A stretch of 64,000 nucleotides of DNA from Levilinea saccharolytica (GTDB lineage Bacteria; Chloroflexota; Anaerolineae; Anaerolineales; Anaerolineaceae): positions 1 through 64,000 of the forward strand of contig NZ_LGCM01000038.1 in the NCBI RefSeq assembly GCF_001306035.1, given 5' to 3'. The number at the start of each line of letters is the position of its first letter. Positions within the stretch are counted from its first letter, which is position 1. The notes under the pieces are model-generated. The model saw only the letters and a list, made by a program, of their open reading frames with translations, was not told the DNA's origin and did no database searches. The position numbers and the translations under genes were made by a program. Positions 1 through 64,000 of the stretch are shown here, piece after piece.

Positions 1-334
1 TGATGAGGTCAGGCTGAGCAGCGGCTGCTGGTGGCTGGGGGGTGGGGGTGGGGCGGGCCGCGGCGCCGTTGGGCGGGGACTCCTGCCAGGGGGCCTCGGC
101 CTGGCGCAGCCCCCAATCGTACAGGCGCTGACGCAGGCCGTCCTGCGCCTGAAAGACCAGGGCTTCCAGGTCGGCCACGGCCTGGTTGCCGGCCCATTGG
201 CGCAGCCAGCTGGCGCCCTGGGCCATGAGCAGTTGGCGCTGCTGCAGGGCGGCGCTGCACCCCGCGCACAGGCAGATGAGCAGCCCCAGCAGGCCGATCA
301 CCACGAAAAGCCGGGCGCGCCCCGCGGATTTCAT
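1..334 (-). CDS. Exported or lipoprotein-like protein of unknown function (partial, runs off window start)
   Basis: The frame is open from an ATG at 334 to the window edge, giving 111 codons with no stop seen. The N-terminus has a basic start (MKSAGRAR) and one hydrophobic helix at about residues 9-25. A Cys follows in the context CAGC, which is a poor but possible lipobox. After about residue 85 comes a Pro/Thr/Ala-rich linker, usual between membrane anchor and outer domain in exported proteins. No catalytic domain is visible because the C-terminus is missing. The Shine-Dalgarno is weak (GAGGGAAG directly before ATG). A TATAAT lies about 40 bases upstream on this strand. I do not recognise the family; the export prediction rests only on the N-terminal helix. 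Confidence 0.6.
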   Translation of the reverse strand, partial: MKSAGRARLFVVIGLLGLLICLCAGCSAALQQRQLLMAQGASWLRQWAGNQAVADLEALVFQAQDGLRQRLYDWGLRQAEAPWQESPPNGAAARPTPTPQPPAAAAQPDLI

Positions 335-363
335 CTTCCCTCTGGCAGTTGAGAGCGCGGTGT

Positions 364-385
364 CATACCTTGATTATACGGTATG
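364..385. promoter_or_regulatory. Inverted repeat around a minus-strand -10 box
   Basis: CATACC (364-369) and GGTATG (380-385) form a perfect 6-base inverted repeat with a 10-base spacer. Between the arms, on the minus strand, lies TATAAT (378 to 373), placed to serve the truncated gene starting at 334. A repeat that brackets the -10 box is a typical repressor layout. No good -35 box was seen, and the binding protein is unknown. Confidence 0.35.
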
Positions 386-521
386 TACCCCGGGTGGGGT
401 GGATAGGTGCGAAATCCGTCTGGAGATGGAGTGCGCCCCCTTCTTCGGGCCGATGGCGCACGCGGGGCTTTGGGGTATGCTTAGGCTGTGTGAAATTGGA
501 TTTCTTTCAGAGGATACCGTC

Positions 522-1919
522 ATGAAAACTCAACGTTCTGCCTGGTTTCTGCTCATTAACCTCCTTTTGGCGGCGGCGCTGCTGGCCGGTTGTTCCGGCG
601 GCAACAACAGCTTAATGTTCCAAACCGAGGCCCTGCAAACCGGGGATCTGACCGCCAACCTGGTGGCCAACGGCAAGGTGCGCCCCAGCCGCGCCCAGGA
701 TCTGATCTGGAAGCTGGAAGGCGAAATTGGAGAAGTGTTGGTGGACAATATGGAAGAGGTGCGCGAAGGGCAGAAGCTGGCCGAACTGAAGGCCTCCTCG
801 CTGCCGTCGCAGGTGATTTCGGCGCGGGCCGAGCTGCTGCAGGCTGAAAAAGATTTGGAAAGCCTGAAAAACAATTCGGCGCGGGTGGAGCAGGCCGCTT
901 TGGACGTTTTGAACGCGGAGGACGCGGTGAAGGACGCAGAGCGCAAGCGCAATACCCTCAGCCCCGAAAAGCGCAAGGTCGGTCAGGCTTTCATTGACGG
1001 CGCTCGCGCCGATTACTTGATGGCCGAAGAGAACCTCAAGCAGGCCGAGACGGCCTTCAACGATCTGTCCTCCCTGCCCGAAGAGAATCTGGCGCGGGTC
1101 GCGGCCCTCAAGTCTTTGGCGGTAGCCCGCCAGCAGCGCGACGCGGCCCTGGCGCAGTTGAATTACCTGCTGGGGCATCCTTCGGAACTGGAAATTGCCA
1201 CGGCCGAGACCGAACTGGCCCTGGCCAAGGCGCGCCTGGCCGAAGCCCAGCGCACCTATGAAGATGTGAAGAACGGCGTGCCGGAAAACGAACTGGCGGC
1301 GGCGCAGGCGCGGGTGGATGTGGCCCAGGCGACCCTGAATCAGGCCTTCATCCTGGCTCCCTTTGACGGGCGCATCACCTATGTCAGCGCGCGCAGCGGC
1401 GAGCGCATTCAGCCTGGTGAGCTGGCGGCCCATATTGAAGACGCCACCCATCTGTACATTGACACCGAGATTTCGGAAATTGACATCAACCGCATGAAGC
1501 TGGGCCAGCCGGTTGCCGTCACCTTTGACGCCATCTACGGCAAGGAATACGCCGGAAAAGTGACCGCCATCGGCGGCAGCGGACAGAATAATCAGGGTGT
1601 GGTGGTTTTCCCGGTGACGGTGGAGCTTTTGGAGCGGGATGAGGCCGTGAAGAGCGGCATGACCGCGGCGCTGAGTATTCAGGTGGATTCGGTCAACGAT
1701 GTGCTCATGGTGCCCAACCGGGCTGTGCGCATGGTGGACGGCAAGCGCGTGGTCTACATTCAGCCTGCGGGCGGCGTACCGCAGAAGGTGGAAATTGTCC
1801 TGGGCGTTTCTTCGGAAACCTACAGCCAGGTGCTGGAAGGTGAATTAAAAGCCGGCGATCTGGTGGTGATGAACCCCGATCTGCTTATCGGTCAGATGAA
1901 CGGTATGACGGTTCAGTAA
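522..1919 (+). CDS. MacA/HlyD-family membrane fusion (adaptor) lipoprotein of an ABC efflux system
   Basis: This 465-aa adaptor protein should couple the MacB-like transporter encoded next to it to substrate delivery outside the membrane. The frame is open further upstream, but the ATG at 522 is preferred: an AGAGGA Shine-Dalgarno precedes it and it gives a proper lipoprotein signal ending in LLAGC (Cys about residue 23). The order is typical of the family: a biotinyl-lipoyl half (about 40-90), a long helical hairpin rich in Glu/Ala/Lys/Gln (about 95-280), the second lipoyl half (APFDGRITYVSARSGERI), then beta-barrel and membrane-proximal domains. The ATPase gene begins 12 bases after the stop. 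Lipid anchoring would suit a monoderm cell; substrate is unknown. Confidence 0.88.
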   Translation: MKTQRSAWFLLINLLLAAALLAGCSGGNNSLMFQTEALQTGDLTANLVANGKVRPSRAQDLIWKLEGEIGEVLVDNMEEVREGQKLAELKASSLPSQVISARAELLQAEKDLESLKNNSARVEQAALDVLNAEDAVKDAERKRNTLSPEKRKVGQAFIDGARADYLMAEENLKQAETAFNDLSSLPEENLARVAALKSLAVARQQRDAALAQLNYLLGHPSELEIATAETELALAKARLAEAQRTYEDVKNGVPENELAAAQARVDVAQATLNQAFILAPFDGRITYVSARSGERIQPGELAAHIEDATHLYIDTEISEIDINRMKLGQPVAVTFDAIYGKEYAGKVTAIGGSGQNNQGVVVFPVTVELLERDEAVKSGMTAALSIQVDSVNDVLMVPNRAVRMVDGKRVVYIQPAGGVPQKVEIVLGVSSETYSQVLEGELKAGDLVVMNPDLLIGQMNGMTVQ

Positions 1920-1931
1920 GGAGAAGCGCAC

Positions 1932-2609
<678 letters not shown>

Positions 2610-2631
2610 TCGCAGATGTGGAGCGTCAAAA

Positions 2632-3864
2632 ATGAACTTCATGCAGTCTTTATGGGAAGCGTTAGGCAGCCTGACCACCAATAAACTGCGCTCCGGGCTG
2701 ACCATCTTGGGCATCGTCATCGGCGTGGCTTCGGTCATCGCGATGGTGGCTCTGGGGCGCGGCGTGCAGAATTCCGTCACCGGACAGATGGCAGGCGTGG
2801 GCACCAACCAGCTGACCATTTTCTCGATGGGCAGCGCGGAACTGCGCAACCCCCAACCCCTCACCCTGGACGATGCGCAGGCCATTCAGGAACAGTTGAG
2901 CGCATCGGGCGTGCGTCAGGTGGCTTCGCAGCTTTCGGGCAGCGCGCTGATCTCTTACGGCAGCGAGAGCGCCACCAGCAATATTTACGGCGTTTCGGCC
3001 AATTTCGGCAGCGTCAACAACCTGGACGTGATCGAAGGGCGTTTTTTGACGGAAGAGGACATGGCCGGTCAGACCTCCTCGGTGGTGATTGGCTCCAAGC
3101 TGGCCGACAAGCTCTTTGACCGCTCGCGCGGCCTGGTGGGTGAGCTGATCCGCGTAGAGGGGCAGCCCTACCGCATTGTGGGCGTGCTGGCCGAAAAAGG
3201 CTCTTCGGGCATCAGCATGAGCAGCACGGATGACGCCCTGCTGCTGCCGCTGACCACGGCCCAAACCCGCCTGATGCCCCGCCAGCGGCGCGGCCAGGTG
3301 GATATCCTCTCGGTGGAAGTGGCCAATGTGACCGACCTGGACCGCGTGACCGAAGAGGTCAGCCAACTGCTGCGCACGCGCCACCGCACGCCGGTGGGCA
3401 CGGACGATTTTATGATCTTTGCGGCCAAACAGCTGGTGGATACCCTCAACCAGATCACCAGCGTGCTGACCATCTTTCTGGGCGGCGTGGCGGCCATCTC
3501 GCTGCTGGTGGGCGGCATCGGCATCATGAACATCATGCTGGTATCGGTGACGGAACGCACGCGCGAAATCGGCCTGCGCAAGGCCCTGGGCGCGCGCAAA
3601 CGCGACATCCTGGTGCAGTTCCTCAGCGAGGCGGCGGTGCTTTCGATGGCGGGCGGCATCATCGGAATTATTTTGGGCTGGCTGATCGCCTTTGTGGTGG
3701 GCCTGATCGCGGCGGCCAACAACGCCGATATCAATCCGGCGGTGGGTCTGGACGCGATCTTGCTGGCGACCCTGTTCTCTTCGGCCATTGGTGTGTTCTT
3801 TGGGTTATATCCGGCCAACCGTGCGGCCAACCTGCAGCCGGTTGAGGCCTTACGTTCAGAATAA
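2632..3864 (+). CDS. MacB-like ABC transporter permease (MacB_PCD + FtsX domains)
   Basis: This 410-aa membrane protein has the type VII ABC permease layout. One transmembrane helix near residues 20-45 (SGLTILGIVIGVASVIAMVALG) is followed by a large extracytoplasmic domain (about 50-275). Three C-terminal helices make the FtsX domain (about 280-400), with the conserved stretch GGIGIMNIMLVSVTERTREIGLRKALGARKRD split around the first of them. It would work with the adjacent ATPase and adaptor as a mechanotransmission efflux pump. It is the last gene of the three-gene operon; the next gene starts 21 bases later and may be cotranscribed. Confidence 0.9.
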   Translation: MNFMQSLWEALGSLTTNKLRSGLTILGIVIGVASVIAMVALGRGVQNSVTGQMAGVGTNQLTIFSMGSAELRNPQPLTLDDAQAIQEQLSASGVRQVASQLSGSALISYGSESATSNIYGVSANFGSVNNLDVIEGRFLTEEDMAGQTSSVVIGSKLADKLFDRSRGLVGELIRVEGQPYRIVGVLAEKGSSGISMSSTDDALLLPLTTAQTRLMPRQRRGQVDILSVEVANVTDLDRVTEEVSQLLRTRHRTPVGTDDFMIFAAKQLVDTLNQITSVLTIFLGGVAAISLLVGGIGIMNIMLVSVTERTREIGLRKALGARKRDILVQFLSEAAVLSMAGGIIGIILGWLIAFVVGLIAAANNADINPAVGLDAILLATLFSSAIGVFFGLYPANRAANLQPVEALRSE

Positions 3865-3885
3865 TTGCAAAAAATGGAGGCAGAA

Positions 3886-4761
3886 ATGGATTCAACGTTG
3901 ACGTATTCTAAGAAGACCGCCTGGGCGGCGGTGCTGAAGGCTGCGGCGTCGTTCTTTGCCTCCGGCATGTCCATCTATTCGATGATCCTGGTGGCCAATA
4001 TGCCCAAAGACGCGGGCGCGATGGCGGTGAATGCCTCCTCCGGCTCGCAGACGGGCGGGCTGGCGGCGACCTGCCTGTGGCTGGTGGGCTTGGCACTGAA
4101 CCTGAACGCGCTGGTGCTGATTTTCCAGGACAGCAAACGGGTTGGCCGTGCGGCGCGCCGCCTGGCGGTGGCTGTGCTGGTGGTGAGCGTATTTTCCACC
4201 TACAAGCTGCTCGTCGTGGGCTGGGCACTGAACCTGAACGCGCTGGTGCTGATTTTCCAGGACAGCAAACGGGTTGGCCCCGCGGCGCGCCGCCTGGCGG
4301 TGGCTGCGTTGGTGGTCTTCATCCTGGAAATCGCGGCCATGCTGGCGGTGAGCGCATTTTCCATCTTTGGCACGCTGCGCGGCTCAGTGGTCATGTTCCG
4401 CTCTGGGCTGTGGATGGGCGCGCTGAACGGCATTTTGGGCCTCGCCGTTCCGGTGCTGCTGTTCATCAGCTACTACCCGCGCTGGGGCAAGGTGGCCTGG
4501 GTGGCGGGGGCTGGCCTGGCGGCGCTGGGCTCGCTCATCTCGGTGGCGATGATCGCCCCGACCTACACGCTGCAGCCGTTGGAAATGATGGGTCAGACCC
4601 TGTTCATTCCGGTGGCGGGCATTGACGTGACTCAGGGACTGTATCCGGTGCTGAGCAACCTGGTGATCGGTTTCCACCTCCTGACGGCGGGGCTGTGCGG
4701 GTGGCTGGCGGTGCGCGCTTTTCGCGAGGCCAAGACCGTTTTACCCGAAGGCGTGGCCTGA
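3886..4761 (+). CDS. Polytopic membrane protein with a recent internal duplication
   Basis: The protein has 291 aa with several hydrophobic helices; I do not recognise the family. ATG 3886 is chosen because GGAGG ends five bases before it. The striking feature is an internal repeat. A segment reading ALNLNALVLIFQDSKRVG, then AARRLAV, occurs twice, 44 residues apart, and the DNA copies differ at only about five of roughly 110 positions (4084 onward against 4216 onward). A gene-length duplicate of a membrane helix plus a cytoplasmic loop could change topology. It follows the efflux operon and precedes a small lipoprotein-like gene and a two-component system, so a role in envelope stress or signalling is possible but only inferred. 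Confidence 0.7.
   Translation: MDSTLTYSKKTAWAAVLKAAASFFASGMSIYSMILVANMPKDAGAMAVNASSGSQTGGLAATCLWLVGLALNLNALVLIFQDSKRVGRAARRLAVAVLVVSVFSTYKLLVVGWALNLNALVLIFQDSKRVGPAARRLAVAALVVFILEIAAMLAVSAFSIFGTLRGSVVMFRSGLWMGALNGILGLAVPVLLFISYYPRWGKVAWVAGAGLAALGSLISVAMIAPTYTLQPLEMMGQTLFIPVAGIDVTQGLYPVLSNLVIGFHLLTAGLCGWLAVRAFREAKTVLPEGVA
4084..4318 (+). repeat. Near-exact direct repeat, 132-base period, inside a membrane-protein gene
   Basis: Copy 1 runs from about 4084 to 4190 and copy 2 from about 4216 to 4318, with an offset of exactly 132 bases (44 codons), so frame is kept. I count roughly five substitutions over the shared stretch. The end of copy 1 (GTGAGCG, then ATTTTCCA) is also similar to 4349-4362, suggesting that the duplicated unit originally extended further. 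Confidence 0.8.
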
Positions 4762-4798
4762 ACCATTGGGTTCGCGCATGGATGGGTCTTGAGGAAAA

Positions 4799-5233
4799 AT
4801 GGACGTACAATTAACCCGTTGGTTGCAAAAACGGCCGGCTTTGCGCTGGTGGGCGCTGATTTTCGCCCTGGCGATTGTGGGGCTCGGCGCCTGGGGCTGT
4901 TCGCGCAGCAAGCTGTCGTGGATGGGTTCCCACCATCCGGGGGAGGCGTCCTATCGTTTTGAGGTTTTCAATGGGCAGGAGCGCTACCGCTTCAGCGCCG
5001 CGGTGGGGCAGATGGCCCAGGTGGATTATCAACTGCATGTGACCGACGGCCGTCTGACCCTTCGCATTGTAGACCGCAGCGGGACGGTGCTTTTAGAAGA
5101 CACCGCCAGCGCCGAGCGAGGGGCAGACAGCCGCTGGGTGGGCACCTCGAGTGACCTGCAAATTTACCGAATCATCCTCGAGGGTGAGGACGCCCAAAAC
5201 GGATCGTATGATGTGCAGTGGAGCGTCGATTGA
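4799..5233 (+). CDS. Small exported lipoprotein-like protein
   Basis: This 144-aa protein has a basic N-terminus (MDVQLTRWLQKRPALRW), one hydrophobic helix at about residues 19-33 and a Cys just after it (GAWGC). That fits a loose lipobox or a membrane anchor. The rest is beta-rich and soluble, with no family I can name. ATG 4799 follows GAGGAAA. The 3' end overlaps the histidine kinase start by 16 bases (5218-5233), so the two are translationally coupled. An extracytoplasmic accessory protein of the sensor kinase is the simplest reading of this context. Confidence 0.7.
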   Translation: MDVQLTRWLQKRPALRWWALIFALAIVGLGAWGCSRSKLSWMGSHHPGEASYRFEVFNGQERYRFSAAVGQMAQVDYQLHVTDGRLTLRIVDRSGTVLLEDTASAERGADSRWVGTSSDLQIYRIILEGEDAQNGSYDVQWSVD

Positions 5234-6789
5234 AAAACCTGCCGCAGAAAATTCTGGCCTTCCTCCAAAAAATCACCCGCCTGTTCCTGCGGCTGCAGTG
5301 GAAATTGACCCTGCTTTACACCCTGGTGACGGTGGCGGTGCTGCTGATTCTCATCTCGGCGGCGGTGTTCCTCTCCAATCAGATGGTTTACAGCGTGCCT
5401 ATGCTGACCGCCAACATGGCCGACGCGCTCAGTCTGGCGGCGCAAGACCTTGCCCCGGCACTTTCGGCGCAGCCGGTGGATGCGGCCGCGGCGGAGGCCT
5501 GGGTGGATAAGGTGTTTGACGGGCGCATGCTCTTCATCAGCAGCGAGGTGGATGAAGGGGAGGATGAGCCTGCTGAAACGAAGGAAATCAGCTACTCCTT
5601 CACCTCGATGGCCTCCAAAAACACCCTCCTGGTGGTGGCCGACCCGCAGGGTCACGTCATTGCCAGCAATCATCCAGAACGCTGGTCTGCGGGGCGGCCG
5701 TTGACGGCGGAGGCTTCGCCCGCGGGGTTGAACCTGCTGCGGCAGGCGCTGGGCGGCGAGCGCGACGCGCGCAAATTGTGGTCGCGCGAGGAAAACCGCC
5801 AGATCGCTGCGGCCCCCATTCACCAGAGCGGCCGGCTTTTGGGGGTGACTCTGGTGGTGTTGGAACGGCCCAACCAGTTGGATTTATTGATCTCCACGCT
5901 CTTTTCAGTAGCCCCCACGGTGGCGCCGCTGACGTTGGTGGCCGGACTGATCGGCATGGTCTTTGGGGCGTTGACTGCACGCAGCCTGGTGAAGCGCATT
6001 AAGGGGATCATGCACACCACCGATGCCTGGGGTCAGGGCGATTTTCGCCAGCGGCTGCAGGATCGTTCAGCGGATGAAATCGGCTTGCTGGCTCAGGATT
6101 TGAACCAGATGGCGGATGAGCTGCAAAATCTGATGCAGACCCGCCAGGATTTGGCCGCTTTGGAAGAACGCAACCGGCTGGCTCGCGACCTGCACGACAG
6201 CGTTAAGCAGCAGGTGTTTGCCGTCAGCATGAATCTGGCGGCGGCCCAGGCCTTGTGGGAACGCGATCCCCAGGCGGCCCGCCAGCGGCTGGACATTGCC
6301 ACCGAGGTTTCGCGCCAGACTCAACAGGAACTGACCACCCTGATTCAGACTCTGCGCCCGCCCCAGCTCAGCGAGAAAAGCCTGCCGGCGGCGCTGGATG
6401 AACTCGTGCGGCAGTGGGCCAGGCAGAATAACTGCCGGGCAGCTTTCCATGTGGAGGGCAGCCCGCAGCCGCTGCACCCGGAGACGGAGCAGGCTTTCTT
6501 CCGCATGGCGCAGGAGGCCCTTTCCAATATTGCCCGCCACAGCCGCGCCAGCATGGTGGAGATGGCTTTGATCTTTAACCACGACTCTGCCGCCCTGGAG
6601 GTGCGCGATGACGGCCAGGGATTTGACCCCAACCAACCCGTCTCCGGCCTGGGACTGCGTTCGATGCGTGAGCGCATCCACGCCCTGGGCGGGGTCTTCG
6701 CCGTGGAAAGCCGCCCAGGCAGCACCCACCTGTCAGCGCAAATCCCAGTTCTCTCACCCGATCGAAACACCGAGGTGGCTCATGAATGA
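5218..6789 (+). CDS. NarL-type sensor histidine kinase (HAMP, HisKA_3, HATPase_c)
   Basis: This 523-aa membrane kinase starts with GTG 5218 inside the preceding gene. Helix 1 is at about residues 31-53, followed by an extracytoplasmic sensor domain (about 54-232). Helix 2 is at about 233-254, then a HAMP domain (about 255-310) and the HisKA_3 dimerisation domain with the phospho-acceptor in LARDLHDSVKQQ (His326). The ATPase domain includes AQEALSNIARHS (N box), DDGQGFD (G1) and GLGLRSMRERI (G2). The last codons overlap the response regulator (ATG within the final codons), so the pair is coupled. The signal is unknown; linkage to a MacAB-like pump and a membrane protein suggests an envelope-directed or antimicrobial stimulus. 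Confidence 0.92.
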   Translation: MERRLKNLPQKILAFLQKITRLFLRLQWKLTLLYTLVTVAVLLILISAAVFLSNQMVYSVPMLTANMADALSLAAQDLAPALSAQPVDAAAAEAWVDKVFDGRMLFISSEVDEGEDEPAETKEISYSFTSMASKNTLLVVADPQGHVIASNHPERWSAGRPLTAEASPAGLNLLRQALGGERDARKLWSREENRQIAAAPIHQSGRLLGVTLVVLERPNQLDLLISTLFSVAPTVAPLTLVAGLIGMVFGALTARSLVKRIKGIMHTTDAWGQGDFRQRLQDRSADEIGLLAQDLNQMADELQNLMQTRQDLAALEERNRLARDLHDSVKQQVFAVSMNLAAAQALWERDPQAARQRLDIATEVSRQTQQELTTLIQTLRPPQLSEKSLPAALDELVRQWARQNNCRAAFHVEGSPQPLHPETEQAFFRMAQEALSNIARHSRASMVEMALIFNHDSAALEVRDDGQGFDPNQPVSGLGLRSMRERIHALGGVFAVESRPGSTHLSAQIPVLSPDRNTEVAHE

Positions 6790-7444
6790 AACCATTACCG
6801 TGATGCTGGTGGACGACCATGCCATTGTCCGCGGGGGGGTGCGCGCCTTTTTGGAGACGCAGCCCGACCTGGAAGTGGTGGGCGAGGCCAGTTCGGGGGC
6901 TGAGGCGGTCAAACTGGCCGCGGAACTGGTGCCGGATGTGGTGCTGATGGATCTGGTGATGCCGGAGATGGACGGGGTGGAGGCCACCTGGCGGCTGCGT
7001 CAGGTCAGCCCGCGCAGCAATGTGGTGGTGCTGACCTCCTACCACGAGGATTCGCACATTTTTCCGGCGATTAAAGCCGGGGCGCTCTCGTATCTGCTCA
7101 AGGATATTGCCCCCGATGAGCTGGCCGACGCCATCCGCGCCGCCGCCCGGCATGAGGCCATTCTGCACCCGCAGGTGGCTTCGCGCCTGGTGCAGGAGAT
7201 GCGCGGGGAGCGTAAGTCGGGCGGCGCGGTGTATTCCGATTTGAGCGAGCGCGAATTGGAAGTGCTGCGGCTGATTGCCGAGGGGCTTTCCAACGCGGAG
7301 ATCGCCCAACGGCTGTTTTTAAGCGAGAAAACCGTCAAAAGCCACGTGAGCAATATCCTGGGCAAATTGCACCTGGCCGACCGCACGCAGGCGGCGGTGT
7401 ACGCCTGGCGCGAGGGGGTTGTTCGCGGGGATGACCCGGCCTGA
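6782..7444 (+). CDS. NarL/LuxR-family response regulator
   Basis: This 220-aa regulator partners the kinase just upstream, with which it overlaps by 8 bases. The receiver domain is at about residues 5-120: acidic pocket VDD, phospho-acceptor Asp57 in VLMDLVMPEMDG, a switch Thr in VLTSY and Lys in LLKD. The C-terminal LuxR-type helix-turn-helix is at about 150-215 (LSERELEVLRLIAEGLSNAEIAQRL, then LSEKTVKSHVSNILGKL). The ATG at 6782 starts at the conserved beginning of the receiver domain; longer frames upstream lie inside the kinase gene. Targets are unknown, but the upstream efflux operon is the natural candidate. Confidence 0.92.
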   Translation: MNETITVMLVDDHAIVRGGVRAFLETQPDLEVVGEASSGAEAVKLAAELVPDVVLMDLVMPEMDGVEATWRLRQVSPRSNVVVLTSYHEDSHIFPAIKAGALSYLLKDIAPDELADAIRAAARHEAILHPQVASRLVQEMRGERKSGGAVYSDLSERELEVLRLIAEGLSNAEIAQRLFLSEKTVKSHVSNILGKLHLADRTQAAVYAWREGVVRGDDPA

Positions 7445-7472
7445 AGATGCTTAAACCCTGACAGGAGAAAAT

Positions 7473-8144
7473 ATGCACACCTGCCCTTGCCGTTTGGGAC
7501 TGTTGGTGCCCTCCACCAACACGGTGATGGAACCGGATTTTTACCGGCGGCTGCCCGCGGGCTGGAGTTTGCACACCGCACGTATGCTTTTGGACGCGGT
7601 GACGCCGGAGGCCGAGGCGCGCATGCTGGACGAGTACGCCCTGCCCGCGGCACACTCGCTGGCGGGGCTGCGGCCGGATGTGGTGGTCTTCGGCTGCACC
7701 AGCGCTGGGGCGCTGCGCGGCAACGCCTTTGAGGCGGAACTGGTGCGGCGGCTTTCGGCGCAGTGCGGGGCGCCGGTGGTGAGCGTGGCCCAGGCGGTGC
7801 GCCAGCAGATGCGCGACCTGGGCGCACGGCGCTGGCTGGTGCTGACGCCCTATGTGGATGCGCTTAACGGCCCTATCCGCGCCAGCCTGGAGGCGGATGG
7901 GTTAGAGGTGGCAGCTTTGGCGGGTTTGGGGATCAGCGATAATACCCAGATCGCGGCGGTGCCGCCGGAGGTGATTTTGGAAGGAGCGCGTGTGCTGGTG
8001 CAGAAGGCCGATGCAGACGCGCTGTTTGTGTCCTGCACCAATTTTCCGGCCTTTGACCTGAGGGATGCCCTGAGCCAGGTCAGCGGACTGCCGGTGGTGA
8101 CCAGCAATCAGGCGGCTTTGCAGGCGGCCCTGGCGGCGGTGTGA
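7473..8144 (+). CDS. Maleate cis-trans isomerase / arylmalonate decarboxylase-like protein (Asp/Glu racemase superfamily)
   Basis: This 223-aa cytoplasmic enzyme starts with the family hallmark GLLVPSTNTVMEPDF. It carries the two active-site cysteine motifs, FGCTSAGAL (Cys about residue 74) and VSCTNFPAFD (Cys about 190). Family members isomerise maleate to fumarate or decarboxylate malonates through a Cys/Cys pair, and both cysteines are present here. A Shine-Dalgarno (CAGGAGA) precedes ATG 7473. No other nicotinate- or maleate-pathway gene is near, so the substrate is open. It lies 28 bases after the response regulator and 21 bases before the ATPase gene and may be in one transcript. Confidence 0.8.
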   Translation: MHTCPCRLGLLVPSTNTVMEPDFYRRLPAGWSLHTARMLLDAVTPEAEARMLDEYALPAAHSLAGLRPDVVVFGCTSAGALRGNAFEAELVRRLSAQCGAPVVSVAQAVRQQMRDLGARRWLVLTPYVDALNGPIRASLEADGLEVAALAGLGISDNTQIAAVPPEVILEGARVLVQKADADALFVSCTNFPAFDLRDALSQVSGLPVVTSNQAALQAALAAV

Positions 8145-8165
8145 CCGGGCTGGAGGGGCATATTC

Positions 8166-9257
8166 ATGAATATCGGCATTGATTACCCACCCCGTTACCG
8201 ACAGACGGAGATCCAGACGCTGCGCCGCTGGCTGCAGGCGGGGAAGTGCGCCTGGGTAGCGGGCCTGAGCGGCTGCGGAAAGAGTGCCTTGCTGGCGGCC
8301 CTGATGCAGTTCGAGGGGGCAGCCTTAGGCGCGGTGTGGGTGAATATGCAGGCGCTGGAGCCGCCGGATGCGGCCAGCCTGTTTCGGGCGGCGCTGCTGG
8401 CCCTGGGCGAACCTATGCCTTCGCACGGCGACTGGTTTTCTGCGCTGGAAGTGGCGGTGGAGCGCAGGCTGCTGCGCTCGCCGGGGCGGGTTTGTTTGCT
8501 GCTGGACGGCTACGACCGCGCGGCTAATTCCGCTGTGGAGCTGCACCTGCGCAGTCTGCATGATGATTTTGACCGCCGCCTGAGCTATGTGACCACCGCG
8601 CGGCGCGCCCCGGCCTATGCCTCTGAACTGGATGAACTGTTCACTGAACAAACCCTGTGGCTGGGGCCGCTGGGGGTGGAGGATGCGCGTTGGACGGCGC
8701 GCCAGGCGGCGGCGCGGATGGGCTTCGCCTGGGAGGCGCAGGCCCTGAGCACGCTGGTATCCTTAACGGGCGGCTACCCGGCTTTGATCACGGCGGCCTG
8801 CGAAGCTTTCGCAGACGGCTGCCCGTTGACCCTGGAAGATCTGCGCATCCATCCGGCCGTTGTGCGGCGCGTGGACGCGGTGTGGGCGCAGTCCCCCAGC
8901 GCGGGCGAGCTGGAACGGCTGCAATTGGACAAGATCGCCTTGCTGAAGCCGGTGGAAAAAGCCCCGGCTGCCTGGGAAACCCAGGCGCTGACGGACGCAG
9001 AAGGGGACCTGCTGGAATATCTGATGCTGCACCCGCATATGACCTTCACCGCCGCGGCGCTGTGCGCGGCTGTTTGGCCGGAGGGAGGCCCGCCGCCCCA
9101 GCGGCTGCCGGAGATCTTGCAGCGTCTGATGCGCAAGGTGGAGCCCGACCCAGCCCGGCCGGTGTATATCCATCTGCAGCCGGACGGCAGCGTGCGCTTC
9201 ACCCCTGCCCACCAAATTGACCGTCTGGCGGGGGAAGACGCTGCCGCGGAAGGATAA
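8166..9257 (+). CDS. P-loop ATPase with C-terminal winged-helix domain
   Basis: This 363-aa protein has an AAA/STAND-like NTPase at about residues 15-230: Walker A GLSGCGKSA (about 34-42) and Walker B VCLLLDGYD. A C-terminal winged helix follows at about 275-355, opening with TDAEGDLLEYLMLHP and resembling OmpR/PhoB-type DNA-binding domains. The combination suggests an ATP-controlled regulator, but no sensor repeat domain (TPR, WD40) is present. It is the last gene before a bidirectional terminator. I cannot name a family member with known function; the winged-helix call is by motif and could instead be a protein-interaction domain. Confidence 0.7.
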   Translation: MNIGIDYPPRYRQTEIQTLRRWLQAGKCAWVAGLSGCGKSALLAALMQFEGAALGAVWVNMQALEPPDAASLFRAALLALGEPMPSHGDWFSALEVAVERRLLRSPGRVCLLLDGYDRAANSAVELHLRSLHDDFDRRLSYVTTARRAPAYASELDELFTEQTLWLGPLGVEDARWTARQAAARMGFAWEAQALSTLVSLTGGYPALITAACEAFADGCPLTLEDLRIHPAVVRRVDAVWAQSPSAGELERLQLDKIALLKPVEKAPAAWETQALTDAEGDLLEYLMLHPHMTFTAAALCAAVWPEGGPPPQRLPEILQRLMRKVEPDPARPVYIHLQPDGSVRFTPAHQIDRLAGEDAAAEG

Positions 9258-9284
9258 AAAAAGAAGCCCACATGGGGCTTCTTT
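9257..9284. terminator. Bidirectional intrinsic terminator
   Basis: AGAAGCCC (9262-9269) pairs with GGGCTTCT (9275-9282). On the minus strand the hairpin is followed by seven T residues, on the plus strand by only TT. It sits between convergent genes and should mainly end the epimerase-NlpC/P60 transcript. Confidence 0.8.
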
Positions 9285-9308
9285 GCAAATCTCTTGAGGA
9301 TCTAAAGG

Positions 9309-10316
9309 CTAATACAGGTAGGTGGCTGCCCCGGCGAAGCTCTCGCGCAGGTGGGCCACGCCCTGCACATCGTCCACATACACCCCGTTACGGGCACGGG
9401 AAGAATGCAGAATGGTCCAGCCGCCCAGGCTGACCGCCACATGGGTGATGTGGCGCGCGCTGCCGTTTTCACCAAAGAAGAGCAGCGTGCCGGGACGGTA
9501 GGGCGGCTCCACCTTGAAACCCGCCTCGTACTGCATATCCGCGTCGCGGGCGATGTTCAGCCCCACCCAGCGGTGCATCAGCTGGGCCAGACCGGAACAG
9601 TCAATGCCGTTGGCTGAGCAGCCGCCCCACAGATAGGGAACCCCAATCATGCGCGTGCCGTCCACCATCATCACCGGCCGGCGGGCGGTATTGGATTGGG
9701 GCAGGGCGTTTAGGGCGCGCAGATCGGCTTTGTTGATCCAGCCGCGCTGGTGGGCCTGAATTTCGGCGCGGTCTCCCTGCACCGAGAGTAGGCGCACATA
9801 GGTTCCACCCAGAACGCGCGAGAGGATTTCACCCTGGGGATTATGCGCGGCGCGCATGATGGACGCCGGTTCCACCACGATGTGGGTGGGTTCGGGCACG
9901 GGCGCATCCGACAGATACGGCCGGTAGGCCCAGCCCAAATAGCCGTCCGCCTGGCGCACGTACACCCAGTTGCCCTCCTGGGTTAAAATCTCAACTTCCA
10001 TGCCGAACAGCAGCTGGCTGAGCTGTTCGCTGAGCCAGGAGGGGCCGGCATGCAGGCTGGTGAGGTTGGTGCCCACGTGCACGCAGGGAGTGCTGGGCGT
10101 GCGCAGCACCGTCACAGCACTGCTGTCCAGGCAGACCTGGGGGGCGCGGCTGGCGACGGCTTCGCGCAGGGCGTCGAGCTGGTTTTGCTCCAATACACGC
10201 CCGCGCAGCGTGACTTGATCGGCTTCCATGCGCTCAATCTGCACATCAAAGACCCACATGCGGGTATCGCGGAACAGGGCGGCGGTTTCGGCCAGGGCGG
10301 TTTGTACGGATTCCAT
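9309..10316 (-). CDS. NlpC/P60-family gamma-D-glutamyl peptidase with SH3-like domains (YkfC-like)
   Basis: This 335-aa cysteine peptidase is likely to cut the gamma-D-Glu bond of murein peptides. Two bacterial SH3-like segments (about residues 75-140 and 150-205) precede the NlpC/P60 domain (about 215-335). Catalytic Cys240 lies in ANGIDCSGLAQ, His in RHITHVAVSLG and a third polar residue in WTILHSSR. No signal peptide is visible, unlike secreted P60 proteins, so a cytoplasmic recycling role as in Bacillus YkfC is plausible. Its ATG shares one base with the stop of the epimerase gene (TAATG), giving strong translational coupling to the next step of the pathway. Confidence 0.87.
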   Translation of the reverse strand: MESVQTALAETAALFRDTRMWVFDVQIERMEADQVTLRGRVLEQNQLDALREAVASRAPQVCLDSSAVTVLRTPSTPCVHVGTNLTSLHAGPSWLSEQLSQLLFGMEVEILTQEGNWVYVRQADGYLGWAYRPYLSDAPVPEPTHIVVEPASIMRAAHNPQGEILSRVLGGTYVRLLSVQGDRAEIQAHQRGWINKADLRALNALPQSNTARRPVMMVDGTRMIGVPYLWGGCSANGIDCSGLAQLMHRWVGLNIARDADMQYEAGFKVEPPYRPGTLLFFGENGSARHITHVAVSLGGWTILHSSRARNGVYVDDVQGVAHLRESFAGAATYLY

Positions 10317-11344
10317 TAGTTCGTCTCCTTCAAAATGGCCCCGATGCCCGCGCGCTCCGGCACAGACAGGGTGGCTTGCGGGTCAAACTGCACGCCGTCA
10401 AAGGGATCATTGGAAATCAGCATGGGGGCGTCCAGATCCAGCCATTCGGCGGTTCCGGCCAGATGCGCCATGGCCGTGGTTCCGATGGACGTTTCGATCA
10501 TACACCCCAGCATGATGCGCAGGCCCAGGGCCTGGGCGCGCTTCAGCAGCACCAGGGCGGGGGTCAACCCGCCGATCTTCATCAGCTTGAGGTTGATGCC
10601 GTGCACACCCGCGCGGGCCAGATTCTCCACATCCTCCAGAGTCTGCACCGATTCATCCGCCACAATGGGGATGGGGCAAGTGGCTTGCAGTTGGCCCATG
10701 CCCTCGATGTCCTCTTTGGCCAGGGGCTGCTCGATCATTTCCAGGTCAAAAGGCAGCAGCTCTTCCAGGCGGGTCTGGGCTTCGGCGCGGCTCCAACCGG
10801 CGTTGGCATCCACGCGCAGACGGGCGTCCGGGCGGGCGGCGCGGATGGCAGCCAGGCGGGCGCGGTCGTCATCGCTGCCCAGCTTGATCTTGATGATGGG
10901 GTAGCTGGCGATTTGCTGGGCCATCTGCGCCATGGCTTCAGGGGTGTCAATAGCGATGGTGAAAGAAGTCGGCTGGGGCTGGGGTTGGGGCAGGCCCAAC
11001 AGGCGGTAGAGGGGCTGGCCCAGGCGTTTACCCAGACGGTCGTACAGCGCCAGATCCACGGCGCAGCGCGCGGGGGCGGGGCCGGCGCTGCCCACAAAGG
11101 CGGCGAAATCAGCCGGGTCATCTGGCAGGGCGGCTGGATTCGCCGCGGTCTGCGCCCAATAGTTCGTCATGGCGCTGGCGTCCACGCGGTAATAGGGCGG
11201 GATGGTGCCCTCCCCCCAGCCGCTGTCGTCCTGCAGGCGGATCCAATAGGCCTGGCGCTCTTCGCTGACGCCGTAAGACAGGCGAAACGGGTTGCGCAGC
11301 TTCAGGGTCAGCATTTCCCAGGTGAGTTTTGACGGCGTGCTCAA
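10316..11344 (-). CDS. L-Ala-D/L-Glu (dipeptide) epimerase, enolase superfamily
   Basis: This 342-aa enzyme of the muconate-lactonising subgroup epimerises L-Ala-D-Glu released from murein. The conserved active-site elements are all present: IKIKLG (general-base Lys), VDANAGW and IEQPLAKED and ADES (metal ligands), and GINLKLMKIGG (second Lys). The start is TTG 11344; GGGAGG lies seven bases before it, and no nearby ATG fits. The downstream overlap with an NlpC/P60 peptidase mirrors Bacillus ykfB-ykfC, so peptide cleavage and epimerisation are encoded together. Substrate specificity within the dipeptide epimerases cannot be settled from sequence alone, but the neighbour favours Ala-Glu. Confidence 0.87.
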   Translation of the reverse strand: MSTPSKLTWEMLTLKLRNPFRLSYGVSEERQAYWIRLQDDSGWGEGTIPPYYRVDASAMTNYWAQTAANPAALPDDPADFAAFVGSAGPAPARCAVDLALYDRLGKRLGQPLYRLLGLPQPQPQPTSFTIAIDTPEAMAQMAQQIASYPIIKIKLGSDDDRARLAAIRAARPDARLRVDANAGWSRAEAQTRLEELLPFDLEMIEQPLAKEDIEGMGQLQATCPIPIVADESVQTLEDVENLARAGVHGINLKLMKIGGLTPALVLLKRAQALGLRIMLGCMIETSIGTTAMAHLAGTAEWLDLDAPMLISNDPFDGVQFDPQATLSVPERAGIGAILKETN

Positions 11345-11436
11345 TGCAATTCCCTCCCAACATGTTGAACGGACTGGTTGTGGGTGTGGTGTGAAACCGT
11401 GAAGTAATATTTAAACGGCTGAGGAAGGGGGGCGGA

Positions 11437-12375
11437 TCAGGCTTCGCTCTCTTCTTCCGGCACTTCGGCATCCCCAAAGCGCATGCGCAGGTAAGAGATG
11501 TAACGTTCCGGGTGGACGGCGCCGTCTTCCACCGCGCGCCGCACCGCACAGCCGCTTTCATTTTGATGGGTGCAGTCATTGTACTGGCAGTCGGCCACCA
11601 GCTCGCGCAGTTCGGGGAAGTAGCCGTCCAATTCCTCCGGCTGAGTATCCCACAGGGCCAGGCTGCGCAGGCCGGGTAAATCCACCACGTAGCCGCCCCC
11701 GTTGAGGGCGAACATCTCGCGCACCACGGTGGTGTGCTGGCCTTTCTGGGTGAACTGTGAAACTTCGCTCACCGCCAGGCCCAGCTCAGGCTGCACAGCG
11801 TTGAGCAGGCTGGATTTGCCCACCCCCGAAGGCCCCGCCAGGCCTGTCAGACGGCCCTGCAGGCGGCTGTGCAGGGCGTCAATGCCCAGGCCCTGGGCGG
11901 CGGAGGTGTACAGCACGGGGTAGCCCACGGCCTCATAGCGGCCAAACCACTCGCGGGCGGCTTGCATGCCCACCAGATCCACCTTGTTGGCGACGATGAA
12001 GGCGGGGATGCTCTGTTTTTCGCAGATGACCAGAAAGCGGTCCAACATGCGCAGGTGGGGGGTGGGATGGGCGCAGGCAAACACCAGCCCCATCTGGTCG
12101 GCGTTGGCCACCAGAATCTGTCGGTAATCCCCGCCGGGGCGCGGATCCAGGCGCACCAGGGCGCTGCGGCGCTCTTCCACCTGTTCAATCACCCCGCTGC
12201 CGTCTGGCAGCAGGCTGACCTGCACGCGGTCGCCGATGGCGATGAAATCGGTGCGGTCGCGGCGGCGTTTAACCCGCCCGCGCACCTGACAGACAAAGGT
12301 CCCCTGGCCGGTTTCTACCGAGTAGAAGCCGGACTGCAAGCGCATCACTCGCCCAGGGATCCATTCGGCTTTCAT
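11437..12375 (-). CDS. rsgA: Ribosome small-subunit maturation GTPase RsgA
   Basis: This 312-aa circularly permuted GTPase acts in late 30S subunit assembly. An OB-fold N-domain (about residues 5-70) precedes the permuted GTPase domain. In it G4 (ANKVDLV) comes before G1 (GPSGVGKSS) and G3 (DLPGLR). The C-terminal zinc site is C-x4-C-x-H-x5-C (CQYNDCTHQNESGC). A longer frame exists, but ATG 12375 gives the usual length and overlaps the stop of the PBP gene by four bases (ATGA), so the genes are coupled. Unlike most RsgA loci it is not next to rpe or a PASTA kinase gene within this window, though linkage to a PBP is common to many loci. Confidence 0.92.
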   Translation of the reverse strand: MKAEWIPGRVMRLQSGFYSVETGQGTFVCQVRGRVKRRRDRTDFIAIGDRVQVSLLPDGSGVIEQVEERRSALVRLDPRPGGDYRQILVANADQMGLVFACAHPTPHLRMLDRFLVICEKQSIPAFIVANKVDLVGMQAAREWFGRYEAVGYPVLYTSAAQGLGIDALHSRLQGRLTGLAGPSGVGKSSLLNAVQPELGLAVSEVSQFTQKGQHTTVVREMFALNGGGYVVDLPGLRSLALWDTQPEELDGYFPELRELVADCQYNDCTHQNESGCAVRRAVEDGAVHPERYISYLRMRFGDAEVPEEESEA

Positions 12376-14630
12376 GGTTCGGGCGTCTCGGTCACTTCTT
12401 CCGGCGAGGGTGTGGGCGTATCCTGCGGGATGGGCGTGTTGGTGTACAGCGGCGTGGCCGTTTCGGTGATCCAATAGGAGGTCTCCCAGGGATACAGGCG
12501 TCCAGGCTTGCCGTCGTAGTACAGCTCAATCACGCGCCGGAAAATGGGCGCAGCGATTTCGGAGCCTTCGCCGGAGTTTTCTGCCAGCACCACCACGGCG
12601 ATATTGGGTTTATCCTCACGGGGCGAATCGGTATAGCCCGCAAACCAGGCGTGCGGTTTGCCGCGCGGGTCCTGGGCGGTGCCGGTTTTGCCGTGCATGT
12701 TGATGTTCATGCCGATGAAGGTGCGGTAGGCCGTGCCGCGCGGGTTCGAGATCACCGAGGCCATCGCGTCCTGGATGACCTTGAGGGTCTCCGGCTTCAC
12801 AGGCAGCTTGCCGCGCTCTTTGGGGGCAAAGCTGTAGGTGGGGTTGCCGTCGGGGCCGGTGATTTTTTCCACCAACTGCGGGGTGTAGAGCGTGCCGCCG
12901 TTGCCGATGGCGGCGATGAAATCCACCACCTGGAGCGGGGTGACGAGCATGCGCCCCTGGCCGATGGCCAACTGCACCGCGTCGCCCTCATTTTCGGGAT
13001 CGGGCAGATTCCCGGTGGATTCTGCGATCTGGTCAATGCCGGTGGCTGCACCCAGGCCGAAGGCGCGCGCCAGTTTGGACACGTCCTGCGGGCGATTCTG
13101 GCGGTAAAGATCGAGGCCGATGTGGTAGAACCAGGGGTTGCAGGAGCGCATCAGGCCTTCGGGCAGGTTCAGCGTGCCCGAAGGTGCCACACCTTTGGCC
13201 TTGGTCCAATCGTCAAACACCTGACCTTCCAGCTCAGTGAATTCGTAACCGCATTCGTAGGTGGTTTCGGGGGTGTACAGGCCGCTTTCCAGCGCGGCGG
13301 CCATGGTGATGATTTTAAACACCGAACCCAGGGGGTAACCGCCGCCCTGAGCGGCGCGGTTGACCAGGGGCTGAGAATCCGAGTTGAAAATATCGGTCAG
13401 GTAATAGCCGCTGTTGTAGTTGCCCGGTTCGAAGGAGTTGGGATCAAAGCTGGGCGAGGAGGCCATCGCCAGGATGCGGCCGGTATCGCGCTCCATCACC
13501 ACGACTGCGCCGCGGAAACCCGCGATGGAACGCTGTACCAGGTATTGGAAATCACCGTCCAGGGTGGTGTAAAGCGACTGCGAAGGCTGCGGGTCGCTTT
13601 GGGACAGGCGCGAGAGAATTTCGCCCTGGGGGTTGACCACGTACAGGCTGGCGCCGCGCTTGCCCGCCAGGTAATCTTCGCCCCATTTTTCCAGACCGGC
13701 CATGCCGACTTTTTCATCGCCGCGGTAGCCGCGCCGCTTCCAATCTTCCAGCTCTTCTTTGGGGATGTATTGGACATAACCGGTGACGTGCGGAGCGATG
13801 CCACCGCGGTAATAATAGCGCGAGGTGAAGGGGTTCATCACCAACCCGCCCAGGCCAGAAAGCACATCGTATCGCTCCTGCACTTCCTGAGACAGGGCTT
13901 CGCCCACCGGAATGTACCAGTTGGCGCTGCGCAGATCATCGTAGAGAACCTGGATTTCGGGGGTGGTCTTGCCGGTCAGACGCGAGAGGGCGTCCAACAG
14001 GCGGCCTTCGCGCCCATCTTCGATCTGGTTGGGGACAATCCCCAAAGCCACAGCTTCGGTTTGGGTGGCCAGGGGCTGCCCGTTGCGGTCGTAAATGTCG
14101 GCCCGGCTGGGGGTCTTCAGCTCCAGGGCCAGGCGGTTGCCGCCGCGCAGTTCGGGCAGGATCATGCCGTCTTCCCACTGCACTTTCCATTCACCGTTTT
14201 CCAGAGCCAGGGTGGCGGTCATTTCGCGGGAGATTTCGCCCATCAGGCTGGTGATGTAGGTGGCGCGGTAGGCCATCTGGGCGCTGGTGGGTTTGGTGAG
14301 GGTGGAGAGAATCTCGGTTTTCAGGCCGGTGAGGGTCAGGCTGGTGGCGGTTTCCAGGTAGCGGTTGGTGAATTCTTCCTGGGTCACGGCGTCGCGGTTG
14401 ACGGTGGCCAGCATGGCGTACATGCTGCCAAAATCTTCGGCAGCCCAGGCGTCCAAAAAGGCTTGAAAAGCCGCGCGTGCATCGGGTGCGGCGGTAATGT
14501 TGACCACGGGCGCGGGCAGATCCGCGGTGGGGGTCACAGGGGTCTCAGGCGTGGGGGTGTTCCCCCCGCTGCAGGCGCTGAGCAGAAGAGCCAACAATAA
14601 AAAGTAGGCGCTTAATTTCTGGATCTTCAT
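12372..14630 (-). CDS. Lipoprotein penicillin-binding protein (class B transpeptidase) with NTF2-like N-domain
   Basis: This 752-aa murein transpeptidase sits on the outer face of the membrane. The signal ends in LLLSAC, a clear lipobox, followed by a Thr/Pro linker. An NTF2/MecA-N-like domain (about residues 50-165, AFQAFLDAWAAEDFGSMYAML) leads to the PBP dimer domain (about 170-350, SRADIYDRNG) and the transpeptidase domain. Active-site motifs are SVFK (Ser436), SCN and HGKTGT. The C-terminus is a Pro/Thr/Glu-rich tail with several TP repeats. Lipid anchoring replaces the usual single helix. MecA-like PBPs of Gram-positives share the N-domain, so low beta-lactam affinity is conceivable but not shown. 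It lies between maf and rsgA. Confidence 0.9.
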   Translation of the reverse strand: MKIQKLSAYFLLLALLLSACSGGNTPTPETPVTPTADLPAPVVNITAAPDARAAFQAFLDAWAAEDFGSMYAMLATVNRDAVTQEEFTNRYLETATSLTLTGLKTEILSTLTKPTSAQMAYRATYITSLMGEISREMTATLALENGEWKVQWEDGMILPELRGGNRLALELKTPSRADIYDRNGQPLATQTEAVALGIVPNQIEDGREGRLLDALSRLTGKTTPEIQVLYDDLRSANWYIPVGEALSQEVQERYDVLSGLGGLVMNPFTSRYYYRGGIAPHVTGYVQYIPKEELEDWKRRGYRGDEKVGMAGLEKWGEDYLAGKRGASLYVVNPQGEILSRLSQSDPQPSQSLYTTLDGDFQYLVQRSIAGFRGAVVVMERDTGRILAMASSPSFDPNSFEPGNYNSGYYLTDIFNSDSQPLVNRAAQGGGYPLGSVFKIITMAAALESGLYTPETTYECGYEFTELEGQVFDDWTKAKGVAPSGTLNLPEGLMRSCNPWFYHIGLDLYRQNRPQDVSKLARAFGLGAATGIDQIAESTGNLPDPENEGDAVQLAIGQGRMLVTPLQVVDFIAAIGNGGTLYTPQLVEKITGPDGNPTYSFAPKERGKLPVKPETLKVIQDAMASVISNPRGTAYRTFIGMNINMHGKTGTAQDPRGKPHAWFAGYTDSPREDKPNIAVVVLAENSGEGSEIAAPIFRRVIELYYDGKPGRLYPWETSYWITETATPLYTNTPIPQDTPTPSPEEVTETPEP

Positions 14631-14636
14631 ACAACC

Positions 14637-15302
14637 TCACATTTTGCCAGCCAGGACAGACTGCCACACCGGGCAGGTGTAACCCAGGTTAGACATGCAG
14701 ACCGGGGGAATGGCGGCCAGGGGTTCAAGATTTAATCGGCGCAGAGTGCGCACCAGATGGCAGAGGGGCAGGCCCATCACACTGGCATAGCACCCTTGCA
14801 GGGTTTCAACCGGCCGAAAGCCGGGATGTTGGATGGCGTACGCGCCGGCTTTGTCAAACGGGTCGCCGGTGGCGAGGTAGGCTTCGATCTCGGCTTCGGT
14901 GTATTCGCGCATGGGCACATCCGTGCAGCACAGATCTTCCAGCAGCTCGCCGCTGTGGGGGGGGCGCACCGCCAGGGCGGTGTAGACCTGGTGGGTGCGG
15001 CCGCGCAGCTGGCGCAGCATGCGGCGGGCGTCCTCAGCATCCGCAGGCTTGCCCAGCAGCTGGCTGCCGTCTGCCACGGTGGTATCCGAGGCCAGGATGA
15101 GCACATGGGCGGGCTGGGTTTGGGCGGAGGCCAGGGCTTTTTCGCGGGCCAGGCGGCGCACGTACTCGGCCGGGGTTTCGCCTGGGCGCGGGCTTTCATC
15201 AATATCCGCGGGGGCGGTCTGAAATTCCCAGCCGGTCCAGGCCAGCATCTGGCGGCGTCGAGGGGAATTGGACGCCAGGGTGAGAGAGAAAACGGAATTC
15301 AT
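14637..15302 (-). CDS. maf: Maf-like nucleoside triphosphate pyrophosphatase
   Basis: This 221-aa enzyme hydrolyses non-canonical or modified NTPs to NMP and pyrophosphate. The family signature LASNSPRR lies at about residues 8-15, followed by LASDTTV (catalytic Asp region), GKP and GDPFDKAGAYAIQ. ATG 15302 puts the signature at the usual place. However, GGGAGG abuts that ATG with no spacer, so a TTG at 15329 with GGAGGG just upstream remains possible. The C-terminal 30 residues, which include three Cys, exceed the usual Maf length of about 190-200. The stop lies six bases before the PBP start. The gene is divergent from xpt. Confidence 0.88.
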   Translation of the reverse strand: MNSVFSLTLASNSPRRRQMLAWTGWEFQTAPADIDESPRPGETPAEYVRRLAREKALASAQTQPAHVLILASDTTVADGSQLLGKPADAEDARRMLRQLRGRTHQVYTALAVRPPHSGELLEDLCCTDVPMREYTEAEIEAYLATGDPFDKAGAYAIQHPGFRPVETLQGCYASVMGLPLCHLVRTLRRLNLEPLAAIPPVCMSNLGYTCPVWQSVLAGKM

Positions 15303-15428
15303 CCTCCCGATTCTAACACAGAACCGCAAGCCCTCCGGACGCTGCGGAAGCGATTTGCTTTTCAGGTGGGTGGGGGACCTTTGGCTGCGCGGTCAGGCAC
15401 AATGGTTCGGACGAGGTTGGTTTTTGGT

Positions 15429-15458
15429 TTGGCACAAAAGGCTGTCGAGCGGTAAAAT
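15429..15458 (+). promoter_or_regulatory. Candidate sigma-70-type promoter of xpt-guaA
   Basis: TTGGCA (15429-15434) and TAAAAT (15453-15458) are 18 bases apart. A start near 15465 would give a leader of about 30 bases, too short for a purine riboswitch, and no riboswitch core was seen. Confidence 0.5.
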
Positions 15459-15494
15459 GTCTACACAACTCAATTCATGCGGAGGACCAGTAGG

Positions 15495-16073
15495 ATGATG
15501 CAGCTCTTGAAAGACCGGATTTTGCGCGACGGCAAGAACCTGGGGGGTGGGATCCTCAAGGTGGACGGTTTCATCAATCATCAAGTGGACCCGGTGTTGA
15601 TGGACGCCTGCGGGCAGGAATTTGCGCGGCTTTTCGCGGGGGTGGGCGCGACCCGCGTTTTGACCGCCGAGATCAGCGGGATTGCCCCGGCGGTGATGGC
15701 AGCCCGCTACCTGAACCTGCCGGTGGTGTACGCGCGCAAATCCAAACCCATCACCATGCCCAACACAGTGTATCTGACGGTGGCGCCTTCGCATACCAAA
15801 GGTCACATGGTGGAATTGATCGTTTCGCCGGAATACCTGCCGCGGGGCGAAAAAGTGCTCATCATTGACGATTTTTTGGCCTCTGGCTCGACCATTCAGG
15901 GCCTGGTGCGGCTGGTTCAGGCGGCGGGAGCCGACCTGGTGGGTATCGGCACCCTGGTGGAAAAATCCTTTGAGGGCGGGCGCGAACTGTTGGCCCCGCT
16001 GGGGGTGCCGGTGGTCTCGCTGGTCACCATCACCAACATGGACAATCAGCAAATCACTTTCCTGGATGACTGA
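15495..16073 (+). CDS. xpt: Xanthine phosphoribosyltransferase
   Basis: This 192-aa cytoplasmic enzyme converts xanthine and PRPP to XMP. It follows the Bacillus Xpt pattern closely: MQLLKDRIL, then ILKVDGFINHQVDP, ISGIAPAVMAARYL, the PRPP loop VLIIDDFLASGST and IGTLVEKSFEGGR. Length matches the family (about 190-195 aa). ATG 15495 follows GGAGGA by eight bases; a second ATG at 15498 is equivalent. Only three bases separate it from guaA, so XMP made here can go straight to GMP. The window's nucleoside island (44-64 kb) would supply free bases. Confidence 0.93.
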   Translation: MMQLLKDRILRDGKNLGGGILKVDGFINHQVDPVLMDACGQEFARLFAGVGATRVLTAEISGIAPAVMAARYLNLPVVYARKSKPITMPNTVYLTVAPSHTKGHMVELIVSPEYLPRGEKVLIIDDFLASGSTIQGLVRLVQAAGADLVGIGTLVEKSFEGGRELLAPLGVPVVSLVTITNMDNQQITFLDD

Positions 16074-16076
16074 ACC

Positions 16077-17630
16077 ATGCCCGACGCGATTGCCATTCTC
16101 GATTTTGGTTCGCAATACGCCCAACTGATCGCACGCCGCGTGCGCGAGCTGCACGTGTACTGCGAACTTTTCCCCTGGGATGCGCCCCAGGCACAGATGG
16201 ACGCCATCCAGCCGAAAGGCTACATCCTCTCCGGCGGGCCGAATTCAGTCTACGACGCGGGCGCGCCGGCCATTCCAAACTTTATCCTGGAATCGGGCCT
16301 GCCGGTGCTGGGCATTTGCTACGGTATGCAGACCCTGACCCATGCCCTGGGCGGGCGGGTGGCGGCTTCGCAGGAGCGCGAATACGGCCCGGCCGAGATT
16401 GAAACCGTGCTGCCTAACCCGCTGCTGCCCTCTGGCCGCCAACGGGTGTGGATGTCGCACGGCGACCGCATTGAATCGGCCCCGGCGGGCTTTCAGATTC
16501 TGGCGGCCAGCCCCAATTCCCCCGCGGCGGCCATGGGCGATGTAGCCGCGCGCCGCTACGGGGTGCAGTTCCACCCTGAGGTGCACCACACCCCCGGCGG
16601 CCTGGAAGTTCTGCGCAATTTTGTGGTCGGCATCTGTGGCGCCCAACCGGATTGGACGCCCGAATCGATCATCACCCAGGCGGTGGAACGTGTTCGCACC
16701 CAGGCGGGCGGCCAGCGGGTGCTGACGGCCGTCTCCGGCGGCGTGGATTCCAGCGTGGCCACGGCTTTAGCCCACCGCGCCGTGGGCGAGCAGTTAACCG
16801 CCGTGTTTGTGGATAACGGCCTGCTGCGCATGGGGGAGCGGGAGCAGGTGCGGGCGGCCTTTGAAGGCACGCTGGGGCCGCGGCTGGTGGTGGTGGACGC
16901 GGCCGACACCTTCTTGCGGGCCTTGCGCGGGGTGACCGAGCCGGAGGCCAAACGCCGCATCATCGGCGAGACCTTCATCCGCGTGTTTGAGCACGAGGCG
17001 CGCAAGCTGGGCGAAGTTCCCTTCCTGGTGCAGGGCACCATTTACCCCGACGTGGTGGAATCCAGCGCGCCCGACCGCAACAAGGCCGCGCGCATCAAAA
17101 CCCATCACAACGTGGGCGGCCTGCCGGAGGGCCTGACCTTCCGCCTGATTGAGCCGCTGCGCTACCTGTTTAAAGATGAAGTGCGCGCCGTGGGGCAGGC
17201 TCTGGGTTTGCCCGCCGGGCTGATCTGGCGGCAGCCCTTCCCTGGGCCGGGGCTGGCCGTGCGCTGCCTGGGTGAAGTCACCGCCGAGCGATTGGAGATT
17301 TTGCGCCAGGCGGACGCAGTGTTCACCGATGAGCTGGGACGGGCGGGCATGCTGAACCAAAAAGAGCGCGAAGCCGGTGGGATCGCCCAGGCCTTTGCCG
17401 TGCTGCTGCCGGTGTATTCGGTGGGCGTGATGGGCGATCAACGCACCTATCACGAGACCGCGGCGCTGCGGGCGGTGACCACCGAAGATTTTATGACCGC
17501 CGATTGGGCGCGGCTGCCGTATGAGCTGCTGGCGCGCGTCTCCAGCCGGATTGTGAATGAGGTCAAGGGCGTGAACCGCGTGGTGTACGACGTGACCAGC
17601 AAGCCCCCCGCCACGATCGAATGGGAATGA
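16077..17630 (+). CDS. guaA: GMP synthase (glutamine-hydrolysing)
   Basis: This 517-aa enzyme aminates XMP to GMP. The class I glutamine amidotransferase domain is at about residues 5-190, with the nucleophile in LGICYGMQ and the His/Glu pair in FHPEVHHT. The ATP-pyrophosphatase domain follows (P-loop SGGVDSSVA). The dimerisation C-domain ends in [16 protein letters not shown], the usual terminus. It is cotranscribed with xpt (three-base gap, no separate promoter seen). No Shine-Dalgarno beyond the xpt 3' end is evident, consistent with coupling. Confidence 0.96.
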
Positions 17631-17688
17631 GCACAGCCCGCACGCAACTTTTTTGCGCCCTTCACGTATATAGTTCCAGGAGGTTCCT

Positions 17689-18690
17689 ATGAACTACGGT
17701 GAAGTGTTACAACGCGCTTGGAAAGTGATCTGGAAAAATAAGATCTTATGGCTGTTCGGTTTCCTGGCCAGCTGCGGCAGCGGCGGCGGTGGGGGCGGAG
17801 GCGGCGGTGGGGGCGGTGGGGGCGGCAGTTATTCCCCCAACAACGGCAGTGGAATGAACCTGCCTCCTGAAATGCAGCAATTTTTCGGCCAGATGGAAAA
17901 TTTCTTCGAAAACATGCCGGTGTGGCTGCCTTTCGTCCTCATTTGCGTCACGCTGATCCTGGTGGTGGTGGTCTTCTTCGTTTCCAGTCTGGGCAAAACC
18001 GGCCTGATGCGCGGGGCCTGGTTGGCAGATGAAGGCCGTCCGCAGCTGAACCTGCGCACAGTGTGGGCTGAGCTGAAACCCTACTTCTGGCGGGTGGTTT
18101 TGCTGAACCTTTTGCTGGCGGCTGGCGGCATTGTTCTGGGACTGGTGATCGCCTTGCCCATGATCGCAATCGCGGTGGCCACGTTGGGCATCGGCCTGTT
18201 GTGCCTGCTGCCGCTCTTGTGCCTCTTGATCCCCATTTCCCTGCTGATCGGCGTGTGGGTTGAGCAGAGCATGGCGGCTTTGGTGGGCGAGAATCTGGGC
18301 GTCATTGACAGCCTGAAGCGCGGCTTCGCGGTGATCCGCAGCAACGTGACCGCCATGCTGGTGATGGGTCTGATCCTGTGGATTGGCGGCGGCCTGATTT
18401 CGCTGGTCATCGGCCTGCCGGCCCTGCTGATCCTCATCCCCATCTTTGGCGGGCTGATCGCGGGCACCTTTGAAGCCATGCGCACCGGTTTTATCGTCTC
18501 GGTCGTCTTCCTGGCCCTGTACCTGCCGTTGGCCTGGGTACTGAGCGGCGTGCTGCAAGCCTACCTGTCCAGCGCCTGGGTGATCACCTTCCGGCGGCTG
18601 ACGGGGCGGGAATTTGGCGACGCTGAAGCGGCCGCGCGGCCGGACCCGGTGGAACCGCTGATGCCTGAGGTGGTGGAGCCGCAGAGCTAA
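17689..18690 (+). CDS. Polytopic membrane protein with 15-residue poly-Gly tract
   Basis: The protein has 333 aa. The N-terminus (MNYGEVLQRAWKVIWKNKILWLFGFL) resembles uncharacterised Chloroflexota and Firmicutes membrane proteins that begin with a cytoplasmic amphipathic segment; the function is unknown. It is followed by CGS and a run of 15 Gly (residues 32-46), then a Met/Phe/Gln-rich loop and about five hydrophobic helices (about 75-100, 130-185 and 220-300). The C-terminus is polar and acidic. AGGAGG sits six bases before ATG 17689. The gene ends at a strong bidirectional terminator. The Gly run uses mixed GGC/GGT/GGG/GGA codons and looks prone to length change. Confidence 0.75.
   Translation: MNYGEVLQRAWKVIWKNKILWLFGFLASCGSGGGGGGGGGGGGGGGSYSPNNGSGMNLPPEMQQFFGQMENFFENMPVWLPFVLICVTLILVVVVFFVSSLGKTGLMRGAWLADEGRPQLNLRTVWAELKPYFWRVVLLNLLLAAGGIVLGLVIALPMIAIAVATLGIGLLCLLPLLCLLIPISLLIGVWVEQSMAALVGENLGVIDSLKRGFAVIRSNVTAMLVMGLILWIGGGLISLVIGLPALLILIPIFGGLIAGTFEAMRTGFIVSVVFLALYLPLAWVLSGVLQAYLSSAWVITFRRLTGREFGDAEAAARPDPVEPLMPEVVEPQS
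17782..17826 (+). repeat. Gly-codon low-complexity tract
   Basis: Fifteen consecutive glycine codons lie between the first hydrophobic segment and an extracytoplasmic or cytoplasmic loop of the membrane protein at 17689. The G-rich strand could form G-quadruplex-like structure and slip during replication. Confidence 0.8.
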
Positions 18691-18715
18691 TCCTCTCCAT
18701 TTTGTCATCCATAAA

Positions 18716-18750
18716 AAAGAAGGGCTGCCTTTACGAGGGCAGCCCTTTTG
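18716..18750. terminator. Bidirectional intrinsic terminator
   Basis: AAGGGCTGCC (18720-18729) pairs with GGCAGCCCTT (18738-18747), a 10-base stem. T runs follow on both strands (TTTT on plus, TTTTTT on minus). It separates the convergent membrane-protein and inositol-monophosphatase-like genes. Confidence 0.9.
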
Positions 18751-18764
18751 TGTTGTTTACAGCC

Positions 18765-19547
18765 TCAGGCGGGCATGTGCTGGCGCAGCACCTTCAGCAT
18801 CAGCGGGTAGAGCTGCGGGTTGGCGGTGAGCAGGGCGAAGGGCGGCCGGAAGAAATCCGTCTGCCCGTCCGGCGCGGTCAAGAGGCCCCCAGCCTCCTGC
18901 ACAATCAGCGCGCCCGCGGCCACATCCCAGGCCTTGAGCGAAAGCTCCCAATAGCCGTCCAGGCGTCCCGAGGCCACGTAGCACAGGTCTAAAGCCGCCG
19001 AACCCAGGCGGCGCACACCCTGACACTGCAGCGAGAAATCCGCGAACAGTTCCAGATTCAGCTGGCGCTGCTCCAGTTCGTAAGGGAAACCGGTGACCAG
19101 CAGGGCGTCAATCAGTTGATCTGCGCTGGAAACGCGGATAGGCTGGTCGTTGAGCCAGGCGCCGCGCCCGCGCTGGGCGCTGAAACACTCGTCGCGCATG
19201 GGGTCATACACCACCCCCAGTTGGGTCTGGCCGCCCTCGGCGTAGGCGATGGACACGGAAAACAGCGGCACGGAATGGGCGTAGTTGACGGTTCCGTCCA
19301 GGGGGTCCACATACCAGGTATGCGGACTGCCGCCGTTGATCTGGCCGCTTTCTTCGGCCACAATGTGGTGGCCGGGGAACTGGCTTTGGATGGCGTTGAG
19401 GATGTGGGCTTCGCAGCGGTGGTCAATTTCGGTGACCAGATCCACGGGGCCTTTGTGGCCCACCTGGTGGGCTTGGCCAAAACCGGCGCGCTGAATCTCT
19501 CCGGCCTGGCGGGCGATGCGGATCAGGTCTGTCAATTGGGGTTGCAT
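18765..19547 (-). CDS. Inositol monophosphatase family protein (SuhB-like)
   Basis: This 260-aa phosphatase belongs to the Li+-sensitive, Mg2+-dependent fold. The metal and active-site motifs are VAEESG, YVDPLDGTVNYAH and KAWDVAAGALIVQEAGG, all intact. Substrates in the family include myo-inositol-1-phosphate, fructose-1,6-bisphosphate and histidinol phosphate, and the sequence does not decide between them. It starts at ATG 19547, downstream of a terminator that ends the preceding response-regulator gene, so it should have its own promoter. Confidence 0.88.
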   Translation of the reverse strand: MQPQLTDLIRIARQAGEIQRAGFGQAHQVGHKGPVDLVTEIDHRCEAHILNAIQSQFPGHHIVAEESGQINGGSPHTWYVDPLDGTVNYAHSVPLFSVSIAYAEGGQTQLGVVYDPMRDECFSAQRGRGAWLNDQPIRVSSADQLIDALLVTGFPYELEQRQLNLELFADFSLQCQGVRRLGSAALDLCYVASGRLDGYWELSLKAWDVAAGALIVQEAGGLLTAPDGQTDFFRPPFALLTANPQLYPLMLKVLRQHMPA

Positions 19548-19570
19548 GGGGGGTTCACTCCGGGTTTGGG

Positions 19571-19606
19571 TAAAAAGTCAGGCTGTTGGCGGGCCAACAG
19601 CCTGCG
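19571..19606 (-). terminator. Intrinsic terminator after the response regulator
   Basis: CAGGCTGTTGGC (19579-19590) pairs with GCCAACAGCCTG (19593-19604). On the minus strand it is followed by ACTTTTTA. The stem is effectively 11 bases with a four-base loop. Confidence 0.85.
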
Positions 19607-19638
19607 TATGGGTTTGCTGGGGGGTAGGGGGGTGGGAC

Positions 19639-20271
19639 TTACTCTTCGCCCTTCTCAAATTTTTCCATAAAGAGGGTCAGCTCATTAAGCTCGCGCTGAA
19701 TTTCCTCGCGGTCGTTGATGGCGTGCTGCAGCAGCGTCTCGAAGGCCGGTTTTTGATCCGGGGGCAAGGTTTGCAGCAGTCGCTCGGTACGGGCGATCTG
19801 GGTGTGCTTGTAGCGCAGCTTGCCTTCCAGCCGTTCGCGGTAGCCGCGGTAAAAATCCTCGTCTTCCAGCGGCTGGGGCAGGGTGGGCACCCCCTGGGTC
19901 AAAATTTCGGCCACGGTCAGCAGGAAATCTTCGGTGTCAATGGGCTTTTCGATGAAGCGCACGCCCCCCAGGCTGAGCGCAAAGCGCTTATCTTCGGCGG
20001 TGATGTAGGTGGCCGAGACAAAGATGAGCGGGATGGCGCTGGTGAGCGGATTCTTGCGCAGGTTGTGCGCCAGGGCATACCCGTCCATCTTCGGCATGAG
20101 GATATCCGTGATGATCAGGGCCGGGCGCTCATGGGCGATTTTTTCCAGGGCTTCCTGCCCGTTGTTGGCGGTGATCACCGGATAGCCCTTGAAACGCAGG
20201 GTGACTTCCAGAAGTTCCTGAACGTTGGGAACGTCTTCTACAATTAAGATGGGGCCGTAGGGGATGCTCAT
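19639..20271 (-). CDS. Response regulator with receiver domain and helical C-terminus, no DNA-binding domain
   Basis: The 210-aa protein has a CheY-like receiver at about residues 7-122: acidic pair VED, phospho-acceptor in LIITDILMPKMDGY, the switch Ser in FVSATY and Lys in FIEKPID. The remaining 85 residues are charged and helical, possibly coiled (RGYRERLEGKLRYKHTQIAR and onward), with no known output domain. It may act by protein contact or connect to an unlinked kinase; none is adjacent. It is a single-gene unit: a terminator follows, and the next gene upstream ends about 75 bases away. Confidence 0.85.
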   Translation of the reverse strand: MSIPYGPILIVEDVPNVQELLEVTLRFKGYPVITANNGQEALEKIAHERPALIITDILMPKMDGYALAHNLRKNPLTSAIPLIFVSATYITAEDKRFALSLGGVRFIEKPIDTEDFLLTVAEILTQGVPTLPQPLEDEDFYRGYRERLEGKLRYKHTQIARTERLLQTLPPDQKPAFETLLQHAINDREEIQRELNELTLFMEKFEKGEE

Positions 20272-20346
20272 GTTTTAGATTTTACGAGGGAAGGGGAGGA
20301 AAGGCAAGACCGAGAAACGCAAATTAGCTTACAGTTCCTCAACAAT

Positions 20347-21648
20347 TCAACGCGCACGCGCCGCCGCCCATTCCAGCAAATGGTGGAGGCCCAGCGCGGT
20401 GCACATCAGCCCCAGCAGCACCGGAAAGAGGTAATAGCGCCCCCAGTTCAGCGGGCTGAAGCAGGCCGCCGCCACCAGCGGGCCCAGTACCCCCAGCAGA
20501 CCCAGGCGCACGGCCAGGGCCGCGGCGCTTTCACCGGCTTTGCGGCCGAAAAGCCCGCGCAGCAGCACGGCAGCCCCCACGGCGGTGAGCGCGCCGTTCA
20601 GCAGCACCGCCCCAGGGAAGCGGAAAGCGGCATCGCTGGAAAAGACATGCACGGCTGCCGCGCCGATTTGCTCCAGGGGGGAGGTGAGGGTGTCCTGGGG
20701 GAAACCTTCGGTCTGCACCTGCATTTCCTGCAACCGGAATTTGTACATGCGCCCCAGGCGGGTGAGAGGGTCGCTGTGCAGCAAGGGATACACGGCGATG
20801 AGGGTGCCCATGGCCAGCAGGCTTACCAGGGGGATAACCCGCAGGGCGAAGGTGCGCGCGCGGGCGGGGGAAATGGAGCCGCGCCAGAAGAGGGCCGCCC
20901 ACAGCGCCGCGGCGGCTGCGCCCCCCGCGGCCAGCAGGCCGTTGAGTTTGCTGGCGGCCGCCAGACCGGCGGCGATGCCGGCCAGGGCGAACCACAGATA
21001 GGCGCGCCGCAGGGGGGCGTTCTCCGCTTGCGCGGCCCGCAGCCAGCTTTGCAGCCCCGCGATGGTGAGCACGGCGCAGGCCAGCACAAAGAAGAGCAGG
21101 GGGGCTTCCCCCAGGGCGCGCAGGGTGGTCTCGCGCAGGTAGGTGCTGGTCAGCAATAGGCCAGCCAGGGCGTAGGCCCCCAGCCGTCCGCTGAGCGCGC
21201 CGGCCAGGGCGAAGAGCAGCCCCACGCTGAAGGCCGTCAGCAGCACCATCGGCAGGCGCGACCAAAACAACAGCCGCGGGGTGGGCATTTTGCCCGCCTC
21301 GATATTGCCCTGCACGTCTAAAGCCCAGTTCCAGGGTGTGTTCAGGTCGCGCACAGCGTAACCGCCAGCGCGGCGGCCGATGGCGATGAGATAGCGGGCA
21401 GCGGGGGGTTGAGTGAGGGTCCAATAGGTTTCCTGCCAGCCCCAAACCGCGTGCCAGGCTTCCGGCGGGAATTCACCTTGAATGAAGGCTTCGTAAAACT
21501 GGCTGGTGGCGATCCAATCGCTTTCATCGGGGGTGTGCAGGATGTGCGGCAGGTGGAAAAAGAACACCGCCGCCGCCAGAAGCGTGACCAGGCACAGCTC
21601 CAGCGCGCCGGGTTTTCGGGTGAGCACACCGCGGATTCGATCCCCCAT
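20347..21648 (-). CDS. GT-C/PMT-like polytopic glycosyltransferase or membrane protein
   Basis: This 433-aa protein has about ten hydrophobic helices. An acidic motif comes early in the first outer loop (HTPDESDW, about residues 38-45), and TQPPAARYLIAIG is seen at about 80. This resembles the DE and PP..HY-type signatures of PMT/ArnT-like GT39/GT83 enzymes, which use a lipid-linked sugar. The assignment is by architecture only. It is the last gene of a five-gene minus-strand operon (from 25365), six bases after the HD-domain gene. Confidence 0.65.
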   Translation of the reverse strand: MGDRIRGVLTRKPGALELCLVTLLAAAVFFFHLPHILHTPDESDWIATSQFYEAFIQGEFPPEAWHAVWGWQETYWTLTQPPAARYLIAIGRRAGGYAVRDLNTPWNWALDVQGNIEAGKMPTPRLLFWSRLPMVLLTAFSVGLLFALAGALSGRLGAYALAGLLLTSTYLRETTLRALGEAPLLFFVLACAVLTIAGLQSWLRAAQAENAPLRRAYLWFALAGIAAGLAAASKLNGLLAAGGAAAAALWAALFWRGSISPARARTFALRVIPLVSLLAMGTLIAVYPLLHSDPLTRLGRMYKFRLQEMQVQTEGFPQDTLTSPLEQIGAAAVHVFSSDAAFRFPGAVLLNGALTAVGAAVLLRGLFGRKAGESAAALAVRLGLLGVLGPLVAAACFSPLNWGRYYLFPVLLGLMCTALGLHHLLEWAAARAR

Positions 21649-21654
21649 GACGGC

Positions 21655-22290
21655 TCAGCACTCCCCGCGCATTTCGGCGGCCAACTGACGGTAATATCCG
21701 TCCATGTAGGCGGTGCGCGCCTGGGCCAGGGCCCGCGCGCTGGGGGTGAACAGGCGGCTTTCCACATTGCGCAGCTTGAACAGGTATTCATGGTAGGAGC
21801 TGTGTGCTTCGCCGGGGAGCTTTTCGCCGGTCTGTAAAAACTGCTCGGAGGGCTGCGCGTAGATGGGCTGACCGGCCAGCACGGCAAAGCCGATGGTGCG
21901 GGCCACGCCGATGGCGCCCAGCACGTCCAACTTGTCGGCGTCAAAAATCACCTTGGCTTCGATGCTTTGGGGCGGTTCGCGGTCGTCGCGGTAGCGGTGG
22001 GCGCGGATGCAGTGCTGCACGGCGGCGATGCGCTCGGCAGGCCAGCCCTCCGCGGCCAGCACTTCGGCAGCAAATTCAGCCGAGGCCAGATGATGTTCCT
22101 GCCGTCCGCTGCCGTTGGGTGAGGCCCCGCGGGAATCGTGCAGCAGGGCGGCGGCATGGACGATGTCCACATCCGCGCCTTCCAGGTGGGCCAGCCGTTC
22201 GGAAAGGGTGTACACGCGCAGGACGTGTTCAAAGTCGTGGACGGCGTCAGCGCTCTGATACCATTCACGCGCCTGTTCTATGCTGGGCAT
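21655..22290 (-). CDS. HD-domain phosphohydrolase
   Basis: The 211-aa protein has the complete HD metal site: H in HDFEHVLRVY, HD in AALLHDSRG and D in FDADKLDVLGAIG. This resembles the YedJ/YpgQ-type single HD-domain proteins, which hydrolyse nucleotides or other phosphoesters; the substrate is unknown. ATG 22290 is preceded by AGGAGGG. It lies nine bases after the hutI stop and six before the GT-C-like gene, in the same operon. Confidence 0.85.
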   Translation of the reverse strand: MPSIEQAREWYQSADAVHDFEHVLRVYTLSERLAHLEGADVDIVHAAALLHDSRGASPNGSGRQEHHLASAEFAAEVLAAEGWPAERIAAVQHCIRAHRYRDDREPPQSIEAKVIFDADKLDVLGAIGVARTIGFAVLAGQPIYAQPSEQFLQTGEKLPGEAHSSYHEYLFKLRNVESRLFTPSARALAQARTAYMDGYYRQLAAEMRGEC

Positions 22291-22299
22291 GCGGCCCTC

Positions 22300-23550
22300 C
22301 TATGCGGGCAGGATCTGTCCGCGCTTGATCACGGTTTGCACCAGATTGGTACCGAAGCGGTAGCCCAGGTGGCGGTAGTCATCCACCGACAGAATCAGCA
22401 GATCGGCCTGTTTGCCCAGCTCCAGCGAACCCACGCGCTCGGCGCGGCCCACGGCAGCGGCGGCGTTGATGGTGGCGGCGGCCACGGCCTGAGCGGGGGT
22501 CAGGCGCAGGTAACGGCAGGCCAGGGCGATGACGAACTGCATGCTCTCGCACCAGGCCGTGCCGGGGTTGATATCGGAGGCCACCGCCAGCAGGCCGTCG
22601 GCTTCCAGGATGGCGCGTGCGGGGGTGTAGTGGGGGTCGGCCAGGCCGAAAGGCGTGCAGGGCAAGGCCACGGCCACGGTGTTGGAACGCGCCAGGGCGG
22701 CGATATCGGCGGCGGAGGTCTTCACCAGGTGATCGGCCGAAGCGGCCCCCAGCTCGGCCGCCAGACTGGCCCCGCCCAGGTTGTCAAATTCATCCGCGTG
22801 GATCTTGAGCGGGAAGCCCAGGGCTTTGGCCGCGGTGAGGATTTGGCGCGACTGCTCCAGGCTGAAGGCGCCGGTCTCGCAGAACACGTCCACATAGGGC
22901 AGGGGGCGCTGGCCGCCGTGGGCCTGCCACCAGGCGTGCAGGGCGGGCAGCATTTCGCTCACCACCTGGTCGGTGAAGGCCTGCGGGTTGTCTTTGGTTT
23001 CCTGCGGGATAGCGTGTGCGCCCAGGAAGGTGGGCACCAGCTCCAGCCCGCCTTCGGCGTCCAATTCCAAAAGCACCTGCATCTGGTGCAGTTCAGATTG
23101 GGTTTCCAGGCCGTAGCCGGTTTTGGCCTCGGCGGTGGTGGTGCCGTGGCGCAGCAGGCTGCGCATGCGCGCGCGGGTTTGATCTTTGAGCGTTTCCAGG
23201 CTGGCCTGGCGCGTGGCGCGCACGGTGGAGACGATCCCGCCGCCCGCCGCCATGATTTCCAGATAGGTCTTGCCCTCCAGCCGCATTTCAAATTCGGCGG
23301 CGCGGTCCCCAGCCCATACCAGATGGGTGTGGGGGTCCACAAAGCCGGGCATCACCACCTTGCCGCCCGCGTCCAGGGCCGGCTCATTGGGGAAATCGGC
23401 GCGCAGTTCGGCGGTGGAACCCACGGCGGCAATTTTCCCGCCGCGGACCAGCACCGCGCCGTTGGGAATGATCCCCAAACGGCCCAATTCGCGGCCGCGT
23501 TGGGGGCCGCCGGGCAGGGTGAGCAGTTGAGAAGCGGAGTGAATGAGCAT
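22300..23550 (-). CDS. hutI: Imidazolonepropionase
   Basis: This 416-aa metal-dependent amidohydrolase opens imidazolone-5-propionate to formiminoglutamate, the third step of histidine breakdown. Motifs are the zinc site FVDPHTHLVWAG, GTTTAEAKTGYGL, HADEF and ASDINPGTAW, all as in HutI. ATG 23550, with GCGAGGAA just upstream, is preferred to longer frames. No hutH, hutU or hutG is in the window, so the pathway must be completed elsewhere. It lies 13 bases after the MFS stop. Confidence 0.92.
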   Translation of the reverse strand: MLIHSASQLLTLPGGPQRGRELGRLGIIPNGAVLVRGGKIAAVGSTAELRADFPNEPALDAGGKVVMPGFVDPHTHLVWAGDRAAEFEMRLEGKTYLEIMAAGGGIVSTVRATRQASLETLKDQTRARMRSLLRHGTTTAEAKTGYGLETQSELHQMQVLLELDAEGGLELVPTFLGAHAIPQETKDNPQAFTDQVVSEMLPALHAWWQAHGGQRPLPYVDVFCETGAFSLEQSRQILTAAKALGFPLKIHADEFDNLGGASLAAELGAASADHLVKTSAADIAALARSNTVAVALPCTPFGLADPHYTPARAILEADGLLAVASDINPGTAWCESMQFVIALACRYLRLTPAQAVAAATINAAAAVGRAERVGSLELGKQADLLILSVDDYRHLGYRFGTNLVQTVIKRGQILPA

Positions 23551-23563
23551 GGTTCCTCGCAGG

Positions 23564-24742
23564 TCAAGCCGGATCGGATGGGGTGGACTGTTTGGCGACG
23601 TGCACCAGGCCCAGCAGCAGAAAAGCGGCCAGGTTAAACAGCAGCGCAGCGGCACCGTTGCTCCAGAAGCCGAAGTCGTACAGCTGCGGCGCGATCAGCG
23701 TGCCGATGGCGCGCCCCAGCGAAAAGATAGCGATATTGAGACCCAGCAGGGTGGCGCGGGCCGAGGGCAGAATCTCGCTCATCAGGGGCAGCGAGCTGAC
23801 CAGGGTGAATTCGAAGCTGAGGTAAAAGAAGAACAGCCCCGCCAAAGCTCCCCACAGGCTGCCGCTGAGCCAGGGCAGGGCCAAAGCAAACAGGCTGTTG
23901 GCCGCCAGGCCAATGCGGATGGCGCGCGCCTTGCCCAGCCGGTCGACAATCAGGGCGGTGATGCCCTCGCCGCCCAGCTCGGACAGGCCGATGACCACCG
24001 AGGCGGCGCTGAGGGCGGCGATTTGCAGCCCAAAGGTGTCTTCCATCCACACGCCGAACATCAGGTTGACCACCTCGTTGGCAGCGGTGAAGCACAGGCC
24101 CATGCCCAGCCCCGCCAGCGCCGCCGGGCTGCGCAGCACCACGCCCAGATTGGCCAGGGGATTGTGGACGGCGCCGCGCTGGGGGCGGTCTTGGGGCACC
24201 ACCCGCGCCAGGGCGATCAGCGCGACCAGGCCGAGGCCCGCCAGCACCGGGAAGGGCGATTGCCAGCCGTACCGGGCGATGAGAAAGCCCACGGCGGGAA
24301 TGCCCAGGATGAAGGACAGCGACCAGCCGAATTCCACCACGGCCATGGTACGCCCGCGCTGTTCGTAGCTGACCTGATCGCCGATGTAGGCCTGCATGGA
24401 GGAGATCACCAGGAACATGCCCAGCAGCGACAGGCTGAGCCCAGGGAAGAGGGCCTCATAGCGCGGGAAGAGCACCAGAATACCGGCCCCCACCACGAAA
24501 ATGCCCAGGCCGGTCAACATGCCCACCCGCCGCCCAAAGCGGTCGGCCAGGGGGGAGAGGAAGGGATTGAACATGCCCATAAACTGGCGCACGGTGAGGG
24601 CCAGGGAGACCTGATCCACGGTGACGCCCAGGCCGCGCGCAAACACGGCCAGGAAAGGGTACATCATGCGCACGGCGGTGTTCAGCAGGGTGCGGATGAA
24701 GGTGAAGAGGATCAGTTGAACGCGAAAGGAAGAAGGCTTCAT
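23564..24742 (-). CDS. MFS transporter
   Basis: This 392-aa, 12-helix transporter has the loop 2-3 signature PLADRFGRRVG (about residues 61-71) and a related motif in the second half (LIVDRLGKARAIR). The start overlaps the stop of the upstream membrane-protein gene (ATGA), so ATG 24742 is well supported. It lies directly before hutI, so uptake of histidine-derived or other amine compounds is possible, but nothing in the sequence fixes the substrate. Confidence 0.85.
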   Translation of the reverse strand: MKPSSFRVQLILFTFIRTLLNTAVRMMYPFLAVFARGLGVTVDQVSLALTVRQFMGMFNPFLSPLADRFGRRVGMLTGLGIFVVGAGILVLFPRYEALFPGLSLSLLGMFLVISSMQAYIGDQVSYEQRGRTMAVVEFGWSLSFILGIPAVGFLIARYGWQSPFPVLAGLGLVALIALARVVPQDRPQRGAVHNPLANLGVVLRSPAALAGLGMGLCFTAANEVVNLMFGVWMEDTFGLQIAALSAASVVIGLSELGGEGITALIVDRLGKARAIRIGLAANSLFALALPWLSGSLWGALAGLFFFYLSFEFTLVSSLPLMSEILPSARATLLGLNIAIFSLGRAIGTLIAPQLYDFGFWSNGAAALLFNLAAFLLLGLVHVAKQSTPSDPA

Positions 24743-25365
24743 GGGGTGCGCTTTCGGGCGGCTCGCCGCCACAGGAAGGCCACTTGCACGGCCAGTACCA
24801 GGGTGAAAACCAATAGGAGGATAAAGAAGAATTGAATGCGGGTTGAATCGGATTGGGCGATGGGGGCATCGGGGTGCAGAATGTTTTGCAGGCCGCCCAG
24901 CGACCACCACAAGGCCGCGCCGAAGCCCAGGTTGGCCGCCGAGGACAGCCAGGGCACGGACGCCAGCCACAGGCCCACTTGCAGCAGCAGCCCCACCACG
25001 CCGAAGGTGAAGGGCACCCGCCAGCGAGGTTCATCTAAATACAGCCCGCCCCAGGTGAGCTGCATCACCAGCAGGGCCATGGGCAAATAGGTCAGCCAGA
25101 AGGTCAGACCGGTGTGGGCCAGGGCCTGAGACCAGCGATGCACATCCAGACGGCGCAGCAGCAGCCCCGCCGCCCCTGCCAGGGCTGCGGCCCCAAAGAC
25201 GATCTTGCCGACCCACACCCAGGCCCCGTGCACCATGATCAGGCGCAGATTCGCGCCCAGCGAGCGCTCTTCGGGGGCCAAAAAGGCGGTGAGGGCGATG
25301 AGCCCCAGGGTCAACGCCAGGGCCAGCCATTGCCATCGGGTGGAACGGGAAGGGGGAACAGACAC
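24739..25365 (-). CDS. Hypothetical membrane protein (about six helices)
   Basis: This 208-aa protein starts at GTG 25365 with GGAGG five bases before. Helices are at about residues 12-30, 45-65, 85-105, 115-135, 145-160 and 180-200. I do not recognise the family. The stretch MVHGAWVWVGKIVFG in helix 2 has a buried His reminiscent of cytochrome-assembly or c-type heme-handling membrane proteins, but that is weak. It is the first gene of the operon running through MFS, hutI, HD hydrolase and the GT-C-like protein. Confidence 0.65.
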   Translation of the reverse strand: MSVPPSRSTRWQWLALALTLGLIALTAFLAPEERSLGANLRLIMVHGAWVWVGKIVFGAAALAGAAGLLLRRLDVHRWSQALAHTGLTFWLTYLPMALLVMQLTWGGLYLDEPRWRVPFTFGVVGLLLQVGLWLASVPWLSSAANLGFGAALWWSLGGLQNILHPDAPIAQSDSTRIQFFFILLLVFTLVLAVQVAFLWRRAARKRTP

Positions 25366-25416
25366 TCTGCCTCCGCGCGGTTTTTTTTATGAAACGGTCA
25401 GGGCTTATTGTACCCT

Positions 25417-25462
25417 AGAAAAAAACGGGCTGCCCGTTCTATTCAGAACAGACAGCCGTGCG
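25417..25462 (-). terminator. Intrinsic terminator after the Rrf2 / 86-aa gene pair
   Basis: On the minus strand an imperfect stem, CGGCTGTCTGTTCT against AGAACGGGCAGCCCG with loop GAAT, is followed directly by seven T residues (plus-strand A run 25419-25425). It ends transcription from the 86-aa gene before the next minus-strand operon. Confidence 0.75.
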
Positions 25463-25480
25463 GCAGCGCTGAGTGAATTC

Positions 25481-25741
25481 CTAATCTTGATCGGGCGGTT
25501 GGGGCCGGTCGGGCAGGTTAGGCACGTATAGATAACGCCCGTCATAGGCGTTCACCCACCCCAGGGTCAGCAATTGGCCGATTTCCGCTTCTGAAATGGT
25601 GTGGCTGATTTCGTGCGGGTCCACGGCCACGAACAGGCCGTCATCCACCGCCTGAAAACAGCCGTCACCCCAGTCAATCACCACTTGGCCGTGCTTTAAA
25701 ACCACAACCCACTGACGATCTACCGGTGTTCCAGAGACCAT
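25481..25741 (-). CDS. Hypothetical 86-aa protein downstream of Rrf2 regulator
   Basis: This small acidic protein has no signal peptide, membrane helix or cysteine motif beyond a single Cys. It contains paired Trp/Asp segments (VVIDWGDGCFQAVDDGLF) and ends in a Pro/Asp-rich tail. I do not recognise it. The start at 25741 has a G-rich Shine-Dalgarno upstream. It lies 38 bases after the Rrf2 gene on the same strand and shares its terminator, so it is probably autoregulated with it. Confidence 0.6.
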   Translation of the reverse strand: MVSGTPVDRQWVVVLKHGQVVIDWGDGCFQAVDDGLFVAVDPHEISHTISEAEIGQLLTLGWVNAYDGRYLYVPNLPDRPQPPDQD

Positions 25742-25779
25742 GTGTTATCCCCCCCTTTTTTTGGAATACGGATTTCGGT

Positions 25780-26190
25780 TTAGGCGCCCTGTTTGGGCAG
25801 GATCTGGGCGAAAGTGGTGCTGCGCAGGCGGTTGACCAGCTCGGCCTGGGTGTCGCACCACAGAGGGCGCAGCAGGCAGCTGGGGCCAAAGGGGCAGTTT
25901 TCTGGGTTGTCGGTGCACTCGTTCAGCGCAATTGGGCCGTCAATGGCTTCCACCACTTCCAAAACGGAAATTTCTTCTGGCGAGCGAGCCAGCGAAACGC
26001 CCCCGCGCGCACCGCGGGAGGTGTGAATGAGCCCGGCGATGGAGAGTTGGGAGATGATCTTGGCAAGAAAGGAGGGAGGAATCCGTTGATCTCCAGCGAT
26101 CTGGCTGGTGGAGGCGCGGCGGTTCGGTTCCATCTGGGCGAGGTAAATCATCGCCCGTAACGCATAATCGGCCTGCCGTGTGATTTGCAT
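25780..26190 (-). CDS. Rrf2-family transcriptional regulator with three-Cys (Fe-S type) motif
   Basis: This 136-aa DNA-binding protein starts MQITRQADYALRAMIYLA, the family hallmark. A winged helix-turn-helix (about residues 25-65, IPPSFLAKIISQLSIAGLI) and the wing (GARGGVSLAR) follow. Three cysteines spaced C-x6-C-x5-C (about residues 92-105), then LLRPLW, match Rrf2 proteins that ligate an Fe-S cluster (IscR, NsrR and relatives). A sensor of iron-sulfur status, redox or NO is therefore likely; CymR-type sulfur regulators lack these Cys. Shine-Dalgarno AAGGA precedes ATG 26190. Its promoter holds a palindrome in the spacer, pointing to autorepression. Confidence 0.9.
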   Translation of the reverse strand: MQITRQADYALRAMIYLAQMEPNRRASTSQIAGDQRIPPSFLAKIISQLSIAGLIHTSRGARGGVSLARSPEEISVLEVVEAIDGPIALNECTDNPENCPFGPSCLLRPLWCDTQAELVNRLRSTTFAQILPKQGA

Positions 26191-26244
26191 ATCAATAATC
26201 CTTCATTCAGAAAATCAGGTCTTATTTATCTAGATTTTAAGTTT

Positions 26245-26274
26245 ATTATATTCCGGAATTTCCGGCAAGTGTAA
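26245..26274 (-). promoter_or_regulatory. Promoter of the Rrf2 gene with embedded operator palindrome
   Basis: On the minus strand the -35 is TTACAC (26274 to 26269), the spacer is 18 bases and the -10 is a perfect TATAAT (26250 to 26245). The spacer holds CCGGAAATTCCGG (minus strand; arms at plus 26253-26257 and 26261-26265). A regulator on this site would block polymerase; the Rrf2 protein is the obvious candidate. Confidence 0.6.
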
Positions 26275-26490
26275 TATATCATGCCAAAAGATGACAGATT
26301 ACGTCATAAAACTTTCGGCTGTGCAGCAGCGTTTCCTTTTTGGAAATCCGGCCAAGTGCTTTTGTGCGCCCGGCGGCGCCCGCTTCGCCCATCGGGATCG
26401 AGACGCCTGTTCGAATCACTGCGCTTAAAAATACCATTGGTATCCCAGCTTGCATAGAGCGTACCCCGTGGGATTTCAGAGCGCCCCTCT
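26275..26490. other. Gene-free stretch between divergent Rrf2 and thioesterase promoters
   Basis: The gap between the two coding regions is 314 bases. Apart from the two promoters at its ends I see no gene. It contains one perfect 6-base inverted repeat, ATACCA/TGGTAT, with a single central base (26431-26443), and TGAC...GTCA around 26290-26304. Neither has a known partner. A T-loop-like word at 26409-26417 is not part of a tRNA. Confidence 0.5.
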
Positions 26491-26498
26491 GGTATAAT
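26489..26498 (+). promoter_or_regulatory. Extended -10 promoter giving a possibly leaderless transcript
   Basis: TGGTATAAT (TG-N-TATAAT; -10 at 26493-26498) ends six bases before the ATG of the thioesterase. The expected transcription start falls on or next to the A of the ATG. No -35 box and no Shine-Dalgarno were seen. Confidence 0.55.
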
Positions 26499-26504
26499 CG
26501 CGGC

Positions 26505-26927
26505 ATGGATGAATACCGCTTCTTTTACCCCATTCAAGTGCGCTACGGCGATATTGATGCGCAGTGGCATGTGAACCATGCCCACACCGTGACCTTTATC
26601 GAGCAGTCGCGCTTTGCGTATCTGATGGCTCTGGGCCTGTTTGACGGCAAGAATTATTTCGAAGTGGGGGTGATTGTGGCGGATCTGCACGTCAGCTATC
26701 TGGCCCCCATCGAAATTCAGCAAAATGTGCGCGTGGGGGTGCGTATGGCGCGCATCGGCTCGAAGAGCATGACCCTGGAATACCTGGTGGAAGACGCCGC
26801 CAGCGGTCAGGCCCTGGCCAGAGCCGAGACGGTGATGGTGGCCTATGATTACCACTCCCGCCAAAGCATCCCCGTGCCCGCCCGCTGGCGCGAGATCATC
26901 TCAGCCCATGAGGGGCGCACCTTCTAA
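26505..26927 (+). CDS. Acyl-CoA thioesterase, 4HBT/YbgC type
   Basis: This 140-aa hot-dog-fold enzyme hydrolyses acyl-CoA thioesters. The family pattern is FYPIQVRYGDIDAQWHVNHAHTVTFIEQSR; the Asp (GDIDAQWHVN) is the catalytic position of the 4-hydroxybenzoyl-CoA thioesterase group. Length is normal. The ATG at 26505 starts at the conserved N-terminus and is preceded by a TATAAT only six bases away, so translation may be leaderless. The 20-base gap to the M42 peptidase gene suggests one operon. Acyl-chain preference cannot be read from sequence. Confidence 0.85.
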   Translation: MDEYRFFYPIQVRYGDIDAQWHVNHAHTVTFIEQSRFAYLMALGLFDGKNYFEVGVIVADLHVSYLAPIEIQQNVRVGVRMARIGSKSMTLEYLVEDAASGQALARAETVMVAYDYHSRQSIPVPARWREIISAHEGRTF

Positions 26928-26947
26928 TCGTTTTCATTGAGGACGGC

Positions 26948-27997
26948 ATGACACTCCCTAACCTTGCTACAGAAAAAATGATTGAGTTCCTGTGCGGTCT
27001 GCTGAACACCCCCAGCCCCACCGGAATGGCAGACGCGGGTATTGCCTTCACCGAGCAGGCTCTGGCGGCTGTCCCCGGCATCAGCATGCGCCGCACGCGC
27101 AAGGGCGCCCTGGTGGCGGTGATTCCGGGCCAGCGCAGCGACGCTCCGCGCGCCCTGACCGCCCACTGCGATACCCTGGGCGGGATGGTGAAAGAAATCA
27201 AGCCTAACGGCCGCCTGAAGCTGACCCAGATCGGCGGTTTTGCCTGGAACACGGTTGAAAATGAAGGCTGCACCATCTTCACCGCCAGCGGCAAAACCGT
27301 GCGCGGCAGTTTGCTGGTGAACACGGCCTCGGCGCATGTGTACCGCGCGGCCGTGACTGAGACCAAACGCGAGGACGCCAACATGGAAGTGCGCCTGGAT
27401 GCGCGCACCACCAACGCGGAGGAGACGCGCGCCCTGGGCATTCAGGTGGGTGATTTTGTGGCCTTTGACCCGCGGGTGGAGGTGGTTAACGGTTTTGTGC
27501 GCTCGCGCCATCTGGACGACAAGGCCTGCGTGGCCTGTGTGGTGGCGGCGGTGCAGGCCCTGGCGGACGCGGGGCTGAAACCGGTGCAGACCACCTACCT
27601 TCATATCAGCAATTATGAAGAGGTCGGCCACGGGGCTTCGGCGGGCATCCCCGCCGAGGTGACCGAGCTGCTGACGGTGGACATGGCCGCGGTGGGCGAC
27701 GGGCAGACCTCCAACGAATATCAGACCTCGCTGTGCGTCAAAGATTCGGGCGGGCCGTATCATCACGGCTTGAGCAACCGCCTGCGCCAACTGGCGGATG
27801 AGCACCAGATCCCCTACGTGGTGGACGTGTACCCCTTCTACGGCTCGGACGGCGAGGCATTTTGGCGCGCAGGCGGGGATGTGGCCGTGGCGCTGATCGG
27901 CCCCGGGGTGGACGCCTCGCACGGTTACGAGCGCACCCACACCGACGCGCTGGAAGCCACCGCGCGCTGGGTGATGGCCTATCTTTTAGCCGAATAA
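26948..27997 (+). CDS. M42-family metallo-aminopeptidase
   Basis: This 349-aa cytoplasmic enzyme is of the glutamyl-aminopeptidase/FrvX/deblocking group, with two co-catalytic metal ions. Metal ligands are all visible: TAHCDTLG (His), SRHLDDKA (bridging Asp), NYEEVGHG (catalytic Glu and metal Glu), TVDMAAVG (Asp) and ERTHTDAL (His). Members assemble into dodecameric tetrahedra and trim peptides. It sits between the thioesterase and the YbaK-like gene (11-base gap). It probably finishes peptides such as those brought in by the oligopeptide ABC system at 37-44 kb. Confidence 0.9.
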   Translation: MTLPNLATEKMIEFLCGLLNTPSPTGMADAGIAFTEQALAAVPGISMRRTRKGALVAVIPGQRSDAPRALTAHCDTLGGMVKEIKPNGRLKLTQIGGFAWNTVENEGCTIFTASGKTVRGSLLVNTASAHVYRAAVTETKREDANMEVRLDARTTNAEETRALGIQVGDFVAFDPRVEVVNGFVRSRHLDDKACVACVVAAVQALADAGLKPVQTTYLHISNYEEVGHGASAGIPAEVTELLTVDMAAVGDGQTSNEYQTSLCVKDSGGPYHHGLSNRLRQLADEHQIPYVVDVYPFYGSDGEAFWRAGGDVAVALIGPGVDASHGYERTHTDALEATARWVMAYLLAE

Positions 27998-28007
27998 GAG
28001 GCCGGAC

Positions 28008-28511
28008 ATGCCGCTGTCCGAAGGGGAGCTTTTGGCGTATTTGCAGGCTCAGGGCCTGTCCTATAGCTACACGGCCCACCCGCCGGTCTATACCTGCGAA
28101 GAGGCGGACCAATTTCACCCGCCGCAGCCCGGGGTTCACACCAAGAACCTGTTCCTGAGCGGCGGCGGGCGCTTTTTCCTGGCCACCACCGCCTGCGCCA
28201 AGCGGCTGGACTTGAAAGCCCTGGCGCAGACCCTGGACGTGGGCAAGCTGCACTTTGCCAGCCCCGAACAGCTCTGGGAATGCCTGGGCGTGACCCCCGG
28301 CGCGGTGACGCTGCTGGCGGTCATCCACGACACGCAGGGGCAGGTGGAAGTGCTGATGGACGCGGACATTTGGGAGGGGCAGGCCTTCTTCTGCCATCCC
28401 CTGGTGAACACGGCCACCCTGGTTCTGCCGCGCGCCGATTTACTGCGCTTTTTTGCGCTGACCCAACACCCCCCGCGGGTGGTGGCTATGCCGCAGCGGG
28501 GCGGGGCATGA
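28008..28511 (+). CDS. YbaK/ProX-type aminoacyl-tRNA deacylase
   Basis: This 167-aa free-standing trans-editing protein probably removes Ala (or another small residue) from mischarged tRNA-Pro. Conserved elements are HTKNLFLSGG with the Lys that contacts the substrate, VGKLHFASPEQLWECLGVTPGAVTLLAV (the GVxPGxVTxxA motif), and FCHPLVNTATLVL. Length and pattern fit ProXp-ala/PrdX proteins rather than Cys-tRNA-Pro YbaK. Specificity is inferred. ATG 28008 lies 11 bases after the M42 stop. Confidence 0.83.
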   Translation: MPLSEGELLAYLQAQGLSYSYTAHPPVYTCEEADQFHPPQPGVHTKNLFLSGGGRFFLATTACAKRLDLKALAQTLDVGKLHFASPEQLWECLGVTPGAVTLLAVIHDTQGQVEVLMDADIWEGQAFFCHPLVNTATLVLPRADLLRFFALTQHPPRVVAMPQRGGA

Positions 28512-28521
28512 GGAAGGCAAG

Positions 28522-29973
28522 ATGAAGGCTGCTGCGGCTTTTTTCAGCGCATTTTTCCGTCAAGACGCCGAAGCGCGCCTGCCCGCCGCCGTCCGCTGGG
28601 GGTTTTTGACAGTTTTGTTCCTGCTGGGGGCGGCTTTTTGGGCCGCCTTCCTCAATTTTGGGGCGGGGCCGTGGGAATACCACGACTGGGCCGAGGTGAA
28701 CCTGCCGCGGCTGGCCTTTGTGCAGGACGCCGTGCGCACCGGGCAGCTGCCGCTGCACATGCCCGACAGCAGCGCCCTGCGCGGCCTGACCGACCGGTTT
28801 CACGCTCTGCCGGACGTGATCCTTTCACCTCAATTGCTTTTACTGGGGGTCATGCCTTTGGGGGTCTTCATCCTGGTGAACTGGCTGCTGCTGTATGCCG
28901 CGGGCTTTGCCGGGCTGCTGGCCTTGCGCCGGCAGGAGCACCTTTCGTTGGGGGTGTTTACCAGTCTGTTTTTACTGCTGAATTTCAACGGCCACCTGGC
29001 CGCGCATTTGGGGGTGGGGCACGTCACCTGGGGCGGCACCTTTTTGTTCCCCTGGCTGGCCCTGCTGATTCTGCGCCTGCTGGCGGGGGATACCACCTGG
29101 CGCTGGGCGGCGCAGACGGCAGCCCTGCTGTTCCTGATCTTCCTGCAAGGCTCGTTTCACCAGTACGTGTGGGCGCTGATGTTCCTGGGCATTCTGGGGC
29201 TGGCGGCCTGGCGCAAGGCCTGGGCGGTGCTGCGGGCGCTGGTGTTTGCCAATTTGCTCAGCATGGTGCGCCTGCTGCCGCCCACCTTGCTGCTGGGGAC
29301 CTTTGACACCGATTTCTACGGCGGCTATCCCTCGCTGGGCGCGGCGGCGCGTTCTTTGCTTCAGCCGCGCGCCCCCGCCGATTCGCTGCCCTTTGCCAAT
29401 TTCTACTCGCCGCTGGGGTATTGGGAATTTAACCTGTACCTGGGCTGGCTGGGACTGGCCCTGGTGGGGGCGGGGCTGGCGGCCTGGGCCTGGCAGCAGA
29501 TTTGCGCGCGCAGGCTCTCGCCCCTGTGGGCCCCGTTGGGGGTGCTGGCGCTGCTCTCGGTGGGCAGCCTGTACCAGCCGTTCGCGGGGCTGCCCATCCC
29601 GCTGCTGAACGCCGAGCGCGTCTCCTCGCGCATGCTGATCCTGCCGGTGACGATGGCCTGCATCTTGGGCGGGGCGGCCTGGCAGCGCCTGTTGGACGGG
29701 CGCCAGCGGGCGGGTTGGGGGGCGCTGCTTTTGGGGGTGAACGCACTGTTGGGGGCCGATCTGCTGCGGCAGGCGTATGCCTGGCGGGTGACGGCGGCCG
29801 CAGCGGTGTTCCCGTTCACACCGGTGGACGTGACGATTAAGACCGTGGCAAACCACGCCGACCCGCCCTATACTGGGCTGCTGCTGGCTGGGCTGGCGGT
29901 CACCACCGCGGCGGCGCTGGCATTGGCATTTTTCGTGCGGCGCGAAGCGCGCCCAAAAGCTCCGAATAATTAA
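28522..29973 (+). CDS. Large polytopic membrane protein (GT-C-like)
   Basis: This 483-aa protein has about eleven hydrophobic helices. The first outer loop has GPWEYHDWAEVNLPRLAFV, an acidic cluster shared with GT-C-fold polytopic glycosyltransferases and YfhO-like proteins, and a further loop carries NFNGHLAAHLGVGHVTWGG. I cannot assign a reaction. A Shine-Dalgarno (GAGGAAGG) precedes ATG 28522; it begins 10 bases after the deacylase stop and is the last gene before the clpC promoter. Confidence 0.65.
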   Translation: MKAAAAFFSAFFRQDAEARLPAAVRWGFLTVLFLLGAAFWAAFLNFGAGPWEYHDWAEVNLPRLAFVQDAVRTGQLPLHMPDSSALRGLTDRFHALPDVILSPQLLLLGVMPLGVFILVNWLLLYAAGFAGLLALRRQEHLSLGVFTSLFLLLNFNGHLAAHLGVGHVTWGGTFLFPWLALLILRLLAGDTTWRWAAQTAALLFLIFLQGSFHQYVWALMFLGILGLAAWRKAWAVLRALVFANLLSMVRLLPPTLLLGTFDTDFYGGYPSLGAAARSLLQPRAPADSLPFANFYSPLGYWEFNLYLGWLGLALVGAGLAAWAWQQICARRLSPLWAPLGVLALLSVGSLYQPFAGLPIPLLNAERVSSRMLILPVTMACILGGAAWQRLLDGRQRAGWGALLLGVNALLGADLLRQAYAWRVTAAAAVFPFTPVDVTIKTVANHADPPYTGLLLAGLAVTTAAALALAFFVRREARPKAPNN

Positions 29974-30016
29974 TAAAACTCTTATCAAAAACCTATACAA
30001 TCGCCCCTTCGGGTGA

Positions 30017-30045
30017 GTGCAAAGCCCCCTAAACTCTGGTAGAAT
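30017..30045 (+). promoter_or_regulatory. Candidate promoter of clpC
   Basis: TGGTAGAAT (extended -10, TAGAAT at 30040-30045) has only a poor -35 (GTGCAA, 30017-30022) 17 bases upstream. No CIRCE or CtsR-type direct repeat was found in the 29974-30158 gap. Confidence 0.4.
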
Positions 30046-30158
30046 CCCCATTAAGAACAAAAGAGTTTCGCGGAAGGGTTTCTTTTATTGGTTCCCTTCC
30101 CGTTCGAGCCAACCGCCAGGGTGTGCGGCGGATTGGGGACGATTAGGAGGATGACACC

Positions 30159-32654
<2,496 letters not shown>

Positions 32655-32665
32655 GCAGCACATTT

Positions 32666-32708
32666 ACACGGGCTGTCCAGCAGGAAAGGACAGCCCGTGT
32701 TCTTTTTT
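32666..32708 (+). terminator. Strong intrinsic terminator after clpC
   Basis: A 13-base stem, ACACGGGCTGTCC (32666-32678) with GGACAGCCCGTGT (32688-32700), is followed by TCTTTTTT. It separates clpC from radA. Confidence 0.93.
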
Positions 32709-32733
32709 CCTGAGAGAAGAGCGGAAGGGGAGC

Positions 32734-34155
32734 ATGGCAAAAACACAAACCCGGTACGTGTGTCAACAGTGCGGGCGGGTCTCACCGCGGGAAATGGGGC
32801 GCTGCCCCTCGTGCGGCAGTTACGGCACGATGATCGAAGAAATTGTGTCCACAGCGCCCGCCGCCGCGGCCAGCCGCACGCGCGGCCTGAGCAGCGCCCA
32901 TTCGCAGCCGCGCCGTTTGGCTGAGATTGAGGGCAACGCCGAAGACCGCCTGCCGCTCTCGATGCAGGAATTTGCGCGGGTGCTGGGCGGCGGCATTGTC
33001 CCCGGCTCGATCGTGCTGGTGGGGGGAGACCCCGGCATTGGCAAGTCCACCCTCACGCTGCAAGTGGCGATGGAGATGTCGCGCCAATACAAGGTGCTCT
33101 ACGTTTCCGGGGAAGAATCGGAGCGGCAGATCAAAATGCGCGCGGTGCGTCTGCTGCAGCCGGAGGGTGAAGGCGAGCCTGCCTTGCCCGAAGACCTGTA
33201 CCTGGTGACCGAGACCAACCTGGATGTGATTTTGCAGCATGCGGCGGCGGTGCAGCCGGACCTGCTGATTGTGGATTCGATCCAGACCGTGTATCTGCCC
33301 GAACTGGAATCCAGCGCCGGGTCGGTGACCCAGGTGCGCGAATGCTCTTCGCGCCTGCGGGAATTGGCCAAATCGGGCGGGATGGCCGTGTTTGTGATTG
33401 GGCATGTGACCAAAGAGGGCGTCATCGCCGGGCCGCGGGTGTTGGAACACATTGTGGATACGGTGCTGTACCTGGAAGGCGACCGCTTTTTGTCCTTCCG
33501 GCTGCTGCGCTCGGTGAAAAACCGCTTTGGGGCCACCTCGGAGGTGGGCGTGTTTGAGATGGGGGAGCGCGGCATGGTGGAAGTGCCCAACCCTTCGGAG
33601 GCTTTTTTGGCCGAGCGGCTGGCTTCGGCGGCGGGCTCGGCCATCACGGTGATGATGGAAGGCACCCGCCCGCTGCTGGTAGAAATTCAAGGCCTCACCA
33701 GCCCCACCAGTTTTGGCAACCCGCGGCGCACGCCCAACGGCATGGACATGAACCGCCTGCTGCTGGTGACGGCGGTGCTGACTCGCCGCATGGGGGTGCG
33801 GCTGGGCGAGCAGGATGTGTTTGTCAACGTGGTGGGCGGTCTGCGCATCAGCGAACCGGCCTCAGACCTGGCGGTGGCGGCGGCGATTTTTTCCTCGCTG
33901 CGCGACCAGCCGGTGCGGGCAGACGCGGTGCTGTTGGGCGAGGTGGGCCTTTCGGGCGAGCTGCGCTGGGTGGGGCAGATGAACCAGCGCCTGCGCGAGG
34001 CGGCCAAGCTGGGCTTTAAGACGGCCATCATCCCCCGCCGCGTGCGCCGCTCGGAGCCGCTGCCGGAGGGGATGCAAATTTTGGAGGCGCGTTCGCTGCG
34101 CGATGCCATTCAGCAGGCCCTGGTGGCCGAGGAAGGGGCTCACACCCGTGGGTAA
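32734..34155 (+). CDS. radA: DNA repair protein RadA
   Basis: This 473-aa protein acts in recombination intermediates and replication fork rescue. It has the N-terminal four-Cys zinc finger (CQQCGRVSPREMGRCPSCG), a RecA-like core with Walker A GGDPGIGKST at about residue 97, the RadA-specific KNRFGATSEVG motif, and a Lon-like C-domain (GGLRISEPASDLAVAAA). Length and order are normal. ATG 32734 follows GGAAGGGGAGC. The 3' end overlaps the next transporter gene by eight bases. The clpC-radA order is common across Gram-positive bacteria. Confidence 0.95.
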   Translation: MAKTQTRYVCQQCGRVSPREMGRCPSCGSYGTMIEEIVSTAPAAAASRTRGLSSAHSQPRRLAEIEGNAEDRLPLSMQEFARVLGGGIVPGSIVLVGGDPGIGKSTLTLQVAMEMSRQYKVLYVSGEESERQIKMRAVRLLQPEGEGEPALPEDLYLVTETNLDVILQHAAAVQPDLLIVDSIQTVYLPELESSAGSVTQVRECSSRLRELAKSGGMAVFVIGHVTKEGVIAGPRVLEHIVDTVLYLEGDRFLSFRLLRSVKNRFGATSEVGVFEMGERGMVEVPNPSEAFLAERLASAAGSAITVMMEGTRPLLVEIQGLTSPTSFGNPRRTPNGMDMNRLLLVTAVLTRRMGVRLGEQDVFVNVVGGLRISEPASDLAVAAAIFSSLRDQPVRADAVLLGEVGLSGELRWVGQMNQRLREAAKLGFKTAIIPRRVRRSEPLPEGMQILEARSLRDAIQQALVAEEGAHTRG

Positions 34156-35464
34156 GCCGATGATCCGCGCACGCATTCAATTGGCCCTGATCCACATGGC
34201 CGTGGCCATGACCCTGGTGCCGATCAACAGTACCCTCAACCGGGTGATGATCAAAGAGTTGGCCCTCTCGGCTACGCTGGTGTCGATCCTGGCCTCGCTC
34301 CCGTATATCTTTTCGCCCATCCAGGTGTGGATTGGCTCCTATTCCGACCGCCACCCGCTGTGGGGCTGGCGGCGCACGCCCTACATTGCCCTGGGACTGC
34401 TGCTGTGCGCGGGCGGAGTGATGTTGGCCCCGCAGGCGGTCTATCACCTGGCCGATTGGGGCTGGTGGGGATACGTGCTCAGCTTTGGGGTGTTCGCGGC
34501 CTGGGGCATGGGCTTCAACGTGGCCTCGGTGTCTTACCTTTCGCTGGCCTCGGAACTTTCGGGCGAAAAAGGCCGTTCGCGCACGGTTTCGGTGATGTGG
34601 TTTGTGATGATCACCGGCATCATCCTCACCGCGGCCACCCTCAGCCGCCTGCTGCGCGAATATTCTCCCCAGCAGCTGCAAATTGCCTTTGAATGGGTGG
34701 CGTTGACGGCGCTGGCCCTGGGGCTGCTGGGACTGGTGGGTCTGGAGCCGCGCCAGGCGGCGCGTTCCGATGGGCCCGCGCCCAGCCGCACGGGCTGGAA
34801 CAGCCTGCTGCGCGGGGTGCTGCGCAGTCCGCAGGCGCGCCACTTCTTTTTCTATCTGATTGTGCTGCTGGCGGCCATTTTGGGCCAGGATGTGCTTTTG
34901 GAGCCGTTTGGCGGAGAGGCCTTTGGCCTGTCGGTTTCGGCCACCACGCGCATCACCTCCATCTGGGGCGGCACCTTTTTGATCGCCCTGCTGGCGGCGG
35001 GCTTTTTTGAACGCCGCCTGGGCAAGCTGCGCCTGGCCAAAATCAGCGCGTGGGTAGCGGCGGCGGGATTTGCGCTGATTGTGGGCAGCGGGCTGATCCA
35101 TCAGAGCGGTGTGTTTTACGCCGGGGTGGTGATCTTGGGCTTTGGCACCGGCCTGTCTACCGTAGCCAATCTCTCGCTGATGTTTGACATGACCACCCAT
35201 CAGGTGGGGCTGTTCATCGGCGCGTGGGGGGTGGCGGATGCACTGGCGCGCGGGGTGGGCACGCTGATGAGTGGGGTGGTGCGGGATGTGGTTTCGGCGG
35301 TTTTGGGCCAGGCCCTATCGGGCTATCTGGTGGTCTTCAGCCTGCAAGGGCTGATGCTGCTGGTCTCGTGGTGGATGTTGGGGCGGGTGGATGTGCAGCT
35401 TTTCCGCGAGCAGACCGAGCTGAGCATCGGCGAGCGCGCCGCCCTGGTGAACGAAGCGTCTTAA
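34148..35464 (+). CDS. MFS-fold transporter of the PucC/BCD (bacteriochlorophyll delivery) family
   Basis: This 438-aa protein has 12 helices. The stretch LVSILASLPYIFSPIQVWIGSYSDRHPLWGWRRTPYI is the core PUCC signature (split here across helix 2 and loop 2-3). It is followed by MGFNVASVSYLSLASELSGEKGRSRTVSVMWFVMI, also typical. In phototrophs PucC relatives help assemble light-harvesting complexes or move (bacterio)chlorophyll. GTG 34148 has GAGGAAGGGG upstream and overlaps radA; ATG 34160 lacks a Shine-Dalgarno. No photosynthesis gene is in the window, so the cargo may be another tetrapyrrole or unrelated. Confidence 0.8.
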   Translation: MGKPMIRARIQLALIHMAVAMTLVPINSTLNRVMIKELALSATLVSILASLPYIFSPIQVWIGSYSDRHPLWGWRRTPYIALGLLLCAGGVMLAPQAVYHLADWGWWGYVLSFGVFAAWGMGFNVASVSYLSLASELSGEKGRSRTVSVMWFVMITGIILTAATLSRLLREYSPQQLQIAFEWVALTALALGLLGLVGLEPRQAARSDGPAPSRTGWNSLLRGVLRSPQARHFFFYLIVLLAAILGQDVLLEPFGGEAFGLSVSATTRITSIWGGTFLIALLAAGFFERRLGKLRLAKISAWVAAAGFALIVGSGLIHQSGVFYAGVVILGFGTGLSTVANLSLMFDMTTHQVGLFIGAWGVADALARGVGTLMSGVVRDVVSAVLGQALSGYLVVFSLQGLMLLVSWWMLGRVDVQLFREQTELSIGERAALVNEAS

Positions 35465-35481
35465 CCGAAAGGATTGCATCT

Positions 35482-35997
35482 ATGTTTTCAGCCATTTTTC
35501 AGCGCGGCGCTGTGCTGCGCACCCGGCGCAATCACGCGCTGGAACATGCTACCTTACAAATCTTAGCCCGCAGGAACCCTCACCGGTCGCTGGCGGGGTA
35601 TTCGGACCCCGGCGGGTTTTGGGTGGTGGGGAACACCGACCCGATCGAACTGGGAGAGGCGATCGAAGAGGCGCTCAAGCGCCTGCGCGGTGGGGAGCGC
35701 GCCCTGGCCGTGCACCCGCACTGCGGCACCAACTTCGCGGTGTCGGGTCTGGCGGCGGGGGCGGCCGCCTGGCTGGCCATGCTGGGCGCGGACGGCAGTT
35801 TCCGGCGCAAGCTGGACCGTTTGCCCACGGCCGTGACCCTGGCGACCCTGGCGCTGATCGCTGCCCAGCCCCTGGGCCCGGCGCTTCAGGCGCGCGTGAC
35901 CACCGAGGCCGACCTGGGTGGATTGCAGGTGACGGAGATTAACCAATATGTACGCGGCCAGGTGGTGACTCACCGGGTGAAAACCCGCGGCGGCTGA
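35482..35997 (+). CDS. DUF6391-type protein
   Basis: This 171-aa protein has the RTRRNHALEHATLQIL motif near the N-terminus and VHPHCGTNFAVSG in the middle, the hallmarks I associate with the DUF6391 family of cyanobacteria and Chloroflexota. Two hydrophobic segments (about residues 87-103 and 118-137) suggest membrane association. The His/Cys in the motifs could bind metal or heme, but no function is established to my knowledge. It begins 17 bases after the PucC-like gene with GAAAGGA upstream; that pairing is interesting because both families are frequent in phototrophs. Confidence 0.65.
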   Translation: MFSAIFQRGAVLRTRRNHALEHATLQILARRNPHRSLAGYSDPGGFWVVGNTDPIELGEAIEEALKRLRGGERALAVHPHCGTNFAVSGLAAGAAAWLAMLGADGSFRRKLDRLPTAVTLATLALIAAQPLGPALQARVTTEADLGGLQVTEINQYVRGQVVTHRVKTRGG

Positions 35998-36044
35998 GTT
36001 CTGCCGTATAATTTCTGAAACCTCAGTTTTTTGGAGCGCCCCTT

Positions 36045-37073
36045 TTGACCTCGGTTCAGGTTTGGATTCTGCACGGCGATGATGAGATCGCCATCCGCCA
36101 CGCGGTGGATGGACTGCTGGCCCCGTTGAACGCTTCGGGCATGCTGGATCTGAACTTGACCCGCCTGGACGGGCGGCAGGCCAGCGAAGATGAACTGCGC
36201 AGCGCCACAGGCGCCATTCCCTTTCTATCTGAATTTCGCATGGTGGTGCTGAGTCACCCGCTGGCGCGTCTGGCGGATAAAAAAGCGCGGGAGCGGTTCC
36301 TGGCCCTTTTGGACGGGCTGCCGCCCACCACGCACCTGGTGATGACCCTGGACGACCAGCTGAAGCTCAAGAAAAAGGACAACCAGTTCCTTTGGGAATG
36401 GGAGACGCTGCAAGAGAAGCATTGGCTGAGCGAATGGGTGCGGCGCGACCCCAAGACGCGCAAGATGGAAGGCTACAGCCTGCCCAAACCCGAAGACATG
36501 CCGGGCTGGATTGTGAAAAAGGCGCGCGATTTTGGGGGTGAATTCAGCCCTGACGCGGCTCAGGTGCTGGCCGGGCACACCGGCAGCGATACGCGCTGGG
36601 CGGAGCTGGAAATTGATAAGCTGCTCACCTATGTGGACCGCAGCCGGGCGGTGAGCGTGGAGGATGTGGAAACGCTGACGGCCCCCGGCACACAGGCCAC
36701 CGTGTTTCAACTGGTGGATGCGCTGGCAGAGGGCAGCGCGCGCAAGGCCCAGCGCATTTTGCACCAGTTGCTGGCCGAAGAAGACGCTATGGCCCTGTTT
36801 GGCATGATCATCCGCCAATACCGGCTGCTGATTTTGGCACGGGAACTGCTGGACGACGGCATCAGTCAGCCGGACGAAGCTGCGCGGCGCTGCGGCGAAC
36901 CACCCTTTGTGATGAAGAAGGCCTTCCCGCAGGCGCGCCGCTACAGCCTGGGGCAGCTGAAAGGTATTTACCGCCGCCTGCTGGAGATGGATTTGGCCTC
37001 CAAGGGGCGCGGCGATAAGCTGCCGCTGGAGGCGGCCCTGGATTTGTTGGTGACGGAGATGGAGCGAGTCTAG
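36045..37073 (+). CDS. holA: DNA polymerase III delta subunit (clamp loader)
   Basis: This 342-aa AAA+-like subunit opens the sliding clamp. It begins MTSVQVWILHGDDEIAIRHAVDGLL, matching the HolA start (Y/ILxGDExxLxxxA). It continues through the middle domain, then the helical C-domain (VFQLVDALAEGSARKAQRILHQLLAEEDAMALFGMIIRQYRLLILARELL), as in the family. The start is TTG 36045, with TTGGAGCG upstream, and a TATAAT at 36007-36012 could be its own -10. Its stop TAG overlaps the stop of the convergent hydrolase gene (CTAG at 37070-37073). Confidence 0.87.
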   Translation: MTSVQVWILHGDDEIAIRHAVDGLLAPLNASGMLDLNLTRLDGRQASEDELRSATGAIPFLSEFRMVVLSHPLARLADKKARERFLALLDGLPPTTHLVMTLDDQLKLKKKDNQFLWEWETLQEKHWLSEWVRRDPKTRKMEGYSLPKPEDMPGWIVKKARDFGGEFSPDAAQVLAGHTGSDTRWAELEIDKLLTYVDRSRAVSVEDVETLTAPGTQATVFQLVDALAEGSARKAQRILHQLLAEEDAMALFGMIIRQYRLLILARELLDDGISQPDEAARRCGEPPFVMKKAFPQARRYSLGQLKGIYRRLLEMDLASKGRGDKLPLEAALDLLVTEMERV

Positions 37074-37813
37074 GCGTCCAACAGCACGGCGCGCCCCAGT
37101 TCGCCGAACACCTGGGCCGCGGCGGTCTCATCCATGAAACCGTGGGTCAGCAGGAACACCTGCCGGCCGCTGGTATAGCCCCAGTCGTGCAGAATGCCGC
37201 TGAGCGAGCCAGTTTTGTGATGAAAGGTGAGCGTGTCGCGGGGGACATCGCGCATCAGCAGGCTGTCATCCTGGCAGGAGGCCAGCAGTGAATCGGCAAA
37301 GAGCCGCTGCTGGGGGGGCAGCTGATCCAAAAGAGTGTAAAGGCGCATGCAGTCCTGGGGGGTGATCCAGTTATCTAAGCCGCGTTGGCGGGCTTCCAGA
37401 TCCATCATCTTGCGCTGCAAGCGCACACCGGTTAACCCCAGGCGCTGAAAAGTTTCGTTGGCGTGCTGCATGCCCACCCGCTGGAGAATCAGGTTGGTGC
37501 ACAGGTTATCGGAGAGGGCGATCATCAGACGCAGCACATCACCGTAGGGCAGCTGGCGGGCGAGCATCTGCCAGGCGAAGCCTGCCCCTTGCACCTGCGG
37601 CTCGGCGTCCAGATGACAAAGCTCACCGGAATCCACCTGACCCTCGCGTTCGAGGAGCAGCCAGGCCAGCAGCAGGGGCACTTTGATGATGGAAGCCGAG
37701 GGAAAACGCTCGGCATTGGCAAAGAAAACCGGCGATTGGCCTTGAATTTGCCAAAAAACGGCGTAGGAGCCGCCCAACGATGTGATTTTTGTCAAAATGG
37801 CGTTCAGGTTCAT
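37070..37813 (-). CDS. Class A beta-lactamase-like serine hydrolase without signal peptide
   Basis: The protein (247 aa from ATG 37813) has every class A landmark: nucleophile SIIK (in FPSASIIKVP), SDN in the ALSDNLCTN loop, Glu in the omega-like MDLEARQRGLDN and HHKTGS. Yet no signal peptide is visible, so it may be cytoplasmic or leave by another route. Similar proteins in Firmicutes and Chloroflexota are uncharacterised; a true beta-lactamase is possible but unlikely to protect an external target. ATG 37834 is an alternative start. A TATAAT at 37826-37821 (minus) lies seven bases before ATG 37813, hinting at a leaderless message. Confidence 0.8.
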   Translation of the reverse strand: MNLNAILTKITSLGGSYAVFWQIQGQSPVFFANAERFPSASIIKVPLLLAWLLLEREGQVDSGELCHLDAEPQVQGAGFAWQMLARQLPYGDVLRLMIALSDNLCTNLILQRVGMQHANETFQRLGLTGVRLQRKMMDLEARQRGLDNWITPQDCMRLYTLLDQLPPQQRLFADSLLASCQDDSLLMRDVPRDTLTFHHKTGSLSGILHDWGYTSGRQVFLLTHGFMDETAAAQVFGELGRAVLLDA

Positions 37814-37866
37814 ATGATTAATTATATCGTTCATCGCTGCTTGGCGTGATGATTGTCTTATGATGT

Positions 37867-37895
37867 TTGACAAAGATGTTCAATCAAGGTACAAT
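37867..37895 (+). promoter_or_regulatory. Promoter of the oligopeptide ABC operon
   Basis: TTGACA (37867-37872), a 17-base spacer and TACAAT (37890-37895) make a near-consensus promoter. The leader to ATG 37982 is about 80 bases. Confidence 0.8.
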
Positions 37896-37981
37896 GCTAA
37901 AGACTTATACTGCTTGCCAAGGGCAAAGCGAGGATCCATTGTTCGTATCCCCAAAAATCCATCTCCAGAGGGCATAGCTGC

Positions 37982-38968
37982 ATGGCCGAAATACTGAATG
38001 TACAAGGCCTCGAAACGCAGTTCCGCACCCGCGAAGGCACCGTTCATGCTGTGAACGGGGTCTCGTTTTCTTTGAAGGAAGGCGAGACGTTAGGCATCGT
38101 GGGCGAAAGCGGCTGCGGTAAGAGCGTAACGGTAATGTCAATGTTGCGCCTGATCCCATCTCCGCCAGGTAAGGTTGTGGCGGGGAGCGCGATGTATCAG
38201 GGAAAAGATCTCCTCAAAGCGACAGATGAGGAAATCCGTCACATTCGCGGCTCGCAAATCAGCATGGTGTTCCAGGACCCGATGACGTCCTTCAACCCGG
38301 TGTTGACCATCGGCCGACAGGTTGCAGAACCGTTGGAAATTCACTCCGCGGTTTCGCGCCAACAAGCCTATGATCGGGCGGCAGAAATGCTGGCGATGGT
38401 GGGCATCCCGAATGCGAAGGACCGCCTCAACGATTATCCCCACCAGTTCTCCGGGGGTATGCGCCAACGTGTGATGATCGCCATGTCGCTGATCTGTACC
38501 CCGCAGATTCTGATTGCGGATGAGCCGACCACGGCCCTGGATGTGACCATTCAGGCGCAGATTGTAGATCTGGTGAAACGCCTGCGCGACGAACTTGGGA
38601 TGGCCATTATTTGGATTACCCACGACCTCGGCATTATCGCGGGTCTGGCGGATCGGGTGGCAGTCATGTACGGCGGTTTCATTATTGAACACGCGCCAGT
38701 GAAAGAACTGTACACCAACCCGACCCATCCTTATACGATGGGCTTGTTGGGCAGCCTGCCCCGCCTGGATGTGAGCGGCCGCAAACGCCTGACCTCGATT
38801 GAAGGGATCCCGCCGGTGCTTTTGGAAGCCCCGCACTTCTGCCCGTTCGCGCCGCGCTGCAAGTACGCCGTGGACCGCTGCTGGAATGAAAACCCGGGCG
38901 ACTTCAACGTCGGCCCCGATCATACCGCTGCTTGCTGGGTGGACACTAAGACTGGGAGAGAACGCTAA
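37982..38968 (+). CDS. Oligopeptide/dipeptide ABC transporter ATPase, OppD/DppD-like
   Basis: This 328-aa cytoplasmic ATPase is one of two in the peptide importer. It has Walker [12 protein letters not shown], signature [15 protein letters not shown], Walker [15 protein letters not shown] and H-loop THDLG. The C-terminal OppD/F extension ends in [16 protein letters not shown], the cysteine-containing oligo_HPY motif that binds a 4Fe-4S cluster in some members. First gene of the operon (order D-F-A-B-C), it starts about 80 bases after a strong promoter. Its stop is one base before the partner ATPase start. Confidence 0.92.
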
Positions 38969-38969
38969 T

Positions 38970-39950
38970 ATGACATCCAACAAAGTTCTCCTTCGTGTTG
39001 AAAACCTGGTAAAGCATTTCCCGATCAAAAAAGGTGTGCTGATTCAGAAACAGGTCGGAGCGGTGCGCGCCGTGGACGGCGTGAGCTTTAATATTTTCGA
39101 AGGCGAGACCCTCGGTTTGGTAGGGGAGTCTGGCTGCGGCAAATCCACCACGGGCCGCGCCATTTTGCAGCTGCACCGCCCCACTTCTGGATCTGTGTTT
39201 TTTGGGGATAAAGATCTGGTAGCCCTCAAGGGTGAAGAGCTGCGCCATATGCGCCGCAAGATGCAGATGATCTTCCAGGATCCCTACGCCAGCCTGAACC
39301 CGCGTATGACCGTGGGTGAGATCGTGGGTGAGCCGATGATCATCCACGAAACCCACAAGGGCAAAGAAGTTCAGGACCGCGTGGAACACCTGTTGAAGCT
39401 GGTGGGTTTGAACGCCGCTTTTGCCAACCGCTACCCCCATGAATTTTCGGGCGGCCAGCGGCAGCGCATCGGTGTGGCCCGCGCTTTGGCCCTGGAACCG
39501 TCGCTGATCGTCTGCGACGAGCCCATCTCGGCCCTGGATGTGTCCGTTCAAGCACAGGTGGTCAACCTGCTGGAAGACCTTCAGGAACAGTTGGGCCTGA
39601 CCTACTTGTTTATTGCTCACGACCTTTCGATGGTGCGCCATATCAGCGACCGCGTGGCCGTGATGTATTTGGGCGTGATTGCGGAACTGACCACTCGGGA
39701 TGAACTCTATAACAACCCGCTGCACCCCTATACCCAGGCGCTGCTTTCCGCGGTGCCGATTCCGGATCCGTTGGCTGAAGAGAAACGCCAGCGCATCATC
39801 CTGCAAGGGGATGTGCCTTCTCCCATCAATCCGCCCTCTGGGTGCCATTTCCGCACCCGCTGCCCGCTGGCTACCACGATTTGTGCGGAAGCCAAGCCTG
39901 AGTTCCGTGAGGTAAGTCCTGGTCACTTTGTGGCTTGCCACCTGGTATAA
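38970..39950 (+). CDS. Oligopeptide/dipeptide ABC transporter ATPase, OppF/DppF-like
   Basis: This 326-aa second ATPase starts at ATG 38970, one base after the OppD stop and with GGGAGAG upstream. It has Walker [12 protein letters not shown], signature [17 protein letters not shown], Walker [15 protein letters not shown], and the C-terminal [18 protein letters not shown] motif. The two ATPases form the heterodimer that drives the permeases encoded downstream. A TGGTATAAT at the 3' end (39943-39951) may give extra transcription into the binding-protein gene. Confidence 0.93.
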
Positions 39951-39951
39951 T
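39943..39951 (+). promoter_or_regulatory. Candidate internal promoter ahead of the peptide-binding protein
   Basis: TGGTATAAT, an extended -10 (TATAAT 39946-39951), overlaps the stop of the OppF-like gene and leaves a leader of about 95 bases to ATG 40051. No good -35 is present. It would fit the expected high demand for the binding protein. Confidence 0.4.
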
Positions 39952-40050
39952 TTTTCCAAGGAGGTGATGCTACGGCTAAAAGAGGTCCAGTTAAACGCAA
40001 GTGCCAAGCTTACAAGCAGTTCGTATCCATCTCTACTAGGAGGAGAAAGA

Positions 40051-41826
40051 ATGCGTTCTAAGTTATTTGCTGTTGCAGCACTGCTGATCGTCGCCAGCAT
40101 GGTTTTGGCCGCCTGCCAACCTGCTGCTGCGCCGGCCCCCGAGACCATCGTCCAGACCGTTGTGGTCGAGGGCGAGGTTAAAGAAGTCGTCGTGACCGCC
40201 ACCCCCGCTCCCGAAGCGGCCAAGCCCGCGGTCCTGCGCATCAACCTGGGGACCTACCCCGACACGATCGACCCCCAGAAGTCGTCCTTCGTCAACGAAA
40301 TTGCTCACCTCAAGTTGATGTACGAAGGTCTGACCCGTCTGGATGGCGATCTGAACACCATCCCCGCCGCGGCTGAGAAATGGGAATACAACGCCGACGC
40401 CACCGAGATTACCTTCACGATGCGCCCCGGCCTCACCTACAGCGACGGAACCCTGCTCAATGCCAAGCGCTTCGAGTACTCGATCCTGCGCAACATTGAC
40501 CCCGCTACCGCTGGTGAATATGCCGCCATCACTGACGACATCAAGGGTGCAATTGAATGGCGCACCGCTGATGTTGCTAACCTGAGCGAAGAAGAACTCG
40601 CCACCCTGAAGGCTGGTGTGATGGTTCAGGCGCTTGACGATGCTGGCCAGCCCTGCACCGACTACGAACAGACCACCTGCAATACCCTGAAGATCGGTCT
40701 TGCCCAACCCGCCCCCTACTTCCATGTTGTGATGGGCCTGTGGGTCACCTTCCCCGCGAAGGAAGAACTGATCGCCGAGGGTGGCGACATCTGGTGGAAC
40801 GCCTCCAAGTTCCATGTTGGTAACGGCCCCTTCGTTCTCCAGAACCTGGAGCCCTTCGTCCGCGCGTACTTCGTCCCCAATGCGGCTTACTGGCGCGGCG
40901 CCGCGACCTATGACATCGAATACCGCTACATCACCGATGGCGCGGTTTCCTTCGAAGCCTACAAGAACAACGAATTCGATATCGTTCCCCTGGGTGCTGA
41001 AGACCTGGCCACCGTGCAGAACGACGCCGTCCTGAGCAAAGAAGCTCAGATCTACCCCGGCTCCTGCACCTTCGCGCTCATGTTCCACCAGCTCAAGGAA
41101 CCCTTCACCGATCAGAAGGTTCGCGAAGCGTTCTCCTACGCTCTCGACCGCGAAACCTGGGTGAAGGACGTGCTCAAGGGCCTCGGCTCTTCCACCCTGA
41201 CCTGGATCCCCAAGGGCTTCCCCGGCTACGATGCTGAGGAAAATCGCTGGGGCTTCGATCCCGAAGCCGCCAAGAAGGCGATTGCTGAATCCAGCTACGG
41301 CTCGGTCGACAAACTGCCCGAAATCACCGCCACCTTCGGCGACACCCCCCGCAACCGCGTTCGCTGGGAGTGGATGGTTGCCAAGTGGAAGGAAGTCCTG
41401 GGCGTGGATGTGAAACTCAACCCCGTGGAATCCACCACCTTCACCGGCCTGACCAAAGACATCAAGACGGCCCCGCAGATGTTCATCCTCGGTTGGTGCG
41501 CTGACTACCCGGATCCCCAGAACTGGCTCTCCGTGTACTGGAAGACCGGCGCGTTTGGCGAGCGGATTGGCTACTCCAACCCCGAACTCGACGCCCTGTT
41601 GGCCCAGGCTGACAGCACCATCGATCCCGAAGCCCGCATGAAACTGTATGCCGACGCCCAGCGTCTTTTGACCGACGGCGCCCCGGTGGCCTTCATGTGG
41701 AACAACGTCAACAGCTACCTGGTCAAGCCGTGGGTCAAGGGCATCATCCAGACCCCGCAGGACTCCGGCTGGGTGGGTGACAACGACCCGCTGACCATCA
41801 CCATCGACACCACCATGGTTCCGTAA
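40051..41826 (+). CDS. Peptide-binding lipoprotein of ABC transporter (SBP_bac_5, OppA/DppA-like)
   Basis: This 591-aa extracytoplasmic protein captures peptides (or in some relatives nickel or sugars). The signal ends in VLAAC, a lipobox, followed by an Ala/Pro/Val/Thr linker to about residue 60. The SBP_bac_5 fold follows, with MYEGLTRLDG, the ...ATEITFTMRPGLTYSDGTLL... region, and VREAFSYALDRETWV. AGGAGGAGAAAG stands directly before ATG 40051. Codons are strongly biased to TTC/AAC/ACC/GAC, stronger than in the neighbouring genes, consistent with high expression. A terminator-like hairpin separates it from the permeases. Confidence 0.9.
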   Translation: MRSKLFAVAALLIVASMVLAACQPAAAPAPETIVQTVVVEGEVKEVVVTATPAPEAAKPAVLRINLGTYPDTIDPQKSSFVNEIAHLKLMYEGLTRLDGDLNTIPAAAEKWEYNADATEITFTMRPGLTYSDGTLLNAKRFEYSILRNIDPATAGEYAAITDDIKGAIEWRTADVANLSEEELATLKAGVMVQALDDAGQPCTDYEQTTCNTLKIGLAQPAPYFHVVMGLWVTFPAKEELIAEGGDIWWNASKFHVGNGPFVLQNLEPFVRAYFVPNAAYWRGAATYDIEYRYITDGAVSFEAYKNNEFDIVPLGAEDLATVQNDAVLSKEAQIYPGSCTFALMFHQLKEPFTDQKVREAFSYALDRETWVKDVLKGLGSSTLTWIPKGFPGYDAEENRWGFDPEAAKKAIAESSYGSVDKLPEITATFGDTPRNRVRWEWMVAKWKEVLGVDVKLNPVESTTFTGLTKDIKTAPQMFILGWCADYPDPQNWLSVYWKTGAFGERIGYSNPELDALLAQADSTIDPEARMKLYADAQRLLTDGAPVAFMWNNVNSYLVKPWVKGIIQTPQDSGWVGDNDPLTITIDTTMVP

Positions 41827-41879
41827 GGATCCCTGGCAAAATCGAACCAAGCTGTAAGATCTAGCAACTTGTAATTCCG

Positions 41880-41922
41880 CTGGTCGGCCTTGCCCTCCGG
41901 GCGGGGCCGACCAGCCCTTTTT
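41880..41922 (+). terminator. Intra-operon terminator or attenuator after the peptide-binding gene
   Basis: CTGGTCGGCC (41880-41889) pairs with GGCCGACCAG (41905-41914), followed by CCCTTTTT. Placed between the binding protein and the permeases, it should let only part of the transcripts through and protect the upstream 3' end, giving excess binding protein. Confidence 0.8.
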
Positions 41923-41955
41923 GAAGAACCACACCCCTTTTACTAGGAAGATGCT

Positions 41956-42951
41956 ATGGGCAGATTTGTTGTTCGGCGTTTGTTGTGGCTGATCCCGGTT
42001 ATCCTGGTGGTTTCAGGTATTACCTTCATTCTGATGCACAGCGCCCCCGGTGGACCTTGGGATCGAGATTTGAGCGCGCGCCAGGTGGACCCCAACACCC
42101 AGCGCTTGCTCAATGAGTATTACGGCCTGGACAAGCCGCTGTGGCGGCAGTTTGTGGCGTATATTATTGGCGATTACAACAAAGACGGCAGTTTTAAGTG
42201 CGGTTTGGTGTGCGGCAATCTTGGCCCCTCATACCGCCAGCGCGGCCTGACGATTCAACAGATCCTCTTCATGCCGCCCGAAGGAAAGAACTTCTTCTAC
42301 AGCCGTTTTGGTTATTCCATTCGCCTGGGTGTATATGCTATGCTTTTCGCCGTGATTCTGGGCGTTCCTGCTGGCATCATCTCTGCGCTCAAACAAAACA
42401 CATGGGCGGATTACATCAGTCTATTCATCGTGACCATTGGTATTTCGGTGCCAAACTTCGTGATCGCGATTTTCCTGATTATCATCTTTGCCTCCTGGCT
42501 GCATGTGGTCAGTATTGTACCGCGCAGCTGGGATCAGGTGGATGTCTGGATTTTGCCCGCAATCATCCTGGGATTTGGCACGATGGCCCGCACCGCACGC
42601 CTGACCCGTGCTTCCATGTTGGAAGTGATGCGCATGGATTATGTGCGCACGGCGCGCGCGAAAGGTATGGCCGAACGCCTGGTGATTTTCCGCCACATGC
42701 TCAAGAACTCGCTCATTCCGGTGGTGACGATGTTGGGCCCCTCCCTGGCTGCTTTGGTGACCGGCTCCTTCATCATCGAAACCATGTTCGGTTTCCCTGG
42801 AATGGGACGTGCATACGTTACGGCGATCGGACAGCGTGATTACTCCATGATTATGGGAACCACGTTGATTTATGCTGTTTTGGTGGCGCTGGCCAACCTG
42901 AGCGTAGATTTGACCTACGTTCTGCTCGACCCGCGCATCCGATTGGATTAG
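41956..42951 (+). CDS. Oligopeptide ABC transporter permease, OppB/DppB-like
   Basis: This 331-aa inner-membrane permease has about six helices. The first helix is MGRFVVRRLLWLIPVILVV, typical of the OppB N-terminus. The cytoplasmic coupling loop (EAA motif) is at about 225-245 (DYVRTARAKGMAERLVIFRHMLKNSLIP). The first outer loop holds a 60-residue soluble insert (about residues 40-95, including GDYNKDGSFKCGLVCGNLGP), longer than in E. coli OppB. ATG 41956 follows CTAGGAAG. Twelve bases separate it from the second permease. Confidence 0.9.
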   Translation: MGRFVVRRLLWLIPVILVVSGITFILMHSAPGGPWDRDLSARQVDPNTQRLLNEYYGLDKPLWRQFVAYIIGDYNKDGSFKCGLVCGNLGPSYRQRGLTIQQILFMPPEGKNFFYSRFGYSIRLGVYAMLFAVILGVPAGIISALKQNTWADYISLFIVTIGISVPNFVIAIFLIIIFASWLHVVSIVPRSWDQVDVWILPAIILGFGTMARTARLTRASMLEVMRMDYVRTARAKGMAERLVIFRHMLKNSLIPVVTMLGPSLAALVTGSFIIETMFGFPGMGRAYVTAIGQRDYSMIMGTTLIYAVLVALANLSVDLTYVLLDPRIRLD

Positions 42952-42963
42952 TGGAGAACTGCC

Positions 42964-43962
42964 ATGACGACTGCACATGATTCTGCAACTGAAACCAAAA
43001 ATCGCATTGCTGCGTTGGAAGTTGCCACGCCGCAGCGCGATCTGCTGATGGACGGCCTATACCGGCTGCTGCGTAACAGAGCTTCGGTCGTGGGTCTGAT
43101 TATCATCGCCATCTTCGTGCTGGGCGCGCTGTTCGCGAACTTCCTGGCTCCCTTCAGCCCCATTCAGATCAACTCGGGCAAGGGCTTCCTGCCCCCGGCG
43201 TTTGTGGAGGTTGGCCCGAACGGCTACAAGAGTGACCCAGCCTTCCTCTTTGGAACGGATACCCTGGGTCGTGATGTGCTCAGCCGCACCCTGTACGGGG
43301 CCCGCGTTTCGATGGTGGTGGGCTTCGTGCCGACCTTCATCATCTTGATCGTGGGAACGGTCATCGGCCTGATCTCCGGCTACCGCGGTGGGTGGGTCGA
43401 TAACCTGCTCATGCGCGTGACGGATGTGGTGTATGCCTTCCCCGACCTGCTGTTCTTCATCATCATGATGATCACCCTGCGGGATACGTTTATTGGCCAA
43501 ATGCTAAACGGCTTGTTCCTATTGTTTAGTTCACTGGCCATCGTCAGTTGGGTGGGCGTGGCGCGCGTGGTGCGCGGGCAGGTGTTGTCTTTGAAAGAGA
43601 AAGAGTTCATCGAAGCCGCCCGCTGCATTGGTGCCCGCGATTCGCGCATCATGTTCCGCCACATTCTGCCCAACAGCCTCGGCCCGATCATCATCATCTC
43701 GGCTATGACCGTGCCGGGCATGATCATCACCGAAGCCATTCTGGGCTACCTGGGCCTGGGCCTGCGCCCCAGCACCAACCCCAAAGATTTCTTCATCACC
43801 TCCTGGGGTTCGCTGCTGCTGGAAGGCCAGACGGCCATCAATGCGCAGCCCTGGCTGCTGCTGCTGCCTGCCATCTGCGTCTCCTTGATCGTGTTGGCCT
43901 TCACCTTCGTGGGCGACGGTCTGCGCGACGCTTTGGATCCCCGCTTGCAGGGCACGCAATAA
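42964..43962 (+). CDS. Oligopeptide ABC transporter permease, OppC/DppC-like
   Basis: This 332-aa permease pairs with the OppB-like protein. It has a polar N-terminal tail (about residues 1-30), then an OppC_N helix (ASVVGLIIIAIFVLGALFAN). A periplasmic segment carries FGTDTLGRDVLSRTLYGARVS, the most conserved OppC signature, and the EAA loop is EFIEAARCIGARDSRIMFRHILPN. It is the last gene of the operon; a clear terminator lies 35 bases after the stop. Confidence 0.92.
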   Translation: MTTAHDSATETKNRIAALEVATPQRDLLMDGLYRLLRNRASVVGLIIIAIFVLGALFANFLAPFSPIQINSGKGFLPPAFVEVGPNGYKSDPAFLFGTDTLGRDVLSRTLYGARVSMVVGFVPTFIILIVGTVIGLISGYRGGWVDNLLMRVTDVVYAFPDLLFFIIMMITLRDTFIGQMLNGLFLLFSSLAIVSWVGVARVVRGQVLSLKEKEFIEAARCIGARDSRIMFRHILPNSLGPIIIISAMTVPGMIITEAILGYLGLGLRPSTNPKDFFITSWGSLLLEGQTAINAQPWLLLLPAICVSLIVLAFTFVGDGLRDALDPRLQGTQ

Positions 43963-43996
43963 ATATCCCTGGCTTTACCTAGCCCATAGCAAAGCC

Positions 43997-44027
43997 AATC
44001 CCCTCCCAAACGGGAGGGGATTTTTTT
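43997..44027 (+). terminator. Terminator of the oligopeptide ABC operon
   Basis: AATCCCCTCCC (43997-44007) pairs with GGGAGGGGATT (44012-44022), followed by a run of T to 44027. It separates the operon from the convergent deoB gene. Confidence 0.93.
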
Positions 44028-44063
44028 GTTTTGCGGAGGGTATTGTGGAGGAGGAGGGGCTTT

Positions 44064-45245
44064 TTAGGCCAGAACGTCTTTTAAGAAGCTTTCGCCGATG
44101 AGCGGAGCTTCCAGATTAAAGATTTCGGCCAGGGTGGCGGCCACATCCCCAAACGTCTTGCGCACGCCCAAATTGACATTGGCACGCACCTGCGGCCCAA
44201 AGACCAGCAGGGGGATGAATTCGCGGGTGTGGTCGGTTCCGGGAGTGGTGGGGTCCACGCCGTGGTCGGCCACGATCATGGCAATATCTTCCGGCCGCAT
44301 GCGGGCTTGCAGATCGGGCAGCTGGCGGTCGAAGGCGGCCAGGGCGTTGGCATAACCGGCGGCGTCGTTGCGGTGGCCGTAGGTCATGTCAAATTCCACC
44401 AGATTGGCAAACAGCAGCCCTTCAAACTTCTCTTCGGCGAAGGCAATGGTGGCGGCCATGGCTTTGTCGTTTTCGGCGGAGTGGGCCGAGCGGGTGATGC
44501 CCTGGTTGGCGAACAGGTCGTCAATCTTGCCGGTGGCCAAAACTGTGCGCCCGCTGGCGATGAGCTTATCCATGATGGTGGGCGAGATGGGTTTGAGGGG
44601 GTAATCGTGGCGGTTGGGGGTGCGCTTGAAATTGTCGGCGGTGGTGCCCACAAAGGGCCGGGCGATGACCCGTCCCACGGCATGGGGGCCGGTGAGCATT
44701 TCACGGGCGATGTGGCACAGCTCGTACAGGCGTTCCAGGGGGATGACGGCTTCGTTCGCGGCGATCTGGAACACGCTGTCGGCGGAGGTATAGACAATGG
44801 GTTTGCCGGTGCGCATATGTTCTTCGCCCAATTCCACGAGGATCTCGGTGCCGGAGGCGGGCTTGTTGCCCAGCACGTCTAAACCGGTGAGGCGTTTGAA
44901 CTCTGCCAGCACCTCGGGCGGGAAGCCGTTGGGGTACACCGGAAAAGCCTGGTTGAGGGGCACGCCCATCAGTTCCCAATGACCGCTGATGGAGTCTTTT
45001 CCGGCGGATTTGGGCTGCATTTTCCCAAAAGCGCCCGCGGCGGGCTTTTCGGCCGAAACGCCCAAAATGGGTTGAATATGTCCCAGGCCGAGGGTTTCCA
45101 TATTCGGGACGTTCAGCCCGCCCACAGCACGGGCGGTATTGGCCAGCGAATTGCTGCCGCGATCCCCATACAATTCGGCGTCGGGGGCCTCACCGGCGCC
45201 CACGCCGTCTAAGACAATCACGATGGCTCTTTGGATTGGCTGCAT
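44064..45245 (-). CDS. deoB: Phosphopentomutase
   Basis: This 393-aa alkaline-phosphatase-superfamily enzyme interconverts (deoxy)ribose-1-phosphate and -5-phosphate. It has metal-site motifs VLDGVGAGEAPD, TSADSVFQIAANE (phospho-Thr region), LVEFDMTYGHRND and VADHGVDPTTPGTDHTRE, and length fits the family. ATG 45245 follows AAGGAG. It is divergent from the nucleoside operon and reads away from the shared control region with the FadR-like operator. Its place at the edge of the nucleoside island explains its role: it takes the sugar-1-phosphate made by the phosphorylases at 54.7-58 kb into central metabolism. Confidence 0.95.
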   Translation of the reverse strand: MQPIQRAIVIVLDGVGAGEAPDAELYGDRGSNSLANTARAVGGLNVPNMETLGLGHIQPILGVSAEKPAAGAFGKMQPKSAGKDSISGHWELMGVPLNQAFPVYPNGFPPEVLAEFKRLTGLDVLGNKPASGTEILVELGEEHMRTGKPIVYTSADSVFQIAANEAVIPLERLYELCHIAREMLTGPHAVGRVIARPFVGTTADNFKRTPNRHDYPLKPISPTIMDKLIASGRTVLATGKIDDLFANQGITRSAHSAENDKAMAATIAFAEEKFEGLLFANLVEFDMTYGHRNDAAGYANALAAFDRQLPDLQARMRPEDIAMIVADHGVDPTTPGTDHTREFIPLLVFGPQVRANVNLGVRKTFGDVAATLAEIFNLEAPLIGESFLKDVLA

Positions 45246-45320
45246 GTGGTTTCTCCTTGGGTGGTTTTGACTACAAATAAGCGGGAGCGGTTTGGAAAGG
45301 GCAGCGGTGCGCAAAACCGC

Positions 45321-45349
45321 TTGACAAACCCGCACCTACTGGCTAATAT
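45321..45349 (+). promoter_or_regulatory. Promoter of the amidohydrolase-M20-RarA-like operon
   Basis: TTGACA (45321-45326), a 17-base spacer and TAATAT (45344-45349). The operator begins ten bases after the -10. Confidence 0.75.
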
Positions 45350-45358
45350 AAGATATAT

Positions 45359-45378
45359 TGGTAGGATCAGTATACCAT
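45359..45378. promoter_or_regulatory. Candidate GntR/FadR-type operator A
   Basis: TGGTAGGATCA (45359-45369) fits the FadR-type pattern TGGT-N3-ACCA with one mismatch. It is followed at once by GTATACCAT (45370-45378), so TGGTA and TACCA also make an N9 inverted repeat. The same 11-mer, inverted, and a nearly identical 9-mer occur at 48639-48658 before the GntR gene. It would overlap the start of transcription in the deoB/amidohydrolase divergent region. Confidence 0.55.
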
Positions 45379-45447
45379 GTTCGCGGTATTGTCTGGACGC
45401 CTGCCCTCCCAATCCACTTCTATCCCTACTATACCACCCAAACGACG

Positions 45448-46776
45448 ATGACGCCAAAACTTTTCTTAGCTGATGAGGTGCTGAGCCTCAATTCGCAGGG
45501 GGATATTTTTAAGCCGGGTTATGTCTTGATCGATGACGACCGGCTGGTTGAAGTGGGTCCGCAAAGCGCGCTGCAAGGCCGCCGCCTGGACGGCGCAATT
45601 CACCTGGAGCGGCGGCTGGTGATGCCGGGTTTGGTGAACGCGCACACCCACACCCCCATGTCTCTCTTTCGCGGCATGGCTGAGCCCTATTCTCTATTCA
45701 CCTTTGAAGGCTGGTATGCGGGCATTCGCGGGTTAGAAGCGGTGATGGACGGCGATATGGTCCCTCAGGCGGTGGCGGTATCCTGCGCGGAGATGATCCG
45801 CACGGGCACTACCTGCTTCGCCGACCAATACTTCTACATGGAGCGCGTGCTTCCGGTGGTGGCCCAAAGCGGTCTGCGGGCAGCCCTGGCTTATGGGATT
45901 GTGGAGCTGGGGGACGAAAGTGCCCGCCGCCGCGAACTGGATTCGGCTCGCCGCTTTTTGAGCCTGATCCGCGACCACCCGCGCCTGACGGGTTGGGTGG
46001 GGCCGCACGCCTTTTTTGTGGATAACAGCCTGGAAGCCATCCAGATGGAAATCGCCCTGGCGGATGAATTTTCCACCGGGCTGCATTTTCACCTGGCCAC
46101 CAGCGGCGAAGAAGAACGCTACTGCCGCGAGCACTACGGCGTTTCGGCGGTGGAGCAGATGCGGCGCCTGGGGCTGCTGGATCGGCGTCTGTTGGCGGCG
46201 CACTGTATCACCATCCCCGAAGAGGATTTTGCGGCCCTGGCTGCCCATCCTTTCACGGCGGTGATTGCCCCTTCGGCCTGCATGCGCAGCGGCGCGGCCA
46301 TTGCCCCGCTGAAAGGCATGCGGCGAGCGGGGATTAACACCGCCCTGGGCACGGATAATGTGGCCAACAATAACTCCTACGATCTGTTCAAAGAAATGCA
46401 GCTGGCGGGTAAGCTGATGTCGCTGCGGGAACAGGAACCCTCCGCCATTCCCGCACGCGAGATTGTGGAAATGGCTACCCTGGGCGGGGCGCGCGCCCTG
46501 GGCCTGGAGCATGAAATTGGTTCGCTGGAGCCGGGCAAGAAGGCCGATTTGATCACCCTGGATCTGGATGAAATTGGCTGGGGCCCGCGCGGCGGGCAGG
46601 ATATTTACACGGCGCTGGTGTATTCGGTGGGCGGCTACCATGTGCGCGATGTGATGGTGGACGGGCGCTGGCTGCTGCGGCATGGGCGCCTGACCACCCT
46701 GGATTATGCGTTGATGTCCGAAGGGCTAGATTTGGCCCAGGCTGAACTTCAGCGGCGGGTGCAGGCGGCGGGTTAA
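45448..46776 (+). CDS. Amidohydrolase of the MTA/SAH deaminase (SsnA/MtaD-like) group
   Basis: This 442-aa metal-dependent deaminase acts on a purine-type substrate. Motifs are NAHTHTPMSLFRGMAE (metal His pair), GLHFHLATSGEE, LLAAHCITI and ALGTDNVANNNSYDLF. The last follows the family's GTDxxxSNN pattern. 5'-methylthioadenosine, S-adenosylhomocysteine, adenosine or guanine are all possible, and the operon context favours a nucleoside or base. ATG 45448 is chosen at the start of homology, but no Shine-Dalgarno is present; a longer frame to 45358 would cover the operator. The stop is one base before the M20 start. Confidence 0.82.
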   Translation: MTPKLFLADEVLSLNSQGDIFKPGYVLIDDDRLVEVGPQSALQGRRLDGAIHLERRLVMPGLVNAHTHTPMSLFRGMAEPYSLFTFEGWYAGIRGLEAVMDGDMVPQAVAVSCAEMIRTGTTCFADQYFYMERVLPVVAQSGLRAALAYGIVELGDESARRRELDSARRFLSLIRDHPRLTGWVGPHAFFVDNSLEAIQMEIALADEFSTGLHFHLATSGEEERYCREHYGVSAVEQMRRLGLLDRRLLAAHCITIPEEDFAALAAHPFTAVIAPSACMRSGAAIAPLKGMRRAGINTALGTDNVANNNSYDLFKEMQLAGKLMSLREQEPSAIPAREIVEMATLGGARALGLEHEIGSLEPGKKADLITLDLDEIGWGPRGGQDIYTALVYSVGGYHVRDVMVDGRWLLRHGRLTTLDYALMSEGLDLAQAELQRRVQAAG

Positions 46777-46777
46777 C

Positions 46778-48001
46778 ATGCTTTCGCCCGAAGCCTTGCT
46801 CCGCAGCGCGCGCCGCTACGCCCCCCAGGTGGAGGCTTTTTTGGGGGATTTGGTGCGCATCCCGTCGGTGAACGGCAGCCACCCCGAAAAAGCTGCGGCG
46901 GAACGGGCTTTCGCAGAGGCGCAGCGCCTGGGGCTGACGGCGGCTCTGCCCGCGCGCGACCCGCAGCGGCCCAATTTTTTGGCCGAATGGGGGCGAGGCA
47001 GGGCTGGTTTTGCGCTGATCGCCCATATGGATACGGTGGCGGCGGGTGACCCGCAGGCGTGGAGCTGCCCGCCTTTTGCGGGAGAGGTGCGCGGGGGGCG
47101 CCTTTTGGGGCGCGGTGCGGCGGATAACAAAGCCGGGCTGGCCTGCGGGCTGTACACCCTGGCTTTGCTGCGCGATGAGGGCATTTTAGACCCTGACGCG
47201 GCGCGGGTGTGGATGGCGGGGGTGGCAGACGAAGAATCCGGCGCCTGTTCGCCGCTGGGTGTGCGCTATTTGCTGGATGAGGGGCTCATTCCGGCACAGG
47301 CGGCCATTTACACCTACACCAGCGATATCATCTGCATTGGCCACCGCGGGCTGCTGCGTTTTCGCGTGTTGGCCCGCGGGCGCGCGGTGCATTCGGGCAG
47401 CCCGGCCTGGAGCCGCGGTGAAGAAGGCGTGAACGCTTCCACCGGCCTGGCCGAGGTTTTGCTGCGCCTGGAAAAGCTGCTGCCGCCCGATTCTCACCCG
47501 GCTTTTCCGGGGATGCGCACCACGCTGACCCCGGGGACGCTGCTGCACGGGGGGGAATTTGAGAGTATGGTTCCGGCGGCAGCCGAGGCGCTGGTGGATG
47601 TGCGCCTGCTGCCGGGGATGAGCGCCGAGGCGGTGTTGGCTGCGGTGGAGGGTGTCTTACGAGAGGTAGCGGCGGCGCGGCCGGGTTTGGGCCTGTCGCT
47701 GGAAGTGAAGAACCGCCTGCCCGCGGCTTTGGTGCCCGCGGATCACCGTCTGGTGCGGGCTGCGCAGGATTACACCCGCCTTCTGACGGGCCGCAGTTGG
47801 CCGGTGGAGGGGGCTGGACCAGCCAATGAGGGCTATATGCTCATCGAGCAGGGCATCCCCACCCTGTGCGGCTTTGGCCCCACAGGCGGCGGCGCGCATG
47901 CGGCGGATGAGTGGGTGGATCTGGCTAGTTTACCGGTGACAATGGCCATGTATGCTGGCATCATTCATGCGGTATTGAATTCTGACACGGAGGAAAACTG
48001 A
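46778..48001 (+). CDS. M20-family metallopeptidase/amidohydrolase
   Basis: This 407-aa zinc enzyme is of the ArgE/DapE/CPG2 group. Ligands and catalytic residues are HMDTVAAGD (His), GAADNKAGLA (bridging Asp), VADEESGA (catalytic Glu pair) and a C-terminal GGGAHAADEWV (His). The dimerisation lid is at about residues 190-300. The gene starts one base after the amidohydrolase and ends two bases before the RarA-like gene, so the three are coupled. In this operon, hydrolysis of an N-carbamoyl or N-acyl compound from base breakdown is plausible; peptidase activity cannot be excluded. Confidence 0.83.
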   Translation: MLSPEALLRSARRYAPQVEAFLGDLVRIPSVNGSHPEKAAAERAFAEAQRLGLTAALPARDPQRPNFLAEWGRGRAGFALIAHMDTVAAGDPQAWSCPPFAGEVRGGRLLGRGAADNKAGLACGLYTLALLRDEGILDPDAARVWMAGVADEESGACSPLGVRYLLDEGLIPAQAAIYTYTSDIICIGHRGLLRFRVLARGRAVHSGSPAWSRGEEGVNASTGLAEVLLRLEKLLPPDSHPAFPGMRTTLTPGTLLHGGEFESMVPAAAEALVDVRLLPGMSAEAVLAAVEGVLREVAAARPGLGLSLEVKNRLPAALVPADHRLVRAAQDYTRLLTGRSWPVEGAGPANEGYMLIEQGIPTLCGFGPTGGGAHAADEWVDLASLPVTMAMYAGIIHAVLNSDTEEN

Positions 48002-48003
48002 CC

Positions 48004-48585
48004 ATGCCTGTACATTATTCGCAAGACCCCTGGACGCGCGTGCGCACCCGCCACGATATCCCCGCGGATGAGATCATCTCGGCTTTGCAAAAAGAAATTC
48101 GCCGCGGGCACACCGAGAACGCGGCCTTGATCGCCTATGAGATGATGACCACCAGCGCGGAACTGGAAGCCTATATGTGGAAGCGGCTGCTGTGCATTTC
48201 GGTGGAAGATGTGGGCTTTGGCAACCCTCAGGCCGCCAGCCAGGTGTACACCCTCTTCAAAATGCACGAAGTCTACCAGCGCGGTGAGGGCGACCGGCTG
48301 CTGTTTGGCATTCACGCCGTGCGCGTGCTGTGCCTGAGCCAGAAGGACCGCTCAACGGACGAGCTGGTCAACTGGATGCACGCGGTGGTGGAAGAGGGCG
48401 GACGCCTGCCGGAAATTCCCGATTATGCGCTGGATATGCACACCGCCCGCGGGCAGCAGATGGGGCGGGATCTGGATTATTTCCTGGCTGTCGGCTCGCA
48501 GGTGGAGCCGGAACTGGCCGACCGCGACCGCACCTACCGCCAGCGCCTGTTGGAGATTGTGGCCGAGCGCAAAAAAGCGCAGTGA
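48004..48585 (+). CDS. Free-standing RarA/MgsA C-terminal-like protein (no AAA+ domain)
   Basis: This 193-aa protein resembles the MgsA_C helical tetramerisation part of RarA, the replication-associated recombination ATPase. It has HDIPADEIISALQKEIRRGHTENAALIAYEMM, then LEAYMWKRLLCISVEDVGFGNPQAA, which corresponds to the RarA ...R(R)L...SEDIG...PQA... segment. No Walker motifs are present and the frame starts cleanly at ATG 48004, so it is a gene in its own right and not a broken RarA. It sits two bases after a metabolic M20 gene. What a scaffold domain does alone here is unknown. A promoter for gntR follows. Confidence 0.65.
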   Translation: MPVHYSQDPWTRVRTRHDIPADEIISALQKEIRRGHTENAALIAYEMMTTSAELEAYMWKRLLCISVEDVGFGNPQAASQVYTLFKMHEVYQRGEGDRLLFGIHAVRVLCLSQKDRSTDELVNWMHAVVEEGGRLPEIPDYALDMHTARGQQMGRDLDYFLAVGSQVEPELADRDRTYRQRLLEIVAERKKAQ

Positions 48586-48603
48586 TGCTTGCAAGGTCGC
48601 AAC

Positions 48604-48632
48604 TTGACATATCATCCGCTATTTTGTACAAT
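48604..48632 (+). promoter_or_regulatory. Promoter of the GntR regulator gene
   Basis: TTGACA (48604-48609), a 17-base spacer and TACAAT (48627-48632): a near-consensus promoter. The predicted start is near 48639, inside operator B. Confidence 0.82.
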
Positions 48633-48636
48633 CGAA

Positions 48637-48658
48637 ACTGATCCTACCAGCATACCAT
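48637..48658. promoter_or_regulatory. Candidate GntR/FadR-type operator B
   Basis: ACTGATCCTACCA (48637-48649) is the exact reverse complement of 13 bases at operator A (45359-45371). It is followed by GCATACCAT (48650-48658), one base different from the matching part of A. The location on the transcription start predicts autorepression. Confidence 0.55.
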
Positions 48659-48677
48659 AGGAACGGCAGGTAGATTC

Positions 48678-49400
48678 ATGGACATTCGCTTTCAACCCAT
48701 TGCTCGCAGTACGATGAGTAAAGATATCATCCGGATGATCATTGACATGATCAACACCGGCAAACTCCGGCCGGGTTCCAAACTCCCCTCTGAACGTGAA
48801 TTGATGGAACAGCTCAAAGTCAGCCGCTCGCCGGTGCGCGAGGCGCTGCGCTCCTTGACTCTGGTGGGCTTGCTGGAAACCGTGCCAGGGGGCGGCACCT
48901 ATGTGAGTGAAAACCTGGCCAGCGATATGATCGCCGAACAGTTGGAATGGTCGCGTCTGCTCACCGAGCCGGATATCGTCGAAATCATCGAGGTGCGCGA
49001 CCCGCTGGAGATTCAGGCGGCCGGGTTGGCAGCGCTGCGCGCCACCCCCGAAGCATTGGCGCATCTGCGTGAGGTGGTCGAAGGTTACTTGACCTCAGGG
49101 GATGATATTCTCAAAGCGGTGGAGATGGATTGGGAATTCCACCGTACCATCTTAAACATGGCGCAAAACAACCTCTTGAGTCAGTTGTTGGATACCATTC
49201 ACGGCATTTGGAACAACTACCGCGCCGAACAGAAGGTGCATTTTTCCAAAGCCAGCGAATTGGACCAGGATTTTGTCGAGGTCTTAGAGGCAATTGAACT
49301 GGGCGATGAGGCCCGCGCGCGTTTCGCGATGGAACGCCATCTGCTGCACAGCCGCCAAATTTCGGTGTATGACGTCCACAGTCTTAAAAGTGACTCTTAG
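48678..49400 (+). CDS. GntR-family transcriptional regulator (FadR subfamily, FCD domain)
   Basis: This 240-aa repressor or activator has an N-terminal winged helix (about residues 10-75: GKLRPGSKLPSERELMEQLKVSRSPVREALRSLTLVGLLETVPGGGTYV, with the family's arginine-rich recognition helix). The all-helical FCD ligand domain (about 90-230) has likely metal-binding positions in EIIEVRDPLE, DWEFHRTIL and AMERHLLHSRQ. Ligands of FCD proteins are usually small carboxylates or sugar acids; here a nucleoside-derived sugar or base product is likely. Its own promoter carries an operator shared with the deoB/amidohydrolase region. Confidence 0.9.
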   Translation: MDIRFQPIARSTMSKDIIRMIIDMINTGKLRPGSKLPSERELMEQLKVSRSPVREALRSLTLVGLLETVPGGGTYVSENLASDMIAEQLEWSRLLTEPDIVEIIEVRDPLEIQAAGLAALRATPEALAHLREVVEGYLTSGDDILKAVEMDWEFHRTILNMAQNNLLSQLLDTIHGIWNNYRAEQKVHFSKASELDQDFVEVLEAIELGDEARARFAMERHLLHSRQISVYDVHSLKSDS

Positions 49401-49420
49401 CGGTTCTGACTCAGCGAACT

Positions 49421-49449
49421 TTGACAACCCTACATCCTTCAGGTTGAAT
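49421..49449 (+). promoter_or_regulatory. Candidate promoter of the nucleoside ABC importer operon
   Basis: TTGACA (49421-49426), a 17-base spacer and TTGAAT (49444-49449). This leaves a long leader, about 220 bases, to ATG 49680. No GntR operator copy was seen in it. Confidence 0.55.
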
Positions 49450-49679
49450 CCTGGCCCCCATTGTCGCCCGAACGCCGGATGGCCAGTTTTCAAATTGTGG
49501 CTCCAGGCCTGTCTGTGAGCCGTGGGTGGGCGCGCAAATGCCGCCCGCATTCTTAGCGAGGAGGAGGAGGACCGCCTATACGTGAGATGATGTAGATATT
49601 TCGCTCCAACGAATGGGTAAACACGCGAGAAACTCTACCCAGTTTCAACCCTAACCCTGTTTTACCAAATGGAGAACGC
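49450..49679 (+). other. Long 5' leader of the nucleoside-importer operon
   Basis: About 230 bases without a credible gene lie between the promoter and the binding-protein ATG. A GGAGGAGGAGG run at 49560-49570 resembles a Shine-Dalgarno, but frames after it close within a few codons (GTG AGA TGA; ATG ATG TAG). A translated mini-leader or structured control element is possible. The conserved core of purine riboswitches was not found. Confidence 0.4.
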
Positions 49680-50846
49680 ATGATTCGCAAAACTTTAGCA
49701 TCCCTGGTACTGTTGATGGTCATGATGGCCATGCTGGTGGGCTGCGCCCCGGCCGCCACGCCCGAACCTGCTGCCCCGGCGGAACCTGCCGCTCCGGCCG
49801 AACCCGCCGCTCCCGCGGAACCGGCTGCCCCCGCGGAACCGGCTGCCCCGGCTCAGCCCGAAGCCAAAACCTACAAAGTGGCGTTGATCGCTTCCCTGCT
49901 CGGCGATAAGTCCTTCATGGACTCGGCCGCGGCCGGCATTAAGCTGGTCAACGAGAATATGCCCAATGTTGAAACCAAGATCATCGAGAACGCGGATGTC
50001 GGTGAACAGCAGTTGGCCGCCCGCGCCATGGCCGAGCAGGGTTATGACCTGGTCGTCACCATTGGTTACGGCTCCGCGGACTGGACCGATGAAATTGCGG
50101 CTGCCTTCCCGGACACTAAGTTCGCCATTGTGGACGCCACCCTGGCTCAGCCCAACGGCACGGGCCTGGTCTTCCGCGAGGACGAAGGCTCCTTCACCGT
50201 GGGTATGGTGGCTGCCATGCTGACCAAGACCAAGAAGGTCGGTTACATCGGCGGTATGGATGTTCCGCTGCTGCGCCGCTTCGAACTGGGCTACATCCAG
50301 GGCGTCAAGTACGTGGATCCTTCCATCGAAGTGGTTTCCGGCTGGATCGGCGATTTCAACGATGCCAACAAGGGTAAGGAATTGGCCCTGACCCAGTATC
50401 AGGAAGGCGTGGACATCATCTTCGCGGCGGCTGGTAAGGCTGGCGAAGGCGTGCTGAACGCTTCGAAGGAACGCGGTCTGTATTCCATCGGCGTGGACTC
50501 CGACCAGGACTACCTCTATCCTGGCCATGTCATCACCTCCATGATGAAGCGTGTGGACCTCTCCATCTACGGCGCGGTTCAGGCCCTGGTGGCGGGTGAA
50601 CTTTCTGGCGGCACCAAAGTCTTCGGTTTGAAAGAAGACGGCGTTGGCATGTGCTACCTGTACGACATTGATACCGAATTCCTGGATAACGGCCCTGCAG
50701 ATATGGCCGCTAAGATGAAAGACGAAGTAATCCCTGCTGTTAAGACCGCTGTGGAAAAGATCAAATCGGGTGAGATGTGCGTGAAGGATTACATGGAAGT
50801 GTTCCCCTGTGAAAATCCGGCCCCCGAAGGTGGCATGGGTAAGTAA
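49680..50846 (+). CDS. BmpA/PnrA-type nucleoside-binding lipoprotein of ABC importer
   Basis: This 388-aa extracytoplasmic protein is the receptor for purine and other nucleosides in the BMP family. The signal ends in MLVGC (Cys22). A linker of five EPAAPA repeats (residues 29-58) leads to the BMP domain, with KVALIASLLGDKSFMDSAAAGI, the PDTKFAIVDA segment, FREDEGSFTVGMVAAML, YIGGMDVPLLRRFELGYIQG and GVDSDQDYLYPGHVITSMMKR, as in PnrA and BmpA. GGAGAACGC stands before ATG 49680. The ATPase and two permeases follow, and the nucleoside-cleaving enzymes lie just downstream, so nucleoside uptake is well supported. Confidence 0.9.
   Translation: MIRKTLASLVLLMVMMAMLVGCAPAATPEPAAPAEPAAPAEPAAPAEPAAPAEPAAPAQPEAKTYKVALIASLLGDKSFMDSAAAGIKLVNENMPNVETKIIENADVGEQQLAARAMAEQGYDLVVTIGYGSADWTDEIAAAFPDTKFAIVDATLAQPNGTGLVFREDEGSFTVGMVAAMLTKTKKVGYIGGMDVPLLRRFELGYIQGVKYVDPSIEVVSGWIGDFNDANKGKELALTQYQEGVDIIFAAAGKAGEGVLNASKERGLYSIGVDSDQDYLYPGHVITSMMKRVDLSIYGAVQALVAGELSGGTKVFGLKEDGVGMCYLYDIDTEFLDNGPADMAAKMKDEVIPAVKTAVEKIKSGEMCVKDYMEVFPCENPAPEGGMGK
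49764..49853 (+). repeat. Tandem repeat coding for (EPAAPA)x5 lipoprotein linker
   Basis: Five 18-base units encode Glu-Pro-Ala-Ala-Pro-Ala between lipid anchor and binding domain of the BMP-type protein. The units vary slightly at third positions, and length variation between strains is likely. Confidence 0.85.
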
Positions 50847-50868
50847 GCAGCGGATCTTGTCGTAAGAG

Positions 50869-50903
50869 AACGGAGGGCAGGGGCCTGCCCTTGCCCTCCC
50901 GTT
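50869..50903 (+). terminator. Intra-operon hairpin after the nucleoside-binding gene
   Basis: AACGGAGGGCA (50869-50879) pairs with TGCCCTCCCGTT (50892-50903), one bulged base, followed only by TTCC. It probably acts as an attenuator or 3'-end stabiliser, as after the peptide-binding gene at 41880. Confidence 0.55.
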
Positions 50904-50927
50904 TCCTTCAACCAGGAGGCAGCAAAC

Positions 50928-52493
50928 GTGACGAACGCAGTTGAGATGATTGGGATCCGCAAGGTATACCCAGGGGTCATAGCGAACAACAATGTGAACT
51001 TTTCGGTTGCGACGGGGGAAATTCACGCCCTGGTTGGCGAAAACGGCGCTGGTAAAAGCACGTTGATGAACGTTCTCTTTGGGTTAACCCGTCCGGAAGA
51101 AGGCCAGATTTTCATTAACGGCAAGCAGGTGCATATACACAAGAATTCTGATGCGATTGCGCTGGGCATTGGCATGGTTCATCAAAGCTTCAAGCTGGTT
51201 CCTTCTTTCACCGTGACCGAAAATATCACCCTGGGCGGTGAGCCGCGCAAAGGCTTGTTGGTAGACCGCAAAGCGGCTCATGACAATATTGTGGAAATTT
51301 CGAAACGCTTTGGTCTGCAGGTGGACCCTGACGCCCGCATTCGCGATTTGCCCGTGGGCGTTCAGCAGCGCGTTGAAATTCTGAAGGCTTTGTATCATAA
51401 CGCAGATATTCTTATTCTGGATGAGCCGACGGCGGTGTTGACCCCCCAGGAGACGCGCGATTTATTTGGCGTGATTCGTTCATTAGTCGCCAAGGGGAAG
51501 ACCGTTATCTTCATTACGCATAAGTTCAATGAAGTGATGACGATTTCCGACCGTGTAACGGTGATGCGGGACGGCAAGGTGGTGGAAACCAAGGATACCA
51601 AAGACACCAACCCTACCGAATTGGCCCGCATGATGGTTGGCCGCGACGTGCTGCTGCGCGTGGATAAGGCCCCGGCCAACCCCAAAGATGTGGTTTTGGA
51701 AGTGCAAGACCTGGAAGTGCTCGACAACCGCAATCTGAAAGCCGTGCGCGGCTTGAGCTTGCAGGTGCGGGCGGGCGAGATCCTCGGCATTGCCGGTGTG
51801 GAAGGCAATGGGCAGCGCGAGCTGGTGGAAGCCATCGTGGGGCTGCGGCCGGTGTACAGCGGCAAGGTGGTCATGCAAGGCAAAGAGATCACCCATGCCA
51901 GTGTGCGCCAGCGCCGCGACGACGGCATTTCCTGCGTGCCCGAAGACCGCTATGTGCGCGGCGTGGCTTTGCGCGCCACCCTGGAAGACAATTTGATCGT
52001 GGAATCCTATTTTAAAGAGCCGATTGGCAGAGGGATGCTCATTGATCTGAACCAGGTGACGGAATTCTCGCAAAATTTGATCAAGAAATTTGACGTGCGC
52101 ACCCCCAGTTCCAAAGTGACCGCTGGGGCGCTTTCGGGCGGCAATATGCAGAAAGTGGTGTTGGCGCGCGAGCTGAGTCTGGACCCAACCCTTTTGATTG
52201 TCGCCCAGCCCACCCGCGGTTTGGATGTGGGCAGCATCGAGTTTGTTCACCGCACCATCATCGAAGCCCGCGACCGGGGGGCAGCCGTGCTGCTGGTTTC
52301 GGCTGAATTGGAAGAAATTATGTCGCTCAGCGACCGCATTAACGTGGTGTACGAAGGGCGCATTATGGGTGAGGTGAGCGGCGCCGAGGCGGACGAAGAA
52401 TCCCTGGGGCTGTGGATGGCGGGCGTTGGCGGAAATGCGGAAGCGGCTCATGAAGCCTCCAGTGAACACACCGCCGAGACGTTGAAAGGTTAA
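50928..52493 (+). CDS. Nucleoside ABC importer ATPase (two fused nucleotide-binding domains, BmpB/YufO-like)
   Basis: This 521-aa protein has two ABC domains in tandem, as in sugar and nucleoside importers. Domain 1 has Walker A GENGAGKSTL, a LPVGVQQRVEILKAL signature and ILILDEPTAVLTPQE. Domain 2 has a degenerate P-loop GVEGNGQRELV, signature LSGGNMQKVVLARE and a changed Walker B LLIVAQPTRGLDVG, where Gln-Pro replaces the usual Glu-Pro. The start is GTG 50928 with AGGAGG nine bases before. It is followed by two permease genes of the same system. One competent and one degenerate site is the family norm. Confidence 0.92.
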   Translation: MTNAVEMIGIRKVYPGVIANNNVNFSVATGEIHALVGENGAGKSTLMNVLFGLTRPEEGQIFINGKQVHIHKNSDAIALGIGMVHQSFKLVPSFTVTENITLGGEPRKGLLVDRKAAHDNIVEISKRFGLQVDPDARIRDLPVGVQQRVEILKALYHNADILILDEPTAVLTPQETRDLFGVIRSLVAKGKTVIFITHKFNEVMTISDRVTVMRDGKVVETKDTKDTNPTELARMMVGRDVLLRVDKAPANPKDVVLEVQDLEVLDNRNLKAVRGLSLQVRAGEILGIAGVEGNGQRELVEAIVGLRPVYSGKVVMQGKEITHASVRQRRDDGISCVPEDRYVRGVALRATLEDNLIVESYFKEPIGRGMLIDLNQVTEFSQNLIKKFDVRTPSSKVTAGALSGGNMQKVVLARELSLDPTLLIVAQPTRGLDVGSIEFVHRTIIEARDRGAAVLLVSAELEEIMSLSDRINVVYEGRIMGEVSGAEADEESLGLWMAGVGGNAEAAHEASSEHTAETLKG

Positions 52494-52505
52494 AGGAGGA
52501 TTCTC

Positions 52506-53663
52506 GTGAGCAAATTCATGAATTCCATGCGGGGCATTCTTCAGCGCTCATTCACGTTGGGCCTCAGCATTTTGATGGCAATCCTGGTGGGTTCGATCAT
52601 TATGCTGATTGATAACCATAACCCCATTGAGGTCTACCGGCTGCTGCTGGAAGGCGCGTTTGGCAGTACCCGTGGGCTGTTTATCACCATGCAGCGCGCC
52701 ACGCCCCTGATCTTCACGGCCATCGCCTCTACCCTGGCGTTCCGCACGGGCGTGTTTAACGTGGGTGTGGAAGGCCAGTTCTTCATCGGCGCCATTGTGG
52801 GAACCTGGGTGGGCTATGCCTTCCAGATGCCCGCGGTGATCCACCTGCCGCTGACGCTGCTGGCGGGCTTCATCGGCGGGGCGGCCTGGGCGTATTTCCC
52901 CACTGTCATGCGCCAGAAACTGGGGGTGAACGAAATCATCACCACCATCATGACCAACTACATCGCCACCTTTTTGATCTCGTATCTGACCAACTACCCC
53001 ATGCGCGCCAGCGCCACCACACCGGAGACCCCTCCTGTGCAGGTGACGGCGCGGCTGCCGCAGTTTGTGGAGATCAGCAAGGAGTTTGGCAAAGGCTCGC
53101 AGGCGCATGTGGGTATCTTCATCGCCTTAGCGGTGGTGGTGATCATGTGGTTCATCTTCCGCCGCACCAAGCTGGGCTACGAATGGCGCATGGTGGGTCT
53201 CTCGCACATGTTCTCGGAATTTGGCGGCGTCAACCTCAACCGCACCTTCATCAGCGGCATGTTGGTCAGCGGCGGCATCGCTGGCCTGGGCGGCATTGTG
53301 GAAATTTTGGGGGTGTGGCGCGAATACAAGAACCTGTTTGCGGTTGGCTTCGGTTTTCGCGGCAACCTGGCGTCTCTACTGGGCGGGCAGACGGTCATCG
53401 GTTCAACCGTGGCGGCCATCTTCTACGGCGGGATGGAATCGGGCGCGCTCAGTTTGGAATGGGGCGCAGGGGTTCCCCGCCAGTTGATTGACATCATCGT
53501 CGGTCTGGTGATCTTCTTCATGGCCGCCGAAGGCATGTGGGATTTCCTGCGGCGGCGCAAGGCGGCTGCCAAGAGCGGCGGCGACGCCCCCACCGCCGGA
53601 CAGACACCGGCCAAACCCGCCGAAAAGACGGAAGCCGCCGGTCAGGCTGCTCAGGCTAAGTGA
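52506..53663 (+). CDS. Nucleoside ABC importer permease 1 (YufP/BmpC-like)
   Basis: This 385-aa membrane protein of the BPD_transp_2 type has about ten helices, with FRTGVFNVGVEGQFFIGAIVGTWVG near residues 80-105 (the AFRxGxxNIGxEGQ hallmark) and a coupling-helix region GYEWRMVGLSHMFSEFGGVNLNRT. The C-terminus is a charged Ala/Lys/Pro-rich cytoplasmic tail (about 355-385), longer than usual. The start is GTG 52506, with AGGAGG before it. It works with the second permease as a heterodimer. Confidence 0.9.
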   Translation: MSKFMNSMRGILQRSFTLGLSILMAILVGSIIMLIDNHNPIEVYRLLLEGAFGSTRGLFITMQRATPLIFTAIASTLAFRTGVFNVGVEGQFFIGAIVGTWVGYAFQMPAVIHLPLTLLAGFIGGAAWAYFPTVMRQKLGVNEIITTIMTNYIATFLISYLTNYPMRASATTPETPPVQVTARLPQFVEISKEFGKGSQAHVGIFIALAVVVIMWFIFRRTKLGYEWRMVGLSHMFSEFGGVNLNRTFISGMLVSGGIAGLGGIVEILGVWREYKNLFAVGFGFRGNLASLLGGQTVIGSTVAAIFYGGMESGALSLEWGAGVPRQLIDIIVGLVIFFMAAEGMWDFLRRRKAAAKSGGDAPTAGQTPAKPAEKTEAAGQAAQAK

Positions 53664-53695
53664 ACTGGATGAACCGATAAGGAGCGGACCAAACC

Positions 53696-54649
53696 ATGGA
53701 TGGAAGTGTCTTGCTAGATATTCTTTCGCGGTACGTGTTTAACATCGCCAACATTCAAGGCATGCTGCGCCTGGCCACCCCGGTGGTTCTGGCGGGGCTG
53801 TGTGCGCTGATTACCGATCGGGCGGGCATTCTGAATATCGCTGGCGAAGGGATGATCCTGTTGGGAGCCTGGTTCGCTGTGGCGGCCAGCTATTTCTTCG
53901 GCAGCTCGATGATGGGCCTGTTGGGTGGGATTGTGGCCGGGTTGGTGGTGGGGGCGCTGTTTGCGCTCTTTTCGCTCAAATTCCGCGCCCACATCATCGT
54001 GATGGGTATTGCCATTAACATTTTTGCAGACGCCGCCACAATTTTCCTGACGCGCTCGGTGTTTGGGGTGGCGGGCGGCTTTACCGACCCCAAGATTGTG
54101 GGCTTTGGGGCCATTGAAATCCCCTTCATCAAAGATATCCCCATTTTGGGCGAGCTGCTCAGCGGTTACACCTTCATCGTCTACCTGACCTGGTTCCTGG
54201 TGGCCGCAACCGCTCTGTTCCTGTACCGCACGCCCTGGGGCTTCCATCTGCGCGCGGTGGGCGAGAACCCCGAAGCCGCCGAAACGATGGGCATCAATGT
54301 GCAGCGCATTCGTTTTTTGGCGGTGATGGCCAGCGGCGTTTTCGCCGCGCTGGCGGGGGTGTACCTTTCGCTGGGCCATCTGCAAGGTTATGTGGACAAG
54401 ATGGCCGCGGGCCGCGGTTTCATCGGCATGGCGGTGAACACCTTTGGCGGGGGCGCACCGTTGGGTGTGTTCCTCTCCAGCCTGCTGTTCGGTTTTGTGG
54501 ATATGCTGGGTTTCCGCTTGCAGGCTGAGCGCATCATCCCCATTTACTTTGTCAGTATGATGCCCTACATCGTCACCCTGGCCGCTTTGACCTATTTCAC
54601 CATCCGGCGTGAAAACGCGCGCAAGCGGGCCGCCACCAAAAAAGCATGA
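53696..54649 (+). CDS. Nucleoside ABC importer permease 2 (YufQ/BmpD-like)
   Basis: This 317-aa permease also belongs to BPD_transp_2. It has ITDRAGILNIAGEGMILLGAWFAV (the family NIGxEG motif) and GFHLRAVGENPEAAETMGINVQRIRF (coupling region). Helices are at about 15-35, 45-105, 155-180, 205-230 and 240-300. A 32-base gap follows permease 1, with TAAGGAG before ATG 53696. It is the last transporter gene of the operon; enzymes acting on nucleosides follow after a hairpin. Confidence 0.9.
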   Translation: MDGSVLLDILSRYVFNIANIQGMLRLATPVVLAGLCALITDRAGILNIAGEGMILLGAWFAVAASYFFGSSMMGLLGGIVAGLVVGALFALFSLKFRAHIIVMGIAINIFADAATIFLTRSVFGVAGGFTDPKIVGFGAIEIPFIKDIPILGELLSGYTFIVYLTWFLVAATALFLYRTPWGFHLRAVGENPEAAETMGINVQRIRFLAVMASGVFAALAGVYLSLGHLQGYVDKMAAGRGFIGMAVNTFGGGAPLGVFLSSLLFGFVDMLGFRLQAERIIPIYFVSMMPYIVTLAALTYFTIRRENARKRAATKKA

Positions 54650-54663
54650 GCGGTAATTAGCTT

Positions 54664-54688
54664 GCCAGGCGTCTCAGCGGCGCCTGGC
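54664..54688 (+). other. RNA hairpin between importer and phosphorylase genes
   Basis: GCCAGGCG (54664-54671) pairs with CGCCTGGC (54681-54688) across a nine-base loop. No T run follows, so it is not a usual terminator; it may mark an mRNA processing or stabilising point. Confidence 0.5.
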
Positions 54689-54706
54689 GAGAGAAAGAAG
54701 GACGAG

Positions 54707-55441
54707 ATGGAATTTCACATCCTCTGCAAACCTGAAGATATCGCCCCTTACGTTTTTGTGCCTGGGGATCACGACCGGGCCAAGAAAATCGCAGACCAAT
54801 TCGATCAGGCTCGCTTTGTGAGCGACAGCCGCGGGTATCACATTTACACCGGCACGGTGGACGGCATTCCCATGACCGTCTGCTCGACGGGGATGGGCGG
54901 CCCGCAAGTTGCCATCGGCGTGGAGGAGCTGGCCCATTTGGGCGCGAAGGTGTTCATTCGCGTGGGGTCTTGCGGCACGGCGCAGGATAATATCACCGTG
55001 GGCGATATCATCGTCCCCACGGGGGTGTACCGCGGTGGGGCCACCGCTCACAATTACCTGCCCCCGGCGTTTCCGGCGGCGCCTGATTTTGGGGTGTTGA
55101 CCGCGCTGGTGGAAGAAGCCCGCGCCACCGGCCCGGGGGCGCACGTGGGCATCGCATCTTCCAGCGACGCGTTTTATGCGGAAGGCGACCCGGCCCTGTA
55201 CGCCAAGATGAAGCAGGCGGGGGTGATGGCGTTTGAGATGGAATGCGACACGCTCTTCATCATCTCAAACTTCCGCGGCTGGCGGGCCGGGGCGGTTTTG
55301 GCCTGCGACGGCACCTCCACCGAGATCAAACCCGAATGGGGCCGCCAGGCTTTCCTGGACGGTGAAAAACGCGCCATCCAGGTGGCCGTTCGCGCCATGA
55401 AGCGCATTGCCCTGGAAGATCAACAGCGGCAGGCCGCCTGA
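54707..55441 (+). CDS. Uridine-phosphorylase-like nucleoside phosphorylase, copy 1
   Basis: This 244-aa cytoplasmic enzyme cleaves a nucleoside with phosphate to base and sugar-1-phosphate. NP-I family motifs are STGMGGPQVAIGVEELAHLG, IRVGSCGTAQDNITVGDIIVP, SSDAFYAEGDPALYAKMKQAGVMAFEMECDTLF and LACDGTSTE. The SSDAFY and EME(C)DT segments match uridine phosphorylase more than purine nucleoside phosphorylase. Base preference needs testing. ATG 54707 follows GAAGGACG. Copy 2 starts 18 bases after its stop with almost the same N-terminus, so they arose by tandem duplication. Confidence 0.85.
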   Translation: MEFHILCKPEDIAPYVFVPGDHDRAKKIADQFDQARFVSDSRGYHIYTGTVDGIPMTVCSTGMGGPQVAIGVEELAHLGAKVFIRVGSCGTAQDNITVGDIIVPTGVYRGGATAHNYLPPAFPAAPDFGVLTALVEEARATGPGAHVGIASSSDAFYAEGDPALYAKMKQAGVMAFEMECDTLFIISNFRGWRAGAVLACDGTSTEIKPEWGRQAFLDGEKRAIQVAVRAMKRIALEDQQRQAA

Positions 55442-55459
55442 GGCAGAAAGGGAAACGTC

Positions 55460-56191
55460 ATGGAATTCCATATTCGCTGCAACCCAGAAGAGATCTCAAG
55501 GTACGTGTTTGTGCCCGGCAGCCACGCGCGGGCCAAGATGATGGCAGAACATTTTCAGGAGTGCCGCCTGGTTTCGGACAGCCGCGGCTACCTGGTGTAT
55601 TCGGGCATGGTGGACGGCATTTTTATGACCGTGTCTTCTACCGGCATGGGTGGGCCGACCACAGCCATTGCGGTGGAAGAACTGGGCCACATGGGCGCGG
55701 ATACGATGATCCGCGTGGGCTCCTGCGGCACCATGCAGGATTACGTGAACGTGGGCGACGTGGTGGTGGCCACGGGCACCTTCCGCGCGGGCGGAACGGC
55801 CAACAACTACCTGCCGATTGAATTTCCAGCGGTGCCCAATTACGATGTGACCGCGGCCCTGGTTCAAGCGGCCAAACGGCTGGATTTAAAGGTACATGTG
55901 GGCCTGGGCTCGGCCGGAGACGCCTTTTATGCGCCCCGCGACCCATCCAGCCGCGACTATTTGAAGCAGTCCGGGATTATTTCGGGTGAGATGGAAAGCG
56001 ACACTTTGTTCGTGATCGCCGCCTTACGCGGGTGGCGCGCCGGTGCTTTGTATGCCAATGACGGTACTTCCAAAGAAACCAAGCCTGAATGGGGAGAAGA
56101 GGCTTTCCGGCGCGGAGAAGAAAACGCCATCCGCATCGCTTTGGAAGCGATGAAAGCGATTGCACAGGCGGACGCTGCAGCCGGCGCATAA
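55460..56191 (+). CDS. Uridine-phosphorylase-like nucleoside phosphorylase, copy 2
   Basis: This 243-aa paralogue of the gene just upstream begins MEFHIRCNPEEISRYVFVPGSHARAKMM. It has SSTGMGGPTTAIAVEELGHMG and RVGSCGTMQDYVNVGDVVVA, but GSAGDAFYAPRDPSSRDYLKQSG in place of SSSDAFY, and YANDGTSKE in place of ACDGTSTE. These changes lie around the nucleoside pocket and suggest a different base or sugar preference. The phosphate and ribose motifs remain. GGGAAACG precedes ATG 55460. The two could also form mixed hexamers. Confidence 0.85.
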   Translation: MEFHIRCNPEEISRYVFVPGSHARAKMMAEHFQECRLVSDSRGYLVYSGMVDGIFMTVSSTGMGGPTTAIAVEELGHMGADTMIRVGSCGTMQDYVNVGDVVVATGTFRAGGTANNYLPIEFPAVPNYDVTAALVQAAKRLDLKVHVGLGSAGDAFYAPRDPSSRDYLKQSGIISGEMESDTLFVIAALRGWRAGALYANDGTSKETKPEWGEEAFRRGEENAIRIALEAMKAIAQADAAAGA

Positions 56192-56290
56192 GCATTCGGT
56201 TTAGCCGGAATTGAACAGCCCTGAACCAAGGGGAAACCCCTCGTTTCCCCTCTGGTATTCTATTGTCTTGGCACAAGGAGCGCCAAAAAG

Positions 56291-57241
56291 ATGACACCTC
56301 GAAAAGTGATCATTGACTGTGATACCGGTGTGGACGACGCCATGGCTTTGAGCCTGGCCCTGCGCTCGCCGGAATTGGAAGTGGTCGGCATCACCTGCGT
56401 GGCGGGGAATGTGGAATTGGAGCACGTCATCCGCAACACGCTGACGGTGGTGGAGCTTTCCGGCAAACGCGTGCCGGTGTACGCGGGGGCCTACCGGCCT
56501 TTGATGGGCGCCTGGGAGACGGCGGCCTCGGTGCACGGGCGCAAAGGCTTTGGCGACCTGGAATATCCGGAGCCGAAAATCCGCGTGGAAGCTGAACACG
56601 CTGTGGATTTCCTGGTGCGCGCCTTTTTGGAGAGCCAGAACGACCTGGATCTGATCACCATCGGCCCGCTGACTAACGTGGCCCTGGCGCTGGCCAAGGA
56701 TGCGCGTCTGGCTTCCAAGATCCGCTCGATTACCATGATGGCGGGCGGCATCAACGCGGGCAATTCCACCCCGGCCGCGGAATTTAACATTTATGCCGAC
56801 CCTGAAGCCGCCGATCTGGTCTTCCGCAGCGGCATCCCCCTGACCATGATCGCCCTCGATCCGATCATGGAATGCGGCGGCATTTACGTGGCTGATGTGG
56901 AGGATATGGAGGCGGCGGGCACGCCCTGGTGTACGCTGGTATCGCGGCTGCTGCGGCGCAATTTGGAACGCATGAAGATCATTTACAGCGACAACCTGCG
57001 GACGAACCCGCCCGACCTGCTGGCGGTGGGGGTGTACATTGACCCCAGCATCGCCGACTGCGAGATGTTCCATGTGACCGTGGAATGCCGCGGCGAGCAC
57101 ACCCGCGGGATGACCCTCCTCGACCGGCGCATGTGGGCGCGGGCGATGGGGCTTTCGGCTAAGCCAAATGTGAACGTGGTGAAGACGGTGGATAATCTCC
57201 GCTACCGCGCCCTGGTGGTGGATACGCTGACCGCCCACTAG
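56291..57241 (+). CDS. Nucleoside hydrolase (IunH/RihA-type)
   Basis: This 316-aa enzyme hydrolyses the N-glycosidic bond of ribonucleosides without phosphate. The hallmark calcium site DCDTGVDDAMAL (DxDxGxDD) is at residues 9-20. Further ligands are TIGPLTNVALAL, MMAGGINAGNSTPAAEFNIYADPEAA (with the Asn that binds ribose) and PPDLLAVGVYIDP (the Asp of the second half of the site). AAGGAG is ten bases before ATG 56291. TGGTATTCT at 56253-56261 might be a weak extra promoter. Its presence beside phosphorylases gives a second, phosphate-independent route to free bases. Confidence 0.9.
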   Translation: MTPRKVIIDCDTGVDDAMALSLALRSPELEVVGITCVAGNVELEHVIRNTLTVVELSGKRVPVYAGAYRPLMGAWETAASVHGRKGFGDLEYPEPKIRVEAEHAVDFLVRAFLESQNDLDLITIGPLTNVALALAKDARLASKIRSITMMAGGINAGNSTPAAEFNIYADPEAADLVFRSGIPLTMIALDPIMECGGIYVADVEDMEAAGTPWCTLVSRLLRRNLERMKIIYSDNLRTNPPDLLAVGVYIDPSIADCEMFHVTVECRGEHTRGMTLLDRRMWARAMGLSAKPNVNVVKTVDNLRYRALVVDTLTAH

Positions 57242-57278
57242 TGGGCTGACATCATGGAAGGGAGTGAAAGGAGCGCAT

Positions 57279-58154
57279 ATGGACACAAAAGCGCAGTTTG
57301 GCGACACGTTCGGCCCCAGCCTGTTGTGGCGCGAACGCCGCAAAGAGGCCGCGGCGTACATCCGCACGCGAACCTCGTTCGTTCCGGAGATTGGGATCAT
57401 CCTCGGTTCCGGCCTGGGGGCCATCGCCAGCGAGATTCAAAACGCGACGGTGATCCCCTACAAAGACATCCCCTATTTCCCCCAGTCCACCGTGATGGGG
57501 CATGCCAGTGAGCTGATTTTGGGTGAGCTGGAAGGCAAGAAGATTGTGGCCATGAATGGGCGCTTTCATTTTTATGAAGGCTACACCATGCAGCAGATTG
57601 CCTTCCCGGTGTGGGTGATGCGCACCCTGGGCACGCAGGTGCTGATCGCCACCAACGCGGCAGGGGGCATTAACCGCTCGTTTTCGCCCGGCGATTTGAT
57701 GATCATTGTGGATCACATCAACCTGCTGTGGGATAACCCTCTGATCGGCCCCAACGATGACGAATTGGGCGTGCGTTTCCCGGCGATGGGGCTGGCTTAC
57801 CCCTGGGACATGATTGAGCTGGCCCAGGCCGCGGCGGATAAGGAAAACATCCCGGTGAAGCGCGGCGTGTATGTGGCCACGCAAGGGCCGGTGTACACCA
57901 CCCGCGCGGAGGGCGAGCTGTACCGGCTGATGCGCGCGGACGCGGTGGGCATGTCTACCGTGCCTGAAATCATCGCCGCCACCCATGCGGGCATGCGCAC
58001 CTTGGGCATTTCCTGCATCACCGACGCCAGCAAAGACCCCAAGGCGGGTCCGGCGGGGGTGCTGACCCATGAGGAGGTGGTGGAAGTGGCCAACCGCACC
58101 AAGCCCAAGTTCATCCGCTTGATGAAGGCCATCCTGCGCGAAATTAACCTGTAG
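57279..58154 (+). CDS. Purine nucleoside phosphorylase (trimeric, PunA/PNP type)
   Basis: This 291-aa phosphorolytic enzyme acts on inosine and guanosine. Motifs are IGIILGSGLGAIASE (phosphate loop), GRFHFYEGYTMQQIAFPVWVM, TNAAGGINRSFSPGDLMIIVDHINL, YVATQGPVYTTRAEGELYRLMRADAVGMSTVPEIIAA and GISCITDASKD, all as in low-molecular-mass PNP. Length is in the normal range (270-290). ATG 57279 has AAAGGAG upstream; longer frames lack it. It provides purine bases and ribose-1-phosphate for DeoB and for Xpt. Confidence 0.93.
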   Translation: MDTKAQFGDTFGPSLLWRERRKEAAAYIRTRTSFVPEIGIILGSGLGAIASEIQNATVIPYKDIPYFPQSTVMGHASELILGELEGKKIVAMNGRFHFYEGYTMQQIAFPVWVMRTLGTQVLIATNAAGGINRSFSPGDLMIIVDHINLLWDNPLIGPNDDELGVRFPAMGLAYPWDMIELAQAAADKENIPVKRGVYVATQGPVYTTRAEGELYRLMRADAVGMSTVPEIIAATHAGMRTLGISCITDASKDPKAGPAGVLTHEEVVEVANRTKPKFIRLMKAILREINL

Positions 58155-58166
58155 GAAAGGGACGAC

Positions 58167-58661
58167 ATGAAGATCTATTTTGCTGGCCCGCTGTTCACGC
58201 CCTATGAACGGGATTTTATTTCGAAGTCGGCTGTGACCCTGCGCGAAAACGGCATTGATCCTTTTGTGCCGCACGAAAACCCCAAGTTTGCCAACCCCGC
58301 CGACACGCGCAGCCCGGCCAAAAAATGCTTTGACGCGGATTTTGGCGGCATTGACGGCGCCAACGCCATGCTGGCCATCCTCAACGGCGCCGAGGTGGAT
58401 GACGGCACGGCGTGTGAGATTGGGATTTTTTCGGAGCTGATGAAGGTGGACCCCACCAAAAAAGGCATTGTGGCCCTGCATGATGATTACCGCACGCAGG
58501 CCAAAGGGGAAGGCAAGGGGATTAACGGTTTTGTCCTCGGCTGCATTCTGAAATCGGGGGTGGTGTGCAAGACCCTGGAAGAGGCCATCGCCCAGCTAAA
58601 GATCTGGCAGGCTGAGCTGGAAGCCGAAGGGCATTTGGGAAACACCGGGAGGGCATCATGA
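58167..58661 (+). CDS. Nucleoside 2-deoxyribosyltransferase-like protein, copy 1
   Basis: This 164-aa enzyme is predicted to move 2-deoxyribose between bases or release it. MKIYFAGPLFTPYERDFI opens the Rossmann-like fold; DFGGIDGANAMLAILNG supplies an acidic residue near the base; and DDGTACEIGIFSEL carries the nucleophile Glu in the typical GxxxExG context. Length is normal for the family (about 150-170). It lies 12 bases after the PNP stop, and its last codons overlap copy 2 (ATGA). Related small proteins also include DNMP N-glycosidases (RCL), so hydrolysis of nucleotides is an alternative. Confidence 0.85.
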   Translation: MKIYFAGPLFTPYERDFISKSAVTLRENGIDPFVPHENPKFANPADTRSPAKKCFDADFGGIDGANAMLAILNGAEVDDGTACEIGIFSELMKVDPTKKGIVALHDDYRTQAKGEGKGINGFVLGCILKSGVVCKTLEEAIAQLKIWQAELEAEGHLGNTGRAS

Positions 58662-59242
58662 AAATCTACTTCGCCGGGCCGCTGTTTACGCCGTACGTGC
58701 GCAAGTTCATCGCCGAGCACGCCCAGATTCTGCGCGAGAACGGGATTGACCCGTTTGTGCCGCACGAGAAATTCAACAACATGATCTCCCGCGAGCAGGT
58801 GGACGCGGTCATCGCTGCGGGCAAGATCCGCGCGGAAGATTTGGGCACGGGCGATTTCCGCGAGGCGGTCATGGATTTGATCCGCCGCGGCAAGCTCAGC
58901 CGTGAGGATTTTAACCTGCCGAAGATGACCCCTGAGGTGATTTTTGAGGTGGATTACGAAGGCCTGTCCACGGCAGACGCGGTGGTGGCTGTATTGGACG
59001 GCACGCAGGTGGACGACGGCACGGCCTGTGAGATCGGCATTTTTTCGGCGTTGTGCCGCCGCGACCCCAGCAAGAAGGGCATCATCGGTTTCATGACCGA
59101 CAGCCGCGGAGTCACCCGGGCCGCCACCGGCTACGGGGTCAATTTGTTCGTTCTGGGCACCGTGCTGGAACACGGGCCGATTGTGGACGATTTTAATGAG
59201 GTCATTCGCCAATTAAAGGTATGGGACGCCCAGCCGGTATGA
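58658..59242 (+). CDS. Nucleoside 2-deoxyribosyltransferase-like protein, copy 2 (with central insert)
   Basis: This 194-aa paralogue starts MKIYFAGPLFTPYVRKFIAEHAQILRENGIDPFVPHE, almost the same as copy 1. It has an insert of about 35 residues (roughly 45-85, helical, rich in Arg/Lys/Asp/Glu) before DYEGLSTADAVVAVLDG and DDGTACEIGIFSAL. The nucleophile Glu is kept. The gene starts inside the last codons of copy 1, so both are made together. An obligate heteromer or two base specificities would explain keeping both. The C-terminal NLFVLGTVLEHGPIVDDF segment aligns with NGFVLGCILKSGVVCKTL of copy 1. Confidence 0.85.
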   Translation: MKIYFAGPLFTPYVRKFIAEHAQILRENGIDPFVPHEKFNNMISREQVDAVIAAGKIRAEDLGTGDFREAVMDLIRRGKLSREDFNLPKMTPEVIFEVDYEGLSTADAVVAVLDGTQVDDGTACEIGIFSALCRRDPSKKGIIGFMTDSRGVTRAATGYGVNLFVLGTVLEHGPIVDDFNEVIRQLKVWDAQPV

Positions 59243-59307
59243 CGTTCCACCCGCTGCCTGCCGCGAACTTCATCACACGAGGCGGGCGCTGAACGCAGCC
59301 GCTGGAC

Positions 59308-59337
59308 CCGGCCGGGGGGCTCAAGCTCCCTGGCCGG
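59308..59337 (+). other. GC-rich hairpin in the gap before the MFS pair
   Basis: CCGGCC (59308-59313) pairs with GGCCGG (59332-59337), and inside it GGGGGC (59315-59320) pairs with GCTCCC (59325-59330, one G-U) around loop TCAA. The following sequence is T-poor until TTTTACT 16 bases later, so termination would be weak. It lies in the 140-base gap 59243-59382. Confidence 0.5.
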
Positions 59338-59382
59338 TGCGGCGTGCAATTTTACTCATTGAATGGAATGGAAGACGGCTGA

Positions 59383-60651
59383 ATGAATCGTTTGTCTCGC
59401 TGGTTTCAAGGCTTACGCAATTACATCGGTTATTTCAACCGATTTAATAAAAATGTGCGCCTATTGATGCTGACTTCTTGCTTAAGCGGTATCGGGTACG
59501 GCATTTTCTCGGTGGATTTTAATCTGTATATTTTGTCTTTGGGGTTTAACCCTGCCGATTTGGGACGCGTGCTGAGCATGGGGCCGTTTGCGCAGATCCT
59601 TTCGGCCATTCCCATCGGTTTTGTGGCCGAAAAGATGGGCTACCGCCGCATCTACGTGGCGATTTTTGCCATGATCGGCCTGATGCAGTTCACTCAGGCC
59701 GCGGCAGTGCAGCTGCCGTGGATCGCCGGGGCTGCCTTCATCAGCGGATTGGCGGCTTCGGGCGGTTTTGTGGTGAAGCTCCCGTTCTTGAACGCCAACA
59801 CCAGCGACGCAGAGCGCACCCACGCCTTTTCGATGGACAGCCTGCTGCAAGGGGTCTTCACGGCTTTGGGCGCGCTGATCGCGGGCTATCTGCCCAACCT
59901 GCTCACCTTCCTCAGCGCAGATCCCTCGGCGCGCTACCGCTACACCCTGTTTTTTGCCGCTGCGCTGACCTTTTTGGGGCTGGTGCCGGCCTTGCTGATG
60001 CGCGATACGCAGCGCTCCACCACTGTCAAGATCAGCCTCAAGCCGTATTTGTGGGGCATGGATCTTTTTACGGTCAAAGGCGCGGCGATTGAATTCTTTA
60101 TCGGTTTGACCATGGGCCTGATTGTGCCCTTCATGAACCTGTACTTTATTTACCATTTGGGCACCACTCGCGAGTTCTTCAGCATGGTGGAGGCCCTGGT
60201 GTGGATCCCCACCAGTATCGCCCTGGCGCTGCTGCCCATTGTGGCTTTGCGGCGGGGTGTGGCCGAATCGATCACGATGGGGCGCTTCTTGATCCCGTTG
60301 TTCCCGCTGGTGCTGGCTTTCACCGGCCTGCCCACCCTGGGCGCGCTGGCCTATTGGGCGTACCGCGGCCTGTTTTCTGCGACCCAATCCATCTGGTTTT
60401 CGCTGGCCATGGCCACCTCGCAGCCGAAGTCGCGCACGGCCCTTTCCGCCTGGCTGGAGATCACCTTTCAGGTGGGGATGGCGATTGCGGCCTTGCTGAC
60501 CGGCAGTTACCTGGCGCGCGGCAATTACACCATGCCGTTTGTTCTCTCTGCTGGTGCGGCCCTGGTGACGGCTTCGCTGACCCATTGGTTCATCTCGGTG
60601 CCGCTTCGGCGCGCCCGGGACTCGCAGAAACAAATTCATCCGGCGGAGTGA
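59383..60651 (+). CDS. MFS transporter, copy 1
   Basis: This 422-aa, 12-helix transporter follows the nucleoside enzymes. It has the loop 2-3 region GFVAEKMGYRRIY and shares long identical stretches with the next gene (ISLKPYLWGMD, FTVK, FMNLYFIYHLG, TREFF), marking them as tandem paralogues. Substrate is not given by sequence; nucleoside or base import or export would fit. Start ATG 59383 has only a weak Shine-Dalgarno (GAAGACGG). A 140-base gap with a hairpin precedes it. Confidence 0.85.
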   Translation: MNRLSRWFQGLRNYIGYFNRFNKNVRLLMLTSCLSGIGYGIFSVDFNLYILSLGFNPADLGRVLSMGPFAQILSAIPIGFVAEKMGYRRIYVAIFAMIGLMQFTQAAAVQLPWIAGAAFISGLAASGGFVVKLPFLNANTSDAERTHAFSMDSLLQGVFTALGALIAGYLPNLLTFLSADPSARYRYTLFFAAALTFLGLVPALLMRDTQRSTTVKISLKPYLWGMDLFTVKGAAIEFFIGLTMGLIVPFMNLYFIYHLGTTREFFSMVEALVWIPTSIALALLPIVALRRGVAESITMGRFLIPLFPLVLAFTGLPTLGALAYWAYRGLFSATQSIWFSLAMATSQPKSRTALSAWLEITFQVGMAIAALLTGSYLARGNYTMPFVLSAGAALVTASLTHWFISVPLRRARDSQKQIHPAE

Positions 60652-60654
60652 GAG

Positions 60655-61917
60655 ATGATGAGCGGCATCACCACCTATTTTGGCAGCTTCTTCCGCTTCA
60701 ACCGCAACGTTAGGCTGAGCTTTACCGCTAACTTGCTCAACGGGTTATCTCAGGGCATCTTCCTGGTGGTGTTTAATTTGTATATCCTGGAAATGGGCAT
60801 CTCCGCGGACGTGTTGGGCGGCATCCTCAGCGCCAGCCCGTTGGCGCAGGCGCTGGGCTCCATCCCCGTCGGTTTTTTGGCGGAGGTGATTGGCTTTCGC
60901 AAGGTTTTTGTGCTGATTTACGGCATCTCCGGCCTGGCGCGGCTGGCGCAGGTTTCCACCGGCAGCGTGGGGCTGATCTCGGCCGCTGCCTTTTTGGGCG
61001 GGCTGGCTTTGGCTGGCGATTTTGTGGTGCGGCTGTCCTTTTTGGCGGCCAACACCACCACCGAAGAACGCACCCAGGTGTACAGCCTGAACAGCCTGAT
61101 TTTCAGCCTGTCCATGTCGGTGGGCGCGTTGGCGGCGGGCTTTATGCCCAATTTTTTCTCAGCCCTAAACCTGGACCTGCTGACGGCTTACCGCCTGACC
61201 CTGTATGTGTCGGGGGCGTTGGCGGTGCTGGCGGTGCTGCCGTGCCTGCGCATGCAGGATTTGCCCTCCGCCCACGACCGCAAAATCAGCCTGAAGCCTT
61301 ATTTATGGGGTATGGACGCCTTCACGGTTAAGCAGGCGCTGGTTTCCCTGTTTGTGGGGCTGTCTTTGGGGATGCTCACCCCGTTCATGAACCTGTACTT
61401 CATTTATCATCTGGGCGGAACGCGCGAGTTCTTCGGCTCGGTCTCGGCGGTGACGGTGCTGTTCACCATGACGGCGGTCAGCCTGGCCCCGCTGTTGGCG
61501 CGCCGCTGGGGGTCGGTGCCGGTGGTGACGGCCATCCGCATGGGCATCAGCCTGTTCCTGGTGTTGTTTGCCTTCACCGCCAACCCTTTGCTGGGCGCGG
61601 CAGCCTACTGGATGATGATGTCCATGTTCCAGATGTCGCAGCCGCTGTCTTTTGCCTTTGCCATGCGGGCCGCCACCGAGAAGGCCAAAACGGCGGCCTC
61701 GGCCTGGCTGAACGTGACCTACTGGCTGGGCAACGCCGTGGCGGCGCCCCTGGTGGGTTGGTCTATGGCCCGTTCGGATTACACCAGCCCGCTGTTTTGG
61801 GCGGCGGGTGCGGTTATTATGGCCGGGCTGGTCAACCAGCTTTTCTTCCAGCGTATGGAAACCCGGCTGAACCAACAGGAGGCGGCGTATGCAGTCAGCC
61901 AGACAAAGGCAGGTTGA
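60655..61917 (+). CDS. MFS transporter, copy 2
   Basis: This 420-aa transporter is the paralogue of the previous gene, starting three bases after its stop (GGAGTGAGAG before ATG). It has 12 helices and GFLAEVIGFRKVFVL in loop 2-3. The central ISLKPYLWGMDAFTVK is conserved, then FMNLYFIYHLGGTREFFGSVSAV. The 3' end overlaps the adenine deaminase by 29 bases. A heterodimer with copy 1, or partition of base and nucleoside substrates, are both possible. Confidence 0.85.
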   Translation: MMSGITTYFGSFFRFNRNVRLSFTANLLNGLSQGIFLVVFNLYILEMGISADVLGGILSASPLAQALGSIPVGFLAEVIGFRKVFVLIYGISGLARLAQVSTGSVGLISAAAFLGGLALAGDFVVRLSFLAANTTTEERTQVYSLNSLIFSLSMSVGALAAGFMPNFFSALNLDLLTAYRLTLYVSGALAVLAVLPCLRMQDLPSAHDRKISLKPYLWGMDAFTVKQALVSLFVGLSLGMLTPFMNLYFIYHLGGTREFFGSVSAVTVLFTMTAVSLAPLLARRWGSVPVVTAIRMGISLFLVLFAFTANPLLGAAAYWMMMSMFQMSQPLSFAFAMRAATEKAKTAASAWLNVTYWLGNAVAAPLVGWSMARSDYTSPLFWAAGAVIMAGLVNQLFFQRMETRLNQQEAAYAVSQTKAG

Positions 61918-63217
61918 GGCCGCGCGCGGTCTGCGGCCGTTGGATTGGGTGCTGGAAAACATTCAGCTGGTCAATGTTTACACCCAGGAGGTGTACCCGG
62001 CAGAGATCGGCATCTTTGAAGGCATGATTGCGCATGTGGGGCCGCCGGGCTGCTTTGCGGGGTCGGCGGCGCGGCGCTACGATGGGCGCGGTCAGTATGC
62101 CCTGCCGGGGCTGGTGGATTCGCATGTGCATATTGAAAGCAGCATGATGTCTCCGGCGGCCTTTGCCGAGGCGGTGATCCCGCGGGGGACGACCACCGTG
62201 GTGGTGGATCCGCACGAGATCGCCAATGTGGTTGGGCTGCGCGGGGTGCGCTACATGCTGGAGGCCACCGCCGATTTGCCGCTGCGGGTGTATGCACAGG
62301 CGCCCTCCTGCGTTCCGGCGGTTCCCGGCCTGGAGACGGCAGGGGCGGCCTTTGGCCCGGCGGAAATCCGCGAGATGCTCACCTGGGAGCGGGTGATCGG
62401 CCTGGCCGAGGTGATGAATTATGTGGGCGTGATCCAACAGGACGCGCTGATGAGCGGGGTGGTGGGGGCGGCGCTGGAAAAGGGCGTGCCCATCAGCGGC
62501 CACGCTCCAGGGATGCTGAATGAGGCCCTTTCGGCCTATCTGATCGCGGGCATAAGCTCGGATCATGAATCCTATACGGCGGAAGAATTGTGGCAGAAGC
62601 TGCGCGCGGGCATGACCGTGGAGGGGCGCGTTTCCAGTTTTTTGGAGAGCATGACGGCGGTGGGCGGCATTGTGCGGCAATTGGGGGCGCTTCCGTCCAA
62701 CCTGGTGCTGTGCACGGATGACATTTTCCCCGAAGACCTGGCGCGGCACGGCCATGTGGACCGCGTGGTGCGTTTGGGGATTGCGGGCGGGATGACGCCG
62801 GTTCAGGCCGTTTGCGCCGGGTCTTTGCAGGGCGCGCTGCGCCACCGCCTGCATCATTTGGGCGCGCTGGCCCCCGGCAAGGCGGCGGATATCGTCCTCG
62901 TGCCGGATTTGACGGCCTTTGTGCCGGACGAGGTGTTCTGCGGCGGCCAGTTGACGGCCCGTCAGGGCAAGATGTTGATGGATCTGCGCCCGGCCCAGCC
63001 GCACCCTTTGGAGAGCGAGAATACCGTGCATCTGCCGCACCCTCCCTGCCGCGAGGATTTCCTGCTGGCGGCCCGCCCCGGGCGGACGGAGGAGCAGGTG
63101 CATGTGCTGGTGGTGTCGCCCAGTTTGCAGCGCAGCCTGGAAACGCGCGCGGCCTGGTGCTGCGGGCGGGGGCGGTGGCCAGCACGGTGGCCCACGACTG
63201 TCACAATCTGGTGGTGA
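61889..63217 (+). CDS. ade: Adenine deaminase, copy 1, main part before a frameshift
   Basis: This amidohydrolase converts adenine to hypoxanthine and ammonia. The metal site is intact: LPGLVDSHVHIESSMMSP, GTTTVVVDPHEIANVVGL, AQAPSCVPAVPG, GLAEVMNYVGV, SGHAPGM, GISSDHESYTAEE and LCTDDIFPEDL, all as in Ade. Near 63144-63151 the frame breaks. The annotated frame continues through about 22 aberrant residues to a stop at 63217, while the true C-domain continues in another frame to 63537. Start ATG 61889 follows ACAGGAGGC, inside the MFS gene. Either the gene is broken, or the sequence has an extra GC or a missing base there. Confidence 0.88.
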   Translation: MQSARQRQVEAARGLRPLDWVLENIQLVNVYTQEVYPAEIGIFEGMIAHVGPPGCFAGSAARRYDGRGQYALPGLVDSHVHIESSMMSPAAFAEAVIPRGTTTVVVDPHEIANVVGLRGVRYMLEATADLPLRVYAQAPSCVPAVPGLETAGAAFGPAEIREMLTWERVIGLAEVMNYVGVIQQDALMSGVVGAALEKGVPISGHAPGMLNEALSAYLIAGISSDHESYTAEELWQKLRAGMTVEGRVSSFLESMTAVGGIVRQLGALPSNLVLCTDDIFPEDLARHGHVDRVVRLGIAGGMTPVQAVCAGSLQGALRHRLHHLGALAPGKAADIVLVPDLTAFVPDEVFCGGQLTARQGKMLMDLRPAQPHPLESENTVHLPHPPCREDFLLAARPGRTEEQVHVLVVSPSLQRSLETRAAWCCGRGRWPARWPTTVTIWW

Positions 63218-63537
63218 TGGGCCGCAGCGCGGAGGATATGGCTGCGGCGGCGGGGGCTGTGGCGGCGGCGGGCGGGGGCATTGCCTATGCCCGCGATGGG
63301 CGCGTGACGGCCGAGCTGCCCTTGCCGATTGGCGGCCTGATGAGCCCCTGGGGGCTGGAGGAGATGGTGGCGCGCATGGGGCTGCTGAACGACGCCATGC
63401 GGGCAGGGGGCATGGAATACCCGCAGCCTCTGGGTCCGATTTTTGCGATGGCGCTGCCGGTGATCCCGGATTACGGCTTCACCGATTTGGGCCTGGTGGA
63501 CGTGACGCGCCAGGAGCGGGTGCCTTTGTGGGCATAA
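63148..63537 (+). pseudogene. ade: Adenine deaminase, copy 1, C-terminal part after the frameshift
   Basis: In the frame ending at 63537 the sequence reads RGLVLRAGAVASTVAHDCHNLVVMGRS, GRVTAELPLPIGGLMSP and PVIPDYGFTDLGLVDVTRQE. These are the conserved C-terminal half-barrel residues of adenine deaminase. Joined to the upstream part (ending ...SLETR at 63148) they give about 550 aa, the normal length. There is no separate start codon with a ribosome site for this part, so without frameshifting it would not be made. The break falls in a CG dinucleotide run. Confidence 0.8.
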
Positions 63538-63552
63538 GCCGAGGAGGCGGGC

Positions 63553-64000
63553 ATGGCCAACTATGAACGGCTGCTTCAGGCGGCTTTGGGAGAAGCCCCG
63601 GCGGATGTGGTCATCACCGGCGGGCTGCTGGTGAATGTGCTCACCCGCGAGATTTACCCTGCCACGGTGGGCATTTGCGAGGATACCATTGCGTACGTCA
63701 CCGGCGCAGAGGATGCGGCCGTGCAGGGCGCACAGGTGGTGGATGCCCGCGGCTGCTGGCTGACCCCAGGGCTGATTGACGCCCACATGCACATTGAAAG
63801 CACCCACGCCACCCCCCGGCATTTCGCCGATGCGGTGCTGCCGCGCGGCGTCACCTGTGTGGCTCAGGACCCGCATGAGATGGCCAATGTGCTGGGCCTG
63901 GAGGGGGTTCACGCCATGCGCCGGGCGGCGGTGGGGCTGCCGCTGCGCGTTCTCACCCTGGCTTCCACCTGCGTGCCCTCGGTGCCGGGGATGGAGACTT
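63553..64000 (+). CDS. ade: Adenine deaminase, copy 2 (partial, runs off window end)
   Basis: The visible 149 codons from ATG 63553 (GAGGAGG five bases before) match the N-terminal half of Ade and align with copy 1: LTPGLIDAHMHIESTHATP, LPRGVTCVAQDPHEMANVLGL and LTLASTCVPSVPGMET. The two share metal and substrate motifs but differ elsewhere. Distance from copy 1 is 15 bases. If copy 1 is truly frameshifted, this copy may supply the activity. The stop is beyond the window. Confidence 0.9.
   Translation, partial: MANYERLLQAALGEAPADVVITGGLLVNVLTREIYPATVGICEDTIAYVTGAEDAAVQGAQVVDARGCWLTPGLIDAHMHIESTHATPRHFADAVLPRGVTCVAQDPHEMANVLGLEGVHAMRRAAVGLPLRVLTLASTCVPSVPGMET

Follow-up and report, generated by a model that had tools for sequence, protein, structure and literature searches.

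Locus and predicted features

The window (the whole stretch of DNA analyzed, 64,000 nucleotides) carries a gene for a GntR-type regulator beside genes for nucleoside uptake and breakdown. The features and their supporting matches are as follows:

44064-45245, minus strand: deoB, phosphopentomutase, divergent (TIGR01696, 477.8 bits, over cut-off)
45321-45349, plus strand: predicted amidohydrolase-unit promoter (TTGACA-17-TAATAT, 10/12)
45359-45377, plus strand: predicted operator 1, TGGTAGGATCA-GTAT-ACCA (one-mismatch FadR-type inverted repeat followed by a third half-site)
45428-45457, minus strand: weak candidate deoB promoter (TTGGCG-18-TATAGT, TG before the -10 box; 9/12, consensus match only)
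45448-46776, plus strand: amidohydrolase, TRZ/ATZ type (PF01979, 173.9 bits)
46778-48001, plus strand: M20 family deacylase/peptidase (PF01546, PF07687)
48004-48585, plus strand: stand-alone MgsA_C-domain protein (PF12002, 37.3 bits; cut-off, 27)
48604-48632, plus strand: predicted gntR promoter (TTGACA-17-TACAAT, 11/12; aligned in 5 genomes)
48639-48657, plus strand: predicted operator 2, TGATCCTACCA-GCAT-ACCA (same position in 5/5 orthologous gntR loci)
48678-49400, plus strand: gntR, predicted FadR-subfamily repressor (GntR HTH and FCD; PF00392 and PF07729 over cut-off)
49680-50846, plus strand: BMP/PnrA-like nucleoside-binding lipoprotein (PF02608, 233.9 bits)
50928-52493, plus strand: ABC transporter ATPase (PF00005)
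52506-53663 and 53696-54649, plus strand: two ABC permeases (the first by PF02653, the second by open reading frame and position only)
54662-56191, plus strand: two uridine-phosphorylase-like genes (PF01048; uridine phosphorylase model below cut-off)
56291-57241, plus strand: nucleoside hydrolase (PF01156, 296.1 bits)
57264-58154, plus strand: purine-nucleoside phosphorylase (TIGR01700, over cut-off)

The start codon taken for deoB is the ATG at position 45245, which corresponds to residue 31 of the mechanical open reading frame (the TIGR01696 match begins at residue 36). The closest NCBIfam models for the amidohydrolase all scored below their cut-offs, and its substrate is perhaps a nucleoside or base. 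The 279-bp gap between gntR and the BMP gene (49401-49679) showed neither a good PWM match nor a promoter-like site, so a BMP-gene operator was rejected; the gap may contain an unseen promoter.

The GntR protein has an N-terminal winged HTH (PF00392, 78 bits, residues 15 to 76) and an FCD ligand-binding domain (PF07729, 80.8 bits, residues 102 to 222), in agreement with an earlier sequence-only reading that called it a FadR-type regulator; the FCD domain is also present in the GntR orthologs of loci L068, L075, and L103. Its C-terminal domain was modeled, with moderate confidence, as all-helical, and Foldseek matched the model to FadR, NanR, 2di3, and other GntR structures. Of the Asp/His residues expected as ligands of an FCD metal site, D151, H155, and H221 are present, and F199 stands where genomes G400 and G455 have His and L075 has Tyr.

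Two elements and their promoters

A sequence search of the window placed TGGTAGGATCA at 45359-45369 and TGATCCTACCA, which is its reverse complement, at 48639-48649 (both as read on the plus strand), followed by GTATACCAT and GCATACCAT, respectively, just as the sequence-only reading had reported (G[TC]ATACCAT after each). It had also placed gntR between the two sites, which is incorrect, as the gene directly follows the second one. When both are read in one orientation, the sites align as TGRT-N3-AYCA-GYAT-ACCA; the 11-mer seems inverted at the second because its core is a near-palindrome. Each fits the previously proposed FadR-family scheme TGGT-N3-ACCA with one mismatch, in opposite halves of the two operators, and each has a third half-site 8 bp beyond. 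The sequence-only reading had recorded the GYATACCAT tail but had not recognized in it a third half-site with 8-bp periodicity.

TGRTNNNAYCANNNNACCA occurs exactly twice in the 64 kb, at these sites. In the own genome (G000; 4.23 Mb), exact TGRTNNNAYCAGYATACCA matches are confined to the same two sites, and the frequent random recurrence named beforehand as counting against the idea was not seen; five further matches carry two mismatches, and a reversed control pattern gave three matches. A perfect TGGTAGAACCA at 13123 was rejected as chance (inside a long reading frame, without the third half-site). By eye, that reading frame resembles a penicillin-binding protein.

A promoter scan of positions 43900-50000 gave four promoter-like sites (shuffles expect 1.7), the best two of which (11/12 and 10/12) adjoin the operators, bearing out the claim that the elements sit just after the -10 boxes of near-consensus promoters. 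The intervening distance from -10 box to site is 6 nt for gntR (operator 2) and 9 nt for the amidohydrolase (operator 1). On the deoB side, the weak 9/12 site is the sole promoter-like match in the scan. Operator 1 sits midway in the divergent deoB/amidohydrolase intergenic region.

Conservation and half-site spacing

The gntR-promoter site was present in 5/5 genomes with an orthologous gntR neighborhood, 6 to 9 nt after the -10 box, the related-genome search thus giving the outcome predicted for gntR. Identities to the window GntR protein were 98% (G001, same genus), 54% (G447, locus L075), 48% (G455), and 44% (G400). The five loci retain the M20, MgsA_C, GntR, BMP, and ABC genes; nine other GntR loci (31 to 41% identical) have none of eleven other neighborhood genes in the DNA compared. 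Near gntR itself, the TGGT-N3-ACCA-type site has one mismatch in G000, G001, and G400 and is exact in G447 and G455. Genome-wide scans with the full pattern gave one exact match each in G400, G447, and G455, all at gntR, and two in G000; in G001, the exact match is at the amidohydrolase and the gntR site has one mismatch (third half-site, ACCG). The nucleoside-hydrolase upstream region of G400 had no good site.

Operator 1 is identical in G001 at 19/19 positions, against 134/185 alignment columns (72%) for the rest of the intergenic region. The amidohydrolase promoter there reads TTGACA-17-TAAACT, with the -35 box and 17-nt spacing kept. Outside the genus, only G455 allowed a check of the amidohydrolase site: no operator 1 was found in 719 bp upstream of the gene, nor by PWM over L103 (14 kb of a 20.7-kb contig), so the case for including the amidohydrolase in the regulon comes from two closely related genomes. 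The G400 amidohydrolase match spans query residues 111 to 438 only and the best G447 match is 36% identical, making neither usable for this purpose.

One-mismatch matches elsewhere numbered one each in G001 (L086), G400 (L083), and G447 (L081), where the long frames nearby included nothing GntR-like, and five in G455. Two of the latter were followed up (L175, L178, and L179 were left out): one precedes a true FadR paralog (PF07840, 135.9 bits), and around the other, at C179 (L176), the listed open reading frames include neither a GntR gene nor one for nucleosides.

Exact TGGTN3ACCA was found upstream of 24 of 114 GntR genes chosen solely by similarity to the window GntR rather than by FCD domain, compared with 0 to 1 matches for 11 of 12 control patterns in the same regions and 4 for TGGTN2ACCA. 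The remaining 90 lacked an exact match, so any general rule is only partial. After removal of L097 (the G455 ortholog), L065, L054, L128, L136, and L147, 18 non-redundant sites were left, and a third half-site lay exactly 8 bp away in 12; no other offset from 4 to 20 occurred more than twice. The count becomes 11/17 once L037, a GntR-type HTH heading a 549-amino-acid protein of another make-up, is dropped. Of 60 listed loci, six unclear ones were dropped (L020, L028, L030, L033, L036, and L050), and L008, L044, L048, L096, L098, and L099 had been left off that list from the start (own gene, flanks too short, or duplicates of listed loci). Among 60 fetched regions, four shortened by contig ends were kept (L122, L134, L137, and L165). 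The sample for the 8-bp spacing is one bacterial class, Anaerolineae. A Paenibacillus and a Rhizobium genome supplied a small sample from outside the class: for 30 of the 34 FCD loci there, upstream stretches were taken by crude positional cuts, and these held one exact TGGTN3ACCA, with half-sites at a 9-bp period.

Predicted regulation and its alternatives

Judged from sequence, the FadR-type GntR repressor encoded at 48678-49400 probably uses both elements as its operators (probability, roughly 0.8), and the earlier FadR-type reading was largely right. The presence of the gntR site in all five orthologous loci makes the case for the predicted autoregulation through operator 2 strong. There is a good case, within one genus, that predicted operator 1 controls the amidohydrolase. 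Of the control proposed for the divergent deoB/amidohydrolase unit, the amidohydrolase half thus probably holds and the deoB half is not established, given its weak candidate promoter and the failure to find the amidohydrolase site in the more distant G455; deoB control through operator 1 is possible, and single sites midway in divergent intergenic regions usually serve both sides (PMC4494728).

It is unlikely that operator 2 alone serves GntR, for autoregulation, while a different GntR-type regulator owns or shares the amidohydrolase site. In favor of this, the shape of the site is found across the family, the G455 FadR paralog has its one-mismatch match upstream, and G455 lacks the amidohydrolase site; yet the window sites share CAG.ATACCA beyond the family shape and score 27.2 and 24.5 against 10.2 for the next non-overlapping window score, with a PWM that is partly circular because these sites and their orthologs went into it. 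A similarity search of the own genome gave 15 matches to GntR, and six FCD loci were found there. The comparison of possible rival binders covered the FCD type: among the five other FCD-type loci, exact TGGTN3ACCA occurs at one only, where the spacer differs and the third half-site is missing. A role of the elements in the promoter or untranslated leader (as initially transcribed sequence) is a very improbable reason for their conservation: they do lie at the expected transcription start, but other GntR genes show the palindrome and 8-bp register again, at differing distances and in differing sequence contexts, and the amidohydrolase -10 box drifts between G000 and G001 while operator 1 does not. 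Chance similarity of two short elements is hardly credible, since repeated 11-mers are common (5871 pairs in the window, which makes an 11-mer repeat alone uninformative) but the 19-bp TGRTNNNAYCANNNNACCA shape was absent from 60 Markov simulations of 64-kb sequence, and conservation of the gntR site in 5/5 loci already disfavors chance.

If the elements are GntR operators, one repressor dimer would occupy the inverted repeat (TGRT-N3-AYCA) and another would be held by the third half-site, an ACCA that lies 8 bp beyond and is oriented as the second half-site. About 19 bp from near the transcription start would be covered, blocking RNA polymerase at both promoters. Occupancy at 48639 would give autoregulation and read-through control of the downstream nucleoside uptake and phosphorolysis genes; occupancy at 45359 would control the amidohydrolase-M20-MgsA_C unit and possibly divergent deoB. 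Judging by the gene set, release of the repressor is probably triggered by a nucleoside, a base, or a (deoxy)ribose phosphate. For an anaerobic class that has been little studied, the prediction offers a testable nucleoside-scavenging regulon whose regulator, two operators, and promoters are all placed to the base.

The operator type is known. FadR-subfamily operators (FadR, PdhR, LldR, and GlcC) have TKGT/ACMA boxes around a 3-nt center (PMC4494728); the predicted operators share such a palindrome, and the regulator the HTH and FCD domains, but here a third half-site stands in a fixed 8-bp register and the targets serve nucleoside uptake and breakdown. Additional GntR half-sites have been described as weaker and 7 to 12 nt from the palindrome center (PMC4494728). 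The third half-site here, about 11.5 nt from the center, is similar but differs in fixed orientation and spacing (12/18 at 8 bp, in a one-class sample), which makes a question left to experiment in that work directly testable. By comparison of sequences, the fixed-spaced extra half-site recurs beside related regulators of Anaerolineae; limited word searches of the literature turned up no account of either this regulator or an 8-bp rule for the class.

Direct repeats of GGTA-type half-sites recall the (GGTATA)3 operator of Escherichia coli NanR, and the DNA upstream of E. coli nanA carries such half-sites as direct repeats with 9- and 8-bp periods. PMC8012715 places the NanR operator downstream of the polymerase site, as predicted here, and assigns cooperative assembly to a 32-residue N-terminal extension. 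Unlike the tandem GGTATA of NanR, the arrangement here combines an inverted pair with a single direct repeat (one GGTATR half-site), and the genes are others. The GntR domain match starts at residue 15, which leaves no NanR-type extension, and the NCBIfam NanR model scored 115.4 bits (cut-off, 260). We suggest tentatively, at a little under an even chance, that operators of three or four half-sites in strict 8-bp register are common among the FadR-type repressors of Anaerolineae, each a hybrid of FadR palindrome and NanR tandem on which two or three dimers would cooperate without a NanR-like extension. NupR of Bacillus thuringiensis, a nucleoside permease regulator, is likewise of the GntR family and tied to nucleoside transport but is described as belonging to the HutC subfamily (PMC9430930), not the FCD type.

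Probable paired operators at the amidohydrolase and gntR promoters

The two elements that the sequence-only reading had placed at an amidohydrolase and a gntR promoter were both present there. Aligned in one orientation, they read as follows:

Operator 1, 45359-45377: TGGTAGGATCA-GTAT-ACCA
Operator 2, 48639-48657: TGATCCTACCA-GCAT-ACCA

Each was a FadR-type inverted repeat (core TGGTN3ACCA) with one mismatch, followed 8 bp after the second half-site by a third (ACCA). The 11-mer repeat by itself was no evidence, because the window contained 5871 such pairs. The shape TGRTNNNAYCANNNNACCA occurred twice in the 64-kb window, at these two sites, and never arose across 60 Markov simulations. Random recurrence, a concern of the sequence-only reading, was checked in the organism's own genome (G000), where exact TGRTNNNAYCAGYATACCA matches were limited to operators 1 and 2; five matches had two mismatches. 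A looser pattern (up to two mismatches) was not in clear excess over its reversed control (29 against 66 in G000, 23 against 61 in same-genus genome G001, and 41 against 38 and 47 against 90 in more distant genomes G400 and G447).

The top two promoter-like sites between 43.9 and 50.0 kb (TTGACA-17-TAATAT and TTGACA-17-TACAAT) lay 9 and 6 nt, respectively, before an operator, so the operators probably cover the transcription start. We put the probability that the pair are GntR operators at roughly 0.8; on the best reading, GntR bound to both would block transcription start at two promoters, giving repression.

Orthologous loci and predicted targets

Orthologs were sought by protein search in several genome sets (61 genomes with E up to 0.001; 396 at 1e-20; 48 and 301 in overlapping sets at 1e-45) and, in addition, in the genome contig collection. 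Four further loci had the same neighbours as the window gntR, in G001 (to which 19.5 kb of the window aligned at 92%), G400 (locus L068), G447 (L075), and G455 (L103). All four genomes retained the M20, MgsA_C, GntR, BMP, and ABC genes (tblastn), and Pfam concurred for MgsA_C, BMP, and GntR in L068, L075, and L103 and for M20 in L068 and L103. The eleven other window genes, sought at nine other Anaerolineae-side GntR loci (L069-L073 and L099-L102, with L099 repeating L070), were absent from the stretches examined, several of them short.

All five gntR promoters carried the site, 6 to 9 nt past a TATAAT or TACAAT box. The sites in the more distant genomes were:

G447: TGGTCCTACCA-GCGG-ACCA
G400: TGGTCCTACCG-GTAT-ACCA-GTGT-ACCA
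G455: TGGTCTGACCA-GCAA-ACCA-GCAT-ACCG

A fourth half-site thus kept the 8-bp register in two genomes (exact in G400, ACCG in G455). Genome-wide, no further exact match was found in G400 or G447, nor in G455 with a slightly looser pattern; one-mismatch matches elsewhere numbered one each in G001, G400, and G447 and five in G455. Conservation of the gntR site in G001 (18/19 identical to the window versus 66/74 in the surroundings) would add little. A similar operator, one mismatch from the pattern, stood just upstream of a true FadR paralog in G455 (L177:1501-2253, with a FadR_C domain), so cross-talk among FadR-type regulators is possible.

In each of the five loci, a gene lying between M20 and gntR encoded a stand-alone protein with the MgsA/RarA ATPase C-terminal domain alone:

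Stand-alone MgsA_C protein: 48004-48585 (window); L067:7941-8519; L075:787-1362; L103:6776-7564; L068:3962-4537

The predicted autoregulation, with a gntR site in 5/5 orthologous loci, is very probable via operator 2. Operator 1 was identical in G001 at 19/19 positions, versus 134 of 185 columns in the remaining intergenic region (chance of 19 unchanged positions at 72%, ~0.002 by simple multiplication), but no motif was found upstream of the G455 amidohydrolase (70% identical, same direction as gntR), and the amidohydrolase operator is therefore established for one genus only. GntR control of the amidohydrolase unit via operator 1 is likely. From the centre of operator 1, the distance was ~120 bp to the start codon of deoB and ~80 bp to that of the amidohydrolase gene (ATG); single sites in divergons are described as usually near the middle, regulating both operons (PMC4494728). 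The sole promoter-like match on the deoB side scored 9/12, and deoB adjoined the amidohydrolase gene in G001 but was not found beside it in the stretches of G400, G447, and G455 examined. Control of deoB via operator 1 is a tentative proposal. Terminator-like hairpins occurred on both strands between the oligopeptide ABC genes and deoB (43969-44022).

The downstream nucleoside uptake and phosphorolysis genes are probably also controlled, with read-through from the gntR promoter driving them; this is predicted because the 279-bp gntR-BMP gap contained no promoter-like site and the gntR-BMP distance in G455 was short (20-90 bp, by choice of start codon). A nucleoside-derived inducer is proposed from gene content alone. 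A uridine-phosphorylase-like gene pair was located at 54662-56191, and L075 also had such a pair (ORF reading).

The GntR protein

Window GntR had GntR HTH and FCD domains above Pfam cut-offs, and all the named NCBIfam models listed, including NanR (115 bits), LldR (103), and PdhR (90), fell under cut-off. Its AlphaFold model, built from 10 sequences, was of moderate quality (mean pLDDT, 76.6; pTM, 0.56). The 50 Foldseek matches listed for this model (E, 3.5e-9 to 2.2e-6) included FadR-family structures, NanR-DNA and FadR-DNA complexes among them, with query-normalised TM-scores of just 0.41-0.62. The usual FCD metal site may be altered: where G400 and G455 have His, the window protein (48678-49400, + strand) has Phe199 and L075 has Tyr.

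The organism's genome had six FCD loci. Among the other five, exact TGGTN3ACCA occurred in one, as TGGTTTTACCA, whose spacer differed and which lacked a third half-site; this perfect site (L184:1148-1158), near the frame start of an FCD regulator, is perhaps that regulator's own operator.

The third half-site among related GntR genes

We compiled the upstream regions of 114 GntR genes resembling window gntR, nearly all of the same class (54 from ortholog-search loci, 60 fetched by E-value); three of them, L100-L102, came from genomes without a stated lineage. Exact TGGTN3ACCA occurred in 24, while 11 of 12 control patterns occurred 0-1 times and TGGTN2ACCA four times. ACCA followed the second half-site at 8 bp in 10 of the 24 core-bearing regions and TGGT preceded the first at 8 bp in 5; other offsets from 4 to 19 gave 0-1 each. 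After similar sites and the G455 ortholog were taken out, 12 of 18 non-redundant sites had an additional half-site at 8 bp (expected at one offset, ~0.14 [18 × 2/256]); no other offset between 4 and 20 had more than two, and those two stood at 16, twice the period. Without fusion gene L037, the count was 11/17. That gene (L037:1501-3150), immediately preceded by TGGTATGC-TGGTCTGACCA, encoded a 549-amino-acid protein with a GntR-type HTH at its head and a remainder that resembled, by eye, a ThiF/E1-like enzyme. Elsewhere in the 206 kb examined, four TGGTN3ACCA lacked the 8-bp half-site, and the two that had it were window orthologs.

Counter to an 8-bp rule, the exact core was absent from 90/114 upstream regions, the period in L045 was 9 bp, and a Rhizobium site had 9-bp periods on both sides. 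Half-sites repeated at 9 bp rather than 8 bp in FadR-type sites of L045, L051, and L186.

A GntR study that included six Chloroflexi FadR-type factors describes, for 23 orthologous groups, additional half-sites that are weaker and lie 7-12 nt from the palindrome centre, their function left open there (PMC4494728). E. coli NanR is described as binding three GGTATA repeats cooperatively as three dimers (PMC8012715); the repeat periods in E. coli nanA upstream DNA were 9 and 8 bp. The window operators look like a mixture of the GntR palindrome with an additional half-site and the NanR repeat array, although the window protein itself is not NanR.
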